Source of the DNA: an uncultured Methylopila sp.
Lineage (GTDB): Bacteria > Pseudomonadota > Alphaproteobacteria > Rhizobiales > Methylopilaceae
Assembly: GCA_902168115.1 (NCBI GenBank)
Contig: CABHPB010000067.1
Span: 62,001 to 126,000 of the forward strand
Length of the DNA stretch: 64,000 bases
Direction: 5' to 3'
The stretch's first letter is position 1. The number at the start of each line of letters is the position of its first letter. Both the position numbers and the translations under genes were made by a program. Positions 1 through 64,000 of the stretch are shown here, piece by piece. The notes below the pieces were generated by a model. It searched no databases, was not told the origin of the DNA, and saw nothing but the letters and a program-made list of their open reading frames with translations.

Positions 1-1083
1 CCGTGGTTCCTCTTCGACTTCGGCGCGCGCCATTTCATCGAGCGGATCGAGATCGACTTCGGCCCTCGCGCCGGCCGTCCGGCGCCCGCGACGGCGGCCT
101 ATACGACCGACATGCACAGCTGGCTTCCCTCGGAGCCGATGCAGGACGGCGGCCGCATCTGGACGCTGCCGGTGAACGCAAACGTCCGATTGATCTCGCT
201 GTCGTTCGACGGCTTCACCGAGCTGCGCGCGCCCGTCGCCTTCAGGGGCAGGCCGTCCGTATTGAAGCGCGACTGGGGCGAGTTCGATGTCGAGACCGGC
301 ACATATTCGCCGACGAACAACGCCGGATTCTTTTCGAACGTCCTGGTGACGGTCTCCGATGTGATCGGTCTCGGGGCCGAGGGCATGGACGTTCGCGACG
401 TCGACATGCGTCGAACCTTCGGTCTGTACCGGGATTTCCCGCTCCAGGACCCCTATTCCGAGACCTTCAGAAAAGACCTCGACGCCGATCTGACCCTCCA
501 CCCTCGGGACAGGCCGTTCGAAAAACTGGTCCACTCCGCCTGGGAGGCGGGCGCGCTGTCCCGCATATCCTTCGACGCGGCGACGAGCGTCGTCCGCCGC
601 TTCTTCGGCTTCAGGCCCGAACTGACCGCCGACGCCGATCGGATCGTGCGAGACCTGCCGCTCGATCCGCTGAAGACGATCTGCATCTATTATCGCGGAA
701 CCGACAAGCGGAAGGAGTACGAGCTCTTTCCGGCGGAGCGGTACATCGAGGAAGCGGACGGGCTGCTGCTCGCACATCCCGACTTCCGCATCCTCGTCCA
801 GACCGACGAGGAGAGCATCAGGCAGCAGCTCCTCGCCCATTATGGCGAGCGGGCGTCGGTCGTTCCGAATGTCCCGACGTCGTCCGACGGACGCCCGCTC
901 CATGTCGGAGCAATAGAAACGCCGTTCGCGAACGTGGTCCCGTTCCTGCTGGCTTACGTCATCATGGTGAGATGCAGGTACATCGTGGCGACGCTGTCCA
1001 GCGTCACGATCGCCATGGCCTGCTTCAGGGGCAAAGCCGACGACATGATCGTGTTCCACGAAAGCGATGCGGTGCGCTACTAG
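1..1083 (+). CDS. Fucosyltransferase-like protein, 5' end missing
   Basis: The reading frame is open from base 1, so the true start lies upstream of the window; about 360 residues are visible. The N-terminal part (phrases such as FGARHFIERIEI and FTELRAPVAF) looks like a beta-rich, discoidin-like sugar-binding region. The C-terminal half contains YYRGTDKRKEY followed by a Rossmann-like stretch with FRILVQTDEE and a late TLSSVTIAMACFRG segment. That pattern resembles the HxRxTDK and serine-rich donor-site motifs of NodZ/FUT8-type fucosyltransferases, with Tyr where His is usual. A role in glycan or surface polysaccharide modification is inferred from these motifs only. It sits on the 3' side of a tRNA gene, next to an orphan gene, so it may be accessory DNA. 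Confidence 0.5.
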   Translation, partial: PWFLFDFGARHFIERIEIDFGPRAGRPAPATAAYTTDMHSWLPSEPMQDGGRIWTLPVNANVRLISLSFDGFTELRAPVAFRGRPSVLKRDWGEFDVETGTYSPTNNAGFFSNVLVTVSDVIGLGAEGMDVRDVDMRRTFGLYRDFPLQDPYSETFRKDLDADLTLHPRDRPFEKLVHSAWEAGALSRISFDAATSVVRRFFGFRPELTADADRIVRDLPLDPLKTICIYYRGTDKRKEYELFPAERYIEEADGLLLAHPDFRILVQTDEESIRQQLLAHYGERASVVPNVPTSSDGRPLHVGAIETPFANVVPFLLAYVIMVRCRYIVATLSSVTIAMACFRGKADDMIVFHESDAVRY

Positions 1084-1175
1084 CGTCAGGCGGGCCGAAC
1101 GTCGCGCCGACCTGTCGATGCCCGCACCCATCCGGCCAGCATGACAGTTTCCGTCCGCAGATCGCGCAGGCCGGA

Positions 1176-1592
1176 TCAGTCCTCGGGACGGCACCGGGAG
1201 GGCGGCGCCTGGCGCTCAGGCGTTCGGGATCGCCGGGGCTCGACGCCCGCGTCCCGCATCCGCCGTCGATCCGAGGCCGAATAGGATCGGTTCACGCCGA
1301 TCTTCGGCTCTTCAAAGGACGCGGCCACAGTGTGGGGATCCCTGCAGATGTCCCTGAGTATCCCCATTCCTGCGGCTTCCGTCGCGACGAAGCGCTCGGC
1401 GTCGAAACCATGCTCGAAGTCAGGGAAGAACAGCTGCGTCTGCCAGGGCTTCAAAGGGTTTTGCTCGATCGCCCAGACTTCATAAGTTTTACCGAATTCA
1501 GGACCCTTAATAATCGTGTCTCTTAACGGATCCATCCAGTCCTGACCGACGATTGGCGTAACGAATTGTCCGATCGAAAACTCATTGCTCAT
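1176..1592 (-). CDS. Hypothetical protein, 138 aa
   Basis: I do not recognise this protein. It begins MSNEFSIGQF, has an acidic and aromatic N-terminal half (GPEFGKTYEVWAIEQN, LFFPDFEHGFDAE) and ends in an Arg/Pro-rich tail that looks less protein-like. No signal peptide or membrane segment is visible. The ATG lacks a strong Shine-Dalgarno sequence. It is convergent with the glycosyltransferase-like gene. Composition and lack of recognisable relatives fit accessory DNA. The C-terminal tail could reflect a frameshift or read-through of a shorter gene. Confidence 0.45.
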   Translation of the reverse strand: MSNEFSIGQFVTPIVGQDWMDPLRDTIIKGPEFGKTYEVWAIEQNPLKPWQTQLFFPDFEHGFDAERFVATEAAGMGILRDICRDPHTVAASFEEPKIGVNRSYSASDRRRMRDAGVEPRRSRTPERQAPPSRCRPED

Positions 1593-1983
1593 TTTCTAAC
1601 CACGCATGCATACCTTGCATTCTCAGCCAATCATAGAAGGCGGATCGGGTTGCGATAGAACGCATCAGTTGTATTTGCCGATATCGCTTCGCGTGTCCGG
1701 GACCAGGCTTGCCCTACGCTGAGGCGCATCGCGCTCGGATCGGCTCCGGCTTGCTGGCGTCGGATAACGCCAGCGCGCCCTTCGCGGCCGGAGCATGTCC
1801 GTCGCAACGCCTGATAAAAGAAGCAGACCAAGTTACGAGGCGGCGCCGCGACCGACGCCGAGCGGCCTCGGGCATGCGCCGACGGCCCCAGACCGGGACG
1901 GTTTCGCGACAACGAAAATGACGACGAAAATCGACCCGCCGACGCGGGAAACGGAAAAGTGACTGCGTTCGCCGGGATTTCCG
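1593..1983. other. No gene seen between orphan gene and tRNA-Glu
   Basis: This 391-base stretch has only short ORFs on both strands with arginine-rich, unconvincing translations. I see no RNA gene, terminator or clear promoter. It lies directly 3' of tRNA-Glu, a common integration site. Confidence 0.5.
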
Positions 1984-2059
1984 TGGCGCTCCCAAGGGGA
2001 CTCGAACCCCTGTTTTCGCCGTGAGAGGGCGACGTCCTGGACCGCTAGACGATGGGAGC
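1984..2059 (-). tRNA. tRNA-Glu (anticodon CTC)
   Basis: On the minus strand a complete cloverleaf can be read. The acceptor stem is GCTCCCA paired with TGGGAGC, with discriminator G and an encoded CCA. The D arm contains TCTAGCGGTCCAGGAC, and the anticodon loop CTCTCAC carries CTC. The T arm is CAGGG-GTTCGAG-CCCTT-like. The 76 nt length includes CCA. Anticodon CTC reads GAG codons, which fits this GC-rich genome. The 3' end points to the accessory-looking left end of the window. Confidence 0.95.
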
Positions 2060-2150
2060 CGCTGGCGGAGGCGTTGCTATAGCGGCGTCCGGGCTGCGCA
2101 TCAAGCCGCCCGGAGCGCGAATTTGCGGCGTGATCGCCGCCGACCGGCGA

Positions 2151-2540
2151 TCAGCGCAGCGGCGGGGCGTCCGGGGCGGCGGGGCCGATCTCGAGGCGGC
2201 CGGTCGGCGTCAGCGAGCCGAGGTCGAAGACGTGGACGACGGTGCGCCCGTGCTCCTCGACCGTCACCGCGAGTCGGCCGCCCTCGGCCTGGGTCGAAAC
2301 GACGCGCGCGCCGGTCGGCAGGGCCAGCGTCCTGGGGGCGAGGTTCGCGCCCGACGACGGGCCCTTGATCAGCCGGTAGGCGATCACCGACATGACGGCG
2401 GTGAAGCCGAGGCCCATGGTGAGGGCCGCGATGATGGTGAGCATGCGCAGCCTCTGATAGACGCGGCGGATGCGCGGGTCCTCGTCCTCGGCGAGGCCGG
2501 GACCCTCGTCGTCCTTCTCAATCCGCCCAAGGGCCGTCAT
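2151..2540 (-). CDS. DUF6476-like single-pass membrane protein
   Basis: The protein has 129 residues. A charged, acidic N-terminus is followed by one transmembrane helix at about residues 38-58 (MLTIIAALTMGLGFTAVMSV). A small periplasmic-type domain follows, with a LALPTGARVVST stretch and strands resembling VTVEEHGRTVVHVFDL. This matches my memory of the alphaproteobacterial DUF6476 family, whose function is unknown. The family is often found divergent from rluD, as here. The start codon shares bases with the start codon of rluD on the other strand (bases 2538-2541 read CATG). Confidence 0.6.
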   Translation of the reverse strand: MTALGRIEKDDEGPGLAEDEDPRIRRVYQRLRMLTIIAALTMGLGFTAVMSVIAYRLIKGPSSGANLAPRTLALPTGARVVSTQAEGGRLAVTVEEHGRTVVHVFDLGSLTPTGRLEIGPAAPDAPPLR

Positions 2541-3570
2541 GTCCGTTCCATCCAATGACGACGCGCCGGTCACACGGCTCGTCGTTGCGGTCTCGCCCGA
2601 AGACGCGCCCGAGCGGGTCGACCGGTTTCTCGCCGCGAAGCTGCCAGAGCTGTCGCGCGCCCGCATCCAGGCGCTGATGCGCCAGGGCGCGGTCAGCGCG
2701 GGCGGCCGGACGCTAGAAGACCCCTCCGCCAAAATCAACGCGCTCGGGCCGGAGGCCGCGGAGATCGTGGTGGTCCCGCCCCCTCCGGAGCCGGCCGAGC
2801 CGGTCGGGCAGGAGATCCCGCTGGTCGTCGCCTATGAAGACGACGACCTGATCGTGATCGACAAGCCGGCCGGGCTCGTCGTCCATCCGGCGGCGGGCCA
2901 TGCCGACGGCACGCTGGTCAACGCGCTGATCGCGCATTGCGGGAAAAGCCTGTCGGGCGTCGGCGGCGTGGCCCGGCCGGGCATCGTCCATCGCCTCGAC
3001 AAGGACACCAGCGGGCTGATGGTGGTCGCCAAGACCGACGCGGCCCATCGCGGGCTCAGCGCCCAGTTCGCCGACCACGGCCGGACCGGACCGCTGGTCC
3101 GGGCCTATCTCGCGCTGGTTTGGAGCCCGCCGGAGCGCCCGCGCGGGACGGTGGACGCCCCGCTCGGCCGTTCTGAAAAGAACCGCGAGAAGATCGCGAT
3201 CCGCAAGGACGGGCGCGAGGCGATCACCCATTGGCAAGTGCTGGAGCGATACCCACATTTCGACGCCGGCCTCATCGAGTGCCGGTTAGAGACGGGGCGA
3301 ACGCATCAGATCCGCGTGCATCTGGCTTCCATCGGAAGTCCGCTTCTCGGCGACGAGGTCTACGGCTCCGGTCACCGCACCAAGGCCGCCCGCCTCGACG
3401 CGCGCGCAGGCGCCGCGCTCCGCGCCCTCGGCCGCCAGGCCCTCCATGCCGAAACGCTCGGCTTCGCCCATCCGCGGACTGGCGAGACCATGATCTTCGA
3501 GAGCGAGCCGCCAGAAGCTTTCGCCGAATTAATCTCGGCTCTCGGAACCGAGGGCGGGGAACGGAGTTGA
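2539..3570 (+). CDS. rluD: RluA-family 23S rRNA pseudouridine synthase
   Basis: The protein has 343 residues in the RluA/RluD layout: an N-terminal S4 RNA-binding domain (RVDRFLAAKLPELSRARIQALM), then the catalytic domain. The catalytic domain contains the hallmark HRLDKDTSGLMV with the catalytic Asp, DKPAGLVVHP upstream and GRTHQIRVHLA downstream. Family knowledge says such enzymes isomerise uridines in helix 69 of 23S rRNA. The start MSVPSNDDAP is the first ATG compatible with the S4 domain and overlaps the start of the divergent DUF6476-like gene. The next gene, rpoH, follows after about 190 bases, an arrangement common in this group. Confidence 0.9.
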   Translation: MSVPSNDDAPVTRLVVAVSPEDAPERVDRFLAAKLPELSRARIQALMRQGAVSAGGRTLEDPSAKINALGPEAAEIVVVPPPPEPAEPVGQEIPLVVAYEDDDLIVIDKPAGLVVHPAAGHADGTLVNALIAHCGKSLSGVGGVARPGIVHRLDKDTSGLMVVAKTDAAHRGLSAQFADHGRTGPLVRAYLALVWSPPERPRGTVDAPLGRSEKNREKIAIRKDGREAITHWQVLERYPHFDAGLIECRLETGRTHQIRVHLASIGSPLLGDEVYGSGHRTKAARLDARAGAALRALGRQALHAETLGFAHPRTGETMIFESEPPEAFAELISALGTEGGERS

Positions 3571-3759
3571 GCGCTCGTGCAAGCCATCGGGGTTACGATC
3601 ACGAACCCCTCATGCAAATTTGCACTTCGGCTGCGCGTGTAACGATGCCCAATCCAGGCGCGAACTGCGTTATAAGTCTATCGAAGCGATCGGCCTTATG
3701 GCGGTCGCGACCCGGACCTGCCGCGGTTCGCGGGGGTCCTTTGAGAGGAGGCGCATGAC

Positions 3760-4641
3760 ATGGCGTCAGCCGCACTTCCGGTTCTCGTCGCAGACGGCGG
3801 CCTCAGCCGCTACCTCGATGAAATCCGCAAATTTCCGATGCTCGAGCCGCAGGAAGAGTACATGCTCGCCAAGCGCTGGCGGGAGCATGGCGACAAGGAC
3901 GCAGCCCATAAGCTGGTGACCAGCCATCTTCGCCTCGTCGCTAAGATCGCGATGGGCTATCGCGGCTACGGCCTGCCGATCGGCGAGGTCGTGAGCGAGG
4001 GCAATGTCGGCCTGATGCAGGCGGTCAAGCGCTTCGAGCCCGAGAAGGGTTTCCGGCTCGCGACCTATGCGATGTGGTGGATCAGGGCGTCGATCCAGGA
4101 GTACATCCTGCGCTCGTGGTCGCTCGTGAAGATGGGCACGACCGCGAACCAGAAGAAGCTGTTCTTCAACCTTCGCAAGGCGAAGAGCCAGATCTCCGCG
4201 TTGGACGAGGGCGACCTTCGGCCGGACCAGGTCAAGCAGATCGCGACCAAGCTCGGCGTCACCGAGGGCGACGTCATCGACATGAACCGCCGTCTCGGCG
4301 GCGACGCGTCGCTCAACTCGCCGCTGCGCGAGGACGAGGGTTCGTCCGAGTGGCAGGACTGGCTCGTCGACGAAAGCGAAAGCCAGGAGACGCGCCTCGC
4401 GGACACCGAAGAGCTCGACAACCGGCGGTCCGCGCTGGCGGGTGCGCTCAAGGTGCTGAACGACCGCGAGCGGCGCATCTTCGAGGCGCGGCGCCTCGCC
4501 GACGATCCGCTGACGCTGGAGGAGCTCTCCGGCGAGTTCAACGTCAGCCGCGAGCGGGTGCGCCAGATCGAGGTGCGCGCCTTCGAGAAGGTGCAGGCCG
4601 CGGTCCGCAAGAACGTCGCTGCGATCGAAGCGCGCGCCTGA
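3760..4641 (+). CDS. rpoH: Heat-shock sigma factor RpoH (sigma-32)
   Basis: The protein has 293 residues with the sigma-70 family architecture. Region 2 contains EGNVGLMQAVKRFEPEKGFRLATYAMWWIR. The RpoH box QKKLFFNLRKAK is diagnostic of sigma-32. Region 4 ends with a helix-turn-helix carrying NVSRERVRQIEVRAFEKV. It would direct core RNA polymerase to heat-shock promoters for chaperones and proteases. GAGGAG-type bases precede the ATG. A second, more diverged sigma-32-like gene lies near 25.5 kb. A strong intrinsic terminator follows immediately. Confidence 0.95.
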   Translation: MASAALPVLVADGGLSRYLDEIRKFPMLEPQEEYMLAKRWREHGDKDAAHKLVTSHLRLVAKIAMGYRGYGLPIGEVVSEGNVGLMQAVKRFEPEKGFRLATYAMWWIRASIQEYILRSWSLVKMGTTANQKKLFFNLRKAKSQISALDEGDLRPDQVKQIATKLGVTEGDVIDMNRRLGGDASLNSPLREDEGSSEWQDWLVDESESQETRLADTEELDNRRSALAGALKVLNDRERRIFEARRLADDPLTLEELSGEFNVSRERVRQIEVRAFEKVQAAVRKNVAAIEARA

Positions 4642-4663
4642 TCGTCACGCTGCAGAAACGCGA

Positions 4664-4690
4664 AACGGCGGCCGAAAGGCCGCCGTTTTT
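4664..4690 (+). terminator. Intrinsic terminator of rpoH
   Basis: AACGGCGGCC pairs with GGCCGCCGTT around a GAAA tetraloop, followed by a run of T. It ends the rpoH transcript. Confidence 0.9.
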
Positions 4691-4704
4691 GTTTGCGCTC
4701 CGCC

Positions 4705-4786
4705 GCCGTCATTGCCGGGCCTGACCCGGCGATCCATCTCTTCACTCAAGAAGATGGATCCTCGGGTCAAGCCCGAGGATGACGGC
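4705..4786. repeat. Palindromic intergenic repeat between convergent genes
   Basis: The 82-base element is a composite palindrome. GCCGTCAT at its left end matches ATGACGGC at its right end, and GATCCATCT matches AGATGGATC inside. CCGGG-type arms lie in between. A related element with the same GATCCAT/ATGGATC core and GATGACGG end lies at 56055-56180. It sits between the rpoH terminator and the mcl 3' end and could stop transcription from either side. Confidence 0.65.
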
Positions 4787-4804
4787 TGTGCGTGATGCTT
4801 CGGC

Positions 4805-5782
4805 TTACGCCGCCGCCTTCATCGCGTCGGCCTTGTTGATCAGCGCCTCGGCCATGCGGATCGAGGCGATGTCGATCAGGCGGCCGTCGAGCGAGACGGC
4901 GCCCTTGCCGGCCTTGGCGGCCTCTTCCATCGCCTCGAGGATGCGGCGGGCCTTGGTGACCTCGGCCTCGGACGGCGTGAAGACGTCGTTGGCGAGCTCG
5001 ATCTGCGAGGGGTGGATCGCCCACTTGCCCTCATAGCCGGCGGAGGCGCAGCGGCGGGCGGCGGACAGGTAGCCGTCCGGGTCGGAGAAGTCGCCGAACG
5101 GGCCGTCGACCGGACGCAGGCCGTAGGCGCGGCAGGCGACCAGCATGCGCTGCTGCGCGAACAGCCACGGGTCCTGCCAATGGGTCTCGCGCTTGCCGGC
5201 CTCGTCCTTGTCGGTCAGGACGGAGTAATCCTGGTTCACGCCGCCGATGACGGTCGAACGGGTCCGGCAGGAGGCCGCGTAATCGGCGACGCCGAACGAC
5301 ATCGCCTCGAGGCGCTTGGACGAGGTCGCGATCGCCTCGACGTTGGCCATGCCGAGCGCGGTCTCGATCAGGACCTCGAAACCGATCTTCTTCTCGCGCT
5401 TGATCGACTGCTCGACCTGCGTCGTCAGCATGTCGACCGCGTAGACGTCGGCCGGCACGCCGACCTTCGGGATCAGGATCATGTCGAGGCGCGGGCACTT
5501 CTCGACGATGTCGATGACGTCCCGGTACATATAATGGGTGTCGAGGCCGTTGATGCGGATCATCATCGTCTTCGTGCCCCAGTCGATGTCGTTCAGGGCC
5601 TGGATGATGTTCTTGCGGGCCTGCTCCTTGTCGTCCGGAGCGACCGCGTCCTCGAGGTCGAGGAAGATGACGTCCGCGGCGGACTTGGCCGACTTTTCCA
5701 TGAAGGTCGGGTTGGAGCCGGGCACGGCCAGCTCGGAGCGGTGCAGGCGGGGGGTCGCCTGCTGGACCAGGGTGAAGCTCAT
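4805..5782 (-). CDS. mcl: Malyl-CoA lyase (serine cycle)
   Basis: The protein has 325 residues, the usual length for methylotroph MclA. It is an HpcH/HpaI-fold lyase splitting L-malyl-CoA into acetyl-CoA and glyoxylate, the last step of the serine cycle. Visible features include RSELAVPGSNPTF, the Mg-binding VIFLDLEDAVAP region, IETALGMANVEAI and EGKWAIHPSQI. The sequence closely resembles Methylobacterium MclA as I remember it. The ATG at 5782 has GAGGAGG about 8 bases upstream. The frame stays open much further upstream, but that part is a shadow of ppc. It is the last gene of the cluster, 26 bases after ppc. Confidence 0.95.
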   Translation of the reverse strand: MSFTLVQQATPRLHRSELAVPGSNPTFMEKSAKSAADVIFLDLEDAVAPDDKEQARKNIIQALNDIDWGTKTMMIRINGLDTHYMYRDVIDIVEKCPRLDMILIPKVGVPADVYAVDMLTTQVEQSIKREKKIGFEVLIETALGMANVEAIATSSKRLEAMSFGVADYAASCRTRSTVIGGVNQDYSVLTDKDEAGKRETHWQDPWLFAQQRMLVACRAYGLRPVDGPFGDFSDPDGYLSAARRCASAGYEGKWAIHPSQIELANDVFTPSEAEVTKARRILEAMEEAAKAGKGAVSLDGRLIDIASIRMAEALINKADAMKAAA

Positions 5783-5808
5783 CTCGGGTATCCTCCTCGG
5801 TTGTTCTC

Positions 5809-8574
5809 TTAGCCGGTCGCGCCGAAGCCGACCGATATGCAGTTGATGGACAGAAGCAGCGCGGACTTGGCCTCTTCGCGCTTGAACTCGTCGGTCTCGG
5901 CCCGGTAGCGACGCAGCAGCTCGACCTGCTCGTGGCTGACCTGGTTGATGACCGGAAGACGCTCGGACAGGCGCTCGCGGAAGGCCGGATAGCGGAAGGC
6001 GATCTCGCCGCCGCCGGAGACGCGCAGGCACATCTCGCAGGTGAGCGCGTATTCCTGCTTGATCAGCTCGAAGATCTGGTCGCGCGTCTGCGCGTTCGGG
6101 GCGAGCAGCGAATATTCCCGCGCGATCGACAGATCGACCATGCGCAGCGTCTTCTCGACCTCGTCGAGGATCAGCCGGAACGGCTTGAAGCTCTCGAACA
6201 TGCGCTTGAGAAGCTGCTCGCCCGGCTCGCCCCGCACCTCGATGAAGTTCTTGAGGCCGGAGCCGATGCCGTACCAGCCGGTGATAATGTGCCGGTTCTG
6301 GGCCCAGGCGAACACCCACGGGATGGCCCGAAGGTCCGACAGCGTGCGCGCGCCGGTGCGCCGGGCCGGGCGCGAGCCGATGTTGAGCAGCGTGAGTTCG
6401 TCGAGCGGACTGGCGTTCTGGAAATACTCGACGAAGCCGTCGTGGCTGATGAGCTGCGTGTAGATCGCGCGCGAAGCGCCCGAGAGCGCCTCCATGGCGT
6501 CCTCGAACTCGCTGCGGGCCGGCGGAGAGGTTCGCGTCGAGGTCAGCGCGTGCTGGATCACGGAGGCCGCCGTCAGCTCCATCTGGTACGACGCCGTGCC
6601 GCGGTTCGAATATTTGAACGAGACGACCTCGCCCTGGTCGGTCACGCGATACTGGCGGTTGATCGAACCGGGCGGCAGGGCCTCGATGGCGCGCGCGGTC
6701 GGCGCGCCGCCGCGCGATACCGATCCGCCGCGGCCGTGGAAGAAGGCGATCGGCACCCCGGCCTGGGCGCCGACGTCCGTCAGCTTGGCCTGCGCCTTGT
6801 AGAGCTCCCAGTTGGAGGCGAAGTAGCCGCCGTCCTTGTTGGAGTCCGAGTAGCCGACCATCACCTCCTGCAGGCCGCCCTGCCAGCGCACCGAGCGCCG
6901 GATCAGCGGGATGGCGAGCAGCTCCTTCATGATGGCGGGCGCGGCGCGGAGATCCTCGATCGTCTCGAACAGCGGGATCACGGGCAGCTGGCAGATCTCG
7001 ACGCCGGGCGCGTCGAGATAGATGCGGGCTTCCTTGGCCAGCAGATAGACCCCGAGGATGTCGTCCACCGAACGCGTCATCGACAGGATGAACGATCCCA
7101 CCGCCTCGCGGTCGAGCTCGGCGCGCATCTCGCCAACCAGCGCGAAGGTCGCGAGCGTCTCGCGCGCCTCGTCGGACAGTTTCGGAAGATCGCGGACCTT
7201 GGTGCGCGGCTTCGTTAGCTCGGAGGTGAGCCAGGCGCGCCATTCGGGCGTCTCGAGCTCGGGAGCCTCGTCCGGCTCGCGGCCTTCGACCGAGGCCCAG
7301 ATCTCGCGCAGCGCCTTGGTGGTGCGACCCGAATTCTCGCGCAGGTCGAGATGCACGGTCGAGAAGCGGAACAGCTCGACCATGCGGCGCACCGGGCGCA
7401 CCTGATTGACGGCGAGCGATCGGCAGCCGGCCTGGATCAGTCCCTGCTCCAGCGTCTTGAGGTCCTGGATCAGCTGGTCGGCGTCGCTGTAGTAGGGCCC
7501 GCTGAGCTCGACTGGCTCCTCCTTGTTGCGCTCGATCGTGGCGTCGAGCTTGCGCAGGATGCAGGTCAGGAACTGGCGGAAGTGCTCGCCCGGATTGCGC
7601 TCGCCGATCGCGGCGCCGTCGCCGCTCGCGTCGAGCAGCGCCTTCAACTCGCGGCGGAAGCCGGGCGGCGTCGGCAGCACGCGCTCGGTGACCGAGAGCA
7701 GCTTGCCGAGGTCGTTGATGCGGGTGCGGAAGCGGCGCATCGAGGCGCGCGCGTTGCGCTTCAGCGTGGTGCGGGTGACGTCCGCGGTGACGAAGGGATT
7801 GCCGTCGCGGTCGCCGCCGACCCAGGAACCGAACTGGAAGAACGGCGGAACCTCGAAATTCTCGTCCGGATAGTATTCGGCCAGCGAGGATTCGAGCGAA
7901 TAGAGCAGCTCCGGCAGCATGTCGAACAGCGCTTCGTCGAAGAAGTGGAGCGCCCAGGACACCTCGCGGACGACGGTCGCCTTCTCGAGCTGCAGCTCGC
8001 CGGTAAGGAAGATGAGCTCGATCTGGTCGCTGAGGTCCGACATCAGGCCGGAGCGCTCACGCTCGGTGTAGCGCGGCAGCTCCAGCTCGCGCAGCAGCAG
8101 ATAGATCTTGCGCAGCTTCTCCAGCACCGTGACGCGCTTGGCCTCCGTCGGGTGCGCGGTAATCGTCGGCCGGACGCGCAGCGTGCGCAGCAGCTCCTGG
8201 ATCGCCGGCGCCTTCACGCCGTCGGCGGCGGCTTCCGCGAAGACGCGCGAAAATGTGCCGCCGACCTCGGCGCGGCCCTGGTCGCGCTCGACGTGGCGGC
8301 GACGGCGCATCGCCGTGTTCTCCTCGACGATCGACAGCAGCCGGAACCAGATCGCCTGCAGCTGCAGCGCCCGCCCGATGCGCTCGGGGGTCAGCCGCGC
8401 GATGTCGGCCTCGCCCTTCAGCACCGCCTCGAGATCGGGCTCGTGCCGGCGACAGATCTCCAGCAGCGCGCGATAGAGGATCTCGGTCGCGGCGTCCGGC
8501 TCGGTCCCGGTGATGGCGGGCGGCACGAAGCTCGCGTCGGCGATCGGCGTCGCGACTTCAGCGATCAGAGCCAT
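5809..8574 (-). CDS. ppc: Phosphoenolpyruvate carboxylase
   Basis: The protein has 921 residues, full length for PEPC. It carboxylates PEP with bicarbonate to give oxaloacetate, the CO2-fixing step of the serine cycle. The catalytic histidine motif TAHPTEAKR is at about residues 139-147, and the FHGRGGSVSRGG loop lies near residue 611. The C-terminus INCISVGFGATG corresponds to the conserved terminus that usually ends NTG; here the Asn is replaced by Ala. It is co-directional with mtkB (144 bases upstream) and mcl. Bicarbonate supply may come from the carbonic anhydrase and SulP genes near 22 kb (inference). Confidence 0.95.
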   Translation of the reverse strand: MALIAEVATPIADASFVPPAITGTEPDAATEILYRALLEICRRHEPDLEAVLKGEADIARLTPERIGRALQLQAIWFRLLSIVEENTAMRRRRHVERDQGRAEVGGTFSRVFAEAAADGVKAPAIQELLRTLRVRPTITAHPTEAKRVTVLEKLRKIYLLLRELELPRYTERERSGLMSDLSDQIELIFLTGELQLEKATVVREVSWALHFFDEALFDMLPELLYSLESSLAEYYPDENFEVPPFFQFGSWVGGDRDGNPFVTADVTRTTLKRNARASMRRFRTRINDLGKLLSVTERVLPTPPGFRRELKALLDASGDGAAIGERNPGEHFRQFLTCILRKLDATIERNKEEPVELSGPYYSDADQLIQDLKTLEQGLIQAGCRSLAVNQVRPVRRMVELFRFSTVHLDLRENSGRTTKALREIWASVEGREPDEAPELETPEWRAWLTSELTKPRTKVRDLPKLSDEARETLATFALVGEMRAELDREAVGSFILSMTRSVDDILGVYLLAKEARIYLDAPGVEICQLPVIPLFETIEDLRAAPAIMKELLAIPLIRRSVRWQGGLQEVMVGYSDSNKDGGYFASNWELYKAQAKLTDVGAQAGVPIAFFHGRGGSVSRGGAPTARAIEALPPGSINRQYRVTDQGEVVSFKYSNRGTASYQMELTAASVIQHALTSTRTSPPARSEFEDAMEALSGASRAIYTQLISHDGFVEYFQNASPLDELTLLNIGSRPARRTGARTLSDLRAIPWVFAWAQNRHIITGWYGIGSGLKNFIEVRGEPGEQLLKRMFESFKPFRLILDEVEKTLRMVDLSIAREYSLLAPNAQTRDQIFELIKQEYALTCEMCLRVSGGGEIAFRYPAFRERLSERLPVINQVSHEQVELLRRYRAETDEFKREEAKSALLLSINCISVGFGATG

Positions 8575-8718
8575 GTCTGGACTCCACTCAGAATTCAGGG
8601 CTTCGACAGCCCATGCGGGCCGACGCTCCGGCGACGCACAAAGCGCGGCGCGGCGCGTCGACGATGTATCGGGCGGAGGACGCCCGCATCGATGTCGGGC
8701 GTCTTCCGGTGGAAGGCC

Positions 8719-9618
8719 TCAGGCGGCCTTGCGCGTGCGGTTCAGAACCTCGGCGACCGTGCGCCCGAACGAGCCGGGATCGGGCGCCACGGTGAGGCCG
8801 TAGGAGCGCATGATCTCGGCCTTCTCCGCGGCGCTGTCTCCGGTGGCGGAGATGATCGCGCCGGCGTGGCCCATGCGGCGGCCCTTCGGCGCCGTGAGTC
8901 CGGCGACGAAGCCGATGACGGGCTTGGAGAAGTTCTCCTTGATCCAGGCCGAGGCCTCGGCTTCCTGCGGGCCGCCGATCTCGCCGATCATCAGCACCGC
9001 CTCGGTCTCCGGGTCCTGCTCGAACAGCGCGAGATGGTCGAGGAAGGACGAGCCGTTGATCGGGTCGCCGCCGATGCCGACCGAGGTCGAGATGCCGATG
9101 TCGAGCGCCTTCATCTGGCTCGCGGCCTCGTAGCCGAGCGTGCCGGAGCGCGAGATCACGCCGACATTGCCCTTCTTGTAGATGTGACCGGGCATGATGC
9201 CGAGCATGGCCTTGCCCGGAGAGATGATGCCGGCGCAGTTCGGGCCGACGACCATGGTGCGCTGGGCCTTCGGGTAGCGGAACAGGTAGCGCTTCACGCG
9301 CATCATGTCCTGCGCCGGGATGCCGTCGGTGATCGAGCAGACCAGCTTGAGGCCGGCGTCCGCCGCCTCCATCAGCGCGTCGGCCGCGAACGGCGGCGCG
9401 ACGAAGGTGATCGAGGTCGTGGCGCCGGTCTCGCGCACCGCGTCCTTGACGGTGTTGAACACCGGCAGGCCGAGATGCGTCCGGCCGCCCTTGCCGGGCG
9501 TGACGCCGCCGACGACGTTGGAGCCGTATTCGATCATCTCCTTCGCGTGGAAGGTGCCTTTGTCGCCCGTGATGCCCTGGACGATGATCGGGGTCTTCTC
9601 GTCGATCAGAATGCTCAT
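8719..9618 (-). CDS. mtkB: Malate thiokinase alpha-type subunit MtkB
   Basis: The 299-residue protein is homologous to the alpha subunit of succinyl-CoA synthetase. It has an N-terminal CoA-binding fold (IIVQGITGDKGTFHAKEM), GVTPGKGG, SRSGTLGYEA and the phospho-histidine site RRMGHAGAIIS. In the serine cycle the MtkAB complex ligates malate to CoA using ATP, giving malyl-CoA for Mcl. Assignment as malate rather than succinate ligase rests on the location between mtkA and ppc, since the domain alone cannot separate them. It starts 23 bases after the mtkA stop. Confidence 0.93.
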   Translation of the reverse strand: MSILIDEKTPIIVQGITGDKGTFHAKEMIEYGSNVVGGVTPGKGGRTHLGLPVFNTVKDAVRETGATTSITFVAPPFAADALMEAADAGLKLVCSITDGIPAQDMMRVKRYLFRYPKAQRTMVVGPNCAGIISPGKAMLGIMPGHIYKKGNVGVISRSGTLGYEAASQMKALDIGISTSVGIGGDPINGSSFLDHLALFEQDPETEAVLMIGEIGGPQEAEASAWIKENFSKPVIGFVAGLTAPKGRRMGHAGAIISATGDSAAEKAEIMRSYGLTVAPDPGSFGRTVAEVLNRTRKAA

Positions 9619-9641
9619 CGCGATGTCCTCCCTTCCCTGGC

Positions 9642-10820
9642 TCAGGCCGCTGTCTTGTAGTCGTCGCAGGCCTTGACGGCCTTCTGGGCGGCTTCCGAGA
9701 GGGTGTCGGCCGTGATCAGGTCGAGGCCGCTGTCCTGCAGGATCTTCTGGCCGGCCTCGACGTTCGTGCCGGCGAGCCGCACGATCAGCGGGACCTTGAT
9801 GTCGACTTCCCTCGCCGCCTGGACCACCCCTTGCGCGACCCAGTCGCACCGGTTGATGCCGGCGAAGATGTTGACGAGGATCGCCTTCACGTTCTTGTCC
9901 GAGAGGACGAGGTTGAAGGCCGTCGCCACGCGCTCCGGAGAGGCGCCGCCGCCGACGTCGAGGAAGTTCGCGGGCTCGCCGCCGGCGTGCTTGATCATGT
10001 CCATTGTGGCCATGGCCAGGCCCGCGCCGTTGACGATGCAGCCGATCTCGCCCTCGAGGCCGATGTAGTTGAGATGGTGCTCGGCCGCCTGCGCCTCGCG
10101 CGGATCGGACTGCGAGGGATCGTGCATGTCGGCGACGCCGTTGCGCCGGAACAGCGCGTTGTCGTCGAACGACATCTTGGCGTCGAGCGCGAGCACCCGA
10201 TCGTCCTTGGTGACGACCAGCGGGTTGATCTCGAGCATCTGGCAGTCGGTGTCGCGGAAGCAGCGATAGGCGTTCATGATCGTTTTGACCGCCGCCGAGA
10301 CCTGCTTGATGTTGAGGCCCAGCCGGAACGCGATCTCGCGCGCCTCGAACTGCTGCAGGCCGACCGCCGGCTCGACCACGACCTGAATCAGCAGCTCGGG
10401 GTTCTTCTCGGCGATCTCCTCGATCTCCATGCCGCCTTCGGTGGAGGCGATGACGCGCACGCGCTCGGCCTTCCGGTCGAGAACGTAGCCGAGATAGAGC
10501 TCGCGATCGAAGGGGTCGGCGACCTCGACGTAGACGCGCTGGACCGGCTTGCCCTCGGGACCGGTCTGCTTGGTGACCAGCCGCTTGCCGAGCATGCCCT
10601 TGGCGGCGTCCCGGACCTCGTTGTAGGTGCGGCAAAGCTTGATGCCGCCGGCCTTGCCGCGCGCTCCGGCGTGGATCTGGGCCTTCACCGCCCAGTACGA
10701 TCCTCCGAGCTCCGTCGCGGCGTAGACCGCCTGATCGGGGCTGAACGCGACCGCGCCTTTCGCGACAGCCACGCCGAAGCTCGAGAGCAACTCTTTCGCC
10801 TGGTACTCGTGCACGTCCAT
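9642..10820 (-). CDS. mtkA: Malate thiokinase beta-type subunit MtkA
   Basis: The 392-residue protein is homologous to the beta (ATP-grasp) subunit of succinyl-CoA synthetase. It starts [12 protein letters not shown], has [14 protein letters not shown] in the nucleotide-binding domain, LEINPLVV for metal binding and FLDVGGGA in the C-terminal domain. It partners MtkB to form malyl-CoA from malate, CoA and ATP. GAGGAGG precedes the ATG. Unlike the tightly packed genes upstream, it is separated from fchA by 145 bases that contain inverted repeats, so it may have its own promoter. Confidence 0.93.
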
Positions 10821-10965
10821 CGCGAACCTCCTCTTCGTTCTTCAGCTTATCTTATTGTTGATTTTAGCTCCGTAAGTAATTCTTACACATCGGCCGGTCG
10901 CGGTCATTCCAGACTTTGGTAAAAGTCCTGATAAATGAACACGATCGGCCGATTTTTTCTTTCGA
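10821..10965 (-). promoter_or_regulatory. Intra-cluster regulatory region upstream of mtkA
   Basis: This AT-richer gap interrupts the otherwise compact serine-cycle cluster. It holds GTAAG-taatt-CTTAC (10872-10886), a GACTTT-ggta-AAAGTC hairpin (10912-10927) and two copies of ATCGGCCG near 10889 and 10943. These could be operators, an attenuator or an internal promoter for mtkAB-ppc-mcl. No consensus promoter is clear. Confidence 0.4.
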
Positions 10966-11601
10966 TCAGCCGAGCTTCGACTTCACGACGTCATATGTCT
11001 TGGTCGTCGTCGAACCGGCTGCGCCGAGCAGCGCCTCCAGTTCGGACAGCCGTCCGTCGGCGAACTCGCGGTCCTTGATCGACGCCGCGTTGACGCGGAC
11101 GTTCAGCGCCGCCGACAGGAGACCGGCATAGGCGGACTGGACCGCGACGCCGGCGTCGGAGATGACGTTCAGGTTGCCCTTGTCGGCCGTGACCTCGGCG
11201 AGCTTGATCACCTCGGCGCAGAGCCGGGCGCATTCGAGCGGGACGTCGGTCGCTTCCTTGAGCGCCGCCTGGATCTTGGCGGTGCGGGCGGCCTTGCCCT
11301 CGTCGGTCTCGCCCTTCGGCAAGCCGTAGGCGCCCATCACGGCGTCAAAGGCCTGCACGTCGTCGCCGATCGCCTTGGTCAGCTCGCCGCGGAGCTTCTC
11401 CGACTTGACGAGCACCTCCTTCAGCTCGGCCTCCACCTCGACATATTTCGGCTTGCCGATGGTGAGGTTGCAGACCATCGAGACGAGCGCCGCGCCCATG
11501 GCGCCGGAGATCGCCGCGGCGCCGCCGCCGCCCGGCGTCGGACGCTCGCTGGCGAGGTCGTCGAGGAACTCGCCGAGGGGCTGGGCCTGCGCCTCCGCCA
11601 T
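10966..11601 (-). CDS. fchA: Methenyl-tetrahydrofolate cyclohydrolase FchA
   Basis: The protein has 211 residues and belongs to the FchA/FTCD-C cyclodeaminase-type family, which is all-helical. The glycine-rich ASERPTPGGGGAAA segment near the N-terminus is typical. It interconverts methenyl-H4F and 10-formyl-H4F in the methylotroph folate C1 branch. The ATG at 11601 overlaps the mtdA stop (TGATG), implying translational coupling; a GTG one codon earlier is an alternative start. MtdA makes its substrate. Confidence 0.93.
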   Translation of the reverse strand: MAEAQAQPLGEFLDDLASERPTPGGGGAAAISGAMGAALVSMVCNLTIGKPKYVEVEAELKEVLVKSEKLRGELTKAIGDDVQAFDAVMGAYGLPKGETDEGKAARTAKIQAALKEATDVPLECARLCAEVIKLAEVTADKGNLNVISDAGVAVQSAYAGLLSAALNVRVNAASIKDREFADGRLSELEALLGAAGSTTTKTYDVVKSKLG

Positions 11602-12467
11602 CACGCCATTTCCTTGGCGAGCGCGTAGATCTCGTCGGCGTCGAACGACTGGTCCGCGGCCTCGAACAGCTTGCCGACCAGCGTGCGATGAAGCTTCAGC
11701 TTCAGGCCGCCGAGGCCGAGCGCGCCGATCGCGAGCTTGCCGTGACGCTCCTTGCCTTTGTCCATGGCCTCGAGGCCGCCGATGCCGAGCGGCGGCTGGG
11801 CGTTGTAGTCGACCAGGATCTCGATCGAGCTTTCCGCCTTCCAGACGTCCTCGGCGAGCAGCTCGAGGCCAATCGCGCCGGCCGAGAACACGAGGTTCGA
11901 ACCGGCGACCGCGCGGGCGCGGTCCTCGGCCGACTTGGCCTCGATCGCCTCGACCTTGACGCCGAAGCGCTTCTCGATGTTGTCGGCGGCCTTCTGGGCC
12001 TTGTCGAGCGCGCGGCCGACGATGGCCACGGTCGCGCCTTCCTTGCCGAGCATCGCGGCCGAGCGCATGCCGACCGGTCCGGTGCCGGCGAGGATCACGG
12101 CCCTCTTGCCCTTGATGTCGCCGCCGGCGGCCTTGACCGCGATCGCGACGCCGGCCGCGGCGGTGGTGTTGGAGCCGTTCGAGTCGAGCATGGTCGAGAC
12201 GCGGAACGGACCGAAGAACCGCTTCTGGACGGCGTCGTACACCGCCTCGCCCGCCGCCATGTCGCCGCCGCCGACGAAGATCGCCGTCGACTGCTTCTCC
12301 TTGCCGCCGCGGGTGTAGATCGTGCCGTCGACATAGGCGCCGACGTTCTCCGGCGTCACGCCGCCATAACCGTGGATGTGATCGGCGCCGCCGTCATAGC
12401 CGACGACCACGTCGAACACGCTCGGGGTCGGGTCCGTGTCGAATTGGAACAGCAGTTTCTTGGTCAT
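11601..12467 (-). CDS. mtdA: NADP-dependent methylene-H4F/H4MPT dehydrogenase MtdA
   Basis: The 288-residue protein begins MTKKLLFQFDTDPTPSVFD, the characteristic MtdA start. It has the pterin-binding region AGVAIAVKAAG near HIHGYGGV and a Rossmann motif VILAGTGPVGMRSA for NADP. MtdA oxidises methylene-tetrahydrofolate and methylene-tetrahydromethanopterin, controlling entry of C1 units into the serine cycle. It lies in the conserved hprA-mtdA-fchA order, 9 bases after a small ORF, and overlaps fchA. Confidence 0.95.
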   Translation of the reverse strand: MTKKLLFQFDTDPTPSVFDVVVGYDGGADHIHGYGGVTPENVGAYVDGTIYTRGGKEKQSTAIFVGGGDMAAGEAVYDAVQKRFFGPFRVSTMLDSNGSNTTAAAGVAIAVKAAGGDIKGKRAVILAGTGPVGMRSAAMLGKEGATVAIVGRALDKAQKAADNIEKRFGVKVEAIEAKSAEDRARAVAGSNLVFSAGAIGLELLAEDVWKAESSIEILVDYNAQPPLGIGGLEAMDKGKERHGKLAIGALGLGGLKLKLHRTLVGKLFEAADQSFDADEIYALAKEMA

Positions 12468-12476
12468 CGTCTTCCC

Positions 12477-12665
12477 TTAGGCCCTGCTCTCGGCGGGCTT
12501 GGTCTTGTCGGCGCTGTGCGCCGCTGTGTCCGTGGCGAGGTCGGGCTCGTGGACGAGGACCGTCTCCCGCAGGTCGCAGCCGCGCTCGTCCGACCGGATC
12601 GCGTTCCTGAGGAACGCGTCCTTGAGGCCGTCGAGCGTTTTCGGACGTGCGGGAGTTTCGGTCAT
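12477..12665 (-). CDS. Small conserved-position ORF in serine cluster, 62 aa
   Basis: The 62-residue ORF starts MTETPARPKTLDGLKDAF and continues with RNAIRSDERGCDLRETVLVHEPDLA before a low-complexity tail ending PAESRA. It lies 7 bases after hprA and 9 bases before mtdA, so it is almost certainly cotranscribed and translated with them. I do not recognise a domain. The first half looks amphipathic, with one Cys. A role as a small partner or regulator of HprA or MtdA is only speculation. Confidence 0.6.
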   Translation of the reverse strand: MTETPARPKTLDGLKDAFLRNAIRSDERGCDLRETVLVHEPDLATDTAAHSADKTKPAESRA

Positions 12666-12672
12666 CGCGGGG

Positions 12673-13614
12673 TCACTCCACGACGTTGGAGGGCTTGCCG
12701 GCCACGTAGTTCTCGACGTTGTCGATGAGCTGATCGGCGAGGATCTGCATCGCCTCCTTGGACGCCCAGGCGACATGCGGCGTCACGATCAGGTTCGGCA
12801 GGTCCGCGTCGCACAGGATGTTGCCGTTCTTCGGCGGCTCCTGCGCCACGACGTCGAAGCCCGCGCCGCCGATCTCGCCCGACTTCAGGGCGTCGAGCAG
12901 CGCCTGCTCGTCGACGAGGCCGCCGCGCGCCGTGTTGATGAGCAGCGCGTGATTCTTCATCTTCTTGAACTGCTCGGCGCCGAACATGTTCTTGGTGTCG
13001 GGCGTGAGCGGCACATGGACGGTGATGACGTCGCTCTCGCGCAGAACCGTGTCGAAGTCGACGAGGCCGTCCTGCGGGAAGACGTCGAAGGGCAGGACCT
13101 TCATGCCCAGCGCCTCGGCCCGCTTGCCGATCGACTTGCCGAGCGCGCCGTAGCCGACGATGCCGAGATTCGAGCCAGCGATGTCGTAGATAGGATAGTC
13201 GAAGTAGCAGAACTGGCTCGACTTGTTCCAGTCGCCGCGCTTGACCGAGTTGGCGTAGGGCACGATCGAGCGCCTGAGGGCGAACATCAGCGCGATGACG
13301 TGCTCGGGCACGGTGTTGAACGCGTAGCCGCGGATGTTGGAGATCGTGATCCCCTGCGCCTTGGCCTGCGCCTTGTCGATGATGTCGGTGCCGGTGGCGG
13401 CGACCGCGATCAGCTTGAGATTGGGCAGCGCCTTCAGCGTCTCGGCCCGCATCGGGACCTTGTTGATCAGCGCGATGTCGGCTTCCTTGAGACGCTCGAC
13501 GATCTCGTCATGCGTCCAGGTCGAGTCGTATTCCGTATATTCGTGATCGAAGTTCGGACGGCGGACGTTCGCGTCCACGCTTTCGCGATCGAGAAAGACG
13601 ATTCTGTGCGTCAC
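12673..13614 (-). CDS. hprA: NAD(P)H-dependent hydroxypyruvate reductase HprA
   Basis: The 313-residue protein is a D-2-hydroxyacid dehydrogenase reducing hydroxypyruvate to D-glycerate in the serine cycle. The Rossmann motif is GIVGYGALGKSIG. Catalytic Arg lies in NTARGGLVDE, Glu in DVVAQEPPKNG and His in VTPHVAWAS. The protein aligns by eye with Methylobacterium HprA from the GTG at 13614 (VTHRIVFLDRES). That codon is therefore chosen, although an ATG 30 codons upstream keeps the frame open. It follows sga by 120 bases. Confidence 0.94.
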   Translation of the reverse strand: MTHRIVFLDRESVDANVRRPNFDHEYTEYDSTWTHDEIVERLKEADIALINKVPMRAETLKALPNLKLIAVAATGTDIIDKAQAKAQGITISNIRGYAFNTVPEHVIALMFALRRSIVPYANSVKRGDWNKSSQFCYFDYPIYDIAGSNLGIVGYGALGKSIGKRAEALGMKVLPFDVFPQDGLVDFDTVLRESDVITVHVPLTPDTKNMFGAEQFKKMKNHALLINTARGGLVDEQALLDALKSGEIGGAGFDVVAQEPPKNGNILCDADLPNLIVTPHVAWASKEAMQILADQLIDNVENYVAGKPSNVVE

Positions 13615-13734
13615 GGCTTGAACCCCGTTGTTGGGCGGGCGCGCGACGGCGCCTGCCTGCTGCGAGAGGCGGGATATGGCGCGGAAAATCTCCGCGGCGC
13701 GCATGTATAGCGCGCCGCGGACGACTTCGTCGCG

Positions 13735-14943
13735 TTACGCAGCCTTCGGGGTCGCCGCCTGGCGCTCGATCGGGTTGTCGCGCAGGTAGTCCTGTGCGGC
13801 GCCGACGCCGGAGCCGGCCTTGATGTTCACGCCGTTGTCGAGCATCGCCATCTCGGCGCCCGCGATCGCGCCGAGCAGCATGAGCTCGTTCAGATCGCCG
13901 ATATGGCCGATGCGGAACACCTTGCCCGCGACCTTCGACAGGCCCGCGCCGAGCGCGAGATTGTAGCGGTCATAGGCATGACGGATGATCTTCGCGGCGT
14001 CGATCCCTTCCGGGACGACGATCGCGCTGACCGTGTCGGAGTGCCAGCGCTCGGACTTCGCGCAGAGCTTGAGGCCCCAGGCGTCGACCGCGGCGCGGGT
14101 GGCGCGGGCGAGCACCGCGTGGCGGTGGAAGATGTTCTCCAGACCCTCTTCCTCGATGCAGCGCAGAGCTTCGCGCAGACCGTGGAACAGGTTCGTCGCC
14201 GGCGTGTACGGGAAGTAGCCCGAGCCGTTCGTGTTGATGTGGTCCTGGAAGTCGAAATAGACCTTGTTGAGCTTCGAGTTCTTGCGGAGGTTCAGCGCCT
14301 TCTGGCTGACCGCCACGAAGCCGAGGCCTGCCGGCAGCATAAGGCCCTTCTGGGAGCCGGAGACCGCGCAGTCGACCTTCCACTCGTCGAAGCGGAAGTC
14401 GATCGAGCCGAGACCCGAGACCGAGTCGACCAGCAGCAGCGCCGGGTGCTTGGCGTTGTCCATCGCCTTGCGGATCGCAGCGATATTCGAGGTCACGCCG
14501 GTCGCGGTCTCGTTGTGGACGACCATGACGGCCTTGATCTCGTGCGCCGTGTCCTTGGTCAGCGCCTCCTCGATCTTCTCCTCATGGGCGCCCGTGCCCC
14601 ACTCTTCCTCGAGCACCTGGACGTCGAGACCGAGGCGCTGGGCCATGTCGGTCCACAGATGCGAGAACTGGCCGAAGCGCGAGTTCAGGACCTTGTCGCC
14701 GGGGGCGAGGGTGTTGGCGAGCGCGGCTTCCCAGCCGCCGGTGCCCGAGGACGGGAAGATGAAGACCTGGCCTTCGGTCGTCTTGTAGACCTTCTTCAGA
14801 CCCTCGAAGGCGGGCTTGATCAGTTCGGGGAAGATCGGCGAGCGGTGATCCTCCTGCGCGACCATCATCGCGCGGAGCACGCGATCCGGCACGTTGGTCG
14901 GACCGGGGACGAACAGAAAATTGCGACCGGGGCGTCTCGCCAT
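13735..14943 (-). CDS. sga: Serine-glyoxylate aminotransferase
   Basis: The protein has 402 residues and is a class V PLP aminotransferase. It converts serine and glyoxylate to hydroxypyruvate and glycine. FVPGPTNVPDRVLRAM at the N-terminus and the PLP-lysine segment SGSQKGLMLPAG are visible, with LLVDSVSGLGS upstream and VFRIGHIGDL near the C-terminus. The ATG at 14943 has GAGGAAAC just upstream and matches known starts; an ATG 11 codons earlier is less likely. It is the first gene of the cluster, where the LysR-type regulator QscR is known to act in Methylobacterium. Confidence 0.95.
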   Translation of the reverse strand: MARRPGRNFLFVPGPTNVPDRVLRAMMVAQEDHRSPIFPELIKPAFEGLKKVYKTTEGQVFIFPSSGTGGWEAALANTLAPGDKVLNSRFGQFSHLWTDMAQRLGLDVQVLEEEWGTGAHEEKIEEALTKDTAHEIKAVMVVHNETATGVTSNIAAIRKAMDNAKHPALLLVDSVSGLGSIDFRFDEWKVDCAVSGSQKGLMLPAGLGFVAVSQKALNLRKNSKLNKVYFDFQDHINTNGSGYFPYTPATNLFHGLREALRCIEEEGLENIFHRHAVLARATRAAVDAWGLKLCAKSERWHSDTVSAIVVPEGIDAAKIIRHAYDRYNLALGAGLSKVAGKVFRIGHIGDLNELMLLGAIAGAEMAMLDNGVNIKAGSGVGAAQDYLRDNPIERQAATPKAA

Positions 14944-15280
14944 TGTTTCCTCCATGAAGCCTTCTTGGCTCGGCACTATAACGGAAGTTCTTGTTTACAC
15001 GATGCGACAGCTAGTCACGCTAGATTGAACCTTATCTTTTAGTGCTTCTGTTGTGGCGATTAAGAAAAAGTATTTAATCCGTTAGGAGCAATATAGGTTC
15101 ATATTTTTGATTGAACGATAGATTTTTTCAATCAATCTAAACTTGGCGCTTCGTGCCCTGAAATCCTTCGTCGCGCAAGCGTTTTCAGCGACTCGGACGC
15201 GCGCGGCCGACCTTGGCGAACGCATGCCCCGGATACGACAGGGACCTTAGCAGGGTTTCGCCGGGGGCGAAGTCGCCACG
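14944..15280 (-). promoter_or_regulatory. Promoter/operator region of the serine-cycle cluster
   Basis: This 337-base gap is markedly AT-rich compared with its surroundings. It contains a perfect inverted repeat TTGATTGA (15107-15114) and TCAATCAA (15128-15135). A second related pair is TAGATTGA (15021-15028) and TCAATCTA (15132-15139). These dyads are plausible sites for a LysR-type regulator such as QscR. Exact -35 and -10 hexamers cannot be assigned with confidence. Confidence 0.5.
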
Positions 15281-15901
15281 TCAGCGCGAGGCCGCGCCCT
15301 CGAACGGACGGACGACGCCCATGAGCGCGCCGTAGGGCGCAAGCAGAAGTCCAGCGAAGGCCAGCTTCACCGCGAAATCGTAGGCCGCCAGACTGATCCA
15401 GAGAGGAACGGTCGTCAGACCGGCGAAGTAAACCGGCGTGGACATCTCGGAATCACCGGCGAAGGCGATCGAGAAGAACAGGACCGTGTCGATCGCCGAC
15501 CCGGCGAGCGTGGCAGCGAGCGGCGCACGCCACCACGATGTCCGTCTCAGCCGCGAGAACACGGCGACGTCGAGCAGCTGGCCGAGCAGGAACGCCGTAC
15601 CCGACGCCAGCGCGATGCGCGGGGTCGCGATCGCGACCGACAGCGCGACCGCGAGCGCGAAGCCGGCGTAGACCGCCGTCCGCGCGGCCGCCGGCCCGAA
15701 CCGCCGGTTCGTCAGATCCGTGACGAGAAAGGCCAACGGATAGGCGAAGGCGCCCCACGTCAGCTTGTCCTCAAGCCCGAAAGCCGCGACAGGATGCTGG
15801 ACCAACACGTTCGCAGCCGCGACGACGGCTGTCATCGCGGCTGCGGGCAGAACGAGATGCTGGAGCGGGACGGCCGGCGCTCCGGCCGATCCCGGACGCA
15901 T
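15281..15901 (-). CDS. VUT/YhhQ-family queuosine precursor transporter
   Basis: The 206-residue protein is hydrophobic with about six membrane segments. The conserved block WGAFAYPLAFLVTDLTNRRFGPAAAR is typical of the VUT (YhhQ/QPTR) family. Members import queuosine precursors such as preQ0 for tRNA modification. The ATG at 15901 lies two bases after the rpmB stop, so the genes are coupled. The downstream gap carries the sga promoter, so a terminator is expected but none is obvious. Confidence 0.8.
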   Translation of the reverse strand: MRPGSAGAPAVPLQHLVLPAAAMTAVVAAANVLVQHPVAAFGLEDKLTWGAFAYPLAFLVTDLTNRRFGPAAARTAVYAGFALAVALSVAIATPRIALASGTAFLLGQLLDVAVFSRLRRTSWWRAPLAATLAGSAIDTVLFFSIAFAGDSEMSTPVYFAGLTTVPLWISLAAYDFAVKLAFAGLLLAPYGALMGVVRPFEGAASR

Positions 15902-15903
15902 CG

Positions 15904-16212
15904 TCAGGAAGCGGCGGCGGCCTGCGGCTCGACGGCGGCGGCCTTGGCGATCTTGCGCTTCAGTTCGCGGGCGTTCTGGCTCAGCTCGAGCTCGGAGGCC
16001 TTGGCGAGGAAAGCGTCGAGACCGCCGCGGTGCTCGACCGAGCGCAGCGCGTTGGCGGACACCTTGAGGCGCACCGAACGACCGAGAGCCTCGGAGATCA
16101 GCGAGACCTGCAGCAGGTTCGGACGGAAGGTCCGCTTGGTCTTGTGATTGGAATGGCTGACCTTGTGGCCGGTGAGGACCGCCTTGCCGGTCAGTTCGCA
16201 ACGCCGCGACAT
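15904..16212 (-). CDS. rpmB: 50S ribosomal protein L28
   Basis: The 102-residue protein starts [22 protein letters not shown], the standard L28 N-terminus, and continues with [11 protein letters not shown] and [16 protein letters not shown]. The C-terminal extension, rich in Ala and Lys, is usual in alphaproteobacteria. The start at 16212 is chosen because family members begin there. Confidence 0.97.
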
Positions 16213-16499
16213 GGGGCGCAACTCCTTGGGTTCCGGCCCCAAGCGAGCGCGGCGTCCTTGCCGGACGCGCGCGAAGCGGGCCGTGAATGAGAAGGCGGCG
16301 CTATAGACGAGGGCCGTGACCCGGTCAAGGAAAGCGGGCTCCCGAGCGCGAAAATCCTGCGCATGAAGCCTTATTGAGGGTCGGCGCGAGCCTCACAATA
16401 GGCCGAATCTCCGGTAACCTCGCCTCAACGCCGGTATCGGCGATGCGTCCCCCGCGCGGATTTCCGACGGCCGCGCCGAGCGAGATTCATTTAGATCCC

Positions 16500-17393
16500 A
16501 TGCAGCCTGTCCTTTCGGCCAAACGGCTCAGCGCCGCCGCCCGCATCCTCGGAGCGACCCTCTCGGCGGCCGCCCTCCTCGCGCTCGCAGCGCCCTCGAC
16601 GGCCGCCGCCGAAACCCGGCTGCGCGCCCGCTACGCGCTGACGCTCGCCGGCTTCGACATCGGCTCCGCCACGATGCAGACCGGCGTCGACAAGGCGCGC
16701 TACGACGTCAACCTGTCGGTGCGGATGTCGGGGCTCGTGAAGTTCTTCACCAACGGCAAGGGCGCGGCGACCTCCCGCGGCGCCTATCAGAACGCCCGCG
16801 TGCTGCCGAGCGCCTATGCGCTGAACACCCGCGCCAACGACAAGGGGCAGATCGTGCGCTTCGCCGTCGCCGGCGGAGCCGTGCGCCAGCTCTCCGTCGA
16901 GCCAACTCCGAAGCCACGCCGCGACATCGTCCAGATCACCGACGCGGACAAGAAGAACATCGTCGACCCGCTGAGCGCGCTGGTCATGCCGGTCGCGGGC
17001 TCGGGCGACCCGCTGTCGCCCGCCGCCTGCGACCGCACCATCCCGGTGTTCGACGGCCGCCAGCGCTATGACGTGACGCTGGCCTACGACCGCACGGAGA
17101 CGGCCAGGCCCGACACCAGCGACAACGCCGACCCCAGCGCCAAGGCCGGCTACGAGGGCAAGGTCGTGGTCTGCAAGGCGCGCTATAAGGCGATCGCCGG
17201 TCATCGCCCGGGCCGCGAGAACGTGGTCTTCATGGAGAACAACAAGGAGATGGAGGTCTGGCTCGCCCCGATCGAGGGGACGCGCACCCTGTTTCCCTGG
17301 AAGATCTCCGTGCGCACCGAACTCGGCCTCGCCGTCATCACGGCCACCTCTTTCGTCGTCGAAAAGAGCGGCTCCAAGGGCGTCGATCTCTGA
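16500..17393 (+). CDS. DUF3108 periplasmic protein
   Basis: The 297-residue protein has a clear signal peptide (hydrophobic stretch ILGATLSAAALLALAAPSTAAA, cleavage near residue 37). The mature part is beta-rich, with LRARYALTLAGFDIGSAT, the DPLSALVMPV segment and a final WKISVRTELG. This matches DUF3108, a family of unknown function in proteobacterial envelopes. The ATG at 16500 is chosen over the upstream frame because the signal peptide follows directly. It is monocistronic or cotranscribed with the helicase 200 bases downstream. Confidence 0.75.
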   Translation: MQPVLSAKRLSAAARILGATLSAAALLALAAPSTAAAETRLRARYALTLAGFDIGSATMQTGVDKARYDVNLSVRMSGLVKFFTNGKGAATSRGAYQNARVLPSAYALNTRANDKGQIVRFAVAGGAVRQLSVEPTPKPRRDIVQITDADKKNIVDPLSALVMPVAGSGDPLSPAACDRTIPVFDGRQRYDVTLAYDRTETARPDTSDNADPSAKAGYEGKVVVCKARYKAIAGHRPGRENVVFMENNKEMEVWLAPIEGTRTLFPWKISVRTELGLAVITATSFVVEKSGSKGVDL

Positions 17394-17592
17394 CTGGCCC
17401 GAGCCGCAGACCGCCCTCCCCAGCCTGCGCCGAAACCACTCATGGTGAACCGAGCGTTACCGGCGCACGTATCTAACCTCTTGGAACGAATCGCGAATTT
17501 TCCCGAATCGTCGATTCGGCCCGGCTTAGTTCCGCTCCCGTTCGCCTCTGCTCGGCTCGCCTTCGACCGGACGGCGGGTTAAGGATCGCTGA

Positions 17593-20500
17593 ATGAGCGA
17601 CGTCGCCGACCTCGCGCCGGCTCCGGCCTCCGACATCCTTGCGCCCGCCCGCGGACGCGGGGTGACCGCCGTCCTCGGGCCGACCAACACCGGCAAGACC
17701 CACCTTGCGATCGAGCGCATGGCGAGCCACGGCTCGGGCCTGATCGGCCTGCCGCTGCGCCTGCTCGCGCGCGAGGTCTACGGCCGGCTGGTCGAGAAGC
17801 TCGGCGCCGCCAAGGTCGCGCTCGTCACCGGCGAGGAGAAGATCAAGCCGGAAGGCGCCCGCTACTGGGTCGCGACTGTCGAGGCCATGCCGCGCGGCCT
17901 CGACGTCGACTTCGTGGCCGTTGACGAGATCCAGCTCTGCGCCGATCTCGACCGCGGCCACGTCTTCACCGACCGCCTGCTCAATCTTCGCGGCCGGTAC
18001 GAGACGCTCGCGCTCGGCGCCGCCACGATGCGGCCGCTGATCGAGCGGCTGATGCCCGGCGCCAACATCGTGACGCGGCCGAGGCTCTCGAACCTCACCT
18101 TCGCCGGCGAGAAGAAGGTGACGCGCCTGCCGCCGCGGAGCGCGATCGTCGCCTTTTCGTCGGAAGAGGTCTACGCCATCGCCGAGCTGATCCGTCGCCA
18201 GCGCGGCGGCGCGGCTGTGGTGCTCGGCGCGCTCAGCCCCCGCACCCGCAACGCCCAGGTCGCGATGTACCAGTCGGGCGACGTCGACTACCTGATCGCG
18301 ACCGACGCCATCGGCATGGGCCTCAATCTCGACGTCGACCACGTCGCCTTCGCAGGCGACCGCAAGTTCGACGGCCACCAGTTCCGCAGGCTCAATCCGT
18401 CCGAGATGGCGCAGATCGCCGGACGAGCCGGGCGGCACCTGAAGGACGGGACATTCGGCACCACCGGCCGCTGCCCGCCGCTCGAGCCGGAGCTCGTCGA
18501 ACGGCTTGAGGGACACTCCTTCGACAGTGTGAAGGTCCTGCAGTGGCGGAACTCCCGGCTCGACTTCGCCTCGGCCGGCGCATTGCTCGACAGCCTGTCG
18601 CGGCCGCCCGCCGAAGCCGGCCTCACCCGCGCGCCCGACGCCGACGACGTGCGGGCCCTGATGGCGCTGATGCGCGACCACGAGGTCCGGTCGCTCGCGA
18701 CAGGCAAGAAGGCCGTCGAACTGCTCTGGGACGTCTGTCAGGTTCCGGACTACCGCAAGATCGCGCCGGCGCAGCACACGGACCTGCTGCGCGAGCTTTA
18801 TGGCTTCCTCGCGCGGCCCGGTAAGGTCCCGACGGACTGGTTCGCGAAGAACGTCGCCTTGACGGATCGCACGGAAGGCGACATCGACACGCTGTCGGCC
18901 CGGATCGCGCATATCAGGACCTGGACCTACGTCGCGAACCGTCCGGACTGGCTGGGCGACCCGGAGCACTGGCAGGACACGACACGCGCCGTCGAGGACC
19001 GCCTCTCCGACGCCCTGCACGAACGGCTCGCCCAACGCTTCGTCGACCGGCGCACCAGCGTGCTGATGCGCCGCCTCAGGGAAAATCAGATGCTCGAAGC
19101 CGAGATCGACAAGAACGGCGACGTCTCCGTGGAGGGCCACCATGTCGGCCGGCTCGCGGGCTTCCAGTTCGCGCCGGACGCGACCGGCGACGGCCCGGAC
19201 GGCAAGGCGCTGAGGGCGGCGGCGTCGAAAGCGCTCGCCGGCGAGATCGAGGCCAGGGCGAACCGCTTCTCCAATTCCTCCGACGCCGATATCGTGCTGG
19301 CGGCCGACGGCGCGGTGCGGTGGCTCGGCGAACTGGTCGGGCGCCTCGTCAAGGGCGACAAGACGCTCGCCCCGAGGATCCGCGTCATCGCCGACGACCA
19401 GCTCACCGGCGCCGCGCGCGAGCAGGTCGAGAAGCGGCTCGACCAGTGGATCCGCGCGCTCGTGTCGAAGCATCTCGGGGGGCTGCAGGCGCTGGAGCAG
19501 GCCGAGGACGTGACGGGCGTCGCGCGCGGCGTCGCCTTCCAGATCGTGGAGGAGCTCGGCGTGCTCGACCGCGCCCGGGTCGCCGACGAGGTCAAGGGCC
19601 TCGACCAGACCGCCCGCGCGGCGCTCCGCAAGCAGGGGGTGCGCTTCGGCGCCCACCACATTTACCTGCCGGCGCTGATGAAGCCCGCCCCGCGCGCCTT
19701 TGCGGCGCAGCTCTGGGCGCTGACCCACGAGGTCGAGGGCGACGCGGGCGTCGGCGACGTCGTGCATCTCGCCAACGCCGGACGCACCTCGATGCCGGCC
19801 GATCCCGCAATCGACAAGGGCCTCTACCGCGCCCTCGGCTATCGGGTGTGCGGGGCGCGCGCGATCCGCGTCGACATTCTGGAGCGTCTCGCCGACCTCA
19901 TCCGCCCGGCCATCGCCTGGAAGCCGGGCGCGCCGGGCAATCCGCCAGCAGGCGCGGCCGACGGCAACGGTTTCACCGTGACGGTCGCCATGACCTCGCT
20001 CGCCGGCTGCTCGGGCGAGGACTTCGCCGCCATCCTGCGCGCGCTCGGCTATCGCATGGAGCGCAAGCCCAAGCCGCCGGCGGCTGCGCCCGCGCCCGGT
20101 CCCGAAGCGGCCGCGGCGATGGACGCGAGCGACACGCCGGCGGAGGCCGACGTCGCCGAGACCGTCGAGACCGCGGCGCCCGACGTCGCCGAGGCCGACA
20201 CGTCGACCGAAGGCGCAGGTTCCGAAGAGACGACGGACGAGACCGTCGATCCGACCGAGGCGACCGCCGAAGACGCTGCGGGGGAGGAAACCGCCGAGGA
20301 CGTCCCGGTCTTCGACGTCGCCGATGACGCGCCGGCGCTGCTCGACCCCGCCGCCTCCGACGAGGTCGCGCCCGAGGCGTCGGAAGAGATCGCCGAAAGC
20401 GAGCCGGCGCCCGTCGAGGCGGACGCGGCTGAGGCCGAACTCGCGGCGGAAGGCGTCGTCGAGGCGGCCGAGGACGCTGCGCCCGCAGAACCGTTGCAGA

Positions 20501-21012
20501 CGCCCCAGGCGGAAGCCGCCGAGGCCGAGCCGGAATTCATCGAGATCTGGCGGCCGGGCGGATTCCAGCGCCGTGAGCGCGGGCCGCGTCGTCCGGACCA
20601 GCAGCGCCGGCGCGAGGGCGGCGGCGAACGCCCAGAACGCCAAGGACCTCGGGATGGCGGCCGGGACGGCGAGCGGAACCGCGAGCGCCAGGGCGGACGG
20701 CCGCCGCGCCGGGACGGAAATCGTCCGGACGGCCCCCGGCCGGAAGGCCAGCGCGCCGGCGGCGAGGGCGGGCGTCCGCAGCGTCAGGGGCGCCCCGACC
20801 GTGGCCGCGACGACCGTCGCCAGGAGTTCCGGGACCGCGACCGCCAGCGCCGCGACGCGCCCGGCGGCGGCCCCCAGCAGCCGCGCCGGCAGGAGCGCGC
20901 GCCCGATCCCGACAGCCCCTTCGCCAAGCTCGCGGCGCTCAAGGCCCAGCTCGAGCAGGACAAGTCGTCGAACAAGAAGCGCGACGAACCGGGCAAGCCC
21001 AGCAACGGATGA
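17593..21012 (+). CDS. SUV3-like RNA/DNA helicase with disordered tail
   Basis: The protein has 1139 residues. Walker A GPTNTGKT is at residues 29-36, and motif II is DEIQ (111-114), as in mitochondrial SUV3 rather than DEAD/DEAH. Motif VI QIAGRAGR is near 273-280. Alphaproteobacterial homologues are annotated as helicase-related proteins. A very long tail follows the core: about residues 836-982 are Ala/Glu/Asp-rich, and about 989-1105 are Arg/Gly/Asp/Gln-rich and RGG-like. The tail is probably disordered and RNA-binding. A role in RNA decay or ribosome metabolism is inferred from SUV3 and from the adjacent S4 protein. A long minus-strand ORF opposite it is a compositional shadow. Confidence 0.88.
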   Translation: MSDVADLAPAPASDILAPARGRGVTAVLGPTNTGKTHLAIERMASHGSGLIGLPLRLLAREVYGRLVEKLGAAKVALVTGEEKIKPEGARYWVATVEAMPRGLDVDFVAVDEIQLCADLDRGHVFTDRLLNLRGRYETLALGAATMRPLIERLMPGANIVTRPRLSNLTFAGEKKVTRLPPRSAIVAFSSEEVYAIAELIRRQRGGAAVVLGALSPRTRNAQVAMYQSGDVDYLIATDAIGMGLNLDVDHVAFAGDRKFDGHQFRRLNPSEMAQIAGRAGRHLKDGTFGTTGRCPPLEPELVERLEGHSFDSVKVLQWRNSRLDFASAGALLDSLSRPPAEAGLTRAPDADDVRALMALMRDHEVRSLATGKKAVELLWDVCQVPDYRKIAPAQHTDLLRELYGFLARPGKVPTDWFAKNVALTDRTEGDIDTLSARIAHIRTWTYVANRPDWLGDPEHWQDTTRAVEDRLSDALHERLAQRFVDRRTSVLMRRLRENQMLEAEIDKNGDVSVEGHHVGRLAGFQFAPDATGDGPDGKALRAAASKALAGEIEARANRFSNSSDADIVLAADGAVRWLGELVGRLVKGDKTLAPRIRVIADDQLTGAAREQVEKRLDQWIRALVSKHLGGLQALEQAEDVTGVARGVAFQIVEELGVLDRARVADEVKGLDQTARAALRKQGVRFGAHHIYLPALMKPAPRAFAAQLWALTHEVEGDAGVGDVVHLANAGRTSMPADPAIDKGLYRALGYRVCGARAIRVDILERLADLIRPAIAWKPGAPGNPPAGAADGNGFTVTVAMTSLAGCSGEDFAAILRALGYRMERKPKPPAAAPAPGPEAAAAMDASDTPAEADVAETVETAAPDVAEADTSTEGAGSEETTDETVDPTEATAEDAAGEETAEDVPVFDVADDAPALLDPAASDEVAPEASEEIAESEPAPVEADAAEAELAAEGVVEAAEDAAPAEPLQTPQAEAAEAEPEFIEIWRPGGFQRRERGPRRPDQQRRREGGGERPERQGPRDGGRDGERNRERQGGRPPRRDGNRPDGPRPEGQRAGGEGGRPQRQGRPDRGRDDRRQEFRDRDRQRRDAPGGGPQQPRRQERAPDPDSPFAKLAALKAQLEQDKSSNKKRDEPGKPSNG

Positions 21013-21032
21013 CCCTATGACGAGCCGCGCGC

Positions 21033-21347
21033 ATGGCTGAGCGGGATCAGGCCCCTCAGCCGCGCACGCGTCTCGACGTCTGGCTGTGGCGCGCGCGGGT
21101 CGTGAAGACGCGGGCGCTCGCCGCGAAGCTCGTGAAGTCCGGCCATGTCCGAGTCAACGGCGCGCGCGAGAAGTCTCCCGGGCGCGGGCTCATCGTCGGC
21201 GACACGCTCACCATCGCGCTCGACAGCGCCGTAAGGATCCTCGAGGTGGTCGCCTTCGGCGAGCGCCGCGGGCCGGCGGAAGAGGCGCAAAAGCTCTACC
21301 GACAACTTCAGCCACCGACGTCAGCCGCATCGGAGCGCAAGCCATAG
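21033..21347 (+). CDS. S4-domain RNA-binding protein, Hsp15-like
   Basis: The 104-residue protein is essentially one S4 domain: RLDVWLWRARVVKTRALAAKLVKSGHVRVNG, followed by LIVGDTLTI. It resembles Hsp15 (HslR), which binds 50S subunits carrying stalled nascent chains. It begins 20 bases after the helicase gene and is likely cotranscribed, so both may act on ribosomal RNA. Confidence 0.85.
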   Translation: MAERDQAPQPRTRLDVWLWRARVVKTRALAAKLVKSGHVRVNGAREKSPGRGLIVGDTLTIALDSAVRILEVVAFGERRGPAEEAQKLYRQLQPPTSAASERKP

Positions 21348-21683
21348 CTGTCGACGCCTGTCATTTTCATAATAATCGAAGCGACCCGCTTCGGTGTCTC
21401 GCTGTCAAATAACGATTTTCTCACCGAACTCTAACCTGCAGCTCAACGCAGTCTAACGCGACGCGCTTACCGTTATTGACATCCAAGAAGTCGATTTGTT
21501 CGCCGCGATGCGGCAAATCGACCACGCCTGCACATCTGCTGAAAACTTACTCAGAACGTCGACTTTTTAACCTGTCACGACGGCGTGAGAGCGGTTGTCC
21601 GGGGCCGAGGGGAATGCGATCTGCGGCCTTCCGTTTGTGCAGTGCGGGATACGCAACGAAACCCAGGATCGAAGGAGCCGCAA
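21348..21683 (+). promoter_or_regulatory. Leader region of carbonic anhydrase with hairpin
   Basis: This gap contains GTCGATTTG (21490-21498) and CAAATCGAC (21514-21522), enclosing an inner CCGC-gat-GCGG. Together they form a stable stem-loop with a four-base bulge. No T-run follows, so it is not a simple intrinsic terminator. It may be an operator or a leader structure for the carbonic anhydrase/SulP genes. The rest shows nothing I can name. Confidence 0.4.
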
Positions 21684-22379
21684 ATGGCCGACATCATCCG
21701 CGCCGCCTCACGTTTCCAGCGTGAGGTCTTCAGTCGCGACAAGGCGCTCTACCAGCGCCTCGCGCGGGACGGACAGCGCCCCAACGCCCTCGTCATCGCC
21801 TGCGCGGATAGCCGCGTGGCGCCCGAGCTGATCGCCCAGGCCGGGCCGGGCGAACTCTTCGTCTGCCGCAACGCCGGCAACATCGTCCCGCCCTTCGCCC
21901 AGATGAACGGCGGCGTCTCCTCCGCGATCGAATACGCCGTCGTCGCGCTCGGCGTGACCGACGTCGTGGTCTGCGGCCATTCCGGCTGCGGAGCCATGAA
22001 GGGGCTCATGAACCCCGCGGACCTCGAACCGATGCCGAACGTCGGCGCCTGGCTCCGGCACGCCTCGGCCGCCCGCAGCATCATCTGCGAAGCCTATCCC
22101 GACGAAATGCCCGACGCCGACAAGCTGAAGGCGCTCGCGCTCGAGAACGTGCGGGTCCAGCTCGACCACCTCAAGACCCACCCCTCGGTCGCGGCGAAGC
22201 TCGCGATCGGCCAGCTGCGTCTCCACGGCTGGTACTTCGAGATCGAGAGCGGCGCGATCCTCGCGCTCGACGGCGCGACGGGCCGGTTCGTCCCGATCGT
22301 CGAGGGCCGCGAGGCGCCGATCGCCTTCGCCCCGTCGCCGCGGGCGATGCGGCCCGCCGCCATCGCAGCTGCGGAATAA
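21684..22379 (+). CDS. Beta-class carbonic anhydrase
   Basis: The protein has 231 residues. Zinc ligands Cys40, His99 and Cys102 and the Asp42-Arg44 dyad lie in ACADSRV and CGHSGCGAM, the two beta-CA signatures. It interconverts CO2 and bicarbonate in the cytoplasm. The ATG at 21684 has GAAGGAG upstream. A SulP-family anion transporter starts 12 bases after it, so the pair likely supplies or balances bicarbonate. The obvious consumer in this genome is PEP carboxylase of the serine cycle (inference). Confidence 0.94.
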   Translation: MADIIRAASRFQREVFSRDKALYQRLARDGQRPNALVIACADSRVAPELIAQAGPGELFVCRNAGNIVPPFAQMNGGVSSAIEYAVVALGVTDVVVCGHSGCGAMKGLMNPADLEPMPNVGAWLRHASAARSIICEAYPDEMPDADKLKALALENVRVQLDHLKTHPSVAAKLAIGQLRLHGWYFEIESGAILALDGATGRFVPIVEGREAPIAFAPSPRAMRPAAIAAAE

Positions 22380-22391
22380 GGGGGACGCGCC

Positions 22392-23942
22392 ATGAACCTT
22401 TCCTCCGCTTCATCGCGCTTCTCCCTGCCGGCCACCCTCTCCCGCGACCTGCCGGCCTCCATCGTCGTCTTCATGGTGGCGATCCCGCTCTGCCTCGGCA
22501 TCGCGCTCGCCTCGGGCGTTCCGGCCGAGGCCGGCATCATCTCCGGCGTCGTCGGCGGCATCCTCGTCGGCCTTATCGGCGGCGCGCCGCTGCAGGTCAG
22601 CGGGCCGGCGGCGGGCCTTGCCGTCGTCGTGTTCGAGATCGTGCGCGAGCACGGGATCGCGTCGCTCGGGCCGATCGTCCTCGCCGCAGGCCTGCTGCAG
22701 ATCGCGGCCGGCATGCTCGGCTTCGGCGCATGGTTCCGCGCCATCTCGCCGGCGGTCGTCCAGGGCATGCTCGCCGGCATCGGCGTGCTGATCGTCGTCG
22801 TCCAGCTTCACGTGCTGATCGACGCCGCACCGCTGCCGACCGCGCTCGAAAGCCTGATCGCGATTCCGGGCGCCTTCGGCGACGTGCTGAAGCTCGCGAC
22901 GCCGACCGGCGCTTGGGCGCTGATGGTCGGCGTGCTCACGATCCTCGCCATGATCGGCTGGGAGAAGCTGAGGCCGCAGCGGCTGAAGCTGCTGCCCGGC
23001 GCGCTCGTGGGCGTCGCCGCTGGCACGCTGGTCGCCAACCTTCTCGCCCTGCCGATCAAGCACGTGAAGGTCCCGGAGAACGTCTTCGCCGGCGTCATGA
23101 CCCTGCCGGGCCTCGCCGAGTTCGGCCGGCTCGCCGACCTCAACGTGCTGCTCGCCGTCGTCGTCATCGCGGTGATCGCGAGCGCGGAGACGATGCTGTC
23201 GGCGGCCGCCGTCGACAAGATGCATGACGGTCCGCGCGCGAACTACAATCGCGAGCTCTCGGCGCAGGGCGTCGGCAACGCGGTGTGCGGGGCGTTCGGC
23301 GCGCTGCCGATGACCGGCGTGATCGTGCGCTCCTCGGCCAACGTTCAGGCTGGCGCGGCCTCGCGCTGGTCGGCGATCCTGCACGGCGTCTGGCTGCTCG
23401 CCTTCGTCGCGGCGATGCCGTCCGCGCTCGAACTCGTGCCGACGGCGGCGCTTGCGGGCATCCTCGTCGTGACCGGCTGGCGGCTGATCCAGCTCGAGCA
23501 CGCCCGCGGCCTGTTTCGCCGGCACGGGCCGCTGCCAGCCGCGGTCTGGGCTGCGACGCTGATCGTCGTGGTGGCGGTCGACCTGCTGACCGGCGTCCTT
23601 GTCGGGCTCGCGCTCGCCCTTGTCGAGGTGCTGCCGCATCTCAAGCGTCGCTACCTCGTCGTCCGCAGCCACGAGCACGGCGACGGCGAGGTCGCGCTCA
23701 AGCTTGCGGGCTCGGCGACCTTCCTGCAGCTGCCCGCGCTCGAGCGGGAGCTGGCGGCGGTTCCGGAGGGAACGCGCGTGACCATCGAGACCAAGCGGCT
23801 CGACTACATCGACCACACCACGCGCGAGCTCATCACCGAGTGGGCCGGACGCCGCGCGGAGGGATCGACCGTGAAGATCGCCGGGCGCAAGACTCCGCAC
23901 GAGCGGCGCCTCGCGGCCGCGCTTTCCGGCGTCAGCGGATGA
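22392..23942 (+). CDS. SulP-family inorganic anion transporter
   Basis: The 516-residue protein has a multi-helix membrane domain up to about residue 420. It begins LPASIVVFMVAIPLCLGIALASG, the SulP signature region, and later has ASAETMLSAAAVDKMHDGPR and the conserved NYNRELSAQGVGN. A short STAS-like cytoplasmic domain (about 430-505) ends the protein. SulP proteins carry bicarbonate or sulfate. Coupling to a carbonic anhydrase 12 bases upstream favours bicarbonate, as in BicA-type systems, but substrate is not proven by sequence. Confidence 0.88.
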   Translation: MNLSSASSRFSLPATLSRDLPASIVVFMVAIPLCLGIALASGVPAEAGIISGVVGGILVGLIGGAPLQVSGPAAGLAVVVFEIVREHGIASLGPIVLAAGLLQIAAGMLGFGAWFRAISPAVVQGMLAGIGVLIVVVQLHVLIDAAPLPTALESLIAIPGAFGDVLKLATPTGAWALMVGVLTILAMIGWEKLRPQRLKLLPGALVGVAAGTLVANLLALPIKHVKVPENVFAGVMTLPGLAEFGRLADLNVLLAVVVIAVIASAETMLSAAAVDKMHDGPRANYNRELSAQGVGNAVCGAFGALPMTGVIVRSSANVQAGAASRWSAILHGVWLLAFVAAMPSALELVPTAALAGILVVTGWRLIQLEHARGLFRRHGPLPAAVWAATLIVVVAVDLLTGVLVGLALALVEVLPHLKRRYLVVRSHEHGDGEVALKLAGSATFLQLPALERELAAVPEGTRVTIETKRLDYIDHTTRELITEWAGRRAEGSTVKIAGRKTPHERRLAAALSGVSG

Positions 23943-24058
23943 CGCGGAGCTGAGCGAAACGTCGCGCCAGACGAACGCATGACAGTCCAGAGGCGCCGGG
24001 GCCTTGCGCGCTCCCGGCGCCTTCGCTACGTCGAGCGCTCGTAATCGAGGAGAGCGCG

Positions 24059-24397
24059 ATGACCTACGTGGTCACCGACAACTGCATCCGCTGCAAGTAT
24101 ATGGACTGCGTCGAGGTCTGCCCCGTGGACTGTTTCTACGAGGGCGACAACATGCTCGTCATCCACCCCGACGAGTGCATCGACTGCGGCGTCTGCGAGC
24201 CGGAATGCCCGGCCGAGGCGATCAAGCCGGACACCGAGTCCGGGCTGGAGTCGTGGGTTAAGCTTAACGGCGAATACGCTCGCAGCTGGCCGAACATCAC
24301 GATCAAGCGCGATCCTCCGGCCGACGCCAAGGAGTTCGACGGCAAGCCGAACAAGCTCGAGCAGTACTTTTCGCCCGAACCCGGCGAGGGCGACTGA
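24059..24397 (+). CDS. fdxA: Seven-iron ferredoxin FdxA
   Basis: The 112-residue protein begins [20 protein letters not shown]. Cysteine spacing [13 protein letters not shown] gives the 3Fe-4S-type cluster with CPVDCF, and [12 protein letters not shown] binds the second cluster. The C-terminal extension with [11 protein letters not shown] is usual for alphaproteobacterial FdxA. It is a soluble low-potential electron carrier. GAGGAGAG precedes the ATG. Confidence 0.94.
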
Positions 24398-24721
24398 TCA
24401 CGGCCGCGCTCTCGCCTTGCGGGCGAGGCGATTAATTGATTTTTGCCCATCTCTGTGATACATAAGACGCACGGTCGAATGTGACGCCGCGCCGTCCGTC
24501 ATGTGACGGAAAACTTTCGGCACTCATCCTGATGACGATCGCCTTCCGCGCCGCCGCTCGACACGGCGGGCAAGGTCGTCTTGACGGTCGAAGAGGCGAC
24601 GCCCCCGCAGCGGTGCTGCCGTGGGCGTTACGAGCGTGACGACTGGAGCGCCGGCGCTGTCCGCCGGTTTTCGTCGGAGTTCCGGCCTGTTCGGCCGGGG
24701 CTACAGGGAGTGCGGATCGGA
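24398..24721 (+). promoter_or_regulatory. Region upstream of carD with candidate promoter
   Basis: The 324-base gap between fdxA and carD has no convincing gene. TTGATT (24436-24441) followed after 16 bases by ATACAT (24458-24463) could be a sigma-70-type promoter, leaving a leader of about 250 bases. The remainder is GC-rich with no clear structure. Confidence 0.3.
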
Positions 24722-25297
24722 ATGACCATCAAGAAGACGTCGCAGGGCAAGCAGGGTTTCAAGACCGGCGAGCATGTCGTCTATCCGTCCCACGGCGTGG
24801 GCCGGATCGTTGCGATCGAGGAGCAGTCGATCGCCGGACATTCGCTCGAGCTGTTCGTCATTTCCTTCGAGAAGGACAAGATGACCCTGCGCGTGCCCGT
24901 GGCGAAGGTGACTTCCGCCGGCATGCGTAAGCTTTCCGAACCCGATCTCGTGACCAAGGCGCTCGAGACGCTCACCGGCCGCGCCCGCGTGAAGAAGACC
25001 ATGTGGAGCCGCCGCGCCCAAGAGTACGAGGCGAAGATCAACTCCGGCGACCTCATCGCGATCGCTGAGGTCGTGCGCGACCTGTTCCGCGCCGACACCC
25101 AGCCGGAGCAGTCCTACAGCGAGCGCCAGCTCTACGAATCCGCCCTCGACCGCATGATGCGCGAAGTCGCCGCCGTCCAGAAGCTGACCGACAGCGAGGC
25201 GCAGAAGCTGATCGAGGCGCAGCTCGCCAAGGGTCCGCGCCGTGCGCCGAAGGGCGAGGAGGCCGATCTTGAGGACGCTCAGGACGAGGCCGCCTGA
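24722..25297 (+). CDS. carD: CarD-family transcriptional regulator
   Basis: The 191-residue protein has the CarD/TRCF RNA-polymerase-interacting domain at the N-terminus: GFKTGEHVVYPSHGVGRIVAIEE and LRVPVAKVTSAGMRKLSE. A helical DNA-binding C-terminal domain follows, containing WSRRAQEYEAKINSGDL. CarD stabilises open promoter complexes, often at rRNA promoters. The ATG at 24722 (MTIKKTSQG) fits the family; the longer upstream frame is not credible. A clean terminator follows. Confidence 0.93.
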   Translation: MTIKKTSQGKQGFKTGEHVVYPSHGVGRIVAIEEQSIAGHSLELFVISFEKDKMTLRVPVAKVTSAGMRKLSEPDLVTKALETLTGRARVKKTMWSRRAQEYEAKINSGDLIAIAEVVRDLFRADTQPEQSYSERQLYESALDRMMREVAAVQKLTDSEAQKLIEAQLAKGPRRAPKGEEADLEDAQDEAA

Positions 25298-25323
25298 TTT
25301 TCCAGGCAGTTCGACATCTGGAG

Positions 25324-25352
25324 AAAGCCCGGCTTCGGCCGGGCTTTTTTGT
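25324..25352 (+). terminator. Intrinsic terminator of carD
   Basis: AAAGCCCGGC pairs with GCCGGGCTTT around TTCG, followed by a T-run. Confidence 0.93.
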
Positions 25353-25543
25353 TGTTTGGCAGCGGCTTGACCGGGCGTCGGTCTGCGCGCGTGGGCCAAC
25401 ACTTTCCGTCGGCAAGGGCTTGAAACCCCTTGATCACGAAACCGTGAACACTAATCTCCATTTCTGAGAGGGCCTTTTTCCGCGCTCGGACGTTCCTGTC
25501 TCGGAGCGTCGCTGCCGGCGATGCGCGCTTGGGGAGTTCCACG

Positions 25544-26422
25544 ATGTCGCAAATGTCTGGCGTTCGCCGTCGTTTCGTACGGGCCGCTATGGAGGCGCCC
25601 TTTCTGGAACGGGACGAAGAACACCAGCTCGCGGTGTCTTGGAAGGAGAACCATGACGAGGAGGCGCTGCACAGGCTTGCGGCCGCCCATATGCGGCTCG
25701 TGATCGCGATCGCAGCGCGCTTCCGCCACTACGGCCTGCCGATGCCCGACCTCATCCAGGAGGGCCATGTCGGCCTGCTCGAGGCCGCGGCCCGTTTCGA
25801 GCCCGAGCGCGAGGTGCGCTTCTCGACCTACGCCACCTGGTGGATCCGCGCGGCCATCCAGGACCACATCCTGCGCAACTGGTCGATCGTGCGCGGCGGC
25901 ACCTCCTCGGCGCAGAAGGCGCTGTTCTTCAATCTTCGCCGCCTCCGGGCGCGCCTGTCGCGCAACGGCGAGCCGATGGCTCCGGGCGCGCTGCACGACA
26001 AGATCGCCGAGGCCGTCGGCGTCTCCGTCAAGGACGTCGCCCTGATGGACTCGCGCCTGTCCGGCCCGGACATGTCGCTTAACGCGCCGATGATCGACAG
26101 CGATCCCAACTCCTCCTCCGAGCGCATGGATTTCCTCGTCGACGGCGCCCCCCTGCCGGACGAGACGGTCGGCGACTCGATCGACACCGAGCGGCGCGTG
26201 CGCTGGCTGCGCGGAGCGCTCGACGTGCTCAACGAGCGCGAGCTCAAGATCGTGCGCGCCCGCCGGCTCGCCGAGAACACGGTGACCCTCGAAGCGCTGG
26301 GCGAGCGGCTCGGCATCTCGAAGGAGCGCGTCCGCCAGATCGAGAACCGCGCTCTGGAGAAGCTCCGCCGCGCGCTCGTCGAGCGCCATCCGGCCGCCGC
26401 CTCGGAAGCGGCGATGGTCTGA
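25544..26422 (+). CDS. Second sigma-32-type sigma factor (RpoH2-like)
   Basis: The 292-residue protein has sigma-70 regions 2 and 4. Region 2 contains IQEGHVGLLEAAARFEPEREVRFSTYATWWIRAAIQ, the RpoH-box equivalent is QKALFFNLRRLRARL, and region 4 contains LGISKERVRQIENRALEKL. It is more diverged than the rpoH at 3.8 kb and likely corresponds to an RpoH2-type factor; in rhizobia and Rhodobacter, RpoH2 serves oxidative or singlet-oxygen stress. The ATG at 25544 has GGGGAG upstream; an in-frame TTG lies five codons earlier. Confidence 0.88.
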   Translation: MSQMSGVRRRFVRAAMEAPFLERDEEHQLAVSWKENHDEEALHRLAAAHMRLVIAIAARFRHYGLPMPDLIQEGHVGLLEAAARFEPEREVRFSTYATWWIRAAIQDHILRNWSIVRGGTSSAQKALFFNLRRLRARLSRNGEPMAPGALHDKIAEAVGVSVKDVALMDSRLSGPDMSLNAPMIDSDPNSSSERMDFLVDGAPLPDETVGDSIDTERRVRWLRGALDVLNERELKIVRARRLAENTVTLEALGERLGISKERVRQIENRALEKLRRALVERHPAAASEAAMV

Positions 26423-26445
26423 CCTACCGATTCACTCCGGACGGA

Positions 26446-26480
26446 AACGGGCTCGCGCAAGCGGGCCTGTTTTCTTTTTT
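26446..26480 (+). terminator. Intrinsic terminator of the second sigma-32 gene
   Basis: AACGGGCTCGC pairs (with two G-U pairs) with GCGGGCCTGTT around GCAA, followed by TTTTCTTTTTT. Confidence 0.85.
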
Positions 26481-26593
26481 GGCGCTATCCCACGGCGGTC
26501 CCCGCCCGGCCTGCGTCCCGTGCAAAAATTCGACTCGACAATCATTCGGTTTATGAGAACATTAATCGAACATTTTTCGAACGGATACGCGCC

Positions 26594-26950
26594 ATGCCTC
26601 TGCTTCTTGGCCTCGCCGCGGCCTTCGCGGCGCTCCTCACCGTGGCCGCCTCGGCGGCCGAGCTGGTTCCGCCGCAGATCCTGAAGCGCGAGTGGCTGGA
26701 CGGGCGGACCGTCAGCACCGTCGGCCCGCGCGGCGGCAAGTCGGATTTCTCCTTCAGGTCGGACGGCACGCTGACCCGCACGGGCGGGCGCGCCGGTACA
26801 GGAGGGGAAGGGCGCTGGCGGCTCGACGGCGACGGCTTCTGCATGACCTTGGGCGAGGCCAAGCAGGAGAGCTGCTACGTCGCTATTCCCGGCGATGACG
26901 GCTCGATCCGCGTGCTTCGCCGCACCGGCGCCTTCACCTGGCGCCGCTGA
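26594..26950 (+). CDS. Small secreted hypothetical protein
   Basis: The 118-residue protein has a signal peptide (MPLLLGLAAAFAALLTVAASAA, cleavage near residue 22). A small beta-type domain follows with two cysteines (DGFCMTLGEAKQESCYV) that could form a disulfide. The phrase SFRSDGTLTRTGG...GRWRLDGDGFCM resembles lipocalin-like periplasmic domains that monitor ligands. I do not assign a function. Confidence 0.6.
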   Translation: MPLLLGLAAAFAALLTVAASAAELVPPQILKREWLDGRTVSTVGPRGGKSDFSFRSDGTLTRTGGRAGTGGEGRWRLDGDGFCMTLGEAKQESCYVAIPGDDGSIRVLRRTGAFTWRR

Positions 26951-26957
26951 GGCGGGA

Positions 26958-27785
26958 TCAGGCCACGGGCGCGGGAGCGGGCCGGGCGTGACCGGAAAGG
27001 TCGCGGATCGTCGGCGTCTCGCCGGTGACTGGGTTCTCCGGATCCCATTCGTAGCTCAGCGTCTCGAACCGCATGTCCCGGGCGTCGATGACGAGCAGGC
27101 GTCCGACAAGGCCTTGGCCGAAGCCGACGATCTCGCGGACCACCTCGATCGCCATCATGGATCCGACCATTCCGGCCAGCGCGCCGAGCACCCCGGCCTC
27201 CGCGCAGCTCGGCACCGTGCCCGGCGGGGGCGGCTCGGGAAACAGGCATCGCCAGGTCGGGTTCGGCGTCCCGTCCGGCCGGCGCTCGTGCGCGCGGATC
27301 GTCGTCAGCGTCGCGTCGAAGGTTCCGAGCGAGGCGGTGACGAGCGGCCTGCCGGCGAGCGCGCAGGCGTCGGCCACGAGATAGCGGGTCGCGAAGTTGT
27401 CCGATCCGTCCGCGATCACGTCGTAGCCCGAGACGAGCTCCATGGCGTTTTCGGCGGTCAGCCGCTCGGCGCGCCCCTCGAAGGCGACGTGCGGATTGAT
27501 CCGCGCCAGCGCCTCTGCGGCGCTGTCGATCTTGCGCTGTCCGACCGCGCTTGTGGCGTGCAGGACCTGCCGCTGCAGGTTCGAGAGCGACACGACGTCG
27601 TCGTCGACGACCCCGATCGCCCCGACGCCGGCGGCCGCCAGATAGAGCGCGAGCGGGCTGCCGAGACCTCCGGCGCCGATGAGGAGCACGCGCGCAGCCT
27701 TCAGTTTCTGCTGGCCGGGGCCGCCGATCTCGCGCAGGACGATATGGCGGGCGTAGCGTTCGATCTCGTCGGAAGACAGGGCCAT
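26958..27785 (-). CDS. HesA/MoeB/ThiF-family adenylyltransferase
   Basis: The 275-residue E1-like protein has RYARHIVLREIGGPGQQ, the ATP-binding GAGGLGS loop, DDDVVSLSNLQRQ and the catalytic-cysteine region PSCAEAGVLG. It adenylates the C-terminal Gly-Gly of a sulfur-carrier protein (MoaD or ThiS) for molybdopterin or thiamine synthesis. The zinc-binding cysteines of E. coli MoeB are missing: the first pair reads TWRCLF (one Cys) and the second reads PENPVTGE instead of CxxC. Which carrier it serves is therefore open. Confidence 0.85.
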   Translation of the reverse strand: MALSSDEIERYARHIVLREIGGPGQQKLKAARVLLIGAGGLGSPLALYLAAAGVGAIGVVDDDVVSLSNLQRQVLHATSAVGQRKIDSAAEALARINPHVAFEGRAERLTAENAMELVSGYDVIADGSDNFATRYLVADACALAGRPLVTASLGTFDATLTTIRAHERRPDGTPNPTWRCLFPEPPPPGTVPSCAEAGVLGALAGMVGSMMAIEVVREIVGFGQGLVGRLLVIDARDMRFETLSYEWDPENPVTGETPTIRDLSGHARPAPAPVA

Positions 27786-27888
27786 GGCCTCGTTCTAGCC
27801 GAGATCGGAGGATGAGTCCTCGATCGGCTTAAGCCTTTCGCAGCAAGGGCCTGATATGCGACCCGAACCGAATTCAACGGAGCCGCCG

Positions 27889-28908
27889 ATGACGATCCTC
27901 CGCCGCCGCATCGTCCTTGCCGGCGCCGTGCTCGCCGGGCTCTCGACCAACTGGATCGCCCTTCGAGCTGAGGCGCAGGAGCTGCGCTGCGCCGGCGTCG
28001 ACGTGATCGAGAAGGCCAAAGCCGAGAAGCCCGAGAAATACGCGGCCTTCGAGGCCGAGGCCCGGAAGATCCCCAACGGCGAGGGCCTGCTGTGGCGGAT
28101 CGAGACCAAGGGCGCGCCGGTCTCCTACCTGTTCGGCACCATGCACTCGACCGAGGCCGATCTCGTCGATCTCGCCGGACCGGTCCGCGAGGCGCTCGGT
28201 CAGGCCAAATCGGTCGCCGTCGAGATCGACCGCGGCGACGCCGCCGACACGCAGGCGAAGATCGCCGCCTATGTGAGCCAGAACGCGATCGACACGGCCG
28301 GCAAGGGCCTCGACGGGCTGACGGAGGCGCAGGCCGCGGCGGTTCGCAAGCGGCTCGGCGAGGCCGGCCTGCCGGCCGAGGCCGCGCCGATGCTCAAGCC
28401 CTGGTTCCTCGGCGTCACGCTGTCGACCTCCGCCTGCGAACTCCGCCAGATGGCCTCGGGCAAGCCGACGGTCGACGGGACCGTCGAGAAGATCGGCCGG
28501 GACGCCGGCGCCGAGATCGTCGGCCTCGAGACGGTGGAGGAGCAACTCGGCGCGATCTCAAAGATCTCGCCGGAGACGGCGCAGCGCATGATCCGCGACG
28601 CCGTCTCCACCCCGACGATGACCGACGACATGCAGGCGACGACACTCGCGCTCTACCGCGCCCGCCGGGTCGGCTGGTACTTCGCCACGAAGGCGGACAC
28701 CTTCGGCGAGGCGTTCGACCTCGACGCCTACAAGGACTTCGTCGAGGACATCGTCGATCGGCGCAACCGCCTGATGCTCGAGCGCTCGAAGGCGCTGATC
28801 GACAAGGGTTCGGCCTTCGTCGCGGTCGGGGCGCTGCATCTGCCGGGGCGCAACGGCCTCGTCGAGTTGCTGCGCGAACAGGGCTACGACGTCACCAAGG
28901 TCTGGTGA
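27889..28908 (+). CDS. TraB/GumN-family protein
   Basis: The 339-residue protein has an N-terminal hydrophobic signal (RRRIVLAGAVLAGLSTNWIAL). The family hallmarks are YLFGTMHSTEAD near residue 81 and FVAVGALHLPGRNGL near the C-terminus. These carry the conserved histidines and glutamate thought to form a metal-dependent hydrolase or protease site, as in Tiki proteins. The ATG at 27889 has GGAG upstream. The physiological role in bacteria is poorly known. Confidence 0.8.
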   Translation: MTILRRRIVLAGAVLAGLSTNWIALRAEAQELRCAGVDVIEKAKAEKPEKYAAFEAEARKIPNGEGLLWRIETKGAPVSYLFGTMHSTEADLVDLAGPVREALGQAKSVAVEIDRGDAADTQAKIAAYVSQNAIDTAGKGLDGLTEAQAAAVRKRLGEAGLPAEAAPMLKPWFLGVTLSTSACELRQMASGKPTVDGTVEKIGRDAGAEIVGLETVEEQLGAISKISPETAQRMIRDAVSTPTMTDDMQATTLALYRARRVGWYFATKADTFGEAFDLDAYKDFVEDIVDRRNRLMLERSKALIDKGSAFVAVGALHLPGRNGLVELLREQGYDVTKVW

Positions 28909-28920
28909 GGCGCAGCGGGG

Positions 28921-29661
28921 TCAGGTCGCCTTCGCGCTATCGATCACCGCCGCGAGGTTGAGCTCCAGCCGCCGCGCGGTCTCGGCGAAGGCCGGAAGGC
29001 GCGGCGTCACGACGCCCGCCAGCGCGCCCGCCGCCTCCGCGCCGAGCGACTTCACCAGGCTCGCCTTGTATTCGGGGATGCGCTCCCAGTCCGCCACCGT
29101 CTCGGCGACGATCTCGGGGTGGAACTGCACGCCATAGGCGTGACGTCCGACGCGCATGGCCTGCACCGCCGCGGCGCCGTTGCGCGCGAGCGCGACCCCG
29201 CCGGCGGGAAGCGCGGTCACCTCGACGCCATGCCACTGAAAGGCCTCGATCGTCTCCGGCAGGCCGGCGAACAGACGGTCCCGCGCCCCGTCCTCGGTCA
29301 GTTCGACGGTCTCGAGGCCGACCTCGGGCCGCGCCATGCGCGCGGTCTCGCCGCCGCAGGCGACCGCGAGCAGCTGATGGCCGAGGCAGATCCCCAAATA
29401 GGGTCGGCCGAGCTCCCTCACCCAGCGGCGGATGGCGGCCTTCTCGGCGACGAGCCAGGGATGCTCGTCCTCCTCCCACACATCCATCGGCCCGCCCATG
29501 ACGGCCAACAGGTCGAAGTCCTCAAGCGGCGGGATGGCGTCTCCGGCGTCGAGCTCGACGGTCGTCCATTCGACGCCGCGCTCCGTCCAGAATTCCCGAA
29601 AGGAGCCAGGATGTTCGACCTCGAGATGCTGGAAGACGAGAACGCGCATGGGCCGGCTCAT
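28921..29661 (-). CDS. Class I glutamine amidotransferase-like protein
   Basis: The 246-residue protein has the triad motifs GICLGHQLL (nucleophile Cys) and GVQFHPEI (His-Glu). It starts MSRPMRVLVFQHLEVEHPG, a start typical of stand-alone GATase1 proteins related to GMP synthase that act on glutamine or gamma-glutamyl compounds. The ATG overlaps the stop of the upstream metalloprotease gene (ATGA), implying translational coupling. A start four codons later is possible. Confidence 0.82.
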   Translation of the reverse strand: MSRPMRVLVFQHLEVEHPGSFREFWTERGVEWTTVELDAGDAIPPLEDFDLLAVMGGPMDVWEEDEHPWLVAEKAAIRRWVRELGRPYLGICLGHQLLAVACGGETARMARPEVGLETVELTEDGARDRLFAGLPETIEAFQWHGVEVTALPAGGVALARNGAAAVQAMRVGRHAYGVQFHPEIVAETVADWERIPEYKASLVKSLGAEAAGALAGVVTPRLPAFAETARRLELNLAAVIDSAKAT

Positions 29662-30431
29662 CCGTAGCGGTGGAGCGTCGCGCCGTGAGCCTTCAGCCAG
29701 TCCTCGGCCCGCTCGTAATCCGGCATGAGGCGCTCGACATTGGCCCAGTAGCGCGGGCCGTGGTTCATCTCCCGCCGGTGCGCCACCTCGTGCGCCGCGA
29801 GATAGTCGAGCACGTAGTCCGGCGCGAGCACCAGGCGCCACGAGAACGACAGGTCCCCGACCGCCGAACAGGAGCCCCAGCGGCTCGTCGTGTCCTTGAT
29901 GGTGACGCGGCCGATCGTGACGCCGAGCGCAGCGGCGTGGCGGGCGGAGGCGGCGAGAAGGTCGGCGCGGGCCTCGCGCTTGAGGAAATCGGCGACGCGG
30001 CGGGGGGCGTGCTCCGGAAGCCCGTGCACCGCGATCACCGGCGGCTCGCCGCGCAGCCCCGGCTCGATCCGAACCAGCCCGCGCATGCCGGGCCGCAGCT
30101 CGATCCGATGCGCGACGCCGCGCAGCGGAATGGCCTCGCCGGGCAGGAAGGGAATACGCTCGGGAAGCCGCGCGAGCCGCTGCTCGATCCAGCCGACGTG
30201 CCGCTGGACGAAGTCGCGCGCGGCCGCCTGCGCCGTTCGGGCGGGCAGCGTCAGGGTCACGTCGCGCGCGGCGGAGCGGACCCTCAACGTCATCCGGCGC
30301 GCCTGCGCGGACCTGCGGACGGCGACCCGGATCTTGCCGAAGCGGGTCGCGACGGTCAGCGCTTCGTCCTGCGCCCGGAGGTCCGGCGACAGAAGCGAGG
30401 TTCGGGCACGAAACGCGCGCAGCAACGACAT
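29658..30431 (-). CDS. YgjP/M48-like zinc metallopeptidase
   Basis: The 257-residue protein has the zinc site AAHEVAHRREMNHGPRYW (HExxH plus a downstream His) and upstream TSRWGSCS, as in the YgjP (DUF45) metallopeptidase family. The N-terminus is basic and lacks a signal peptide. It overlaps the amidotransferase by four bases. The ATG at 30431 is preferred over a TTG five codons earlier. Confidence 0.85.
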   Translation of the reverse strand: MSLLRAFRARTSLLSPDLRAQDEALTVATRFGKIRVAVRRSAQARRMTLRVRSAARDVTLTLPARTAQAAARDFVQRHVGWIEQRLARLPERIPFLPGEAIPLRGVAHRIELRPGMRGLVRIEPGLRGEPPVIAVHGLPEHAPRRVADFLKREARADLLAASARHAAALGVTIGRVTIKDTTSRWGSCSAVGDLSFSWRLVLAPDYVLDYLAAHEVAHRREMNHGPRYWANVERLMPDYERAEDWLKAHGATLHRYG

Positions 30432-30519
30432 GGATCGCCCGGCCAAGCCCCCAAATCACCGTCACGAATCGACGGCGCGGCCGACTTTAGACATGCCGAT
30501 TCGGCGAAGGCGAGCCCCC

Positions 30520-31287
30520 TCAGCGGCGCGGCGCGATCCCGTCCACGGCTTCGATGATGCGGGCGAGATCCTCATCCCGCGACAGCCGATGATCGCCGCC
30601 CTTGATCAGCGTGACGACGACGTCGTCCTCGACGAGACGCTCGACCAGCCGCATCGCGTGCTCCCAGGGCACGTCCGGATCGTCCATGCCCTGCAGGATG
30701 TGGACCGGCGCCCGGACGCCGATCGGCCCGCCGAGCAGCAGGTGGTTCCGCCCCTCTTCAATGAGGCCGCGGGTGATCGGCGTCGGCTCCGGCGAATATT
30801 GCGACGGCTCGCGATAGACGCCGTCCTCGAGGATCGCGCGCCGCGCCTCCTTGGAGAAACGCGCCCACATCAGCTCCTCGGTGAAGTCCGGGGCGGGCGC
30901 GATCAGAACGAGGCCGGACGGCGGCGCGGCCATGGCGCGCGCGGCGAGCAGCGCCATCCAGCCGCCCATCGACGAGCCGACGAGCACGGGCGCCTCGCCG
31001 GCGTAGCGCGCAATGGCGCCGAGCGCGTCCTCGAGCCACTGGCCGATCGTGCCGTCCTCGAAGCGGCCGGACGAGGCGCCATGGCCGGAATAGTCGAAGC
31101 GCAGCATCGCGCGCCCCGCGGACGCCGCCCAGCGGTCGAGCGCCGTCGCCTTGGTCGCCGTCATCTCGGACAGGAAGCCGCCGAGCCACACGATCGTCGG
31201 CCCCTCGCCCTCCCGCCGCAGCACGGCGATCTCGCGGGCGGCGTCGCCCTCGCCGAAGGCGAAGCGTTCGGAGATCGGTTCGGTCAT
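30520..31287 (-). CDS. Alpha/beta hydrolase
   Basis: The 255-residue protein has an alpha/beta-hydrolase fold. Nucleophile Ser lies in GSSMGG, the acid in GMDDPDVPWE and His in GGDHRLS. WLGGFLSEM forms the oxyanion region and FDYSGHGASSG precedes the nucleophile. It resembles the ABHD10/palmitoyl-thioesterase-like hydrolases of alphaproteobacteria. Substrate unknown. It starts 13 bases after gyrB and may be cotranscribed. Confidence 0.82.
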   Translation of the reverse strand: MTEPISERFAFGEGDAAREIAVLRREGEGPTIVWLGGFLSEMTATKATALDRWAASAGRAMLRFDYSGHGASSGRFEDGTIGQWLEDALGAIARYAGEAPVLVGSSMGGWMALLAARAMAAPPSGLVLIAPAPDFTEELMWARFSKEARRAILEDGVYREPSQYSPEPTPITRGLIEEGRNHLLLGGPIGVRAPVHILQGMDDPDVPWEHAMRLVERLVEDDVVVTLIKGGDHRLSRDEDLARIIEAVDGIAPRR

Positions 31288-31300
31288 CGCCGCGAGGCCG

Positions 31301-33730
<2,430 letters not shown>

Positions 33731-33971
33731 TCAGGGCTCTTGGCTGTTGCGCCGGTCGGGCGGATCGGCCCCGGCTTCCGGCGCCCGCGCAAAGCGCGCA
33801 GGATTCAGATGTTTTCGGCTGCCGAGTTCTACCCCGGACGCGGGCGAAAAGCGAATTTTCGCGCTGTCCGGAGGAGCTTCTCCGGGGACAAATTCGGTCG
33901 ACTGCAAGCCTTTGTCATATAAGCGTTTTCTGACGCTTCGCCAGAGCCGCGCGGCGGCCCGCACGGCCGCG

Positions 33972-35129
33972 TCAGCCGATCTCGCGGACGGCTCCGTCCA
34001 AAACCGCGAATCGCCGCGCCCGATCGCCAATCCCGGCGAAGGCCTGCGGGTCGGCTCCGGTCATCCAGGACTGCGCCGAAAGGCCGTCGAGCGTCGTGAA
34101 CAGCGCCTCGCGGCGGTCGGGATCGAGATGCGCCGCGACCTCGTCGAGCAGCACGACGGGCGCGAAGCTGTCGAAGCGCGAGATCAGGCGGACATGGGCG
34201 ATTACGAGCCCGACCAGCAGCGCCTTCTGCTCGCCCGTCGAGCATTTTTCGGCCGGCATGTCCTTGGCCCTGTGACGCACGAGGAGGTCGCTGAGATGCG
34301 GCCCCTCGAGCGTCCGCCCCGCGGCCCGGTCGCGCGGCCTCATCCGGGCGAGGCGCAGGCGATAGGCGTCCTCGACCGCTGAGGCCGGCGCGGCTGCGAG
34401 CTCGGCCTCCAGAGCGCCCTCCATGGCGAGCGTCGCCGCAGGGAAGTGGTCGGAGGGGTCGGCGGTCTCGGCGATCAGCGCCGCGAGGCGCCGCACCGTC
34501 TCGGCGCGGGCGGCGGCGACCGCGACGCCGAGTTCCGCGACCTCGTGCTCGACGGCGTCGAGCCAACGCGCGTCGGAGGATGCGTCCTCGAGCAGCCGGT
34601 TGCGATCGCGCAGCGCCCTTTCGAGGCCGGAGACGCGCGCGGCGTGCTCCGGGTCGGCCGCGACCACCAGGCGGTCGAGGAAACGGCGCCGCTCGCTCGC
34701 GGAACCCCGGAACAGCCCGTCGAGATCGGGCGTCAGCCAGACCAGCCGCAGATGCTCGGAGAAGGCGCCCGCCGATCCGACGTTCGCGCCGTCGATCCGG
34801 CAGCGGCGCGAGCCGTCGCCGGATCCGGCCTCGACGCCGGTGCCGAGCCGCGCCGGTCCGCTCGCTCCGTCGACCTCGGCCGCGATCGCCCAGGCGCCGG
34901 ACGACACCCCATCACGGTCGACGCGGGCGAACTCCGCGTGCGGCGCGCGTCTGAGGCCCCGGCCCGGCGCGAGCAGCGAGATCGCCTCGAGGATGTTGGT
35001 CTTGCCGGCCCCGTTGGGCCCGACGAGCGCGACCGACGCCGCGCCGGACGCGAGATCCAGCGCGGCGTAGGAGCGGAAGTTCGAGAGCTTCAGCCGCGTG
35101 ACGGCGGCGCGGCGTGGGGCGGCGGTCAT
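33972..35129 (-). CDS. recF: DNA repair/replication protein RecF
   Basis: The 385-residue protein has LKLSNFRSY at the N-terminus, Walker A GPNGAGKTNILEAIS, the signature-region STGEQKALLVGL and Walker B VVLLDEVAAHLD. RecF is an SMC-like ATPase that helps load RecA at single-strand gaps. The ATG at 35129 is preferred to a TTG three codons upstream. A 241-base gap separates it from gyrB with no gene in it. Confidence 0.96.
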   Translation of the reverse strand: MTAAPRRAAVTRLKLSNFRSYAALDLASGAASVALVGPNGAGKTNILEAISLLAPGRGLRRAPHAEFARVDRDGVSSGAWAIAAEVDGASGPARLGTGVEAGSGDGSRRCRIDGANVGSAGAFSEHLRLVWLTPDLDGLFRGSASERRRFLDRLVVAADPEHAARVSGLERALRDRNRLLEDASSDARWLDAVEHEVAELGVAVAAARAETVRRLAALIAETADPSDHFPAATLAMEGALEAELAAAPASAVEDAYRLRLARMRPRDRAAGRTLEGPHLSDLLVRHRAKDMPAEKCSTGEQKALLVGLVIAHVRLISRFDSFAPVVLLDEVAAHLDPDRREALFTTLDGLSAQSWMTGADPQAFAGIGDRARRFAVLDGAVREIG

Positions 35130-35203
35130 CGCAAGCAAAGTTGGCGGATGCGGATTGTGTGCTTCGTTTGGCCAAGCCTATCCGTTGGCCAAGCTTGGCG
35201 CCT

Positions 35204-36322
35204 TCACACCCGCATCGGCATCAGCACGTAGAGCGCCGGGGCGTCGTCGCGGTCCTGGACGAGGGTCGGGGAGCCGGGATCGGCGAGGCGGATCAGCGCC
35301 GTGTCGCTCTCGAGCTGGCCGGCGATGTCGAGCAGGTAGCGGGAGTTGAAGCCGATATCCAGCGGCTCCGCCTCGTAGTCGACCTCGATCTCCTCGGTCG
35401 CGTTGCCGCTGTCCGGGTTGGTGACCGTGAGCACCAGCCGGCGGTCGGCGAGCGACAGCTTCACGGCGCGGCCGCGCTCCGACGAGATCGTGGAGACCCG
35501 GTCGACGGCGGAGGCGAACTCGGCGCGGTCGACGGTGAGGCGCTTGTCGTTGCCGGTCGGGATGACCCGGTTGTAGTCGGGGAAGGTGCCGTCGATCAGC
35601 TTGGACGTCAGCACCGCCTGGCCGAACGAGACGCGGATCTTGGTCGCCGACAGCTCGACCGCGACCTGTCCTTCCGGGTCCTCCAGCAGGCGCTGGATCT
35701 CGGCGACCGTCTTGCGGGGCACGATCACGCCCGGCATGCCCTTGGCGCCCGCAGGCGCCGGCAGCTCGAACCGCGCGAGCCTGTGCCCGTCCGTCGCGAC
35801 CGCCCGGAGCAGCGCCGCGCCGCCGGCCTCGGCGACATGGAGGTATATGCCGTTGAGATAGTAGCGCGTCTCCTCGTTGGAGATCGCGAACTGGGTCTTG
35901 TCGATCAGGCGGCGGAGCTCGGCCGCGCCGATCTCGAAGCGCACCGGAAGCTCGCCCGCGGCGAGATCCGGGAAGTCGCTGTCGGGCAGGGTCTGCAAGG
36001 TGAAGCGCGAGCGGCCGGCGCGGATGGTCAGCTGGCCGCGCTCCCCCGCCATCTCGAGCGCCACTTGGCTGCCGTCGGGCAGCTTGCGGACGATGTCGTA
36101 GAGCGTGTGCGCGGGCACGGTGGTCGCGCCGGGCTGCGCGATCTCGGCCGGGGTCGTCTCGACGATCTCGAGGTCGAGGTCGGTCGCCTGCAGCTTGAGC
36201 GCGCCGTCGGCGGCCTTCAGCAGCACGTTGGCGAGGATCGGGATCGTGTTCCGTCGCTCGACGACGCGGTGGACATGCGCGAGCGCCTTCAGCAGGGCGG
36301 CTCGCTCGAGGGTCGCTCGCAT
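35204..36322 (-). CDS. dnaN: DNA polymerase III beta subunit (sliding clamp)
   Basis: The 372-residue protein has the three-domain clamp pattern, with RATLERAALLKALAHVHRVVERRNTIPILANVLL at the N-terminus (given here only as a landmark), GTFPDYNRVIP in the middle and the C-terminal YVLMPMRV. It clamps polymerase III to DNA. The gene follows dnaA in the usual order, except that an mscS gene on the other strand lies between them. Confidence 0.97.
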   Translation of the reverse strand: MRATLERAALLKALAHVHRVVERRNTIPILANVLLKAADGALKLQATDLDLEIVETTPAEIAQPGATTVPAHTLYDIVRKLPDGSQVALEMAGERGQLTIRAGRSRFTLQTLPDSDFPDLAAGELPVRFEIGAAELRRLIDKTQFAISNEETRYYLNGIYLHVAEAGGAALLRAVATDGHRLARFELPAPAGAKGMPGVIVPRKTVAEIQRLLEDPEGQVAVELSATKIRVSFGQAVLTSKLIDGTFPDYNRVIPTGNDKRLTVDRAEFASAVDRVSTISSERGRAVKLSLADRRLVLTVTNPDSGNATEEIEVDYEAEPLDIGFNSRYLLDIAGQLESDTALIRLADPGSPTLVQDRDDAPALYVLMPMRV

Positions 36323-36573
36323 TTTCGTCCCGCTCCGTCCGGTGGGGCGTTGCAGCCGCGCCGCGCCGAAAGAGCGTCGCCGGCCGTTCTGGGTTGTTGG
36401 CGGGAGGGTCCCGCGTAGGGACTGCGGACATTGCCCCAGCGAAACCGGGGATTCAAGCCGGCCCGGGGTCTCGCAATCTGGACATCCCCGCCTAAGTGCG
36501 GGTCGTCACCCCAAGCACCCGCCGGCCCGAAGCGCATCCTTAGCGCGGGCCGAACTGCGCAAGGAGATCCGCT

Positions 36574-37368
36574 TTGCCCCAAATCCCGGTCGACCTCACC
36601 TTCCTGACGAACCTTGTGGTCGTCTACGGCATGAACCTGGTCGGCGCGCTGCTGCTCGCGGTCGTCGGCTTCTGGATCGCGGGCGCGGCCGAGCGCACCG
36701 TCAGCCGCGCGCTGATGGCCTCCAAGCGCATGGACCTCACGGTCGCGGGGTTCCTGGCGAGCCTTGCGAAATACGGTCTGCTGGCGGTGACGCTGGTCGC
36801 GATCCTGCAGCTTGTCGGCGTGCAGGCCACCAGCCTCATCGCCGTGCTCGGCGCGGCGTCCCTGGCCATCGGCCTCGCCCTTCAGGGCACGCTGTCGAAC
36901 ATGGCCGCGGGCGTCATGCTGCTGCTGTTCCGGCCGTTCCGGATCGGCGACCATATCGAGGTCGGCGGCAAGAGCGGGGTGGTGAAGGACCTCAACTTCT
37001 TCGTCACCGAACTCGCCGGCGGCGACAACGTGCAGATCCTCATCCCCAACGCCTCGGTCTGGGGGCAGGCGCTGATCAACTACTCGGCCTATCCGACCCG
37101 CCGCGTCGAGGCCGCCGTCACAGCGGCGCCCGGCGAGGATCCGGAGGCGGTGGCGCAGGACGTCAAAGCGTTCCTGCGCGACAATCCGAACGTTCTCGAC
37201 GACCCCGCGCCGGACGTGAAGCCCGCAGCCTATGCCGACAGCGGCGTCGAGCTCGCGGTCAAGGCCTGGGCGCCGGCGCGCCAGACCGACGCCCTGAAGG
37301 TGGAGCTCGGCCGCTATGTCGCGGAGCGCCGGAAGGCCTCCGGCGCCACGCTTCAGCCGGCGGAGTGA
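36574..37368 (+). CDS. Small-conductance mechanosensitive channel (MscS family)
   Basis: The 264-residue protein has three transmembrane helices, the third containing LIAVLGAASLAIGLALQGTLSNMAAG (pore-lining Ala/Gly pattern), followed by the beta domain FRPFRIGDHIEVGGKSGVVKDLN and ILIPNASVWGQALINYS. It releases solutes under hypo-osmotic shock. The start is a TTG at 36574 supported by AAGGAG eight bases upstream. It is convergent with dnaA (10 bases apart) and divergent from dnaN, so it interrupts the dnaA-dnaN unit on the opposite strand. Confidence 0.92.
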   Translation: MPQIPVDLTFLTNLVVVYGMNLVGALLLAVVGFWIAGAAERTVSRALMASKRMDLTVAGFLASLAKYGLLAVTLVAILQLVGVQATSLIAVLGAASLAIGLALQGTLSNMAAGVMLLLFRPFRIGDHIEVGGKSGVVKDLNFFVTELAGGDNVQILIPNASVWGQALINYSAYPTRRVEAAVTAAPGEDPEAVAQDVKAFLRDNPNVLDDPAPDVKPAAYADSGVELAVKAWAPARQTDALKVELGRYVAERRKASGATLQPAE

Positions 37369-37378
37369 GCGGAGCGGC

Positions 37379-38845
37379 TCACTCCAGCAGCATGCGCTTC
37401 AGCAGCTCGACCTCGTCGAACAGGGCTTGATCGGTCTTCACCAGCTCGTCGATCTTGCGGACCGCGTGCAGCACCGTGGTGTGATCGCGGCCGCCGAAGC
37501 GCCGGCCGATCTCCGGCAGCGAGCGCAGCGTGAGCTGCTTTGACAGGAACATCGCGACCTGACGCGGGCGCACCACGTTCTGGGTGCGGCGCGAGGACAG
37601 AACGTCCGCGCGGCTCACCTGATAATGCTTGGCGACGATGCGCTGGATGTCCTCGATCTTGACGCGCTTCGGCTCGACCTGCCGCACGAGGTCGCGCAAC
37701 GCGGTCTCGGCCATTTCGACCGTGATCGGGGCGTTGGTCAGAGTGTTGTGCGCAAGCAGCCGGTTCACGGCGCCGTCGAGATCGCGGCCGTTCGCTGTGA
37801 TCACGCGCGCGGTGTAGGCGACCACCTCATCCGGCACCTCGAACTTCGGATGCACGGCCTTCGCCGCCGCGATGCGCACGCCGAGGATCTTGCCGCGAAG
37901 CTCCTCGTCGAGCGCGCCGAGCTCGAGCGTCAGGCCGCCCGCGAGCCGCGAGCGCAGCCGCTCGTCGACGCCTTCGAGCTCCGACGGCGGGCGATCGCCC
38001 GCGATCAGCACCTGCTGGCCGCCGTCGAGCAGCGCGTTCAGCGTATGGCCGAACTCCTGCTGCACGGTCTTGCCCTGCAGGAACTGCAGGTCGTCGATCA
38101 CCAGCAGGTCGATCTGGCGGAGCTTGTCCTTGAAGGCGAGCGCCGTCTGCGCCTTCAGCGCGGCGACGAAGTCGAACATGAAGCGCTCGGCGGTCAGGTA
38201 CAGCACGCGCCGGCCGGCCGCCTCGGCCGCATGGGCGGTCGCCTGCAGCAGGTGGGTCTTGCCGAGGCCGACGGAGGCGTGAATCACGAGCGGGTTGAAC
38301 CGGACGGCCTCGCCCGGACGGGCGTCGGCGATCTGGCGCGCCGCGGCGTAGGCGAGCTGGTTGGAACGGCCGACGAGGAAGGTGTCGAACGTCAGCCGCC
38401 GGTCGAGCGGCGAACCGGTGAGGCGGTTCGGCTCAAGGCGCTGGACGGTCGCGAGCTGCGGCGTCGGGCGCGTCTCGACGCGCTCGAGCGGCGCCGGCGC
38501 GGAGACGACGTCCCGGCTCTGCACGGCGAGCTTCGCCGCGGCCGTCCGGACGCCGATCGAGACGCGCTCGACCTCGGCGCTCTCGTCGGCGAACAGCGCG
38601 GCGATGCGCTCGGCGTAATGGGTCTGGATCCACGTTTTCAGGAACCGCGTCGGCACCGTGAAGTGCGCGACGCCCCCCTCCACGCGGTCGAGCATGAGGC
38701 CCTGGAACCAGCTCGTGAAGACGTCCTCGCCGAATTCGGCTCGGAGGCGGCGGGAGACCAGCCGCCAGGCGCCGTCGACGGAACCGGGGGTTTCCGACAG
38801 AAGCGGGTTCTTGGCGAATGCCACGGACTGCGCAGACAACATCAT
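37379..38845 (-). CDS. dnaA: Chromosomal replication initiator DnaA
   Basis: The 488-residue protein has an N-terminal DnaB-interaction domain (FTSWFQGL), a linker, AAA+ Walker [12 protein letters not shown], Walker [14 protein letters not shown], and the C-terminal DNA-binding domain with [18 protein letters not shown]. Two adjacent ATG codons (38845 and 38842) could start it. No consensus DnaA boxes were recognised in the flanking gaps, so the origin itself may lie elsewhere. Confidence 0.97.
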
Positions 38846-38908
38846 GCCTCCCCGAACGACCGGCGGTCCCGGTGATTGAAGATTTTTGCGAGCGGCGAAA
38901 GCCGCGGA

Positions 38909-39352
38909 TCAGGATTGCATCCACGGCAGGCCGTCGGCTTTCCAGCCGGACGAGCCGCCGCGATGGCGAGAAGAGTCGAGCGGGCCTTCGAAGCCCCCGA
39001 CGATGTTGAAGCAGCGCGCGAAGCCGCGCGCCGTCAGCGCCGCCGCGGCGGCCTGGCTGCGGGCGCCGCTCCGGCACAGGAAGAACACGGGGGTCTCCGC
39101 GGTCACGCCAGCCGCGCCGAGCGCACCGGCGACGCGGTCCGCGAAGGACGGGTCGACCTGCATGGTCGGGTAGCTCTGCCATTCCTGGAACAGCGGGCTC
39201 TTGCCGAGCCCGCCGAGGTCCGGCACGCCGACGAACGACCATTCCGCCACCGTGCGGACGTCCACCAGCGCCGTCGCCGGCTCGGTCTCGAGGGCCGTCC
39301 ACGCGTCTTTCGGCGTGACGTCGCCTGCATAAGGCCTGTTCGAAGAAGACAT
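38909..39352 (-). CDS. Single-domain rhodanese
   Basis: The 147-residue protein has one rhodanese domain with active-site Cys93 in the loop CRSGARS, preceded by LVDVRTVAEWSFVGVPDL. It would transfer sulfane sulfur. A conserved C-terminal stretch with GGFEGPLDSSRHRGGSSGWKA is typical of the alphaproteobacterial subgroup. It lies between dnaA and rpsT, 63 bases before dnaA. Confidence 0.88.
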   Translation of the reverse strand: MSSSNRPYAGDVTPKDAWTALETEPATALVDVRTVAEWSFVGVPDLGGLGKSPLFQEWQSYPTMQVDPSFADRVAGALGAAGVTAETPVFFLCRSGARSQAAAAALTARGFARCFNIVGGFEGPLDSSRHRGGSSGWKADGLPWMQS

Positions 39353-39716
39353 GCGACCGCTTTCGCCGAACCGAGGTCCGGCGCCCCATTTCCTGTAAAT
39401 TTTAGATGAAGTCACGCTGTCGCCCGCCGAATTCGGGGCAACGCACCACATCCCGCCTGTCAAACGCCTCCCGCCCTGCAAATCACGCAAGGCACGTGAT
39501 CGACAGTATACAACGGGTTACTTGTTATTATTTCCGACCGAGAGCCGTAACCAACTCAATTTCGAAGAATTAGTTCAACTCCGTCCATGTCCCGGAAGAT
39601 ACAACGGGGCTCTCAGACGGCGCAATGGGCGCCTCCGTCGCGAATCGGCGCGCGGCCTCGATTCGCTCCCTCCCCGGCGGTAGGTCAATCCCGCGAACGC
39701 CCTCTATAGCCAGCAA

Positions 39717-39761
39717 AATCCCTGCGCCGGCTTCATGAATGAGTCGCAGGGATTCTTTTTT
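39717..39761 (+). terminator. Orphan terminator-like hairpin
   Basis: AATCCCTGCG (39717-39726) pairs perfectly with CGCAGGGATT (39745-39754), followed by CTTTTTT. No plus-strand gene lies upstream within 2.3 kb, so it may end an unannotated small RNA. Confidence 0.6.
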
Positions 39762-39993
39762 CAGGGGGTACGGGCCGTGACGGCCCGTGACGGTTCGATG
39801 AATGCCGGATTCCGGGTCCCTCTCCGGCACTTGCCTCCAAATACCTGTAATTTAAGGGAATTTTTTGCTCGCTCTTGGCATACAGACTCAATCGTGAGAG
39901 CGGTCCGAAGCGCAGGAGCAACTTTCGCGAGTCAAGCCGGAATCTGCGTACGCATAAACACGGATGAGCCGTGCGCAATTCGTTCGAAAACGA

Positions 39994-40018
39994 AAAAACC
40001 CGGCGCAAGGCCGGGCTT
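39994..40018 (-). terminator. Intrinsic terminator of rpsT
   Basis: On the minus strand CCCGGC and GCCGGG form a stem followed by a T-run, 26 bases after the rpsT stop. Confidence 0.85.
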
Positions 40019-40044
40019 TAACACGTCGCAAAACCGTCGTGAAT

Positions 40045-40311
40045 TCAGGCGCTAAGAGCCTTCACGCGGGCCGCGAGGCGCGAGACCTTCCGCGACGCGG
40101 TGTTCTTGTGCAGCACGCCCTTCTGGGCGGCGCGCATGATCTCCGGCTCGGCCGCGCGGAGCGCGGTGTTGGCGTCCTCCGCCTTGCCGGAGGCGATCGC
40201 CTCCTCGACCTTGCGGAGGAAGGTGCGGACCCGGCTGCGGCGGGCGCCGTTCACCGTGGTGCGACGAAGGATCTTGCGAGCGGCCTTCTTGGCCGACGGC
40301 GTATTGGCCAT
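40045..40311 (-). CDS. rpsT: 30S ribosomal protein S20
   Basis: The 88-residue basic protein starts [18 protein letters not shown] and ends with [18 protein letters not shown], the standard S20 pattern. The longer upstream frame is not credible. Its place upstream of dnaA is conserved in Rhizobiales. Confidence 0.97.
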
Positions 40312-40479
40312 GGCGATGTCAGTCCTTAAACGGTCTTGGCCGGCCTGGGCCGGACGGCTCGCCACGAACCAGCGGGCGCGCGCGAAACGAGAAGCGGCGG
40401 ACTTCGAGCCCGCCGCGAATGCGCGGTCTCGTAGCAACAGAGCGGCGCAGCGTCAATGCTCTCGCTCCCCCAGGCCGCG

Positions 40480-41799
40480 CTATTCCGCGGCCTGGCGCGG
40501 CTGGGCGTCGAAGCGGAGCCGTGGCCAGACGATCCGAACCCGCGCGCCCGTGCCTCCGCCGACGCGGTTGCCCAGCGTCAGCCGGGCGCCAGAACGCTCC
40601 AGCAGGGTCTTGGCGATGAAGAAGCCGAGCCCCAGCCCGCCGCCCTCGCTCGTCACCTCGCGATCGGCCGTGCGGCTCGAGACATAGGGCTCGCCGAGAC
40701 GCGTCAGGATCTCCGGCGCGAAGCCTGGACCGTCGTCGAGAACCTCGATCTCGACCTTGTCGGGATCCCAGCGGGCCGACACCTCGACGCGCGAGGCGGC
40801 GAAGTCGACCGCGTTCTCGACGATGTTGCCGAGGCCATAGAGCACGCTCGGATTGCGCAGGCAGCGCGGCTCCGGACGGGCGCCCTCGCCCCGGATGTCG
40901 AGCGCGACGCCGAAGTTGCGGTGCGGCTCGACGATCTCGTCCAGCAGGTGGCCGACGGGCATGGTCTCGAATGGCGCGCCCTGCTCGTCGAGCGAGGTGA
41001 GCTTCTTCAGGATGTCGCGGCAGCGCGCCACCTGTTCGCGCAGCAGCGCCATGTCCTCGTCATGCGGACCGGGCACGAGCGCCCTCTCCAGCTCCTTGGC
41101 GACCAGCGCGATGGTCGCGAGCGGCGTGCCGAGCTCGTGCGCGGCGGCGGCGGCCAGCCCGTCGAGCGCGGACAGGTGCTGCTCGCGGGCGAGCACGAGT
41201 TCGGTCGCTGCGAGCGCCTGGGCGATCTCGCGGCCCTCCTCCGAGACCCGCCACGCATAGACGCCGATGAAGGCGAGCGCGAGCATCAGCGCGCACCAGA
41301 TGCCGGCGACGTAAAGCAGCGGCAGTTCGAGCGAGCCCACCGACGGCCACGGCAGCGGAAAGCGGCTGAGCGCCAGAACGCTCGCGCAGGCCGCGACGAG
41401 CGCGCCGAGGAGCATCGTGATGCCGGGCGCAAGCGCCGTGGCGGAAATCATCACCGGCGCGAGGAACAGGATGCAGAACGGGTTCTCGAGGCCTCCCGTC
41501 AGATAGAGCAGCGCGGCGAGCTGGAGCACGTCGTAGGCGAGCAGGGCCCCGGCGGCGACGCCGGACAGGCGCTGGCTGACCGGATAGACAAGGCGAAGCG
41601 CGACGTTCAGGGCCGCAGACAGCGCGATCACCATCAGGCCCGCGAGCAGCGGAAGGCGGAAGCCCAATATGAAGTGCACGCCGAGCAGCGCCGCGGCTTG
41701 GCCTGCGACGGCGAGCCATCTGAGACGGATCAGCGTGTCGAGACGCAGGTCTCGCTGCGCGCGCAGCTGAACCGAGGCGGTGGAGAGGTCGAGAGCCAT
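40480..41799 (-). CDS. regB: RegB/PrrB/ActS-type redox sensor histidine kinase
   Basis: The 439-residue protein has six membrane helices, with the quinone-binding motif GGLENPF at residues 102-108. The H-box has His221 in AAHELGTPLAT. The redox-sensitive cysteine of RegB corresponds to Cys260 (ARCRDILKK), and the ATPase domain has NIVENAVDFA and GGGLGLGFFIAKTLL. In related bacteria it senses quinone/redox state and phosphorylates RegA/ActR to control respiration and carbon fixation. No partner regulator is adjacent in the window. An ATG four codons upstream (41811) is an alternative start. Confidence 0.9.
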   Translation of the reverse strand: MALDLSTASVQLRAQRDLRLDTLIRLRWLAVAGQAAALLGVHFILGFRLPLLAGLMVIALSAALNVALRLVYPVSQRLSGVAAGALLAYDVLQLAALLYLTGGLENPFCILFLAPVMISATALAPGITMLLGALVAACASVLALSRFPLPWPSVGSLELPLLYVAGIWCALMLALAFIGVYAWRVSEEGREIAQALAATELVLAREQHLSALDGLAAAAAHELGTPLATIALVAKELERALVPGPHDEDMALLREQVARCRDILKKLTSLDEQGAPFETMPVGHLLDEIVEPHRNFGVALDIRGEGARPEPRCLRNPSVLYGLGNIVENAVDFAASRVEVSARWDPDKVEIEVLDDGPGFAPEILTRLGEPYVSSRTADREVTSEGGGLGLGFFIAKTLLERSGARLTLGNRVGGGTGARVRIVWPRLRFDAQPRQAAE

Positions 41800-41947
41800 T
41801 GCGCGCACCATATAGGAGCGCCGGACGGCGCAGAATGCGACGCTCGGACCGCGGTCGCTCTTCACGACAAAGGGCCCATTGACCGGCCGGGGCATCCGGC
41901 CGAACGTCGGATGGTTACCGCATCGCAGCAAGACCAAAGGGACGAGC

Positions 41948-43459
41948 ATGGCCCGGGACGGCAAGAGAGGCGGAATTGGCGAGTTCGGCGGCGCTCCCAT
42001 CCAGACCGAGTGGGGCGGGTCGGCGTCGTCCATGCCGCTCTACTGGATGTTCGAGGCCGCGCAGGCCTCGCTCGGACCGGCGCGGGCGATGGCGGATGTC
42101 GGGCGGCTCTACTTCAAGAACCCCGCGAACCCCGCCTCGCACACCGAATGGGGCCGCAAGATCGGCGCGATGTGCGAGGTGTTCGAGCGCGCGACCCGCC
42201 GCTACGGCAAGCCCGAATTCGGCATCAAGGAGACGTCCGTGCGCGGCGAGCGCGTGCCCGTCACCGAGCGCGTCGTCTGGAGCCGGCCGTTCTGCGATCT
42301 GATCCGCTTCGAGCGTGGCGTCGGCGAGCGCGCCCGCAAGCAGCCCAAGCTGCTGATCGTCGCGCCGATGTCGGGCCACTACGCCACGCTGCTGCGCGGC
42401 ACGGTCGAAGCGATGCTGCCGGACCACGACGTTTACATCACCGACTGGACGGACGCTCGGCTGGTGCCGCTCACCGAGGGCGCCTTCGACCTCGACGACT
42501 ATATCGACTACCTGATCTCGATCTTCCGCTTCCTGAAGGGCGAGGTCCACATCATGGCCGTCTGCCAGCCGGCGGTGCCGGTGCTGGCGGCGGTGGCCAG
42601 GATGGAAGCCGAGGACGATCCCTTCGTCCCGCGGTCGATGACGCTGATGGGCGGCCCGATCGACACGCGCGTCAATCCGACCGGCGTGAACCAGCTCGCG
42701 ATCGAGCGCGGGACCGAATGGTTCGCGCGCAACGTCGTCACCGTCGTGCCGTGGCCGCATCCGGGCGTGATGCGCCAAGTCTACCCGGGCTTCCTGCAGC
42801 TGACGGGCTTTGTGTCGATGAACCTCGACCGCCACATGTCGGCGCATTACGAGTTCTTCAATCACCTCGTCGACGGCGACGGCGACTCGGCCGAGAAGCA
42901 CCGCGACTTCTACGACGAGTACCTCGCGGTGATGGACCTTACCGCCGAGTTCTATCTCCAGACCGTCGAAACGGTGTTCGTGCGCCATTCGCTGCCGAAG
43001 GGCGAGATGACCCATCGCGGCAAGCCCGTCGACTGCTCGAAGATCCGCCGCTGCGCACTGATGACCGTCGAGGGCGAGAAGGACGACATCTCCGGCGTCG
43101 GCCAGACCCAGGCCGCTCAGACGCTGTGCTCCAATCTGCCGGCGGAGAAGAAGGTCCATTATCTGCAGCTTCGCGTCGGACACTACGGCGTGTTCAACGG
43201 CTCGCGGTTCCGGTCGGAGATCGCTCCGCGCATCGGCGACTTCATCCTGTCGAACGAACCGCGAGCGACAGCGAAGGCCGCGCCGGCGCAGCGCCCGGCC
43301 GAAAGCGAAGGCGTCTCGGCCGGAGACGACGTGCCCCCAATCGCGCCGCTGGTTTCCGGCGAAGACGCGCCGCCCTCCTCGACCGAGGCCGCTCCGAAGC
43401 GCAAGCCGGCGTCACGCAGGCCCCGCGCTTCGGCGAAGGAGAGCGAAGGCGTGGGGTGA
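41948..43459 (+). CDS. phaZ: Intracellular polyhydroxybutyrate depolymerase
   Basis: The 503-residue protein has the intracellular PhaZ pattern: YWMFEAAQASLGPARA near the N-terminus, a lipase-box-like VCQPAVPVL with nucleophile Cys206, and the His region VGHYGVFNGSRFR. It hydrolyses PHB granules to 3-hydroxybutyrate. A low-complexity tail rich in Ala, Pro, Glu and Arg follows residue 440. It is divergent from regB by about 150 bases; PHB storage is usual in serine-cycle methylotrophs. Confidence 0.92.
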   Translation: MARDGKRGGIGEFGGAPIQTEWGGSASSMPLYWMFEAAQASLGPARAMADVGRLYFKNPANPASHTEWGRKIGAMCEVFERATRRYGKPEFGIKETSVRGERVPVTERVVWSRPFCDLIRFERGVGERARKQPKLLIVAPMSGHYATLLRGTVEAMLPDHDVYITDWTDARLVPLTEGAFDLDDYIDYLISIFRFLKGEVHIMAVCQPAVPVLAAVARMEAEDDPFVPRSMTLMGGPIDTRVNPTGVNQLAIERGTEWFARNVVTVVPWPHPGVMRQVYPGFLQLTGFVSMNLDRHMSAHYEFFNHLVDGDGDSAEKHRDFYDEYLAVMDLTAEFYLQTVETVFVRHSLPKGEMTHRGKPVDCSKIRRCALMTVEGEKDDISGVGQTQAAQTLCSNLPAEKKVHYLQLRVGHYGVFNGSRFRSEIAPRIGDFILSNEPRATAKAAPAQRPAESEGVSAGDDVPPIAPLVSGEDAPPSSTEAAPKRKPASRRPRASAKESEGVG

Positions 43460-43816
43460 CGCCCTCGCGCCGCCTTTCGACTTACGAACTCTTGGTCGAC
43501 CGCACGGGAACCCGCCGGCGGTGGGACCTCGTTTGACCGTTTGAAGTGCGGGCTAAGCAGCCGGGCGAATGACGACGGCCTTGATCCTGTTTGGAACCGC
43601 TCCAATAGATGCGACGGGTTTCAGGCCGGCTTCCACCGCACGGAAAGTCCGGGCCTTTTTGCCGCACCGCACACTTGAAGACGGACCACTCGACTTTATT
43701 TGTTTCTTATTAGTTTAAGCTCGCGTAAGCGTGCATCGCGTCGAACCAATGCGGTCTGCGGACGGCTAGACTGCAAACGCTTCCGATCTCTTCTTATTAT
43801 TATGAAGGAGCTCCCC
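43460..43816 (+). promoter_or_regulatory. Region upstream of the lanmodulin gene
   Basis: The 357-base gap has no credible gene. An imperfect GC stem followed by TTTTT near 43625-43663 may terminate phaZ. The segment 43691-43725 is AT-rich and could hold the lanmodulin promoter. GAAGGAG (43804-43810) is a strong Shine-Dalgarno, seven bases before the ATG. Confidence 0.45.
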
Positions 43817-44224
43817 ATGAACTTCCGTATCGCCGCCGGCGCCGCGATCGCCGTCGCTCTGATTTCGGCCCCGGCCGTCGCCCAGACCAAGATGTCCGGC
43901 GCCGAGATCATCAAGAAGTACAACAAGGACAAGGACGAGACCCTCGAGCTCGCCGAGGTCATCAATCTCGGCGTGAAGCTGTTCGAGGAGATCAACCCGG
44001 ACGGCGACACGACGCTCGAGAGCAACGAGACCGCCGGCCGCATCACCGAGAAGGACTGGAAGCGCGCCAACAAGGACGGCGACAAGACCCTCGAGATGGA
44101 CGAGTGGCTGTCGATCCTGCGCAAGCGCTTCGACAAGGCCAATCCGGACAAGGACGGCTCGCTCGACGCCGCCGAGCTGGACACCCCGGCCGGCCAGGCC
44201 GTCGCCTTGATGATCGTCAAGTAA
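43817..44224 (+). CDS. lanM: Lanmodulin (periplasmic lanthanide-binding EF-hand protein)
   Basis: The 135-residue precursor has a signal peptide with cleavage after about residue 22-23 (APAVAQ). Four 12-residue EF loops follow: NKDKDETLELAE (36-47), NPDGDTTLESNE (60-71), NKDGDKTLEMDE (85-96) and NPDKDGSLDAAE (109-120). All four have acidic residues at loop positions 3, 5, 9 and 12. They are separated by only 12-13 residues, the compact spacing that sets lanmodulin apart from calmodulin. Position 2 is Pro in loops 2 and 4 and Lys in 1 and 3; position 1 is Asn throughout. This resembles, from memory, the Hansschlegelia lanmodulin more than the Methylobacterium one. It should bind rare-earth ions in the periplasm. 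GAAGGAG and a clean terminator show a monocistronic gene. Confidence 0.92.
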   Translation: MNFRIAAGAAIAVALISAPAVAQTKMSGAEIIKKYNKDKDETLELAEVINLGVKLFEEINPDGDTTLESNETAGRITEKDWKRANKDGDKTLEMDEWLSILRKRFDKANPDKDGSLDAAELDTPAGQAVALMIVK

Positions 44225-44244
44225 GTCCGACCTCGACCGCTTCA

Positions 44245-44275
44245 GGGCCCGCGCCGCAAGGCGCGGGCTTTTTTC
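44245..44275 (+). terminator. Intrinsic terminator of lanM
   Basis: GCCCGCGCC pairs with GGCGCGGGC around GCAA, followed by TTTTTTC, 20 bases after the lanM stop. Confidence 0.93.
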
Positions 44276-44312
44276 TTGGCGCTTGATGTCCGAGAGCCAT
44301 AGGTCTCGACGC

Positions 44313-45059
44313 ATGAGCTCCATCGCCATCCATCGCGGCCCGTGGCGGCCAGCCATCAGGTCGCTCGCCGAGGGCGAGGCGATCGCAGCGATCGGCGACG
44401 TCCACGGGCATGACGACCTGTTCGCTGCGCTCACCGAGGCGATCTCGGAAGATTTCGCCGGCGCCGCCTCGGCGCGCATCGTGCAGCTCGGCGATCTCGT
44501 CGACAGGGGGCCGGCGAGCCTCTCCGTGCTGAAACGGGCGCGCGCGGGCCTCGCGGGCGTCCCGACCGTCGTGCTCATGGGCAACCACGAGGACCGCATG
44601 CTGCGCTCGGTCTTCGGCGCCGATCCGCAGGAACGCGAGGCCTGGCTCGGCTTCGGTGGCCGCGAAACGCTCGCCTCCGCCTGCGTCGACGCGAGCGACC
44701 CCAAATGGCCCGAGCGCTTCGCCGACGCCCTCGGTCCTGATCTGACCGGATGGCTGGCCGCGCTGCCGCGCAAGGTGCGGATCGCCGATCTGCTGTTCGC
44801 CCATGCCGGGATCGATCCCGCCATCCCGCTCGACCGCCAGAGCGACCACACACTGATGTGGACGCGCTGGCCCTGGCTCGACAGCGCCGGCCCCTATCCG
44901 GAGAACGTCGCGGTGATCCATGGCCACACGCCCACGATCCCGCTCGACCTCGGCCATCCGCACCGCATCAATCTCGACACCGGCGCTTTCCGGACCGGAC
45001 TGCTGACGGGGCTGGTGATCCTCGGCGACCGGATGCGGAGCGTCCAGGCGGCGCGCTGA
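44313..45059 (+). CDS. Metallophosphoesterase, protein-phosphatase-like
   Basis: The 248-residue protein has the calcineurin-like signatures AIGDVHGHDD, LGDLVDRGP, GNHEDRML, FAHAGIDP and IHGHTP, giving a dinuclear metal site. It resembles bacterial PPP-family serine/threonine phosphatases (PrpA/PrpB type). The ATG at 44313 (MSSIAIHRG) is chosen; one nine codons upstream is possible. It starts only 40 bases after the lanM terminator, so its promoter must be short or it depends on read-through. Confidence 0.85.
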   Translation: MSSIAIHRGPWRPAIRSLAEGEAIAAIGDVHGHDDLFAALTEAISEDFAGAASARIVQLGDLVDRGPASLSVLKRARAGLAGVPTVVLMGNHEDRMLRSVFGADPQEREAWLGFGGRETLASACVDASDPKWPERFADALGPDLTGWLAALPRKVRIADLLFAHAGIDPAIPLDRQSDHTLMWTRWPWLDSAGPYPENVAVIHGHTPTIPLDLGHPHRINLDTGAFRTGLLTGLVILGDRMRSVQAAR

Positions 45060-45168
45060 TCCGACATCGGCGCTGGGCGCGGGCGCTTTGCGCGTTATGG
45101 TCTGAGCGGGCTTCGCGCACTCCCCAAGCGGAGCGACGGCCTTGGCGCCGGACCAGAGGAGATCTGCG

Positions 45169-45522
45169 ATGAGTTGGCTGGACCAGGCGAAGGGCGGCCT
45201 CGGCGGCATGATCGAACAGGCGGGTCGGGCGGCGCTGCCGGGCCTCGTCGAGAAACTGCTTCCCGGCGGGTTGCAGAGCGTGCTCGATCAGCTTTCGAGT
45301 TCGGGGCTCGGGCAGCAGGTCAATTCCTGGCTCGGGCGCGGCGAGAACCAGCCGATCACGGTCGACGACCTGCGCAACGCCCTGTCGAACGAGCAGGTCC
45401 GCGCGGTCGCCGACAAGCTCGGCCTGCCGGTCGACCAGGCGCTCGAGGTTCTCGCAGGCCGCTTGCCCGAGGCGGTCGACCAGGCGAGCCCCGAAGGCGC
45501 GCTCAAGACGCCGCCCGCCTGA
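45169..45522 (+). CDS. YidB-family (DUF937) protein
   Basis: The 117-residue protein starts MSWLDQAKGGLGGMIEQAG and contains LPGLVEKLLPGGLQSVLDQL, QVNSWLGRGENQPIT and LGLPVDQALEVLAGRLPEAVDQ. This is the YidB/DUF937 pattern, of unknown function. GAGGAG precedes the ATG. No secretion signal is seen. Confidence 0.8.
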   Translation: MSWLDQAKGGLGGMIEQAGRAALPGLVEKLLPGGLQSVLDQLSSSGLGQQVNSWLGRGENQPITVDDLRNALSNEQVRAVADKLGLPVDQALEVLAGRLPEAVDQASPEGALKTPPA

Positions 45523-45653
45523 GACGATCTGATCTTTCGTCGGAGCCGCGCAGGGCGGACGACGCCCGCGCGTGCCCTATACCATGCTGCGGCGGTGTAA
45601 TCGCCGGAGCGGTCGTGCGGCTGTCCGGGCCGCCGGTTGAAGGAAACGATCCG

Positions 45654-46157
45654 ATGGTTCGACTCTTGAGCTTCTGTTCGGCGGCAGCGATCGCGGCCGC
45701 CTTCGCAATGCCTGCGCCCGCCATGGCGCTGACGATGAAGGAATGCGGCGCGAAGTATCAGGCCGCGAAAGAGGCCAACACGCTGAAGGGCATGAAGTGG
45801 AACGACTTCCGCAAGGCGGAGTGTTCCGACGACGACGCCTCCGAAGCCGACGCCGCGGCGGCGGAGCAGGAAGCCGAAAAGGCCGCGCCGAAGCCTTCGG
45901 CCGCGACCAAGACCGCGACCGACAAGCCGGCGACCGAGAAGACCGCCGCGCCGAAGAAGAGCGCGTCCGGCAAGGCGTCCTTCCCGAGCGACGTCTCGAC
46001 GAAGTACGCCAGCGAGACGCCGGGCAAGGCGCGGATGCACACCTGCCTCGACCAGTACCGCGCCAACAAGGAGGCGGGCGTCGACCAGCCGAAGTGGATC
46101 GAGAAGGGCGGCGGCTACTACTCGCAGTGCAACGCCAAGCTCAAGGGCGGCGCCTGA
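45654..46157 (+). CDS. Secreted PsiF-like protein
   Basis: The 167-residue protein has a signal peptide (LLSFCSAAAIAAAFAMPAPAMA). The first PsiF-type motif is MKECGAKYQAAKEANTLKGM, with WNDFRKAEC. A Lys/Ala/Thr-rich linker follows, then a second Cys-containing unit MHTCLDQYRANKEAG with YYSQCNAKL. PsiF domains are known from phosphate-starvation proteins; the function is unclear. AAGGAAAC precedes the ATG. Confidence 0.72.
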   Translation: MVRLLSFCSAAAIAAAFAMPAPAMALTMKECGAKYQAAKEANTLKGMKWNDFRKAECSDDDASEADAAAAEQEAEKAAPKPSAATKTATDKPATEKTAAPKKSASGKASFPSDVSTKYASETPGKARMHTCLDQYRANKEAGVDQPKWIEKGGGYYSQCNAKLKGGA

Positions 46158-46220
46158 GCGCCTGACCGAGGGCGCCGGATCCCGCCCTGCCGATCCGGCG
46201 CGGCGGCCGACGGCCCAACG

Positions 46221-46252
46221 AAAAACGCCGCGCTCTCTCGAGCGCGGCGTCT
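46221..46252 (-). terminator. Terminator between convergent psiF-like and porin genes
   Basis: ACGCCGCGCT (46225-46234) pairs with AGCGCGGCGT (46241-46250). A run of A at the left gives a T-run on the minus strand, ending the porin transcript. It can also act for the plus-strand gene. Confidence 0.85.
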
Positions 46253-46284
46253 TCCTTAGATCCGGGCCGATAAGGCCCGTTCGA

Positions 46285-47121
46285 TCACTTCAGCTTGCTG
46301 AGCGAGGTGTCGAAGGAGATCTTGCCGACGACGGCGTCGCCGCACCAGCCGCGGACGCCGGTGTTGATGGCGCACTCACGCTTGGAGAGGTTGGTGTCGC
46401 TGTAGCGCACGTCGAGCGTCATGGCCTTGTAGGTCACGCCGGCGCCGATGTTCCAGGTGATGTAGTCACGCGGATTGGCGAGGCGGGACTTGTCGAACCA
46501 CTGCTTGCCGAGCTCGCCCGAGACGTAGAACGACAGGTCCGGGAAGGCGGCGAGCGGCACGTTCACCTTCGGGATGACCGAGAGGTAGAGGGCGTCGTTG
46601 CCGAGGTTCACGAAGTCCGAGGTCCAGTAGACGTTACCGGTGATCGAGCCGAAGTCGCCGAAGGCGACGGCCGGCTTGGCGTAGAGCTCCCAGTAGTCGG
46701 TCTCACGGGCGAACTTGGCCTCGCCCGGGTAGTAGTAGTACAGGCCGCCGACGTCGATCGAGAACCAGTCGAACGAGTGACGGATGCCGCCGTAGAAATC
46801 GATCTCCATGGAGGGGTCGCTCAGCGGACGCGGGAAGCTGACGCTCGAACCCCAGACGCCGGCGTAGAACCAGTCGGCGACCTGCAGCTCGGCGTAGCCC
46901 TGGACCGCCGGGTCCTTCTTGGAATTGGTGATGCCGCGGAAGCGGTAGTCGGTCACGCCGGCGACGCCGAAGGCGACGTCGATCACGGACGGCACTTCAG
47001 CGACGACCGCGGGCTCCGGAGCGGCGAGGTCGGCGGCCGAGGCCGAGCCGACGATCATGGCTCCCAGCGCGACGCCCGTCAGCGTCTTGAGAGCAAGTCC
47101 GGACAGTCCATTCATATTCAT
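46285..47121 (-). CDS. TorF-family outer-membrane beta-barrel porin
   Basis: The 278-residue protein has a signal peptide (GVALGAMIVGSASA) and a beta-barrel pattern starting with DVAFGVAGVTDYRFRGITNSKKDPAVQG, the hallmark of the TorF putative-porin family (TIGR02001-like). It has aromatic girdle residues (GGLYYYYPGE) and a C-terminal strand VGKISFDTSLSKLK. It is likely an outer-membrane channel. A 6-3-6 palindrome lies about 125 bases upstream of its start. Whether it belongs to the neighbouring metal-uptake genes is unknown. Confidence 0.8.
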   Translation of the reverse strand: MNMNGLSGLALKTLTGVALGAMIVGSASAADLAAPEPAVVAEVPSVIDVAFGVAGVTDYRFRGITNSKKDPAVQGYAELQVADWFYAGVWGSSVSFPRPLSDPSMEIDFYGGIRHSFDWFSIDVGGLYYYYPGEAKFARETDYWELYAKPAVAFGDFGSITGNVYWTSDFVNLGNDALYLSVIPKVNVPLAAFPDLSFYVSGELGKQWFDKSRLANPRDYITWNIGAGVTYKAMTLDVRYSDTNLSKRECAINTGVRGWCGDAVVGKISFDTSLSKLK

Positions 47122-47615
47122 TCCCCGATTCAGAAAACGACAGCGGTTAACCGGGAGAGTCGGGTCGAGACCGTCGAAAGTCGAGCCCGATTTTTGAGCT
47201 TTCGTTGCAGCGTTCTTGGAAGATGCCTTTTTGCCACAGTTTGTATTGAACAGAGTTCAACGAGACCTTTAATCATCGATCACGCCACCGTGCGTCCGTC
47301 GTATTTGCTAAGAATCGCCTAATTCCACGCACACGGCACGTATCCGGGGCGGTCATCCATCCGAAGACGCCGCGATCTGCAAAAATACGATCCGGCATTT
47401 CTTAAGTGCGAAGAACTTTTACTGTCTGCTGATCGACGCGGTGCGAACGGCCGCGACGTGAATCGTACGTTGAGCATGCTGCGCCGCAGCGAGAATGGCG
47501 CGGGAGCAGAGAGCGCCTGGAGGGTTGCACGCCCACCGAATTCGCAGGGCGCCCAAAAACGCAGCAGAGCGCAGATCACCTGCCCCACCGTCCGAAGCCT
47601 TTGCAGCGCCAAACG
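47122..47615 (-). promoter_or_regulatory. Upstream region of the porin gene
   Basis: This 494-base region has no supported gene. TTGAAC-AGA-GTTCAA (47246-47260) is a perfect 6-3-6 inverted repeat and a candidate operator for the porin promoter. AT-rich patches occur near 47200-47300. Confidence 0.4.
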
Positions 47616-47643
47616 AAAAAGGCCGGCCCCGTGGGGCCGGCCT
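47616..47643 (-). terminator. Intrinsic terminator of the first TonB receptor
   Basis: On the minus strand GGCCGGCCCC and its complement form a hairpin followed by TTTTT, just past the receptor stop codon. Confidence 0.88.
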
Positions 47644-47668
47644 CAGTGCTCGGGAGGAAGGACGACCG

Positions 47669-50107
47669 TCAGTACTTGGTGACGAGCACCGGGGCCGCGT
47701 CGGCGGCGAACTTCACGTTCAGGCCGCCGTAGAAGGTGATCGGACGGGCCGGCGTGATGGAGCGCGGATCGGTCAGGTTGAGGAAGCCGATGTCGTCGGT
47801 CTCGAAGAACGTGCCGTAGGTGGCGTACTTCTTGTTGAAGAGGTTCTTGATGCCGCCGAACACCCTGAGCTGCTCCGTCGCCTGGAACGAGCTGTTGACG
47901 TTGACGATGCCGTAGCCCGGCAGCTTCGGGAACTGGTTGCTCTCGTCGCCGACGTAGCGCTGGCCGCTCATCACGAGCACGTCCGCGCCGACGCTCCACT
48001 TCGGCGTCACCTTGTAGACGCCGCCGAACTTGAGCTGGTGGTCCGGAATGCCGGTCAGCTTGTCGCCCTTGCTGACCCGGATGACCCCGCCCTTGGCGGC
48101 GGGGCTGTTCGAGTTCAGCCGAACGCCCTTCTGGAAGGTCGCGTCGATGTAGGAGTAGTTGGCGTAGATCGCCCAGCGCTCGGCCGAGAGCTGGCCGGAC
48201 AGCTCGACGCCCTGGCGGCGGGTCTTGCCGCCGTCGACGAAGTAGCCGCGGCCGGTGATGGCGCTCGGGACGTTGACGATGTCGTTCTTGTTCTCGGCGC
48301 GATAGACGGCCGCGCTCCAGTTCACCAGCGCGCCGGAAAACTCGTGCTTGCCGCGGAAGCCGGCCTCGCCGGTGCGGGTGACGACCTGCTTCAGGGGCGG
48401 ATCGGACACCAGCGTCGCCTCGAGCGGGCACGGCACGTTCGGGTTGGCGCAGCCGAGCTCGAGCGGGGTCGGGGCGCGGTTCGACTCGGAGTAGGAGCCG
48501 AAGGCCGTGATGTCCGGCGTGATCTTGTAGGTCAGGCCGCCCATCGGGTTGAAGCGGTTGAACTCATGCGTGCCGTCGAGGCCCGGGCCGGCGCGCTGGC
48601 CGTTCGGCTTGATCGGGAACAGGTCGCCATGGTCGGCGATCTGGATCTGCGCGTAGTTCCAGCGCGCGCCGAGCGTGGCGGACAGGCGATCGGTGATGTC
48701 CAGCGTGTCGGTCGCGTAGAGGCCGACGTAGTGGTTCGTTCCGGTGATGTCGACCGGCGTGATGCCGCCCGGAATCTGCGTGTAATACTGCTGCCCGGTG
48801 CCGACGCACTGCAGGTTGCCGGGGATGATGCAGATCTCGCTCCATCCCTTGAAGTCGGTCTTGCCGTAGTCGTAGCTGACGCCGAACACGAAGTGGTTCT
48901 TGCGGCCGAAGAACTCGGACTCGTTGGTCGCCTGGAAGGTGCCGCCGGCCTGGTCGGAACGGACGCTCGAACGCTCGATCGAGCCGGGGGTCGAGCCGGG
49001 GCCGAAATCGTCCTCGTCGTTCGGGAACCAGCGGTTCCTGATCCGCTTGCCCGTGACCGGGTCGCGCACGAAGAGGCGCCGGTCGTCGTCGTCGATGCCG
49101 GGGAACTCCTCCGCCTCGAGACAGAGGAACTTCGGATTGTTCTCGCACGGACCGACGTCGGTGTCGTTGCCGTCGACGCCGTCGCGGTTGAACTTGCGGT
49201 AATAGGCGTTGGCCTGGATCGACCAGGCGTCGGTCACCTCGAACTTGCCCTGCAAGTTCAGCATGCCCATTTCGTTGTCGTTGATCTGGTCGCCCGTATA
49301 GACCGCGCGCCGGCGCTGATCGAGAAGCTGGAACGGCGTCGGGCCGACCACGCCGAGCTTGCTGTCGGCGTAGGTGACGTTGAGGTGGATCTCGGCCTTG
49401 TCGGACTTGTAGCCGACGTCGCCGAACACCTTCTTCATGTTCGACGCGGAGTAGTCGCGCCAGCCGCCGTCACGCGCGCCCTCGATGGCGATGTAGCCGG
49501 CCCACGGGCCCTTCTGAACGCCCCACTGGGCCGAGCCCTGGTAGCGGCCGAACGACCCGATCTGCGTCTCGAATTCGAGGCCCTGATAGGTGAAGCCGTT
49601 CTTGGTCTGGAAGCTGATGGCGCCGCCGAGCGCGTTCAGGCCGAAGACCGGGTTGTTGGTCCAGATGTCGGTGCGGTCGATCGCGACCGACGGGATCAGG
49701 TCGTAGTTGACCGTGTCGCCGAGCGCCTCGTTGATGCGCACGCCGTTCTGGTAAACCGCGAGGCCCTGCGGGATGCCCACCGTCGGCGACGACTGGAAGC
49801 CGCGGAAGGAGATCTCCTTGTTGAAGGGGTTGCCCGTGACGTCGCTGGTGCTGATGCTCGGCGACTGCTGCGCGAAGCCTTCCTGGACCGTCGCGAAGTC
49901 GGCCGACCGGATCGCGTCGCCCTTGATGCTGCGGACGTTGCCCGGGATCTTGTCGATGTCCAGCCCGTCGCCGCCGATCGGCGTGGTTCCGATGACCTCG
50001 ATTTCCTCGAGGTTCGTCAGCCCCTGTTCCTGCGCGAGGGCGGCGAAAGGCGCGAGGACGGCGAGGCACGCGACGCCCGCCAGGAGCCCAGCTCTTGTTC
50101 TCTTCAT
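47669..50107 (-). CDS. TonB-dependent outer-membrane receptor (candidate LutH-like)
   Basis: The 812-residue protein has a signal peptide (LLAGVACLAVLAPFAALAQ) and an N-terminal TonB-box-like segment, EEIEVIGTT. The plug domain follows, with SISTSDVTGNPFNKEISFRGF and ENALGGAISF-type features, then a 22-strand barrel ending VKFAADAAPVLVTKY. Extracellular loops are unusually acidic (EAEEFPGIDDDDRR and FPNDEDDFGPG, near residues 305-360). In Methylobacterium, lutH lies beside lanM and imports lanthanide complexes. Position here, 3.4 kb from lanM and divergent from a PQQ dehydrogenase, makes a lanthanide role plausible but unproven. The ATG at 50107 has GGGGGA upstream. Confidence 0.85.
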   Translation of the reverse strand: MKRTRAGLLAGVACLAVLAPFAALAQEQGLTNLEEIEVIGTTPIGGDGLDIDKIPGNVRSIKGDAIRSADFATVQEGFAQQSPSISTSDVTGNPFNKEISFRGFQSSPTVGIPQGLAVYQNGVRINEALGDTVNYDLIPSVAIDRTDIWTNNPVFGLNALGGAISFQTKNGFTYQGLEFETQIGSFGRYQGSAQWGVQKGPWAGYIAIEGARDGGWRDYSASNMKKVFGDVGYKSDKAEIHLNVTYADSKLGVVGPTPFQLLDQRRRAVYTGDQINDNEMGMLNLQGKFEVTDAWSIQANAYYRKFNRDGVDGNDTDVGPCENNPKFLCLEAEEFPGIDDDDRRLFVRDPVTGKRIRNRWFPNDEDDFGPGSTPGSIERSSVRSDQAGGTFQATNESEFFGRKNHFVFGVSYDYGKTDFKGWSEICIIPGNLQCVGTGQQYYTQIPGGITPVDITGTNHYVGLYATDTLDITDRLSATLGARWNYAQIQIADHGDLFPIKPNGQRAGPGLDGTHEFNRFNPMGGLTYKITPDITAFGSYSESNRAPTPLELGCANPNVPCPLEATLVSDPPLKQVVTRTGEAGFRGKHEFSGALVNWSAAVYRAENKNDIVNVPSAITGRGYFVDGGKTRRQGVELSGQLSAERWAIYANYSYIDATFQKGVRLNSNSPAAKGGVIRVSKGDKLTGIPDHQLKFGGVYKVTPKWSVGADVLVMSGQRYVGDESNQFPKLPGYGIVNVNSSFQATEQLRVFGGIKNLFNKKYATYGTFFETDDIGFLNLTDPRSITPARPITFYGGLNVKFAADAAPVLVTKY

Positions 50108-50460
50108 TTTTAGCATCCCCCGAGCGCAGGCTACGCGCGCCGCAGCGCAAACCGCCGCTGCGATTGTGTACGTGACTCGGGGGATCGCCATCAATCTGCC
50201 ACGAGTGTGGCGGGAACTATTGGTTCGGCCAAGATGCTGATTTACAACATTATTATTAAACGCTTAGGTTGGTTTCGACCAGTCGATATGATCGAGCTGC
50301 ATGAACAGACAAGCCTCCGCTCCAAGCAAACCGGCCGGATACCCTGAGACACAGGTACAAACGTACGACTTTTGATGGACGCGCGACGCCACCGGCCCGT
50401 TTAGCGCGAAAACGCTTCACAAGATCGCGATAAAAGCGGCATATCTGGGAGAAACGTCGG
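50108..50460. promoter_or_regulatory. Divergent promoter region, TonB receptor / PQQ dehydrogenase
   Basis: The 353-base gap separates two divergent metal/PQQ-related genes and is AT-rich at 50235-50270. It must carry both promoters, and a shared operator would let one metal-responsive regulator control both. No known metal-regulator box (Fur, Irr, RirA) is clear. Confidence 0.5.
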
Positions 50461-52275
50461 ATGAGACTTGAACTGTTCTTGAGCCGACCGACCGTGACGC
50501 TGCTCGCGCTCGCCTGTCTCGCGGCTGGAGCCGTCGCCGACCCGGTCGACGACGCGCGGCTGCGCGCGGCCGGAAACCCCGACCGCGTCGACTGGATCCT
50601 CCCGGGACGCGACTATGGCGACCAGCGCTTCTCGCCGCTCGAGGGCGTCACGCCCGAGACGGCAAAGCGGCTCGTGCCCAAGTGGATCTATCAGACCGGC
50701 TACGCCGCGACGTTCCAGACCTCGCCGCTGGTCGCCGACGGCGTCATGTATCTCTCCGCGCCCTTCTCCCACGTCATGGCGATCGATGCGAAGACGGGGC
50801 GCGAGATCTGGCGCTACGAACACAAGTCGACCGCGAAGAAGCTTTGCTGCGGCCCGGCCAACCGAGGCGTCGCGCTGGGCTACGGCCTGGTGTTCGTCGC
50901 GACCGTCGACGCCCGGCTCGTCGCGCTCGACGCGAAGACCGGCAAGCCGGCCTGGGACAAGCCGCTGGTAGACGCCGACGATGTCCTGACCAGCGAGGAC
51001 GCCAAGACGCTCGATCCGAACGATCCGGTGATGAAGGGACAGGTCTCCGGCGCGACCGGAGTCGGCTCGAACTCCGCGCCGCTCGTCTTCGACGGCAAGG
51101 TCTTCGCCGGCATCACCGGCGTCGGCTACGGGCTGCACCTCGACGGGCCGCGGCCGGGCGCGCCGCTCGGCGCCGTCGTCGGCGTCGCCGGCCGCTACGG
51201 CCGGCCGGGATTCCTTGCTGCTTACGACGCCAGAACCGGCGAGCAGATCTGGCGGTTCGACACGACCAAGCCGGACTGGGAGGGCGAGTTCCGCGTCGCC
51301 ACCGCTTATGGCGTGCCGATGCATCGCGACGTGGCGGCGGAGAAGGCCGCGGCGCCCGATCACAAGGACGCCTGGAAATACGGCGGCGGCTCGATCTGGC
51401 ACGCGCCCGCGCTCGATCCGGAGCGCGGCCTGCTGTTCTTCGGCGTCGGCAATCCGTCGCCCCAGGTCGCGGGCGAAAGCCGCCCCGGCGACAACCTCTA
51501 CACCTCGTCCCTCGTCGCGCTGGACGCCAGGACCGGCCGGGTGCGCTGGAGCTATCAGCAGACCCCGCACGACCTGTGGGGCTACGACGTGGCGAGCCCG
51601 CCGAGCCTGTTCGACGTGACGATCGACGGCAAGAGGCGCGCCGCCGTCGGCCAGGCCTCCAAGCTCGGCTGGTACTTCGTCCACGACCGCGAGACCGGAG
51701 AGCTTTTGTTCAAGTCCGAGCCCTTCGTCCCGCAGTCGAACCTGTTCAGGCAGCCGACGGCCGAGGGCGTCGTCATCGCGCCCGGCGTCGCGGGCGGGTC
51801 AAACTGGTCGCCGGCCTCCGTCGACGAGGCGGGCGGCGTCGCTTACGTCGCCGCCATGCATTGGCCGGCGACCTACCGCTCGCAGGTCATCCCGGCCGCC
51901 GACGGCAAGCCGGAGGTTCGCTACTTCAACATCGAGCCGGCGACCTCCGGGACGTATGGCCTCCTAAGCGCGATCGACCTCGCCGGGGGCGGCAGGATCA
52001 AGTGGCAGACGAAAACGCCGGAGCCGCTGATCGGCGGCGTTGTGGCGACCAAGGGCGGAGTCGTCTTCACCGGAGAGGGCAACGGCGACTTCTCGGCCTT
52101 CGACGCCAGGAACGGCGAGAAGGTCTGGAGCTTCAACACTGGCGCCGGCGTCAACGCCCCGCCGATCGCCTATCGCCTCGGGGACAAGGACTACGTCGCG
52201 GTCGCCGCCGGCGGGAGCCAGATCTGGGGCTTCCGGCAGGGCGGCGCGGTGATCGCCTTCGGCCTGCCGGACTGA
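50461..52275 (+). CDS. Periplasmic PQQ-dependent dehydrogenase, divergent active site
   Basis: The 604-residue protein has a signal peptide (LALACLAAGAVADPV) and an eight-bladed propeller with W-motifs such as AIDAKTGREIWRYE and AYDARTGEQIWRFD. The adjacent Cys129-Cys130 pair in CCGPANRG is the vicinal disulfide of methanol-type dehydrogenases. Asn331 (GVGNPSP) matches a metal ligand. The catalytic segment reads PHDLWGYDVASP (369-380): Gly374 stands where MxaF/XoxF have the catalytic Asp, while Asp376 occupies the extra-Asp position typical of lanthanide enzymes. The MxaF Glu-ligand position appears to be Arg245. The substrate is unknown; no cytochrome partner follows. Confidence 0.85.
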   Translation: MRLELFLSRPTVTLLALACLAAGAVADPVDDARLRAAGNPDRVDWILPGRDYGDQRFSPLEGVTPETAKRLVPKWIYQTGYAATFQTSPLVADGVMYLSAPFSHVMAIDAKTGREIWRYEHKSTAKKLCCGPANRGVALGYGLVFVATVDARLVALDAKTGKPAWDKPLVDADDVLTSEDAKTLDPNDPVMKGQVSGATGVGSNSAPLVFDGKVFAGITGVGYGLHLDGPRPGAPLGAVVGVAGRYGRPGFLAAYDARTGEQIWRFDTTKPDWEGEFRVATAYGVPMHRDVAAEKAAAPDHKDAWKYGGGSIWHAPALDPERGLLFFGVGNPSPQVAGESRPGDNLYTSSLVALDARTGRVRWSYQQTPHDLWGYDVASPPSLFDVTIDGKRRAAVGQASKLGWYFVHDRETGELLFKSEPFVPQSNLFRQPTAEGVVIAPGVAGGSNWSPASVDEAGGVAYVAAMHWPATYRSQVIPAADGKPEVRYFNIEPATSGTYGLLSAIDLAGGGRIKWQTKTPEPLIGGVVATKGGVVFTGEGNGDFSAFDARNGEKVWSFNTGAGVNAPPIAYRLGDKDYVAVAAGGSQIWGFRQGGAVIAFGLPD

Positions 52276-52577
52276 CAGCCGCTCGACGGTCCGGCCGCGC
52301 CCACCGGATCGTCGAGCAGAACCCCGGGCGAGTGTCGAACACTCCCGATTTCAGGTTACCGTGGAGATGTTGCCCGCGCGCAACGGCGGTTTCGTACACT
52401 TGTGAATACGTCGATGGTCGATCGAATACAGAATCCGTTTCTTCCTGAAACTGGTATATTTTAATTATTATAATTACACTCGTTATATTGAGCAATTCTA
52501 ATCTTCGCTAATCTTGTTGCGTCAGGAAGAGATCGTGGCCTATCCGCGGCGAAACCGTGTTTCGTCTGGAGGCCCCC
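52276..52577 (+). promoter_or_regulatory. AT-rich promoter region of the second TonB receptor
   Basis: Bases 52380-52515 are strikingly AT-rich against the genome, with AATTATTATAATT (52463-52475) and several TATATT/TTATAT tracts. This is a likely promoter with an operator. GGAGG (52568-52572) sits five bases before the chosen GTG. Confidence 0.5.
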
Positions 52578-54809
52578 GTGGCGACCTGTCTGCGTTTCGC
52601 TCTGGCTGCGACCGTCTCGATCCTGCCCTTTGCGGCGAAATCCCAGGAAGCGGGACCGACCCAGCTCGACCAGATCAACGTCGAGGGCCAGGGCGCCAAC
52701 GGGACGGGCGCGGCTCAAGGCGACGGCACGCCCGGCGTCGCCACCGCGGACGGCTACGTGGCGAAGACCACCCGCACGGCGACGAAGACGGACCTGCCGC
52801 TCCACGAAACGCCCGCGACCGTGAACACGGTGACGTCGAAGCAGTTACGGGACCGCAATCCGCAGAACCTGCAGGAGGCGCTCGCCTACACGCCGGGCGT
52901 CCGCGGCGGCGCATTCGGCTTCGACCCGCGCTACGACTCGTTCTTCGTCCGCGGCGTCGACATCACCTACACCGGCGTCTTCCGCGACGGCCTGCGCCAG
53001 TTCAACAGCCCGAACGGCCTGTTCCGGCTGGAGCCCTATGGCCTCGAGTCGATCTCGATCCTGAAGGGCCCAGCCTCCGCGATCTACGGCGCCAGCGCGT
53101 CCGCCGGCATCATCGACCTCGTCTCCAAGCGCCCCACCGACTACAAGTTCGGCGAGGTCGAGGTCCAGGGCGGCTCGTTCGACCGCAAGCAAGGCAATTT
53201 CGACTTCGGCGGGCCGCTCAACGAGGAAGGCGGCGTCTCCTACCGCATCACCGGCCTGTTCCGCGACTCCGAGACCGAGCTCGGCAAGGCGGTGAAGGAC
53301 GACCGCGCCTTCATCGCGCCGTCGATCACCTTCAAGCCGAGCGACAAGACCAAGCTCACCGTGCTCGCGGAGTTCATGGACGCGACCACCGGCGGCTCGG
53401 CGGCCTACAACAACAATTACGGGCTGCTGTTCGACAAGAACGGCAAGGCCATTTTCGGCCCCGACATCGACGGCGACGGCAATCCGGACCAGCTCACCGG
53501 CTCATATGGCGCGAACCGCCATTTCGGCGCCGACGCCCGCTACAACGACTTCAATCAGAAGCAAGGCCGGATCGGCTACGAGTTCGAGCACGAGTTCAAC
53601 GACCGCGTCTCGATCCACCAGAACCTGCGCTATTCGGGCCTCAACACCCATCAGGAATACTCGTTCTTCGACGACTTCAGCGGCTATTCGAGCGGCCTCG
53701 TCGAGGAGCGCAACCGCGCGCTCGGCGTGGATAGCTACCTGAAGACGAAGTTCGACACGGGTCCCGCCTCGCACACGCTGCTCACGGGCGTCGACGTCGG
53801 GCGCCTGACGTACAATTCGGCGCAGGGCGTCGGCCCCTATCTCGCGCCGCCGGCCGTGCCGCTGTTCATGGATCCGGCCCTCACCACCTTCAACCGCCAG
53901 ACCCAGACGATCACCGGCGTATACGCGCAGGACGAGATCAAGCTCGACCGCTGGCGCCTGGTGATCGGCGGGCGACACGACTGGCTCGAGAGCAAGTTCG
54001 GCCAGGAATTCGCCGACGTAACGAAGAACGGCGCTCCGAAGGTGGCCAAGAGCACGCTCTACGAGGACGAGGGCCAGTTCACCGGCCGCGCCGCGCTCAG
54101 CTACGTCGCGCCGAACGGCTTCACGCCTTATGCGAGCTACGGCACCTCGTTCAACGCGAACTCCGGCACGGTGGTCAACGCGTCGGTCGCAAAGCCGACC
54201 AAGGGCGAGACCGCCGAGGCAGGCCTGAAATACGACGTGCCGGGCTACAACGCCGCCATCAACGGTTCGGTCTTCTGGCTGAAGCAGATCGACGGCGTCA
54301 TCTTCGACGTCGACTCGACGGGCCTCAACCGACAGATCCAGCTCGACTTCCGGTCTCGCGGCTTCGAACTCGACGCGACCGCCTCGCTCGCCAACGGGCT
54401 GAACCTGATCGCGACCTATTCCTACACCGACACGAAGATCCTGAAGCTGTCTCAGTTCACCGAGGGCAACGAGCTCAGCGGCATCCCGAAGCACGCCTTC
54501 TCGGTCTGGACCGGCTACGACTTCAAGTCCGGCCCGGCCAGGGGCCTCAGCCTCGGCGCCGGCGTGCGCTACACCGGCCAGAACTTCGGCGACAACCTGA
54601 ACCGCTCCGTGATCTCCAACAAGGCGCGGGCCTTCGTCGACGCCAAGGCGAGCTACGACTTCGAGAACGTCTCGCCGAAGCTGAAGGGCGTCAGCATGCA
54701 GGTGAACGCGTCGAACCTGTTCGACACCGTCAAGCAGGTCTGCACCTCGGGCTACTGCTATTACGACGAGGGCCGCAAGGTCATCGCCAGCGTCAAGTAC
54801 CGCTGGTGA
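52578..54809 (+). CDS. TonB-dependent siderophore-type receptor
   Basis: The 743-residue protein has a signal peptide (FALAATVSILPFAAKSQ). A long Gly/Ala segment precedes the plug domain: TPATVNTVTSKQL, ALAYTPGVRGGAFGFDPRYDSFFVRG, LEPYGLESISILKGPASAIYG. The barrel ends with the phenylalanine/tryptophan-type terminus SVKYRW. This is the FhuA/FecA siderophore-receptor class. An external loop carries DIDGDGNPDQL, a calcium-like DxDxDG motif. GTG at 52578 is preferred because GGAGG lies five bases upstream; the frame begins seven codons earlier. The downstream MFS gene overlaps it (GTGA). Confidence 0.88.
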   Translation: MATCLRFALAATVSILPFAAKSQEAGPTQLDQINVEGQGANGTGAAQGDGTPGVATADGYVAKTTRTATKTDLPLHETPATVNTVTSKQLRDRNPQNLQEALAYTPGVRGGAFGFDPRYDSFFVRGVDITYTGVFRDGLRQFNSPNGLFRLEPYGLESISILKGPASAIYGASASAGIIDLVSKRPTDYKFGEVEVQGGSFDRKQGNFDFGGPLNEEGGVSYRITGLFRDSETELGKAVKDDRAFIAPSITFKPSDKTKLTVLAEFMDATTGGSAAYNNNYGLLFDKNGKAIFGPDIDGDGNPDQLTGSYGANRHFGADARYNDFNQKQGRIGYEFEHEFNDRVSIHQNLRYSGLNTHQEYSFFDDFSGYSSGLVEERNRALGVDSYLKTKFDTGPASHTLLTGVDVGRLTYNSAQGVGPYLAPPAVPLFMDPALTTFNRQTQTITGVYAQDEIKLDRWRLVIGGRHDWLESKFGQEFADVTKNGAPKVAKSTLYEDEGQFTGRAALSYVAPNGFTPYASYGTSFNANSGTVVNASVAKPTKGETAEAGLKYDVPGYNAAINGSVFWLKQIDGVIFDVDSTGLNRQIQLDFRSRGFELDATASLANGLNLIATYSYTDTKILKLSQFTEGNELSGIPKHAFSVWTGYDFKSGPARGLSLGAGVRYTGQNFGDNLNRSVISNKARAFVDAKASYDFENVSPKLKGVSMQVNASNLFDTVKQVCTSGYCYYDEGRKVIASVKYRW

Positions 54810-56041
54810 GCGAGGCCGCCGCTGAGCGCGGCGCGGCGGGAACGGGGTCGCGGCCCCTGCCCTCTCCCGCCGCGGTCGTGCTCGGCGTCGGCGGGCTCTA
54901 CGTCGCGCAGTCGGTCATCGGCGGCGTGACGTTCCAGGGCCTGCCGGCGGTGCTGCGCAAGGACGGCGCCTCGCTCAACGAGATCGCCTTCGTCCTGCTG
55001 ACCGTCCTGCCCTGGTCGTTCAAGTTCCTCTGGGCGCCCGCGATCGAGCGCATCCGGCTGCCGGCCTCCGGCGGCAACCGCTCGCGGCCGGTGGTCGGCG
55101 CGATCGGCGCGATCGGCGTCGCGACGCTCGTCGCCGCCGCGCTGACGGGGCCGAGCATGCTGGGAGCGGTGACGGCGGCGCTCGTCGTCGGCGCCTTCGC
55201 CTCGGCGACGGTCGACATCGCCTGCGACGGCTATGCGGTCGAGAGCCTCGCCGAAAAACATCGCGGCTGGGGCAACGCCGCGCAGGTCGGCGGCGCCTAT
55301 CTCGGCTCGGCGATCGGCGGCGGCGCCTTCCTCATCCTGATCGACCAGCTCGGCTGGCGCGACGCCACGCTGATCATGGCCGGCGTGCTGGCCGCGCTCG
55401 GCCTGCCCTTCCTCCTCAGCCGTAATCCGCTGCGGCCCCACCGCGCGGACGCCGAGCGGCCGTCGCTGAAGGCCGCGTTCCGCCGCCGCGAAGTGTGGTT
55501 CGGCATCGCGCTCGTCGGGCTCTACGTGCTCGGCCAGAAGTGGGCGATGGTGCTGATCCAGCCCTATCTGGTCGACGCCGGCATGAGCCTGTCGCTGATC
55601 GGCATCCTCAACGGTTTCGTCGGCGCGGGCGTCGGCATCGTCGGCGCGCTGCTCGGCGGCTGGGCGACGAAGCGCTATGGAGCCCTGCCGGTCATGATGG
55701 CCTCGCTGCTCGCGCAGGTCGGCGTGACCGCGGCGCTCTCGGCCGCGGCCTACGCCGCGTGGCGGTCCGAGACCGGCCTCGGCGCGCTCGCCATCGCGAG
55801 CTCGGGCGTCATGGCCGCGGGCTTCGTCGCGCTCTACGCCGAGCTGATGGGCCGCGCCTCGCTCGATCAGGCCGGCGTCGACTTCACCCTGTTCCAGTGC
55901 GCCGACGGCATCGTCTCGGTGATCGGATGGCAGCTCGTCGGCCTGTTCGGCGACGGGCTCGGCTTCGCCTGGTGCTTTGGGATCGCCGCCGTGATCGGGC
56001 TCGGCGTCGCCGCGCTGCTGCCGAGCGTGATGCGGGGATAG
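54806..56041 (+). CDS. MFS permease, RhtX/FptX-like metallophore transporter
   Basis: The 411-residue protein has about 12 membrane helices. The N-terminal block YVAQSVIGGVTFQGLPAVLRKDGASLNEIAF and the PWSFKFLWAP motif are typical of the RhtX/FptX (AmpG-like) family that imports siderophores across the inner membrane. It starts with GTG overlapping the receptor stop (GTGA), so the two are translated together. The pair should form one route across both membranes for an unknown metal chelate. Confidence 0.87.
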   Translation: MSEAAAERGAAGTGSRPLPSPAAVVLGVGGLYVAQSVIGGVTFQGLPAVLRKDGASLNEIAFVLLTVLPWSFKFLWAPAIERIRLPASGGNRSRPVVGAIGAIGVATLVAAALTGPSMLGAVTAALVVGAFASATVDIACDGYAVESLAEKHRGWGNAAQVGGAYLGSAIGGGAFLILIDQLGWRDATLIMAGVLAALGLPFLLSRNPLRPHRADAERPSLKAAFRRREVWFGIALVGLYVLGQKWAMVLIQPYLVDAGMSLSLIGILNGFVGAGVGIVGALLGGWATKRYGALPVMMASLLAQVGVTAALSAAAYAAWRSETGLGALAIASSGVMAAGFVALYAELMGRASLDQAGVDFTLFQCADGIVSVIGWQLVGLFGDGLGFAWCFGIAAVIGLGVAALLPSVMRG

Positions 56042-56054
56042 CGGAGGCTGTGGT

Positions 56055-56180
56055 CCCGGGCTTGTCCCGGGATCCATTGACACCCCGGTTTCAGAACGGC
56101 ATGGCGCGCATCGCGCCAGATTTCCGGCCGTCGGCGGCAATGGATCCCGGCATTCCGCTGCGCTCCAGCCGGGATGACGG
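56055..56180. repeat. Palindromic intergenic repeat, related to that at 4705
   Basis: GGGATCCATTG on the left and CAATGGATCCC on the right flank about 70 bases, with CCCGGG arms and a terminal GGGATGACGG. It shares the core GATCCAT/ATGGATC and the GATGACGG end with the 4705-4786 element. It lies between the convergent MFS and ftsY genes. Confidence 0.65.
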
Positions 56181-56185
56181 TTTAG

Positions 56186-57124
56186 CTAATCCCGTGACAG
56201 CCCCACGATCGCGCGGCCGAAGGCGTCCGGATCGAACGGCTCGAGGTCGTCAAGCCCCTCGCCGACACCGATGAAGTGCACCGGCAGCTTGTACTTCTCC
56301 GCGGCCGCCACGAGGATGCCGCCGCGCGCCGTGCCGTCGAGCTTGGTCATGACGAGGCCGGTCACCCCCGCGACCTTGCCGAAGGCCTCGACCTGGCCGA
56401 GCGCGTTCTGGCCGGTGGTGGCGTCGAGCACGAGGATGCAGTCGTGCGGCGCGTCCGGGTCGAGCTTCTTCAGCACCCGCACGATCTTTTCGAGCTCCGC
56501 CATCAGCCCGGCCTTGTTCTGCAGGCGCCCGGCGGTGTCGACGATCAGCAGGTCCGCGTCCTCGGCCTTCGCCCGCTGCCACGCCTCGTAGACCAGCGCT
56601 GCCGCATCCGCGCCGGTCTCCTTGGCGACGAAGATCGCCCCCGACCGGTCGGCCCAGACCTTGAGCTGCTCCACCGCGGCGGCGCGGAACGTGTCGCCGG
56701 CGGCGAGCACGATCTTGAGGCCGGCGGTCCGAAAGGTCTCGGCGATCTTGCCGATCGTCGTGGTCTTGCCCGAGCCGTTGACGCCGACGATCAGCGCAAC
56801 GGCCGGCCGTGCGCTCTCCGGCGGATCGAACGGCCGCGCGACCGGCTCCAGTACCCGCGCGACCTCCTCCGCCACGATCTTGCGCACGCTCTCGCCGTCC
56901 AGGTTACGTTCGTGGCGGGCGCGCCCGACGGCGGCGACCACGCGCTCGGCGGCGGCGATCCCGAGATCGGCCTGGATCAGCAGGTCCTCGAGATCGTCGA
57001 GCGTCGCGCCGTCGATCTTCTCCTTGGTGAAGAGCTCCTGGATGCCGCGCGTCAGCTGCGACGAGGTCTTCGACAGCCCCGCCTTGAGGCGCGCGAACCA
57101 GCCAGTGTCGGTCGTTTCGGTCAT
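56186..57124 (-). CDS. ftsY: Signal recognition particle receptor FtsY
   Basis: The 312-residue protein is an SRP-type GTPase with an N-domain and NG-domain motifs GVNGSGKTTTIGK, DTAGRLQNK and TKLDGTARGG. It docks SRP-ribosome complexes at the membrane translocon. The acidic A domain is short, as usual in alphaproteobacteria. The ATG at 57124 (MTETTDTGWF) is chosen over the repeat-derived upstream frame. Confidence 0.96.
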   Translation of the reverse strand: MTETTDTGWFARLKAGLSKTSSQLTRGIQELFTKEKIDGATLDDLEDLLIQADLGIAAAERVVAAVGRARHERNLDGESVRKIVAEEVARVLEPVARPFDPPESARPAVALIVGVNGSGKTTTIGKIAETFRTAGLKIVLAAGDTFRAAAVEQLKVWADRSGAIFVAKETGADAAALVYEAWQRAKAEDADLLIVDTAGRLQNKAGLMAELEKIVRVLKKLDPDAPHDCILVLDATTGQNALGQVEAFGKVAGVTGLVMTKLDGTARGGILVAAAEKYKLPVHFIGVGEGLDDLEPFDPDAFGRAIVGLSRD

Positions 57125-57150
57125 TTCGGGTCCGCGTTGGGGAAGCGAAC

Positions 57151-57271
57151 TGCGTGCTTCGAGACGGCCCTCGCGGGCCTCCTCAGCATGAGGTCTGTCG
57201 CGCACGCCATAGCACAGACGCGCCTCATGCTGAGGAGGCTCGGCTCAGGCCGAGCCGTCTCGAAGCACGCA
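57151..57271. repeat. Large inverted-repeat element between mtaB and ftsY
   Basis: TGCGTGCTTCGAGACGGC (57151-57168) is perfectly inverted at 57254-57271. A second pair, CCTCCTCAGCATGAGG and CCTCATGCTGAGGAGG, lies inside. The 121-base element resembles REP-like repeats scattered in methylotroph and rhizobial genomes, and it separates two co-directional genes. Confidence 0.75.
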
Positions 57272-57293
57272 ATTCTCTCATGCAGGGAAGCCC

Positions 57294-58529
57294 TCATGCC
57301 GCGATCAGCGCCCGGCCGTCATGGCGCACCGGAAGCGCATCGACGAAGGCGCCCTTCGGCGTGTCCTCGGCCACCCGCACAGTGGTGAAGTCCGCCGCGC
57401 GCGCCACGCCCCGGCCCTCGCTCAGCACGGTGACCGGCTGACCGACGCGCGCGTCGAGATGGCGTCTCAGCAGGCGCTCGCCCGTCTCGCGTAACGCCGA
57501 GGCGCGAGCCTTGACGACGTCGCCTGGAAGCTGGGGCATGCGCGCGGCGGCCGTGCCGGGCCGCGGCGAGTAGGGGAAGACGTGGGCATAGGAAATCCCG
57601 GCTTCCTCGAGCAGACGCCGGGAGTTCGCGAACATCGCGTCGGTTTCGGTCGGAAAGCCCGCGATCACGTCGCAGCCGAAGGCGACGTCGGGGCGCACGC
57701 GGCGCACGGCCTCGACCAGGCGAAGCGCGTCGGCGCGCGAGTGGCGGCGCTTCATGCGCTTCAGGATCATGTCGTCGCCGGACTGCAGCGAGAGGTGGAG
57801 ATGGGGCGCGAGCCGCGCCTCCTCGGCCAGAGCGCGCATCAGCTCCTCGTCGATCTCCACGGCGTCGAGCGAGGACAGGCGCAACCGCCTCAGCTCCGGA
57901 ACCTCGCGCAGGATGCGCCGCACGAGCGCGCCGAGCTTGGGCGCCTCGGGAAGATCATCGCCCCAGGAGGTGATGTCGACGCCGGTCAGCACCGCCTCCG
58001 CCGCGCCGCGCTCGACCACGCGGCGGACCTCGGCGACCACGATCTCGGGCGGCGTCGATCGCGCCGCGCCGCGGCCGAAGGGGATCACGCAGAAGGTGCA
58101 GCGGTGGTCGCACCCGGTCTGGACCTGGACGAAGGCGCGCGGCAGCAGCACGCCGGCCTCGCGCGGCGGCGGCGCGACCGAGCGCGCGTCGAGCGCGTCG
58201 CGGACCTCGACGCGCGGATGCGGCCCGGCGCTCCACGTCTCGGGGCGCGCCTTGGCGGCGGCGCCGACGACGCGCGAGACCTCCGGCATTTCGGCGAAGC
58301 GTTCCGGCTCGATCTGCGCCGCGCAGCCCGTCACCACGATCTCGGCGCCCGGCCGCTCGCGCCTTGCGCGCCTAACGGCGGCGCGCGCCTGACGGCTCGC
58401 CTCGGAGGTGACGGCGCAGGAGTTGACGATCGTCATCTCCCTTGCGCCGCCGGCATGCGCGAGCGCCCGGACGGTTTCGCCGTCCAGGGCGTTCAGGCGG
58501 CATCCGAAGGTCACGACGTCCACGCTCAT
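57294..58529 (-). CDS. mtaB: tRNA threonylcarbamoyladenosine methylthiotransferase MtaB
   Basis: The 411-residue radical-SAM enzyme has the UPF0004 N-terminal cluster domain (VDVVTFGCRLNALDGE, NSCAVTSEASRQAR), the radical SAM motif CDHRCTFC near residue 140 and a C-terminal TRAM-like domain. It adds the 2-methylthio group to t6A37 of tRNA. The ATG at 58529 matches the family start. Confidence 0.92.
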   Translation of the reverse strand: MSVDVVTFGCRLNALDGETVRALAHAGGAREMTIVNSCAVTSEASRQARAAVRRARRERPGAEIVVTGCAAQIEPERFAEMPEVSRVVGAAAKARPETWSAGPHPRVEVRDALDARSVAPPPREAGVLLPRAFVQVQTGCDHRCTFCVIPFGRGAARSTPPEIVVAEVRRVVERGAAEAVLTGVDITSWGDDLPEAPKLGALVRRILREVPELRRLRLSSLDAVEIDEELMRALAEEARLAPHLHLSLQSGDDMILKRMKRRHSRADALRLVEAVRRVRPDVAFGCDVIAGFPTETDAMFANSRRLLEEAGISYAHVFPYSPRPGTAAARMPQLPGDVVKARASALRETGERLLRRHLDARVGQPVTVLSEGRGVARAADFTTVRVAEDTPKGAFVDALPVRHDGRALIAA

Positions 58530-58572
58530 GGCCCGCGCGGTATGGCGCAGCCGAAGCGAAAACGCCACCGGG

Positions 58573-59550
58573 TCAGGGCGCGGGCGTCACCGTCAGGCTG
58601 CGCTTGTCCTGCTGGCCGAACTCCTTGCCCATCGCCGACATGCGCGTCGCGGAGGTGATCTTCGCCGATCGCGCCATGCCCTCGCGGACGTCGTAGACGG
58701 ACAGCCCGTCGAGCGAGACGTCCAGCATGGCCACGACGCGCTCGACGTCGCTTTGCGAAACTTTCGCGGCCCCGCCCAGGTCGCCAAGCAGGCGCCGCGC
58801 GACGGTGAGCGCGGCCTGCTTGACGCTCGCGGCATCGAACGCCTCGGTGCGAGTGACGATCGTCAGGCCCGAAGCCGGGTCGGGCTGCGCGATCCGGGTG
58901 ACCGACACGGACTTGATGGCGTCGCCCCCGAGCGGGTTCGGCTTCAGCATCGTCTCGCTGCGCTCCTCGCCGGGCTTCAGACCGGTCGCGTGCGCGGCGG
59001 AGAGGACGTTGAGCGGCTCGAGATAGGTCTCGGCCGCCTGCTTGCCGTCGAGCACGATGAGCGAGGTCATCATGGAGCGCATCGCGCTCGCGAGCTGCGG
59101 CTTGTCCGCGAAGGCTTTTGCTGTCTCCTCGACGAGCTCGCTCATCCGGGCGCGCGATTTTTCGAGATCGCGGATCTCGACCGGCTTGCCGCGCGCGTCG
59201 AGCACGCCCTCGAAGCGGATGCCCTTCATGGTGCCGAGCGCGGGTCCGAGCAGCGCGACCGCGGGCGCGTCGCCCGAGACCTCGACCTGCTTGATCAGGA
59301 AAGAGACGCGCCAGCCGTCCGCGAGCTTTTCCTCGAACGTCACCTCGTTGGACTGGCGTATGACCTGTGTCCGCATGCCGCCCTCTGGCGTCTTCTGAAC
59401 GGACTCCTGCGCATCCTCGATCGTCCAGCGGCTGCCGGGCGCCGGCGCGAAGGGCGTCTCCGCGAACTCGGCTCGCGCCGCGCCGAGCGCGACGCCGGTC
59501 AGAGCAAGGGCAAAAAGCAGGGCGCGCGGCCGGACGACGTTCGCGATCAT
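58573..59550 (-). CDS. Secreted hypothetical protein
   Basis: The 325-residue protein has a signal peptide (ALLFALALTGVALGAARA) and a beta-rich periplasmic part with GSRWTIEDAQESV, EKLADGWRVSFLIKQVEV and a KGIRFEGVLDARGKPVEI segment. I do not recognise the family. It starts at an ATG overlapping the stop of the small membrane protein upstream by four bases (ATGA), so the two are likely partners. Confidence 0.65.
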   Translation of the reverse strand: MIANVVRPRALLFALALTGVALGAARAEFAETPFAPAPGSRWTIEDAQESVQKTPEGGMRTQVIRQSNEVTFEEKLADGWRVSFLIKQVEVSGDAPAVALLGPALGTMKGIRFEGVLDARGKPVEIRDLEKSRARMSELVEETAKAFADKPQLASAMRSMMTSLIVLDGKQAAETYLEPLNVLSAAHATGLKPGEERSETMLKPNPLGGDAIKSVSVTRIAQPDPASGLTIVTRTEAFDAASVKQAALTVARRLLGDLGGAAKVSQSDVERVVAMLDVSLDGLSVYDVREGMARSAKITSATRMSAMGKEFGQQDKRSLTVTPAP

Positions 59551-59795
59551 CGCTCCGTCTCCTCGGACCCGGCGCCGGCCGTCATGATCAGATAGACGCC
59601 GAGCGCGGTGAGGACGGCGTAGATCCCGAGGATCGCGACGAACCAGCCGGGTCGATAGGCGAGCGACGGCAGCCTGTCCGGATTGACGAGCCCTCCGAAG
59701 CCTCCGACCTCTCCGGCGACAAGGCCCGAGCCCAGATGCCAGCCATTGAGCAAAAGTACGGCCCAGCCGAGCCAGAGTTGTTTCGCCTTGGACAT
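59547..59795 (-). CDS. Small membrane protein
   Basis: The 82-residue protein has two hydrophobic segments (WLGWAVLLLNGWHLGSGL and WFVAILGIYAVLTALGVYLIM) joined by a Gly-rich loop. It resembles small DUF-type inner-membrane proteins. Its stop overlaps the start of the secreted gene downstream (ATGA), implying coupled translation. Function unknown. Confidence 0.65.
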   Translation of the reverse strand: MSKAKQLWLGWAVLLLNGWHLGSGLVAGEVGGFGGLVNPDRLPSLAYRPGWFVAILGIYAVLTALGVYLIMTAGAGSEETER

Positions 59796-59977
59796 GACGC
59801 CCTCGATTGCGTTTCGCGAAGGCTTGGTCGCGGCGGGGGGCGCTTGGGTTCAGCCTTCCGCCGAAGCCCCGTCCTGTCAACGCCGCTTGCCGCGGCGCAA
59901 GCGCGGACCCGCGCGGCGCGCCTCGACAGCCGACGCGCTCGCCCGTAAGCGGGGTCGGCCAGCATCAGGTCCCCGCC

Positions 59978-61237
59978 ATGACATCGATCGGCCCCGACGC
60001 GCCCGCCTTCGCGAGCCCCGCCCCCGACTCCCCGATCGCGTTCCGGCATCGCAACTACGCGCTGTTCTGGTTCGCGCGGCTGTTCTCGACCTTCGCGATC
60101 CAGATCGTCTCGGTCGCCGTCGGCTGGCAGGTCTACGACATCACCCGCGACCCGTGGGACCTCGGGCTCGTCGGGCTGTTCCAGTTCCTGCCGGCGATCG
60201 CGCTGGTGCTTCTGACCGGGCCCGCCTCCGACCGGTTCTCGCGACGCTGGATCATGACGATCTGCGCGACCATCGAGGCGGCCTCGGCGGTCGCGCTGGT
60301 CGTCATGACGCTCGAAGGGAACCGGGACGTCCGGCTGATCTTCGCCGTGCTGTTCGTCTTCGGCGTCGCGCGCGCCTTCTACGCGCCGGCGAGCTGGGCG
60401 ATCGTGCCGACCATTATCCCGCCGGTCGCGCTGCCGAACGCCATCGCATGGAACGCCTCGTCCTGGCAGTTCGCCTCGATCACGGGGCCGGTGGCGGGCG
60501 GCCTGCTCTACGGCCTCGGACCGTCGGTCGCCTACGGCGTCGCGGCGGCCATGCTCCTCGTCTCGGCGGCGATGACGGTCGCGGTGCGCTCGACGCAGAC
60601 CCGGCAGATGCTGGAGCGGAACTGGACGACGCTCGTCGCAGGCTTCCGCTACGTGTTTTCCGAGAAGGTCGTCCTGGGCGCGATCTCGCTCGACCTGTTC
60701 GCCGTGCTGCTCGGAGGCGCCATCGCGCTGATGCCGGCGGTGGCGCGCGACATGCTCGATCTCGGCCCGTGGGGCCTCGGCCTGATGCGCGCCGCGCCCG
60801 GGATCGGCGCGATCGCGGTCGCAGGCTGGCTGTCGGCCCATCCGATCCGCGACCGGGCCGGCCACATCATGTTCTTCTGCGTCGGCCTGTTCGGCTTCGC
60901 CGGCGTCGTGTTCGGCCTGTCGACGACGACGTGGCTGTCGATCGCGGCGCTGGTGGTCATGGGCGGCGCCGACATGGTCAGCGTCACCGTCCGCGAGACG
61001 CTGATGCAGCTCTGGACGCCGGACGAGGTGCGTGGCCGGGTGAACGCGGTGAACATGATGTTCATCGGCGCCTCCAACGAGCTCGGCGAGTTCCGCGCCG
61101 GCTCGATGGCGGCCTTCATCGGGGTGATGCCGGCGATCGTCGTCGGAGGCGTCGGCGCGATGGCCGTCTCGGCGCTCTGGGCGTGGTGGTTCCCGCAGTT
61201 GAGGACCGCGCGCAGGCTCGACGCGCGCGAAGGCTGA
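59978..61237 (+). CDS. MFS transporter, EntS-like
   Basis: The 419-residue protein has about 12 membrane helices. FRHRNYALFWFARLFSTFAIQ at the N-terminus and GPASDRFSRRWIM between helices 2 and 3 are the EntS/enterobactin-exporter-type MFS pattern. VRGRVNAVNMMFIGASNELGEFRAG is the second conserved block. The substrate is unknown; the family includes siderophore and drug exporters, which is notable near two TonB receptors. It is divergent from the small membrane protein. Confidence 0.85.
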   Translation: MTSIGPDAPAFASPAPDSPIAFRHRNYALFWFARLFSTFAIQIVSVAVGWQVYDITRDPWDLGLVGLFQFLPAIALVLLTGPASDRFSRRWIMTICATIEAASAVALVVMTLEGNRDVRLIFAVLFVFGVARAFYAPASWAIVPTIIPPVALPNAIAWNASSWQFASITGPVAGGLLYGLGPSVAYGVAAAMLLVSAAMTVAVRSTQTRQMLERNWTTLVAGFRYVFSEKVVLGAISLDLFAVLLGGAIALMPAVARDMLDLGPWGLGLMRAAPGIGAIAVAGWLSAHPIRDRAGHIMFFCVGLFGFAGVVFGLSTTTWLSIAALVVMGGADMVSVTVRETLMQLWTPDEVRGRVNAVNMMFIGASNELGEFRAGSMAAFIGVMPAIVVGGVGAMAVSALWAWWFPQLRTARRLDAREG

Positions 61238-61258
61238 AGCCCCGCCCGTCGCGAAACG

Positions 61259-61690
61259 TCAGTGCAGCGTGCGGATCGCGTGCGGGCTTTCGAGCGCGAA
61301 GGCCGGGATGGCGACGTCGAACGGTTGTCCGGCGTCGGTCATCATGTGGTAGTCGCCGACCATGATGCCCGAAGGCGTCACCAGCGGCGCGCCGCTCGTA
61401 TAGGTGAAGGACTGTCCCGGCTGCAGCGTCGGCTGCTCGCCGACGACGCCCGGCCCGCGAACTTCCTCGGTGCGGCCGCGCGCATCGGTGATCCGCCAGT
61501 GGCGCGCGATCAGGCGCACCGTCTCCTGGCCCTCGTTCACGATCTCCACCGTGTAGGCGAAGACGTAGCGGTTCTCGTCAGGCTCGGATTCGTTGGGCAG
61601 ATAGCGCGGCGTGACCGTGACCCGGATCGCGCGGGTGATCGCGGTCCAGCAATGCGCGTCTTCGGCGTCTGTGGCGGACGTTTGGGCCAT
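61259..61690 (-). CDS. apaG: Co2+/Mg2+ efflux-associated protein ApaG
   Basis: The 143-residue protein is the ApaG fold: IRVTVTPRYLPNES near the N-terminus, RYVFAYTVEIVNEG, RHWRITDARGRTEEVRGPGVVGEQP and GIMVGDYHM. ApaG is linked to cobalt resistance and Mg2+ homeostasis. The frame continues far upstream but family length supports the ATG at 61690. It ends 22 bases from the MFS stop (convergent). Confidence 0.93.
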   Translation of the reverse strand: MAQTSATDAEDAHCWTAITRAIRVTVTPRYLPNESEPDENRYVFAYTVEIVNEGQETVRLIARHWRITDARGRTEEVRGPGVVGEQPTLQPGQSFTYTSGAPLVTPSGIMVGDYHMMTDAGQPFDVAIPAFALESPHAIRTLH

Positions 61691-61984
61691 GGTGGCTGAG
61701 CATAAGCGCCCGTTCGGCAAGGCCGTCAAGCCGACCTTCCGCCATCCCGGCGTGCCCGACGTAGCCGGTTTGTGATGTGGGCGCGAAAATTCTGGCGTTT
61801 GGCGCCCCAATCTCCGCTTGATCGCGATCCCGCGCGCCGATTTACTTCGATCAGGGCCAAAGATCGCTTGATCGAAGAATAAAATGGCCCGGAGGAAACG
61901 GAGCGCCCCGCAAAGAAGGCGCGTCGCGCGGCCGAGATCCCGACAAACGGGACAGGCAGCGCGTCTACAAGGGGAGAACTTGCG
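61691..61984 (+). promoter_or_regulatory. Promoter region of the TRAP transporter
   Basis: The 294-base gap between apaG and dctP is AT-richer around 61780-61890. It likely carries the dctP promoter, but no consensus elements are clear. GGGGAGAAC precedes the dctP ATG. Confidence 0.4.
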
Positions 61985-63121
61985 ATGAACGGACCCGTTG
62001 CGGCCGACGCCGAAGACGTGTGCGAAACGAAGACCGGCCGGCGGCGCTTTCTCGCCGCCGCCGCCGCGGCGACCGCGGGCGGCCTCGCCGCCCCGTCCGT
62101 CGTCCGCGCCCAAGCGGCGGTGCGGCTGAAGTTCCAGTCGACATGGCCGAACAAGGACATCTTCCACGAATTCGCCAGCGATTTCGTGAAGAAGGTCAAC
62201 GAGATGGGCACGGGCCGCATCCAGATCGAGCTGCTGCAGGCGGGCTCGGTGGTGCCGGCATTCCAGCTGCTCGACGCGGTCTCGACCGGCATTCTGGACG
62301 GCGGCCACGGCGTCGCCGCTTACTGGTACGGCAAGAACAAGGCCTTCTCGCTGTTCGGCACCGCCCCGCCCTTCGGCTGGAACGCGAACCAGCTGCTCGC
62401 CTGGATCCGCTATGGCGGCGGACAGGAGCTCTATGACGAGCTGACGCAGACCGTGCTGAAGCTCAACGTACGCGGCTTCCTGACCGGCCCGATGCCGACC
62501 CAGCCCTTCGGCTGGTTCAAGAAGGAGATCGCCGGTCCCGACGACTTTAAGGGCATGAAGTACCGCACCGTCGGTCTCGGCGCGGATCTCGCCAAGGAGA
62601 TGGGCGCGGCCGTCACCATCCTGCCGGGCGGCGAGATCGTCCCGGCGATCGACCGCGGCCTGATCGACGGCGCCGAGTTTAACAACCCGTCCTCCGACAA
62701 GATCCTCGGCTTCCCGGACGTCTCGAAGATCTACATGGTCCAGAGCTACCACCAGGCGCTGGAGTGCTTCGAGATCCTGTTCAACAAGCGCAAGTTCGAG
62801 GGCCTGCCGCCCGAGGTGCAGGCGATCGTCAAGTACGCTGCGGAAGCGGCCTCCGCGGACATGTCCTGGAAGGCGCAGGACCGCTACTCGAAGGACCTCG
62901 AGGCCATCAAGGCCGCGGGCGTCAAGGTCATCCAGACGCCGAAGCCGATCCTCGAGGCGCAGCTCGCGGCCTGGGACAAGGTGATCGAGCACAACCAGGA
63001 TCCGTTCTTCCAGAAGGTGGTCGCGAGCCAGAAGGACTTCGCCAAGCGCGCCGTCGGCATGACGCGCGAGATGGAGGCGCCGCGCGACCTCGCCTACGAG
63101 CACTTCTTCCGCCAGGCGTGA
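61985..63121 (+). CDS. dctP: TRAP transporter substrate-binding protein (DctP)
   Basis: The 378-residue protein has a Tat signal TGRRRFLAAAAAATAGG followed by the mature DctP fold: LKFQSTWPNKDIFHEF, FKGMKYRTVG (conserved arginine binding carboxylates), LPGGEIVPAIDRGLIDGAEF and late WKAQDRYSKDLEAI. The motif set is that of the mannitol/chloroaromatic-type TRAP family. It captures an organic-acid-like solute in the periplasm for DctQM. It is followed 64 bases later by dctQ. Confidence 0.9.
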   Translation: MNGPVAADAEDVCETKTGRRRFLAAAAAATAGGLAAPSVVRAQAAVRLKFQSTWPNKDIFHEFASDFVKKVNEMGTGRIQIELLQAGSVVPAFQLLDAVSTGILDGGHGVAAYWYGKNKAFSLFGTAPPFGWNANQLLAWIRYGGGQELYDELTQTVLKLNVRGFLTGPMPTQPFGWFKKEIAGPDDFKGMKYRTVGLGADLAKEMGAAVTILPGGEIVPAIDRGLIDGAEFNNPSSDKILGFPDVSKIYMVQSYHQALECFEILFNKRKFEGLPPEVQAIVKYAAEAASADMSWKAQDRYSKDLEAIKAAGVKVIQTPKPILEAQLAAWDKVIEHNQDPFFQKVVASQKDFAKRAVGMTREMEAPRDLAYEHFFRQA

Positions 63122-63185
63122 TCCGCCGGGGCGGCCGTCCGACCGGACGGCCGCCCACGACCCACGCTTCGGGGAGCGTCGCCGC

Positions 63186-63800
63186 ATGCAGTCCTATCTT
63201 CTCGCCGTCGACCGCTTCAACGCGGCCGTCGGAAAACTTTTCGCCTGGTCGATCGTCGCCCTGACGCTCGTCATCACCTTCGAGGTCATCTCGCGCCGCG
63301 TCGTCAAAGCGCCCACCACATGGGCGTTCGACGCGAGCTACATGCTCTACGGCCTGCTGTTCATGTCGGCCGGCGCCTACACGCTGTCGCGCAACGGCCA
63401 TGTCCGCGGCGACTTCCTGTACCGCCAGTGGGCGCCCAAGACGCAGGCCGGGCTCGACCTCGTCCTTTACATCCTGTTCTTCTTCCCCGGCATTCTCGCG
63501 CTGATCTACGCCGGCTGGCAGTTCTTCGAGCTGTCGTTCGAGACGAAGGAGACCAGCTCCTTCTCGCCGGACGGGCTGCTGCTCTGGCCGTTCAAGCTGA
63601 TCATCCCGATCACGGGCGTGCTGATGGCGATGCAGGGCGTGGTCGAGGTTCTGCGCTGCGTGATCTGCCTCAAGACCGGCGAATGGCCCCCGCGCCAGAG
63701 CGACGTCGAGGAGACCGAACAGCTCATCCTCGCCGAGGCGGAAGCCAACCGCGTGAACATCGACCCGGACAAACTCAACGTCGACGAGGCGAAGCTGTGA
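63186..63800 (+). CDS. dctQ: TRAP transporter small permease (DctQ)
   Basis: The 204-residue protein has four membrane helices with VVKAPTTWAFDASYMLYGLLFMSAGAY, matching the DctQ small permease of the mannitol-type TRAP family. It couples the binding protein to the large permease. A hydrophilic C-terminal tail (about 40 residues, acidic) follows the last helix. The stop overlaps the dctM start. Confidence 0.9.
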   Translation: MQSYLLAVDRFNAAVGKLFAWSIVALTLVITFEVISRRVVKAPTTWAFDASYMLYGLLFMSAGAYTLSRNGHVRGDFLYRQWAPKTQAGLDLVLYILFFFPGILALIYAGWQFFELSFETKETSSFSPDGLLLWPFKLIIPITGVLMAMQGVVEVLRCVICLKTGEWPPRQSDVEETEQLILAEAEANRVNIDPDKLNVDEAKL

Positions 63801-64000
63801 TGGCCGGGATGATCTCCGATCCGGCGATGGGCGTGATCATGCTCGCGCTGTTCGTCGTGCTGCTGCTGCTCGGCTTTCCGATCGCCTTCACGCTGATGGC
63901 CCTGGGCGTGGGCTTCGGCTACTACGCGATGGGCGACACGGTGTTCCAGCTGTTCGTCCAGCGCACCTACAGCGTGATGTCCTCGGACGTGCTGATCTCG
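63800..64000 (+). CDS. dctM: TRAP transporter large permease (DctM), truncated by window end
   Basis: Translation starts at ATG 63800, overlapping the dctQ stop (TGATG). About 67 residues are visible: a first membrane helix (VIMLALFVVLLLLGFPIAFTLMALGVG) followed by YSVMSSDVL, the usual DctM start. The gene runs off the right edge. Confidence 0.9.
   Translation, partial: MAGMISDPAMGVIMLALFVVLLLLGFPIAFTLMALGVGFGYYAMGDTVFQLFVQRTYSVMSSDVLIS

Follow-up and report, generated by a model that had tools for sequence, protein, structure and literature searches.

The window, as we call the whole stretch of 64,000 nucleotides that was analysed, carries on its forward strand a gene for a lanmodulin of the Hans type (lanM, 43817–44224; 135 amino acids plus a stop codon). 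A Shine-Dalgarno-like GAAGGAG (43804–43810) precedes the start codon and is, judged by eye, the likely ribosome-binding site. The reading frame opens with a hydrophobic signal peptide (43817–43882), with likely cleavage at AVA-Q, also by eye. On the same strand, phaZ (PHA depolymerase; 41879–43459) precedes lanM, as it does in every one of the 13 genomes of the genus, and a metallophosphatase gene (44283–45059) adjoins lanM in 11 of these 13. An intrinsic-terminator-like hairpin of 12 pairs with a T run follows 3' of lanM (44244–44271, forward strand), and is suggestive only, because the scan returned three such sites in the window versus 1.3 expected. Comparisons of lanM with the two nearest species gave dN 0.043 and dS 0.32, and dN 0.084 and dS 0.35, respectively. 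Because dS exceeds dN, lanM behaves as a real gene. An Rfam scan of positions 38000–50000 gave no match at the gathering score, and a sigma-70 scan of 43400–44400 found no promoter-like site. In the viral contig comparison, 10 stretches matched a pattern and none was confirmed as a relative; the plasmid comparison gave only two matches, both distant (36 and 42%).

Identity of the protein

The protein contains four EF-hand loops, EF1 NKDKDETLELAE (43922–43957), EF2 NPDGDTTLESNE (43994–44029), EF3 NKDGDKTLEMDE (44069–44104), and EF4 NPDKDGSLDAAE (44141–44176), all on the forward strand and starting at residues 36, 60, 85, and 109. Position 9 is acidic in all four (E, E, E, and D), and the spacers between the loops are 12, 13, and 12 residues long. 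The original prediction had named a lanmodulin gene on the grounds of a signal peptide, four loops with an acidic position 9, and a compact spacing of 12–13 residues; each of these features is present, and the identification is borne out by the sequence and its motif spacing, by the predicted fold, and by the genus and genomic context. Of the hallmarks of lanmodulins given in PMC10232371 (this and the other papers cited are represented here by parts of their text), those of sequence and fold are present: a size below 200 residues with four EF-hand loops, a spacing of 12–13, proline at position 2 of one or more of the loops (here EF2 and EF4), and, in the predicted model, the LanM fold of a three-helix bundle with peripheral sites.

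A phmmer search of PDB sequences returned the lanmodulin of Hansschlegelia quercus (Hans-LanM; 8dq2/8fnr) at 2.2e-43, that of Ancylobacter lacus (9pi2) at 9.8e-40, and that of Methylorubrum extorquens AM1 (Mex-LanM) at 1.5e-21 (6mi5) and 1.6e-21 (8fns), with the best calmodulin at 0.055. Best matches to calcium EF-hand proteins, named beforehand as the result that would count against a lanmodulin, did not occur; the top PDB matches were all lanmodulins. An AF2 model that took three named relatives as input beside the window protein reached a pLDDT of 91.2. Foldseek placed 8dq2 first (TM 0.94, rmsd 1.2 Å), and the four chains at E ≤ 0.001 were all lanmodulins; the predicted fold also matched Mex-LanM 8fns at TM 0.85. 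VIA-align Z scores were 20.8 for 8dq2, 17.5 for 8fns, and 7.4 for the best non-lanmodulin. The predicted fold is not evidence independent of the sequence matches.

Pfam found generic EF-hands only, and the NCBIfam LanM model NF053806 scored the window protein at 113.7 bits, under its curated cut-off of 135. In a control scan, six other Hans-type proteins also fell below this cut-off (102.7–128.5), whereas two Mex-type proteins exceeded it (172 and 178). Since H. quercus LanM itself scores 102.7, missing this cut-off says little and is no defining feature. The model misses the Hans-type proteins tried, so annotation pipelines that rely on it would probably label them simply as EF-hand proteins. 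A periplasmic, calmodulin-like calcium EF-hand protein without lanthanide preference, to which the generic Pfam matches and the low NCBIfam score could point, is highly improbable and was rejected on score (0.055 for the best calmodulin versus 2.2e-43), on loop spacing (12/13/12 versus about 25), and on fold, and the EF1–3 N1/E9 ligands of the window protein are moreover those of Hans-LanM, which responds to Ca only at 60 µM (PMC10232371). The sequence and the predicted model thus support assignment of the window gene to the lanmodulins of the Hans type. This kind is already known: the Hans cluster, including Hansschlegelia members, was published in 2023 and comprises 20 sequences in PMC10232371.

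Hans-type features and the dimer network

Alignment over the mature protein, the check proposed in the original prediction, gave 67% identity to Hans-LanM, 60% to the A. lacus protein, and 41% to Mex-LanM. Closer relatives are the LanM of JADBEO010000005.1 (L002/L005; 92%), the LanM of G012 (L006; 88%), and L007 (73%). The first two share the gene order, the upstream element, and an identical EF4 with the window, and differ by small changes in EF1 and the linkers. The value of 67% lies above the threshold of 65% identity to a member of the Hans cluster, in our own alignment rather than in the network of the paper, and the N1 and E9 ligands of that cluster are present in EF1–EF3.

In EF1–3 of Hans-LanM, La is ten-coordinate through N1, D3, D5, E9, E12, and a carbonyl (PMC10232371). 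EF1 of the window protein is of this type (N1, D3, D5, T7, E9, and E12), and the EF1–3 ligands agree with those of Hans-LanM except S7 for T7 in Hans-LanM EF1. EF2, with P2, differs from its Hans-LanM counterpart at one of 12 positions (N for G at 11), and so does EF3 (K for Q at 6), so that the likeness of loops 2 and 3 to the Hansschlegelia protein, noted in the original prediction, was confirmed. Mex-LanM differs in having D1/G6/D9 loops in EF1–3 and Glu in place of Arg100.

In the Hans-LanM dimer, Arg100 reaches across to Asp85 and Glu91 in EF3 of the partner monomer, with Asp93 as a buttress, and dimerisation is >100-fold tighter with La than with Dy, whereas Mex-LanM is a monomer (PMC10232371). 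The network is complete in the window protein (R102, D87, E93, and D95); the Arg102 codon (44120–44122, forward strand) is the equivalent of Hans-LanM Arg100, whose role comes from PMC10232371, and EF3 supplies D3, E9, and D11. The A. lacus protein likewise combines Hans-type EF1–3 with this network; in the literature text searched, only PMC10232371, which names the genus, bears on it.

We compared the network residues in 56 loci and three PDB chains from among the matches listed. Rows that duplicated others (L004, 8dq2, and 9pi2), the frameshifted L017, and two unrelated EF-hand proteins (L020 and L022) were dropped, leaving 25 Hans-type and 28 Mex-type proteins (27 loci plus 6mi5). Because Arg at position 100 was the criterion for the split, the Arg count is given by construction. 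Identity to the window protein reproduces it: among the matches listed, the 25 Hans-type proteins show at least 53% and the others at most 47%. The other network residues are independent of the split: among these matches, Glu91 occurs in all 25 Hans-type proteins and in none of the 28 Mex-type ones, Asp93 in all 25 and in 19 of 28, and Asp85 in every protein of both types.

Seven of the 12 residues in helix alpha1, which contributes to the dimer interface, differ from those of Hans-LanM (VINLGVKLFEEI versus VIHAGATTFTAI), and dimer strength may therefore differ between the two proteins. A Hans-type lanmodulin with a changed hydrophobic interface could bind lanthanides and yet be monomeric, or dimerise alike with all ions. 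The alpha1 changes include A to L and T to L, and the importance of the network has been established for one protein only (PMC10232371). We nevertheless consider this outcome unlikely: the network is retained at all four positions, and alpha2, the helix on which Arg100 sits, has only four of 12 residues that differ from Hans-LanM (WLSILRKRFDKA versus WLKILRTRFKRA). From these conserved residues we infer, as the preferred reading, selectivity for light lanthanides and a metal-sensitive dimerisation like that of Hans-LanM.

The fourth loop and its history in the genus

The departure from Hans-LanM lies in EF4, which is of the Mex type in the window protein (NPDKDGSLDAAE; Mex-LanM, NPDNDGTIDARE) and not of the Hans type (DANKDGKLTAAE in Hans-LanM; DKNKDGKLTAKE in the A. 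lacus protein). The suggestion of a natural variant of a lanthanide-separating protein was thus right, and the variation is this Mex-kind loop. Among the matches listed, 21 of the 25 Hans-type proteins have the K7-L8-T9 of the Hans kind, and S/T7-L8-D9 is found within this type only in the window protein, L005, and L006 (all with N1-P2-D3), and in L007 (D1-P2-D3). T7 and D9 occur in 28 of 28 Mex-type proteins among these matches. The partial literature texts searched do not mention a hybrid EF4, and a Mex-type EF4 on a Hans-type lanmodulin looks new.

The ligands of Hans-LanM EF4 are D1, N3, D5, and E12, and the site holds Na in the La structure and Dy in the Dy structure, whereas EF4 of the Mex-LanM crystal holds a ten-coordinate Nd (PMC10232371). 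Changing N1 of Mex EF4 to D raised the Gd stoichiometry from about 2.2 to 3.8, and N1 was blamed for weak binding (PMC11561317). Affinity of Mex EF4 is micromolar in PMC10232371 and millimolar in PMC11561317. Window EF4 keeps N1, which counts against a strong fourth site. Based on the loop residues, we predict a weak to moderate fourth rare-earth site at EF4 of a La-favouring dimer; because the published Mex EF4 figures differ, this is a prediction and not a result.

The Mex-type loop could instead reflect neutral drift, with a site that binds nothing important and a protein that works like Hans-LanM. EF4 is the weakest site in both lanmodulins studied (PMC10232371), and the loop has changed several times in one genus, which makes drift a serious contender, if not the reading we favour. 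Against drift, EF4 is identical at 12 of 12 positions in three species, the other two mature proteins being 88 and 92% identical to that of the window, and the whole Mex EF4 ligand set (N1, D3, D5, D9, and E12) is present and not decayed.

Matches to lanM were found in 13 of 13 genomes of the window's genus (the G008 copy is frameshifted), in none of five genomes from the family's other two genera, and in 48 of 397 genomes of the order sample at 1e-10. The mature part of one of these proteins (L015, from G003) shows complete identity to 8dq2, which makes this the genus of H. quercus, in agreement with the kinship table. The G002 protein is identical to the LanM of H. beijingensis DSM 25481. 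The record JADBEO010000005.1 is titled Chelatococcus sambhunathii S14, a name that may be wrong; its LanM is that of G009, which the kinship table places in the same genus as H. quercus.

We mapped EF4 on a species tree of dnaA, dnaN, regB, phaZ, and rhodanese genes (outgroups mostly dnaA and rhodanese). The Mex-type loop occurs in the window clade (G000, G009, and G012; support 100), in G008, and in G006. The Hans-type loop is found in H. quercus, the sister of G006 (support 100), as well as in G001, which branches beside the window clade (support 83). If lanM was vertically inherited, EF4 switched at least three times by parsimony, or two without G008, which may be set aside because the genome is only 88% complete and the lanM in it carries a frameshift. 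A LanM tree built without EF4 had low support inside the Hans type. The G008 gene (L017, G008:C1:2707840–2708121) has apparent frameshifts, from a pseudogene or a sequencing error, and its frame after the frameshift reads NDGTLDAKE.

While EF4 switches, the EF2 and EF3 ligands remain unchanged within the genus. Over 12 loci, a set that excludes L017 and the second copy (L021), ligand-position identity was 100% for EF2 and EF3, 92% for EF1, and 68% for EF4, and Mex-type EF1 loops also occur in G006 and G008. In the structure, the loops are arranged as the pairs EF1/EF4 and EF2/EF3 (PMC10232371), so ligand change is confined to one pair and the dimer-bearing pair is fixed. The window protein and those of G012 and G006, set against H. 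quercus LanM, form a series in one genus with the same dimer-switch residues and different EF1/EF4 pairs. Lanmodulins find use in rare-earth recovery, with Hans-LanM achieving a single-stage Nd/Dy separation; such a natural series would reveal the part of EF4 in capacity, cooperativity, and heavy/light discrimination without designed mutants. A lanmodulin from the family of G051 (L077) has an EF1 (GKKPTDTLTVQE) that lost the acidic ligands at positions 3, 5, and 9.

Lanthanide machinery, upstream element, and proposed role

In all 13 genomes of the genus, lanM lies near phaZ, regB, rpsT, and dnaA (37379–44224 in the window). In the genome to which the window belongs, five full PQQ alcohol dehydrogenases exceed the family cut-off: four carry Asp-x-Asp, of which three are XoxF-like, and the fifth is MxaF-like. 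The motif reads HDEWD(F/Y)D in three, HDGWDYD in one, and HDEWDYA in the MxaF-like enzyme; the extra Asp is the lanthanide signature of PQQ alcohol dehydrogenases. A lut-type operon, with matches over cut-off to TIGR03863, TIGR03866, TIGR03864, and TIGR03861, sits on contig C124, with one xoxF and a xoxJ-like gene nearby. The window's lanM is outside this lut cluster. Similarly, lanM of Methylocella silvestris is not beside the lut homologues and was regulated differently under the conditions used (PMC9291206).

Upstream of lanM is an AT-rich tandem element, TTTATTTGTTTCTTAT (YTTAT-N6-YTTAT; 43695–43710, forward strand), that is shared with the region upstream of the lut operon. This block is kept in three species although its flanks have diverged, and it occurs once in the window against 0.00 expected at up to three mismatches. 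The window's own genome has four exact matches to the pattern: at lanM, at lutA (C124:39214–39229, 154 nt before the called ORF), at fae (C124:43240–43255, 639 nt before the gene), and at one other site. Across the 13 genomes of the genus there are 62 matches versus 33 for a reversed control; the lanM, lutA, and fae sites account for 32, and the other 30, about the control number, recur in at most three genomes (by translated likeness within 1.4 kb).

The element precedes lanM in 12 of 13 genomes (76–114 nt before the start extrapolated from the alignment), and reads both ways in G007, G010, and G011. The exact element is absent at both lanM copies of G002, the second being a diverged gene (L021, G002:C5:18446–18844). 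It precedes lutA in 12 of 13 genomes as well (185–260 nt before ORF residue 31, same strand); in G009 the lutA region is cut by a contig end, with the element and other neighbours there. In four genomes it lies 619–641 nt before fae. As lanM is where the element was discovered, the independent test is provided by the lutA matches, and since the genomes are related, the 12 do not amount to 12 independent tests. Its presence upstream of both suggests, from sequence, that lanM and the lut operon belong to one regulon. The exact element was not found in the 450 nt upstream of 13 mxaF loci (best one to three mismatches) or of 16 of the 25 xoxF-like matches (best one to two mismatches). The lanM promoter of Methylobacterium aquaticum requires mxcQE for its La response (PMC9260416). 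A literature search covering parts of open-access papers returned no report of such a shared element, which looks new and provides a direct handle on possible joint control of lanthanide uptake and lanmodulin.

The best explanation as a whole, to which we assign a probability of roughly 0.88, is a secreted periplasmic Hans-type lanmodulin that would work as follows. It is based on the sequence, the predicted fold, the conserved ligands and network residues, the orthologues, the setting, and the upstream element, from which we infer metal binding, selectivity, the dimer, the fourth site, and regulation; the mechanism is taken from PMC10232371. The apo protein would be largely disordered, and EF1–EF3 (N1, D3, D5, the T7 carbonyl, E9, and E12) would wrap light lanthanides with high affinity and so fold it. 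For the larger ions, from La to about Nd, the glutamate of EF3 would stay bidentate and hold Arg102 of a second molecule, giving the dimer. The Mex-type EF4 would add a fourth, weaker rare-earth site, which is missing for La in Hans-LanM. In M. aquaticum, LanM is not essential for growth on methanol, and its loss leads to aggregation and membrane impairment on La exposure (PMC9260416); on this basis we propose that the window protein would serve a methylotroph as a periplasmic buffer and carrier of light lanthanides, protecting the envelope and feeding uptake and XoxF. Its expression would be tied to that of the lut uptake operon within a single regulon.

A broader joint proposal, tentative and in our estimate somewhat short of even odds, is that the genus leaves EF2/EF3 and the dimer switch it carries unchanged and repeatedly retypes EF1/EF4 between Hans and Mex; that the window protein, as a natural hybrid, forms dimers with light lanthanides and takes a fourth ion; and that lanM and the lut importer form one regulon whose regulator binds the tandem 11-bp repeat.

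Downstream of lanM (46285–56041) are genes for a TorF-like porin, a TonB receptor, a PQQ-dehydrogenase-like protein (408.5 bits, under the family cut-off of 480), a ferrioxamine-type TonB receptor, and an RhtX-like transporter. The first TonB receptor (47669–50194), five genes downstream of lanM, was considered as a dedicated lanthanide receptor, a reading that found no support: it matches no specific family over cut-off and is not a conserved neighbour, with a strong match near lanM in only three of the 12 other genomes of the genus (G009, G012, and G001; 12–20 kb around lanM, some stretches ending at a contig end). A block similar to the tandem element and yet different, ATAATAAY-N3-CTTAT, lies 281–295 nt before xoxF in 10 of 16 loci (e.g., L174, L176, and L184). 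The exact tandem element itself recurs 65 nt upstream of the LanM match in L077.
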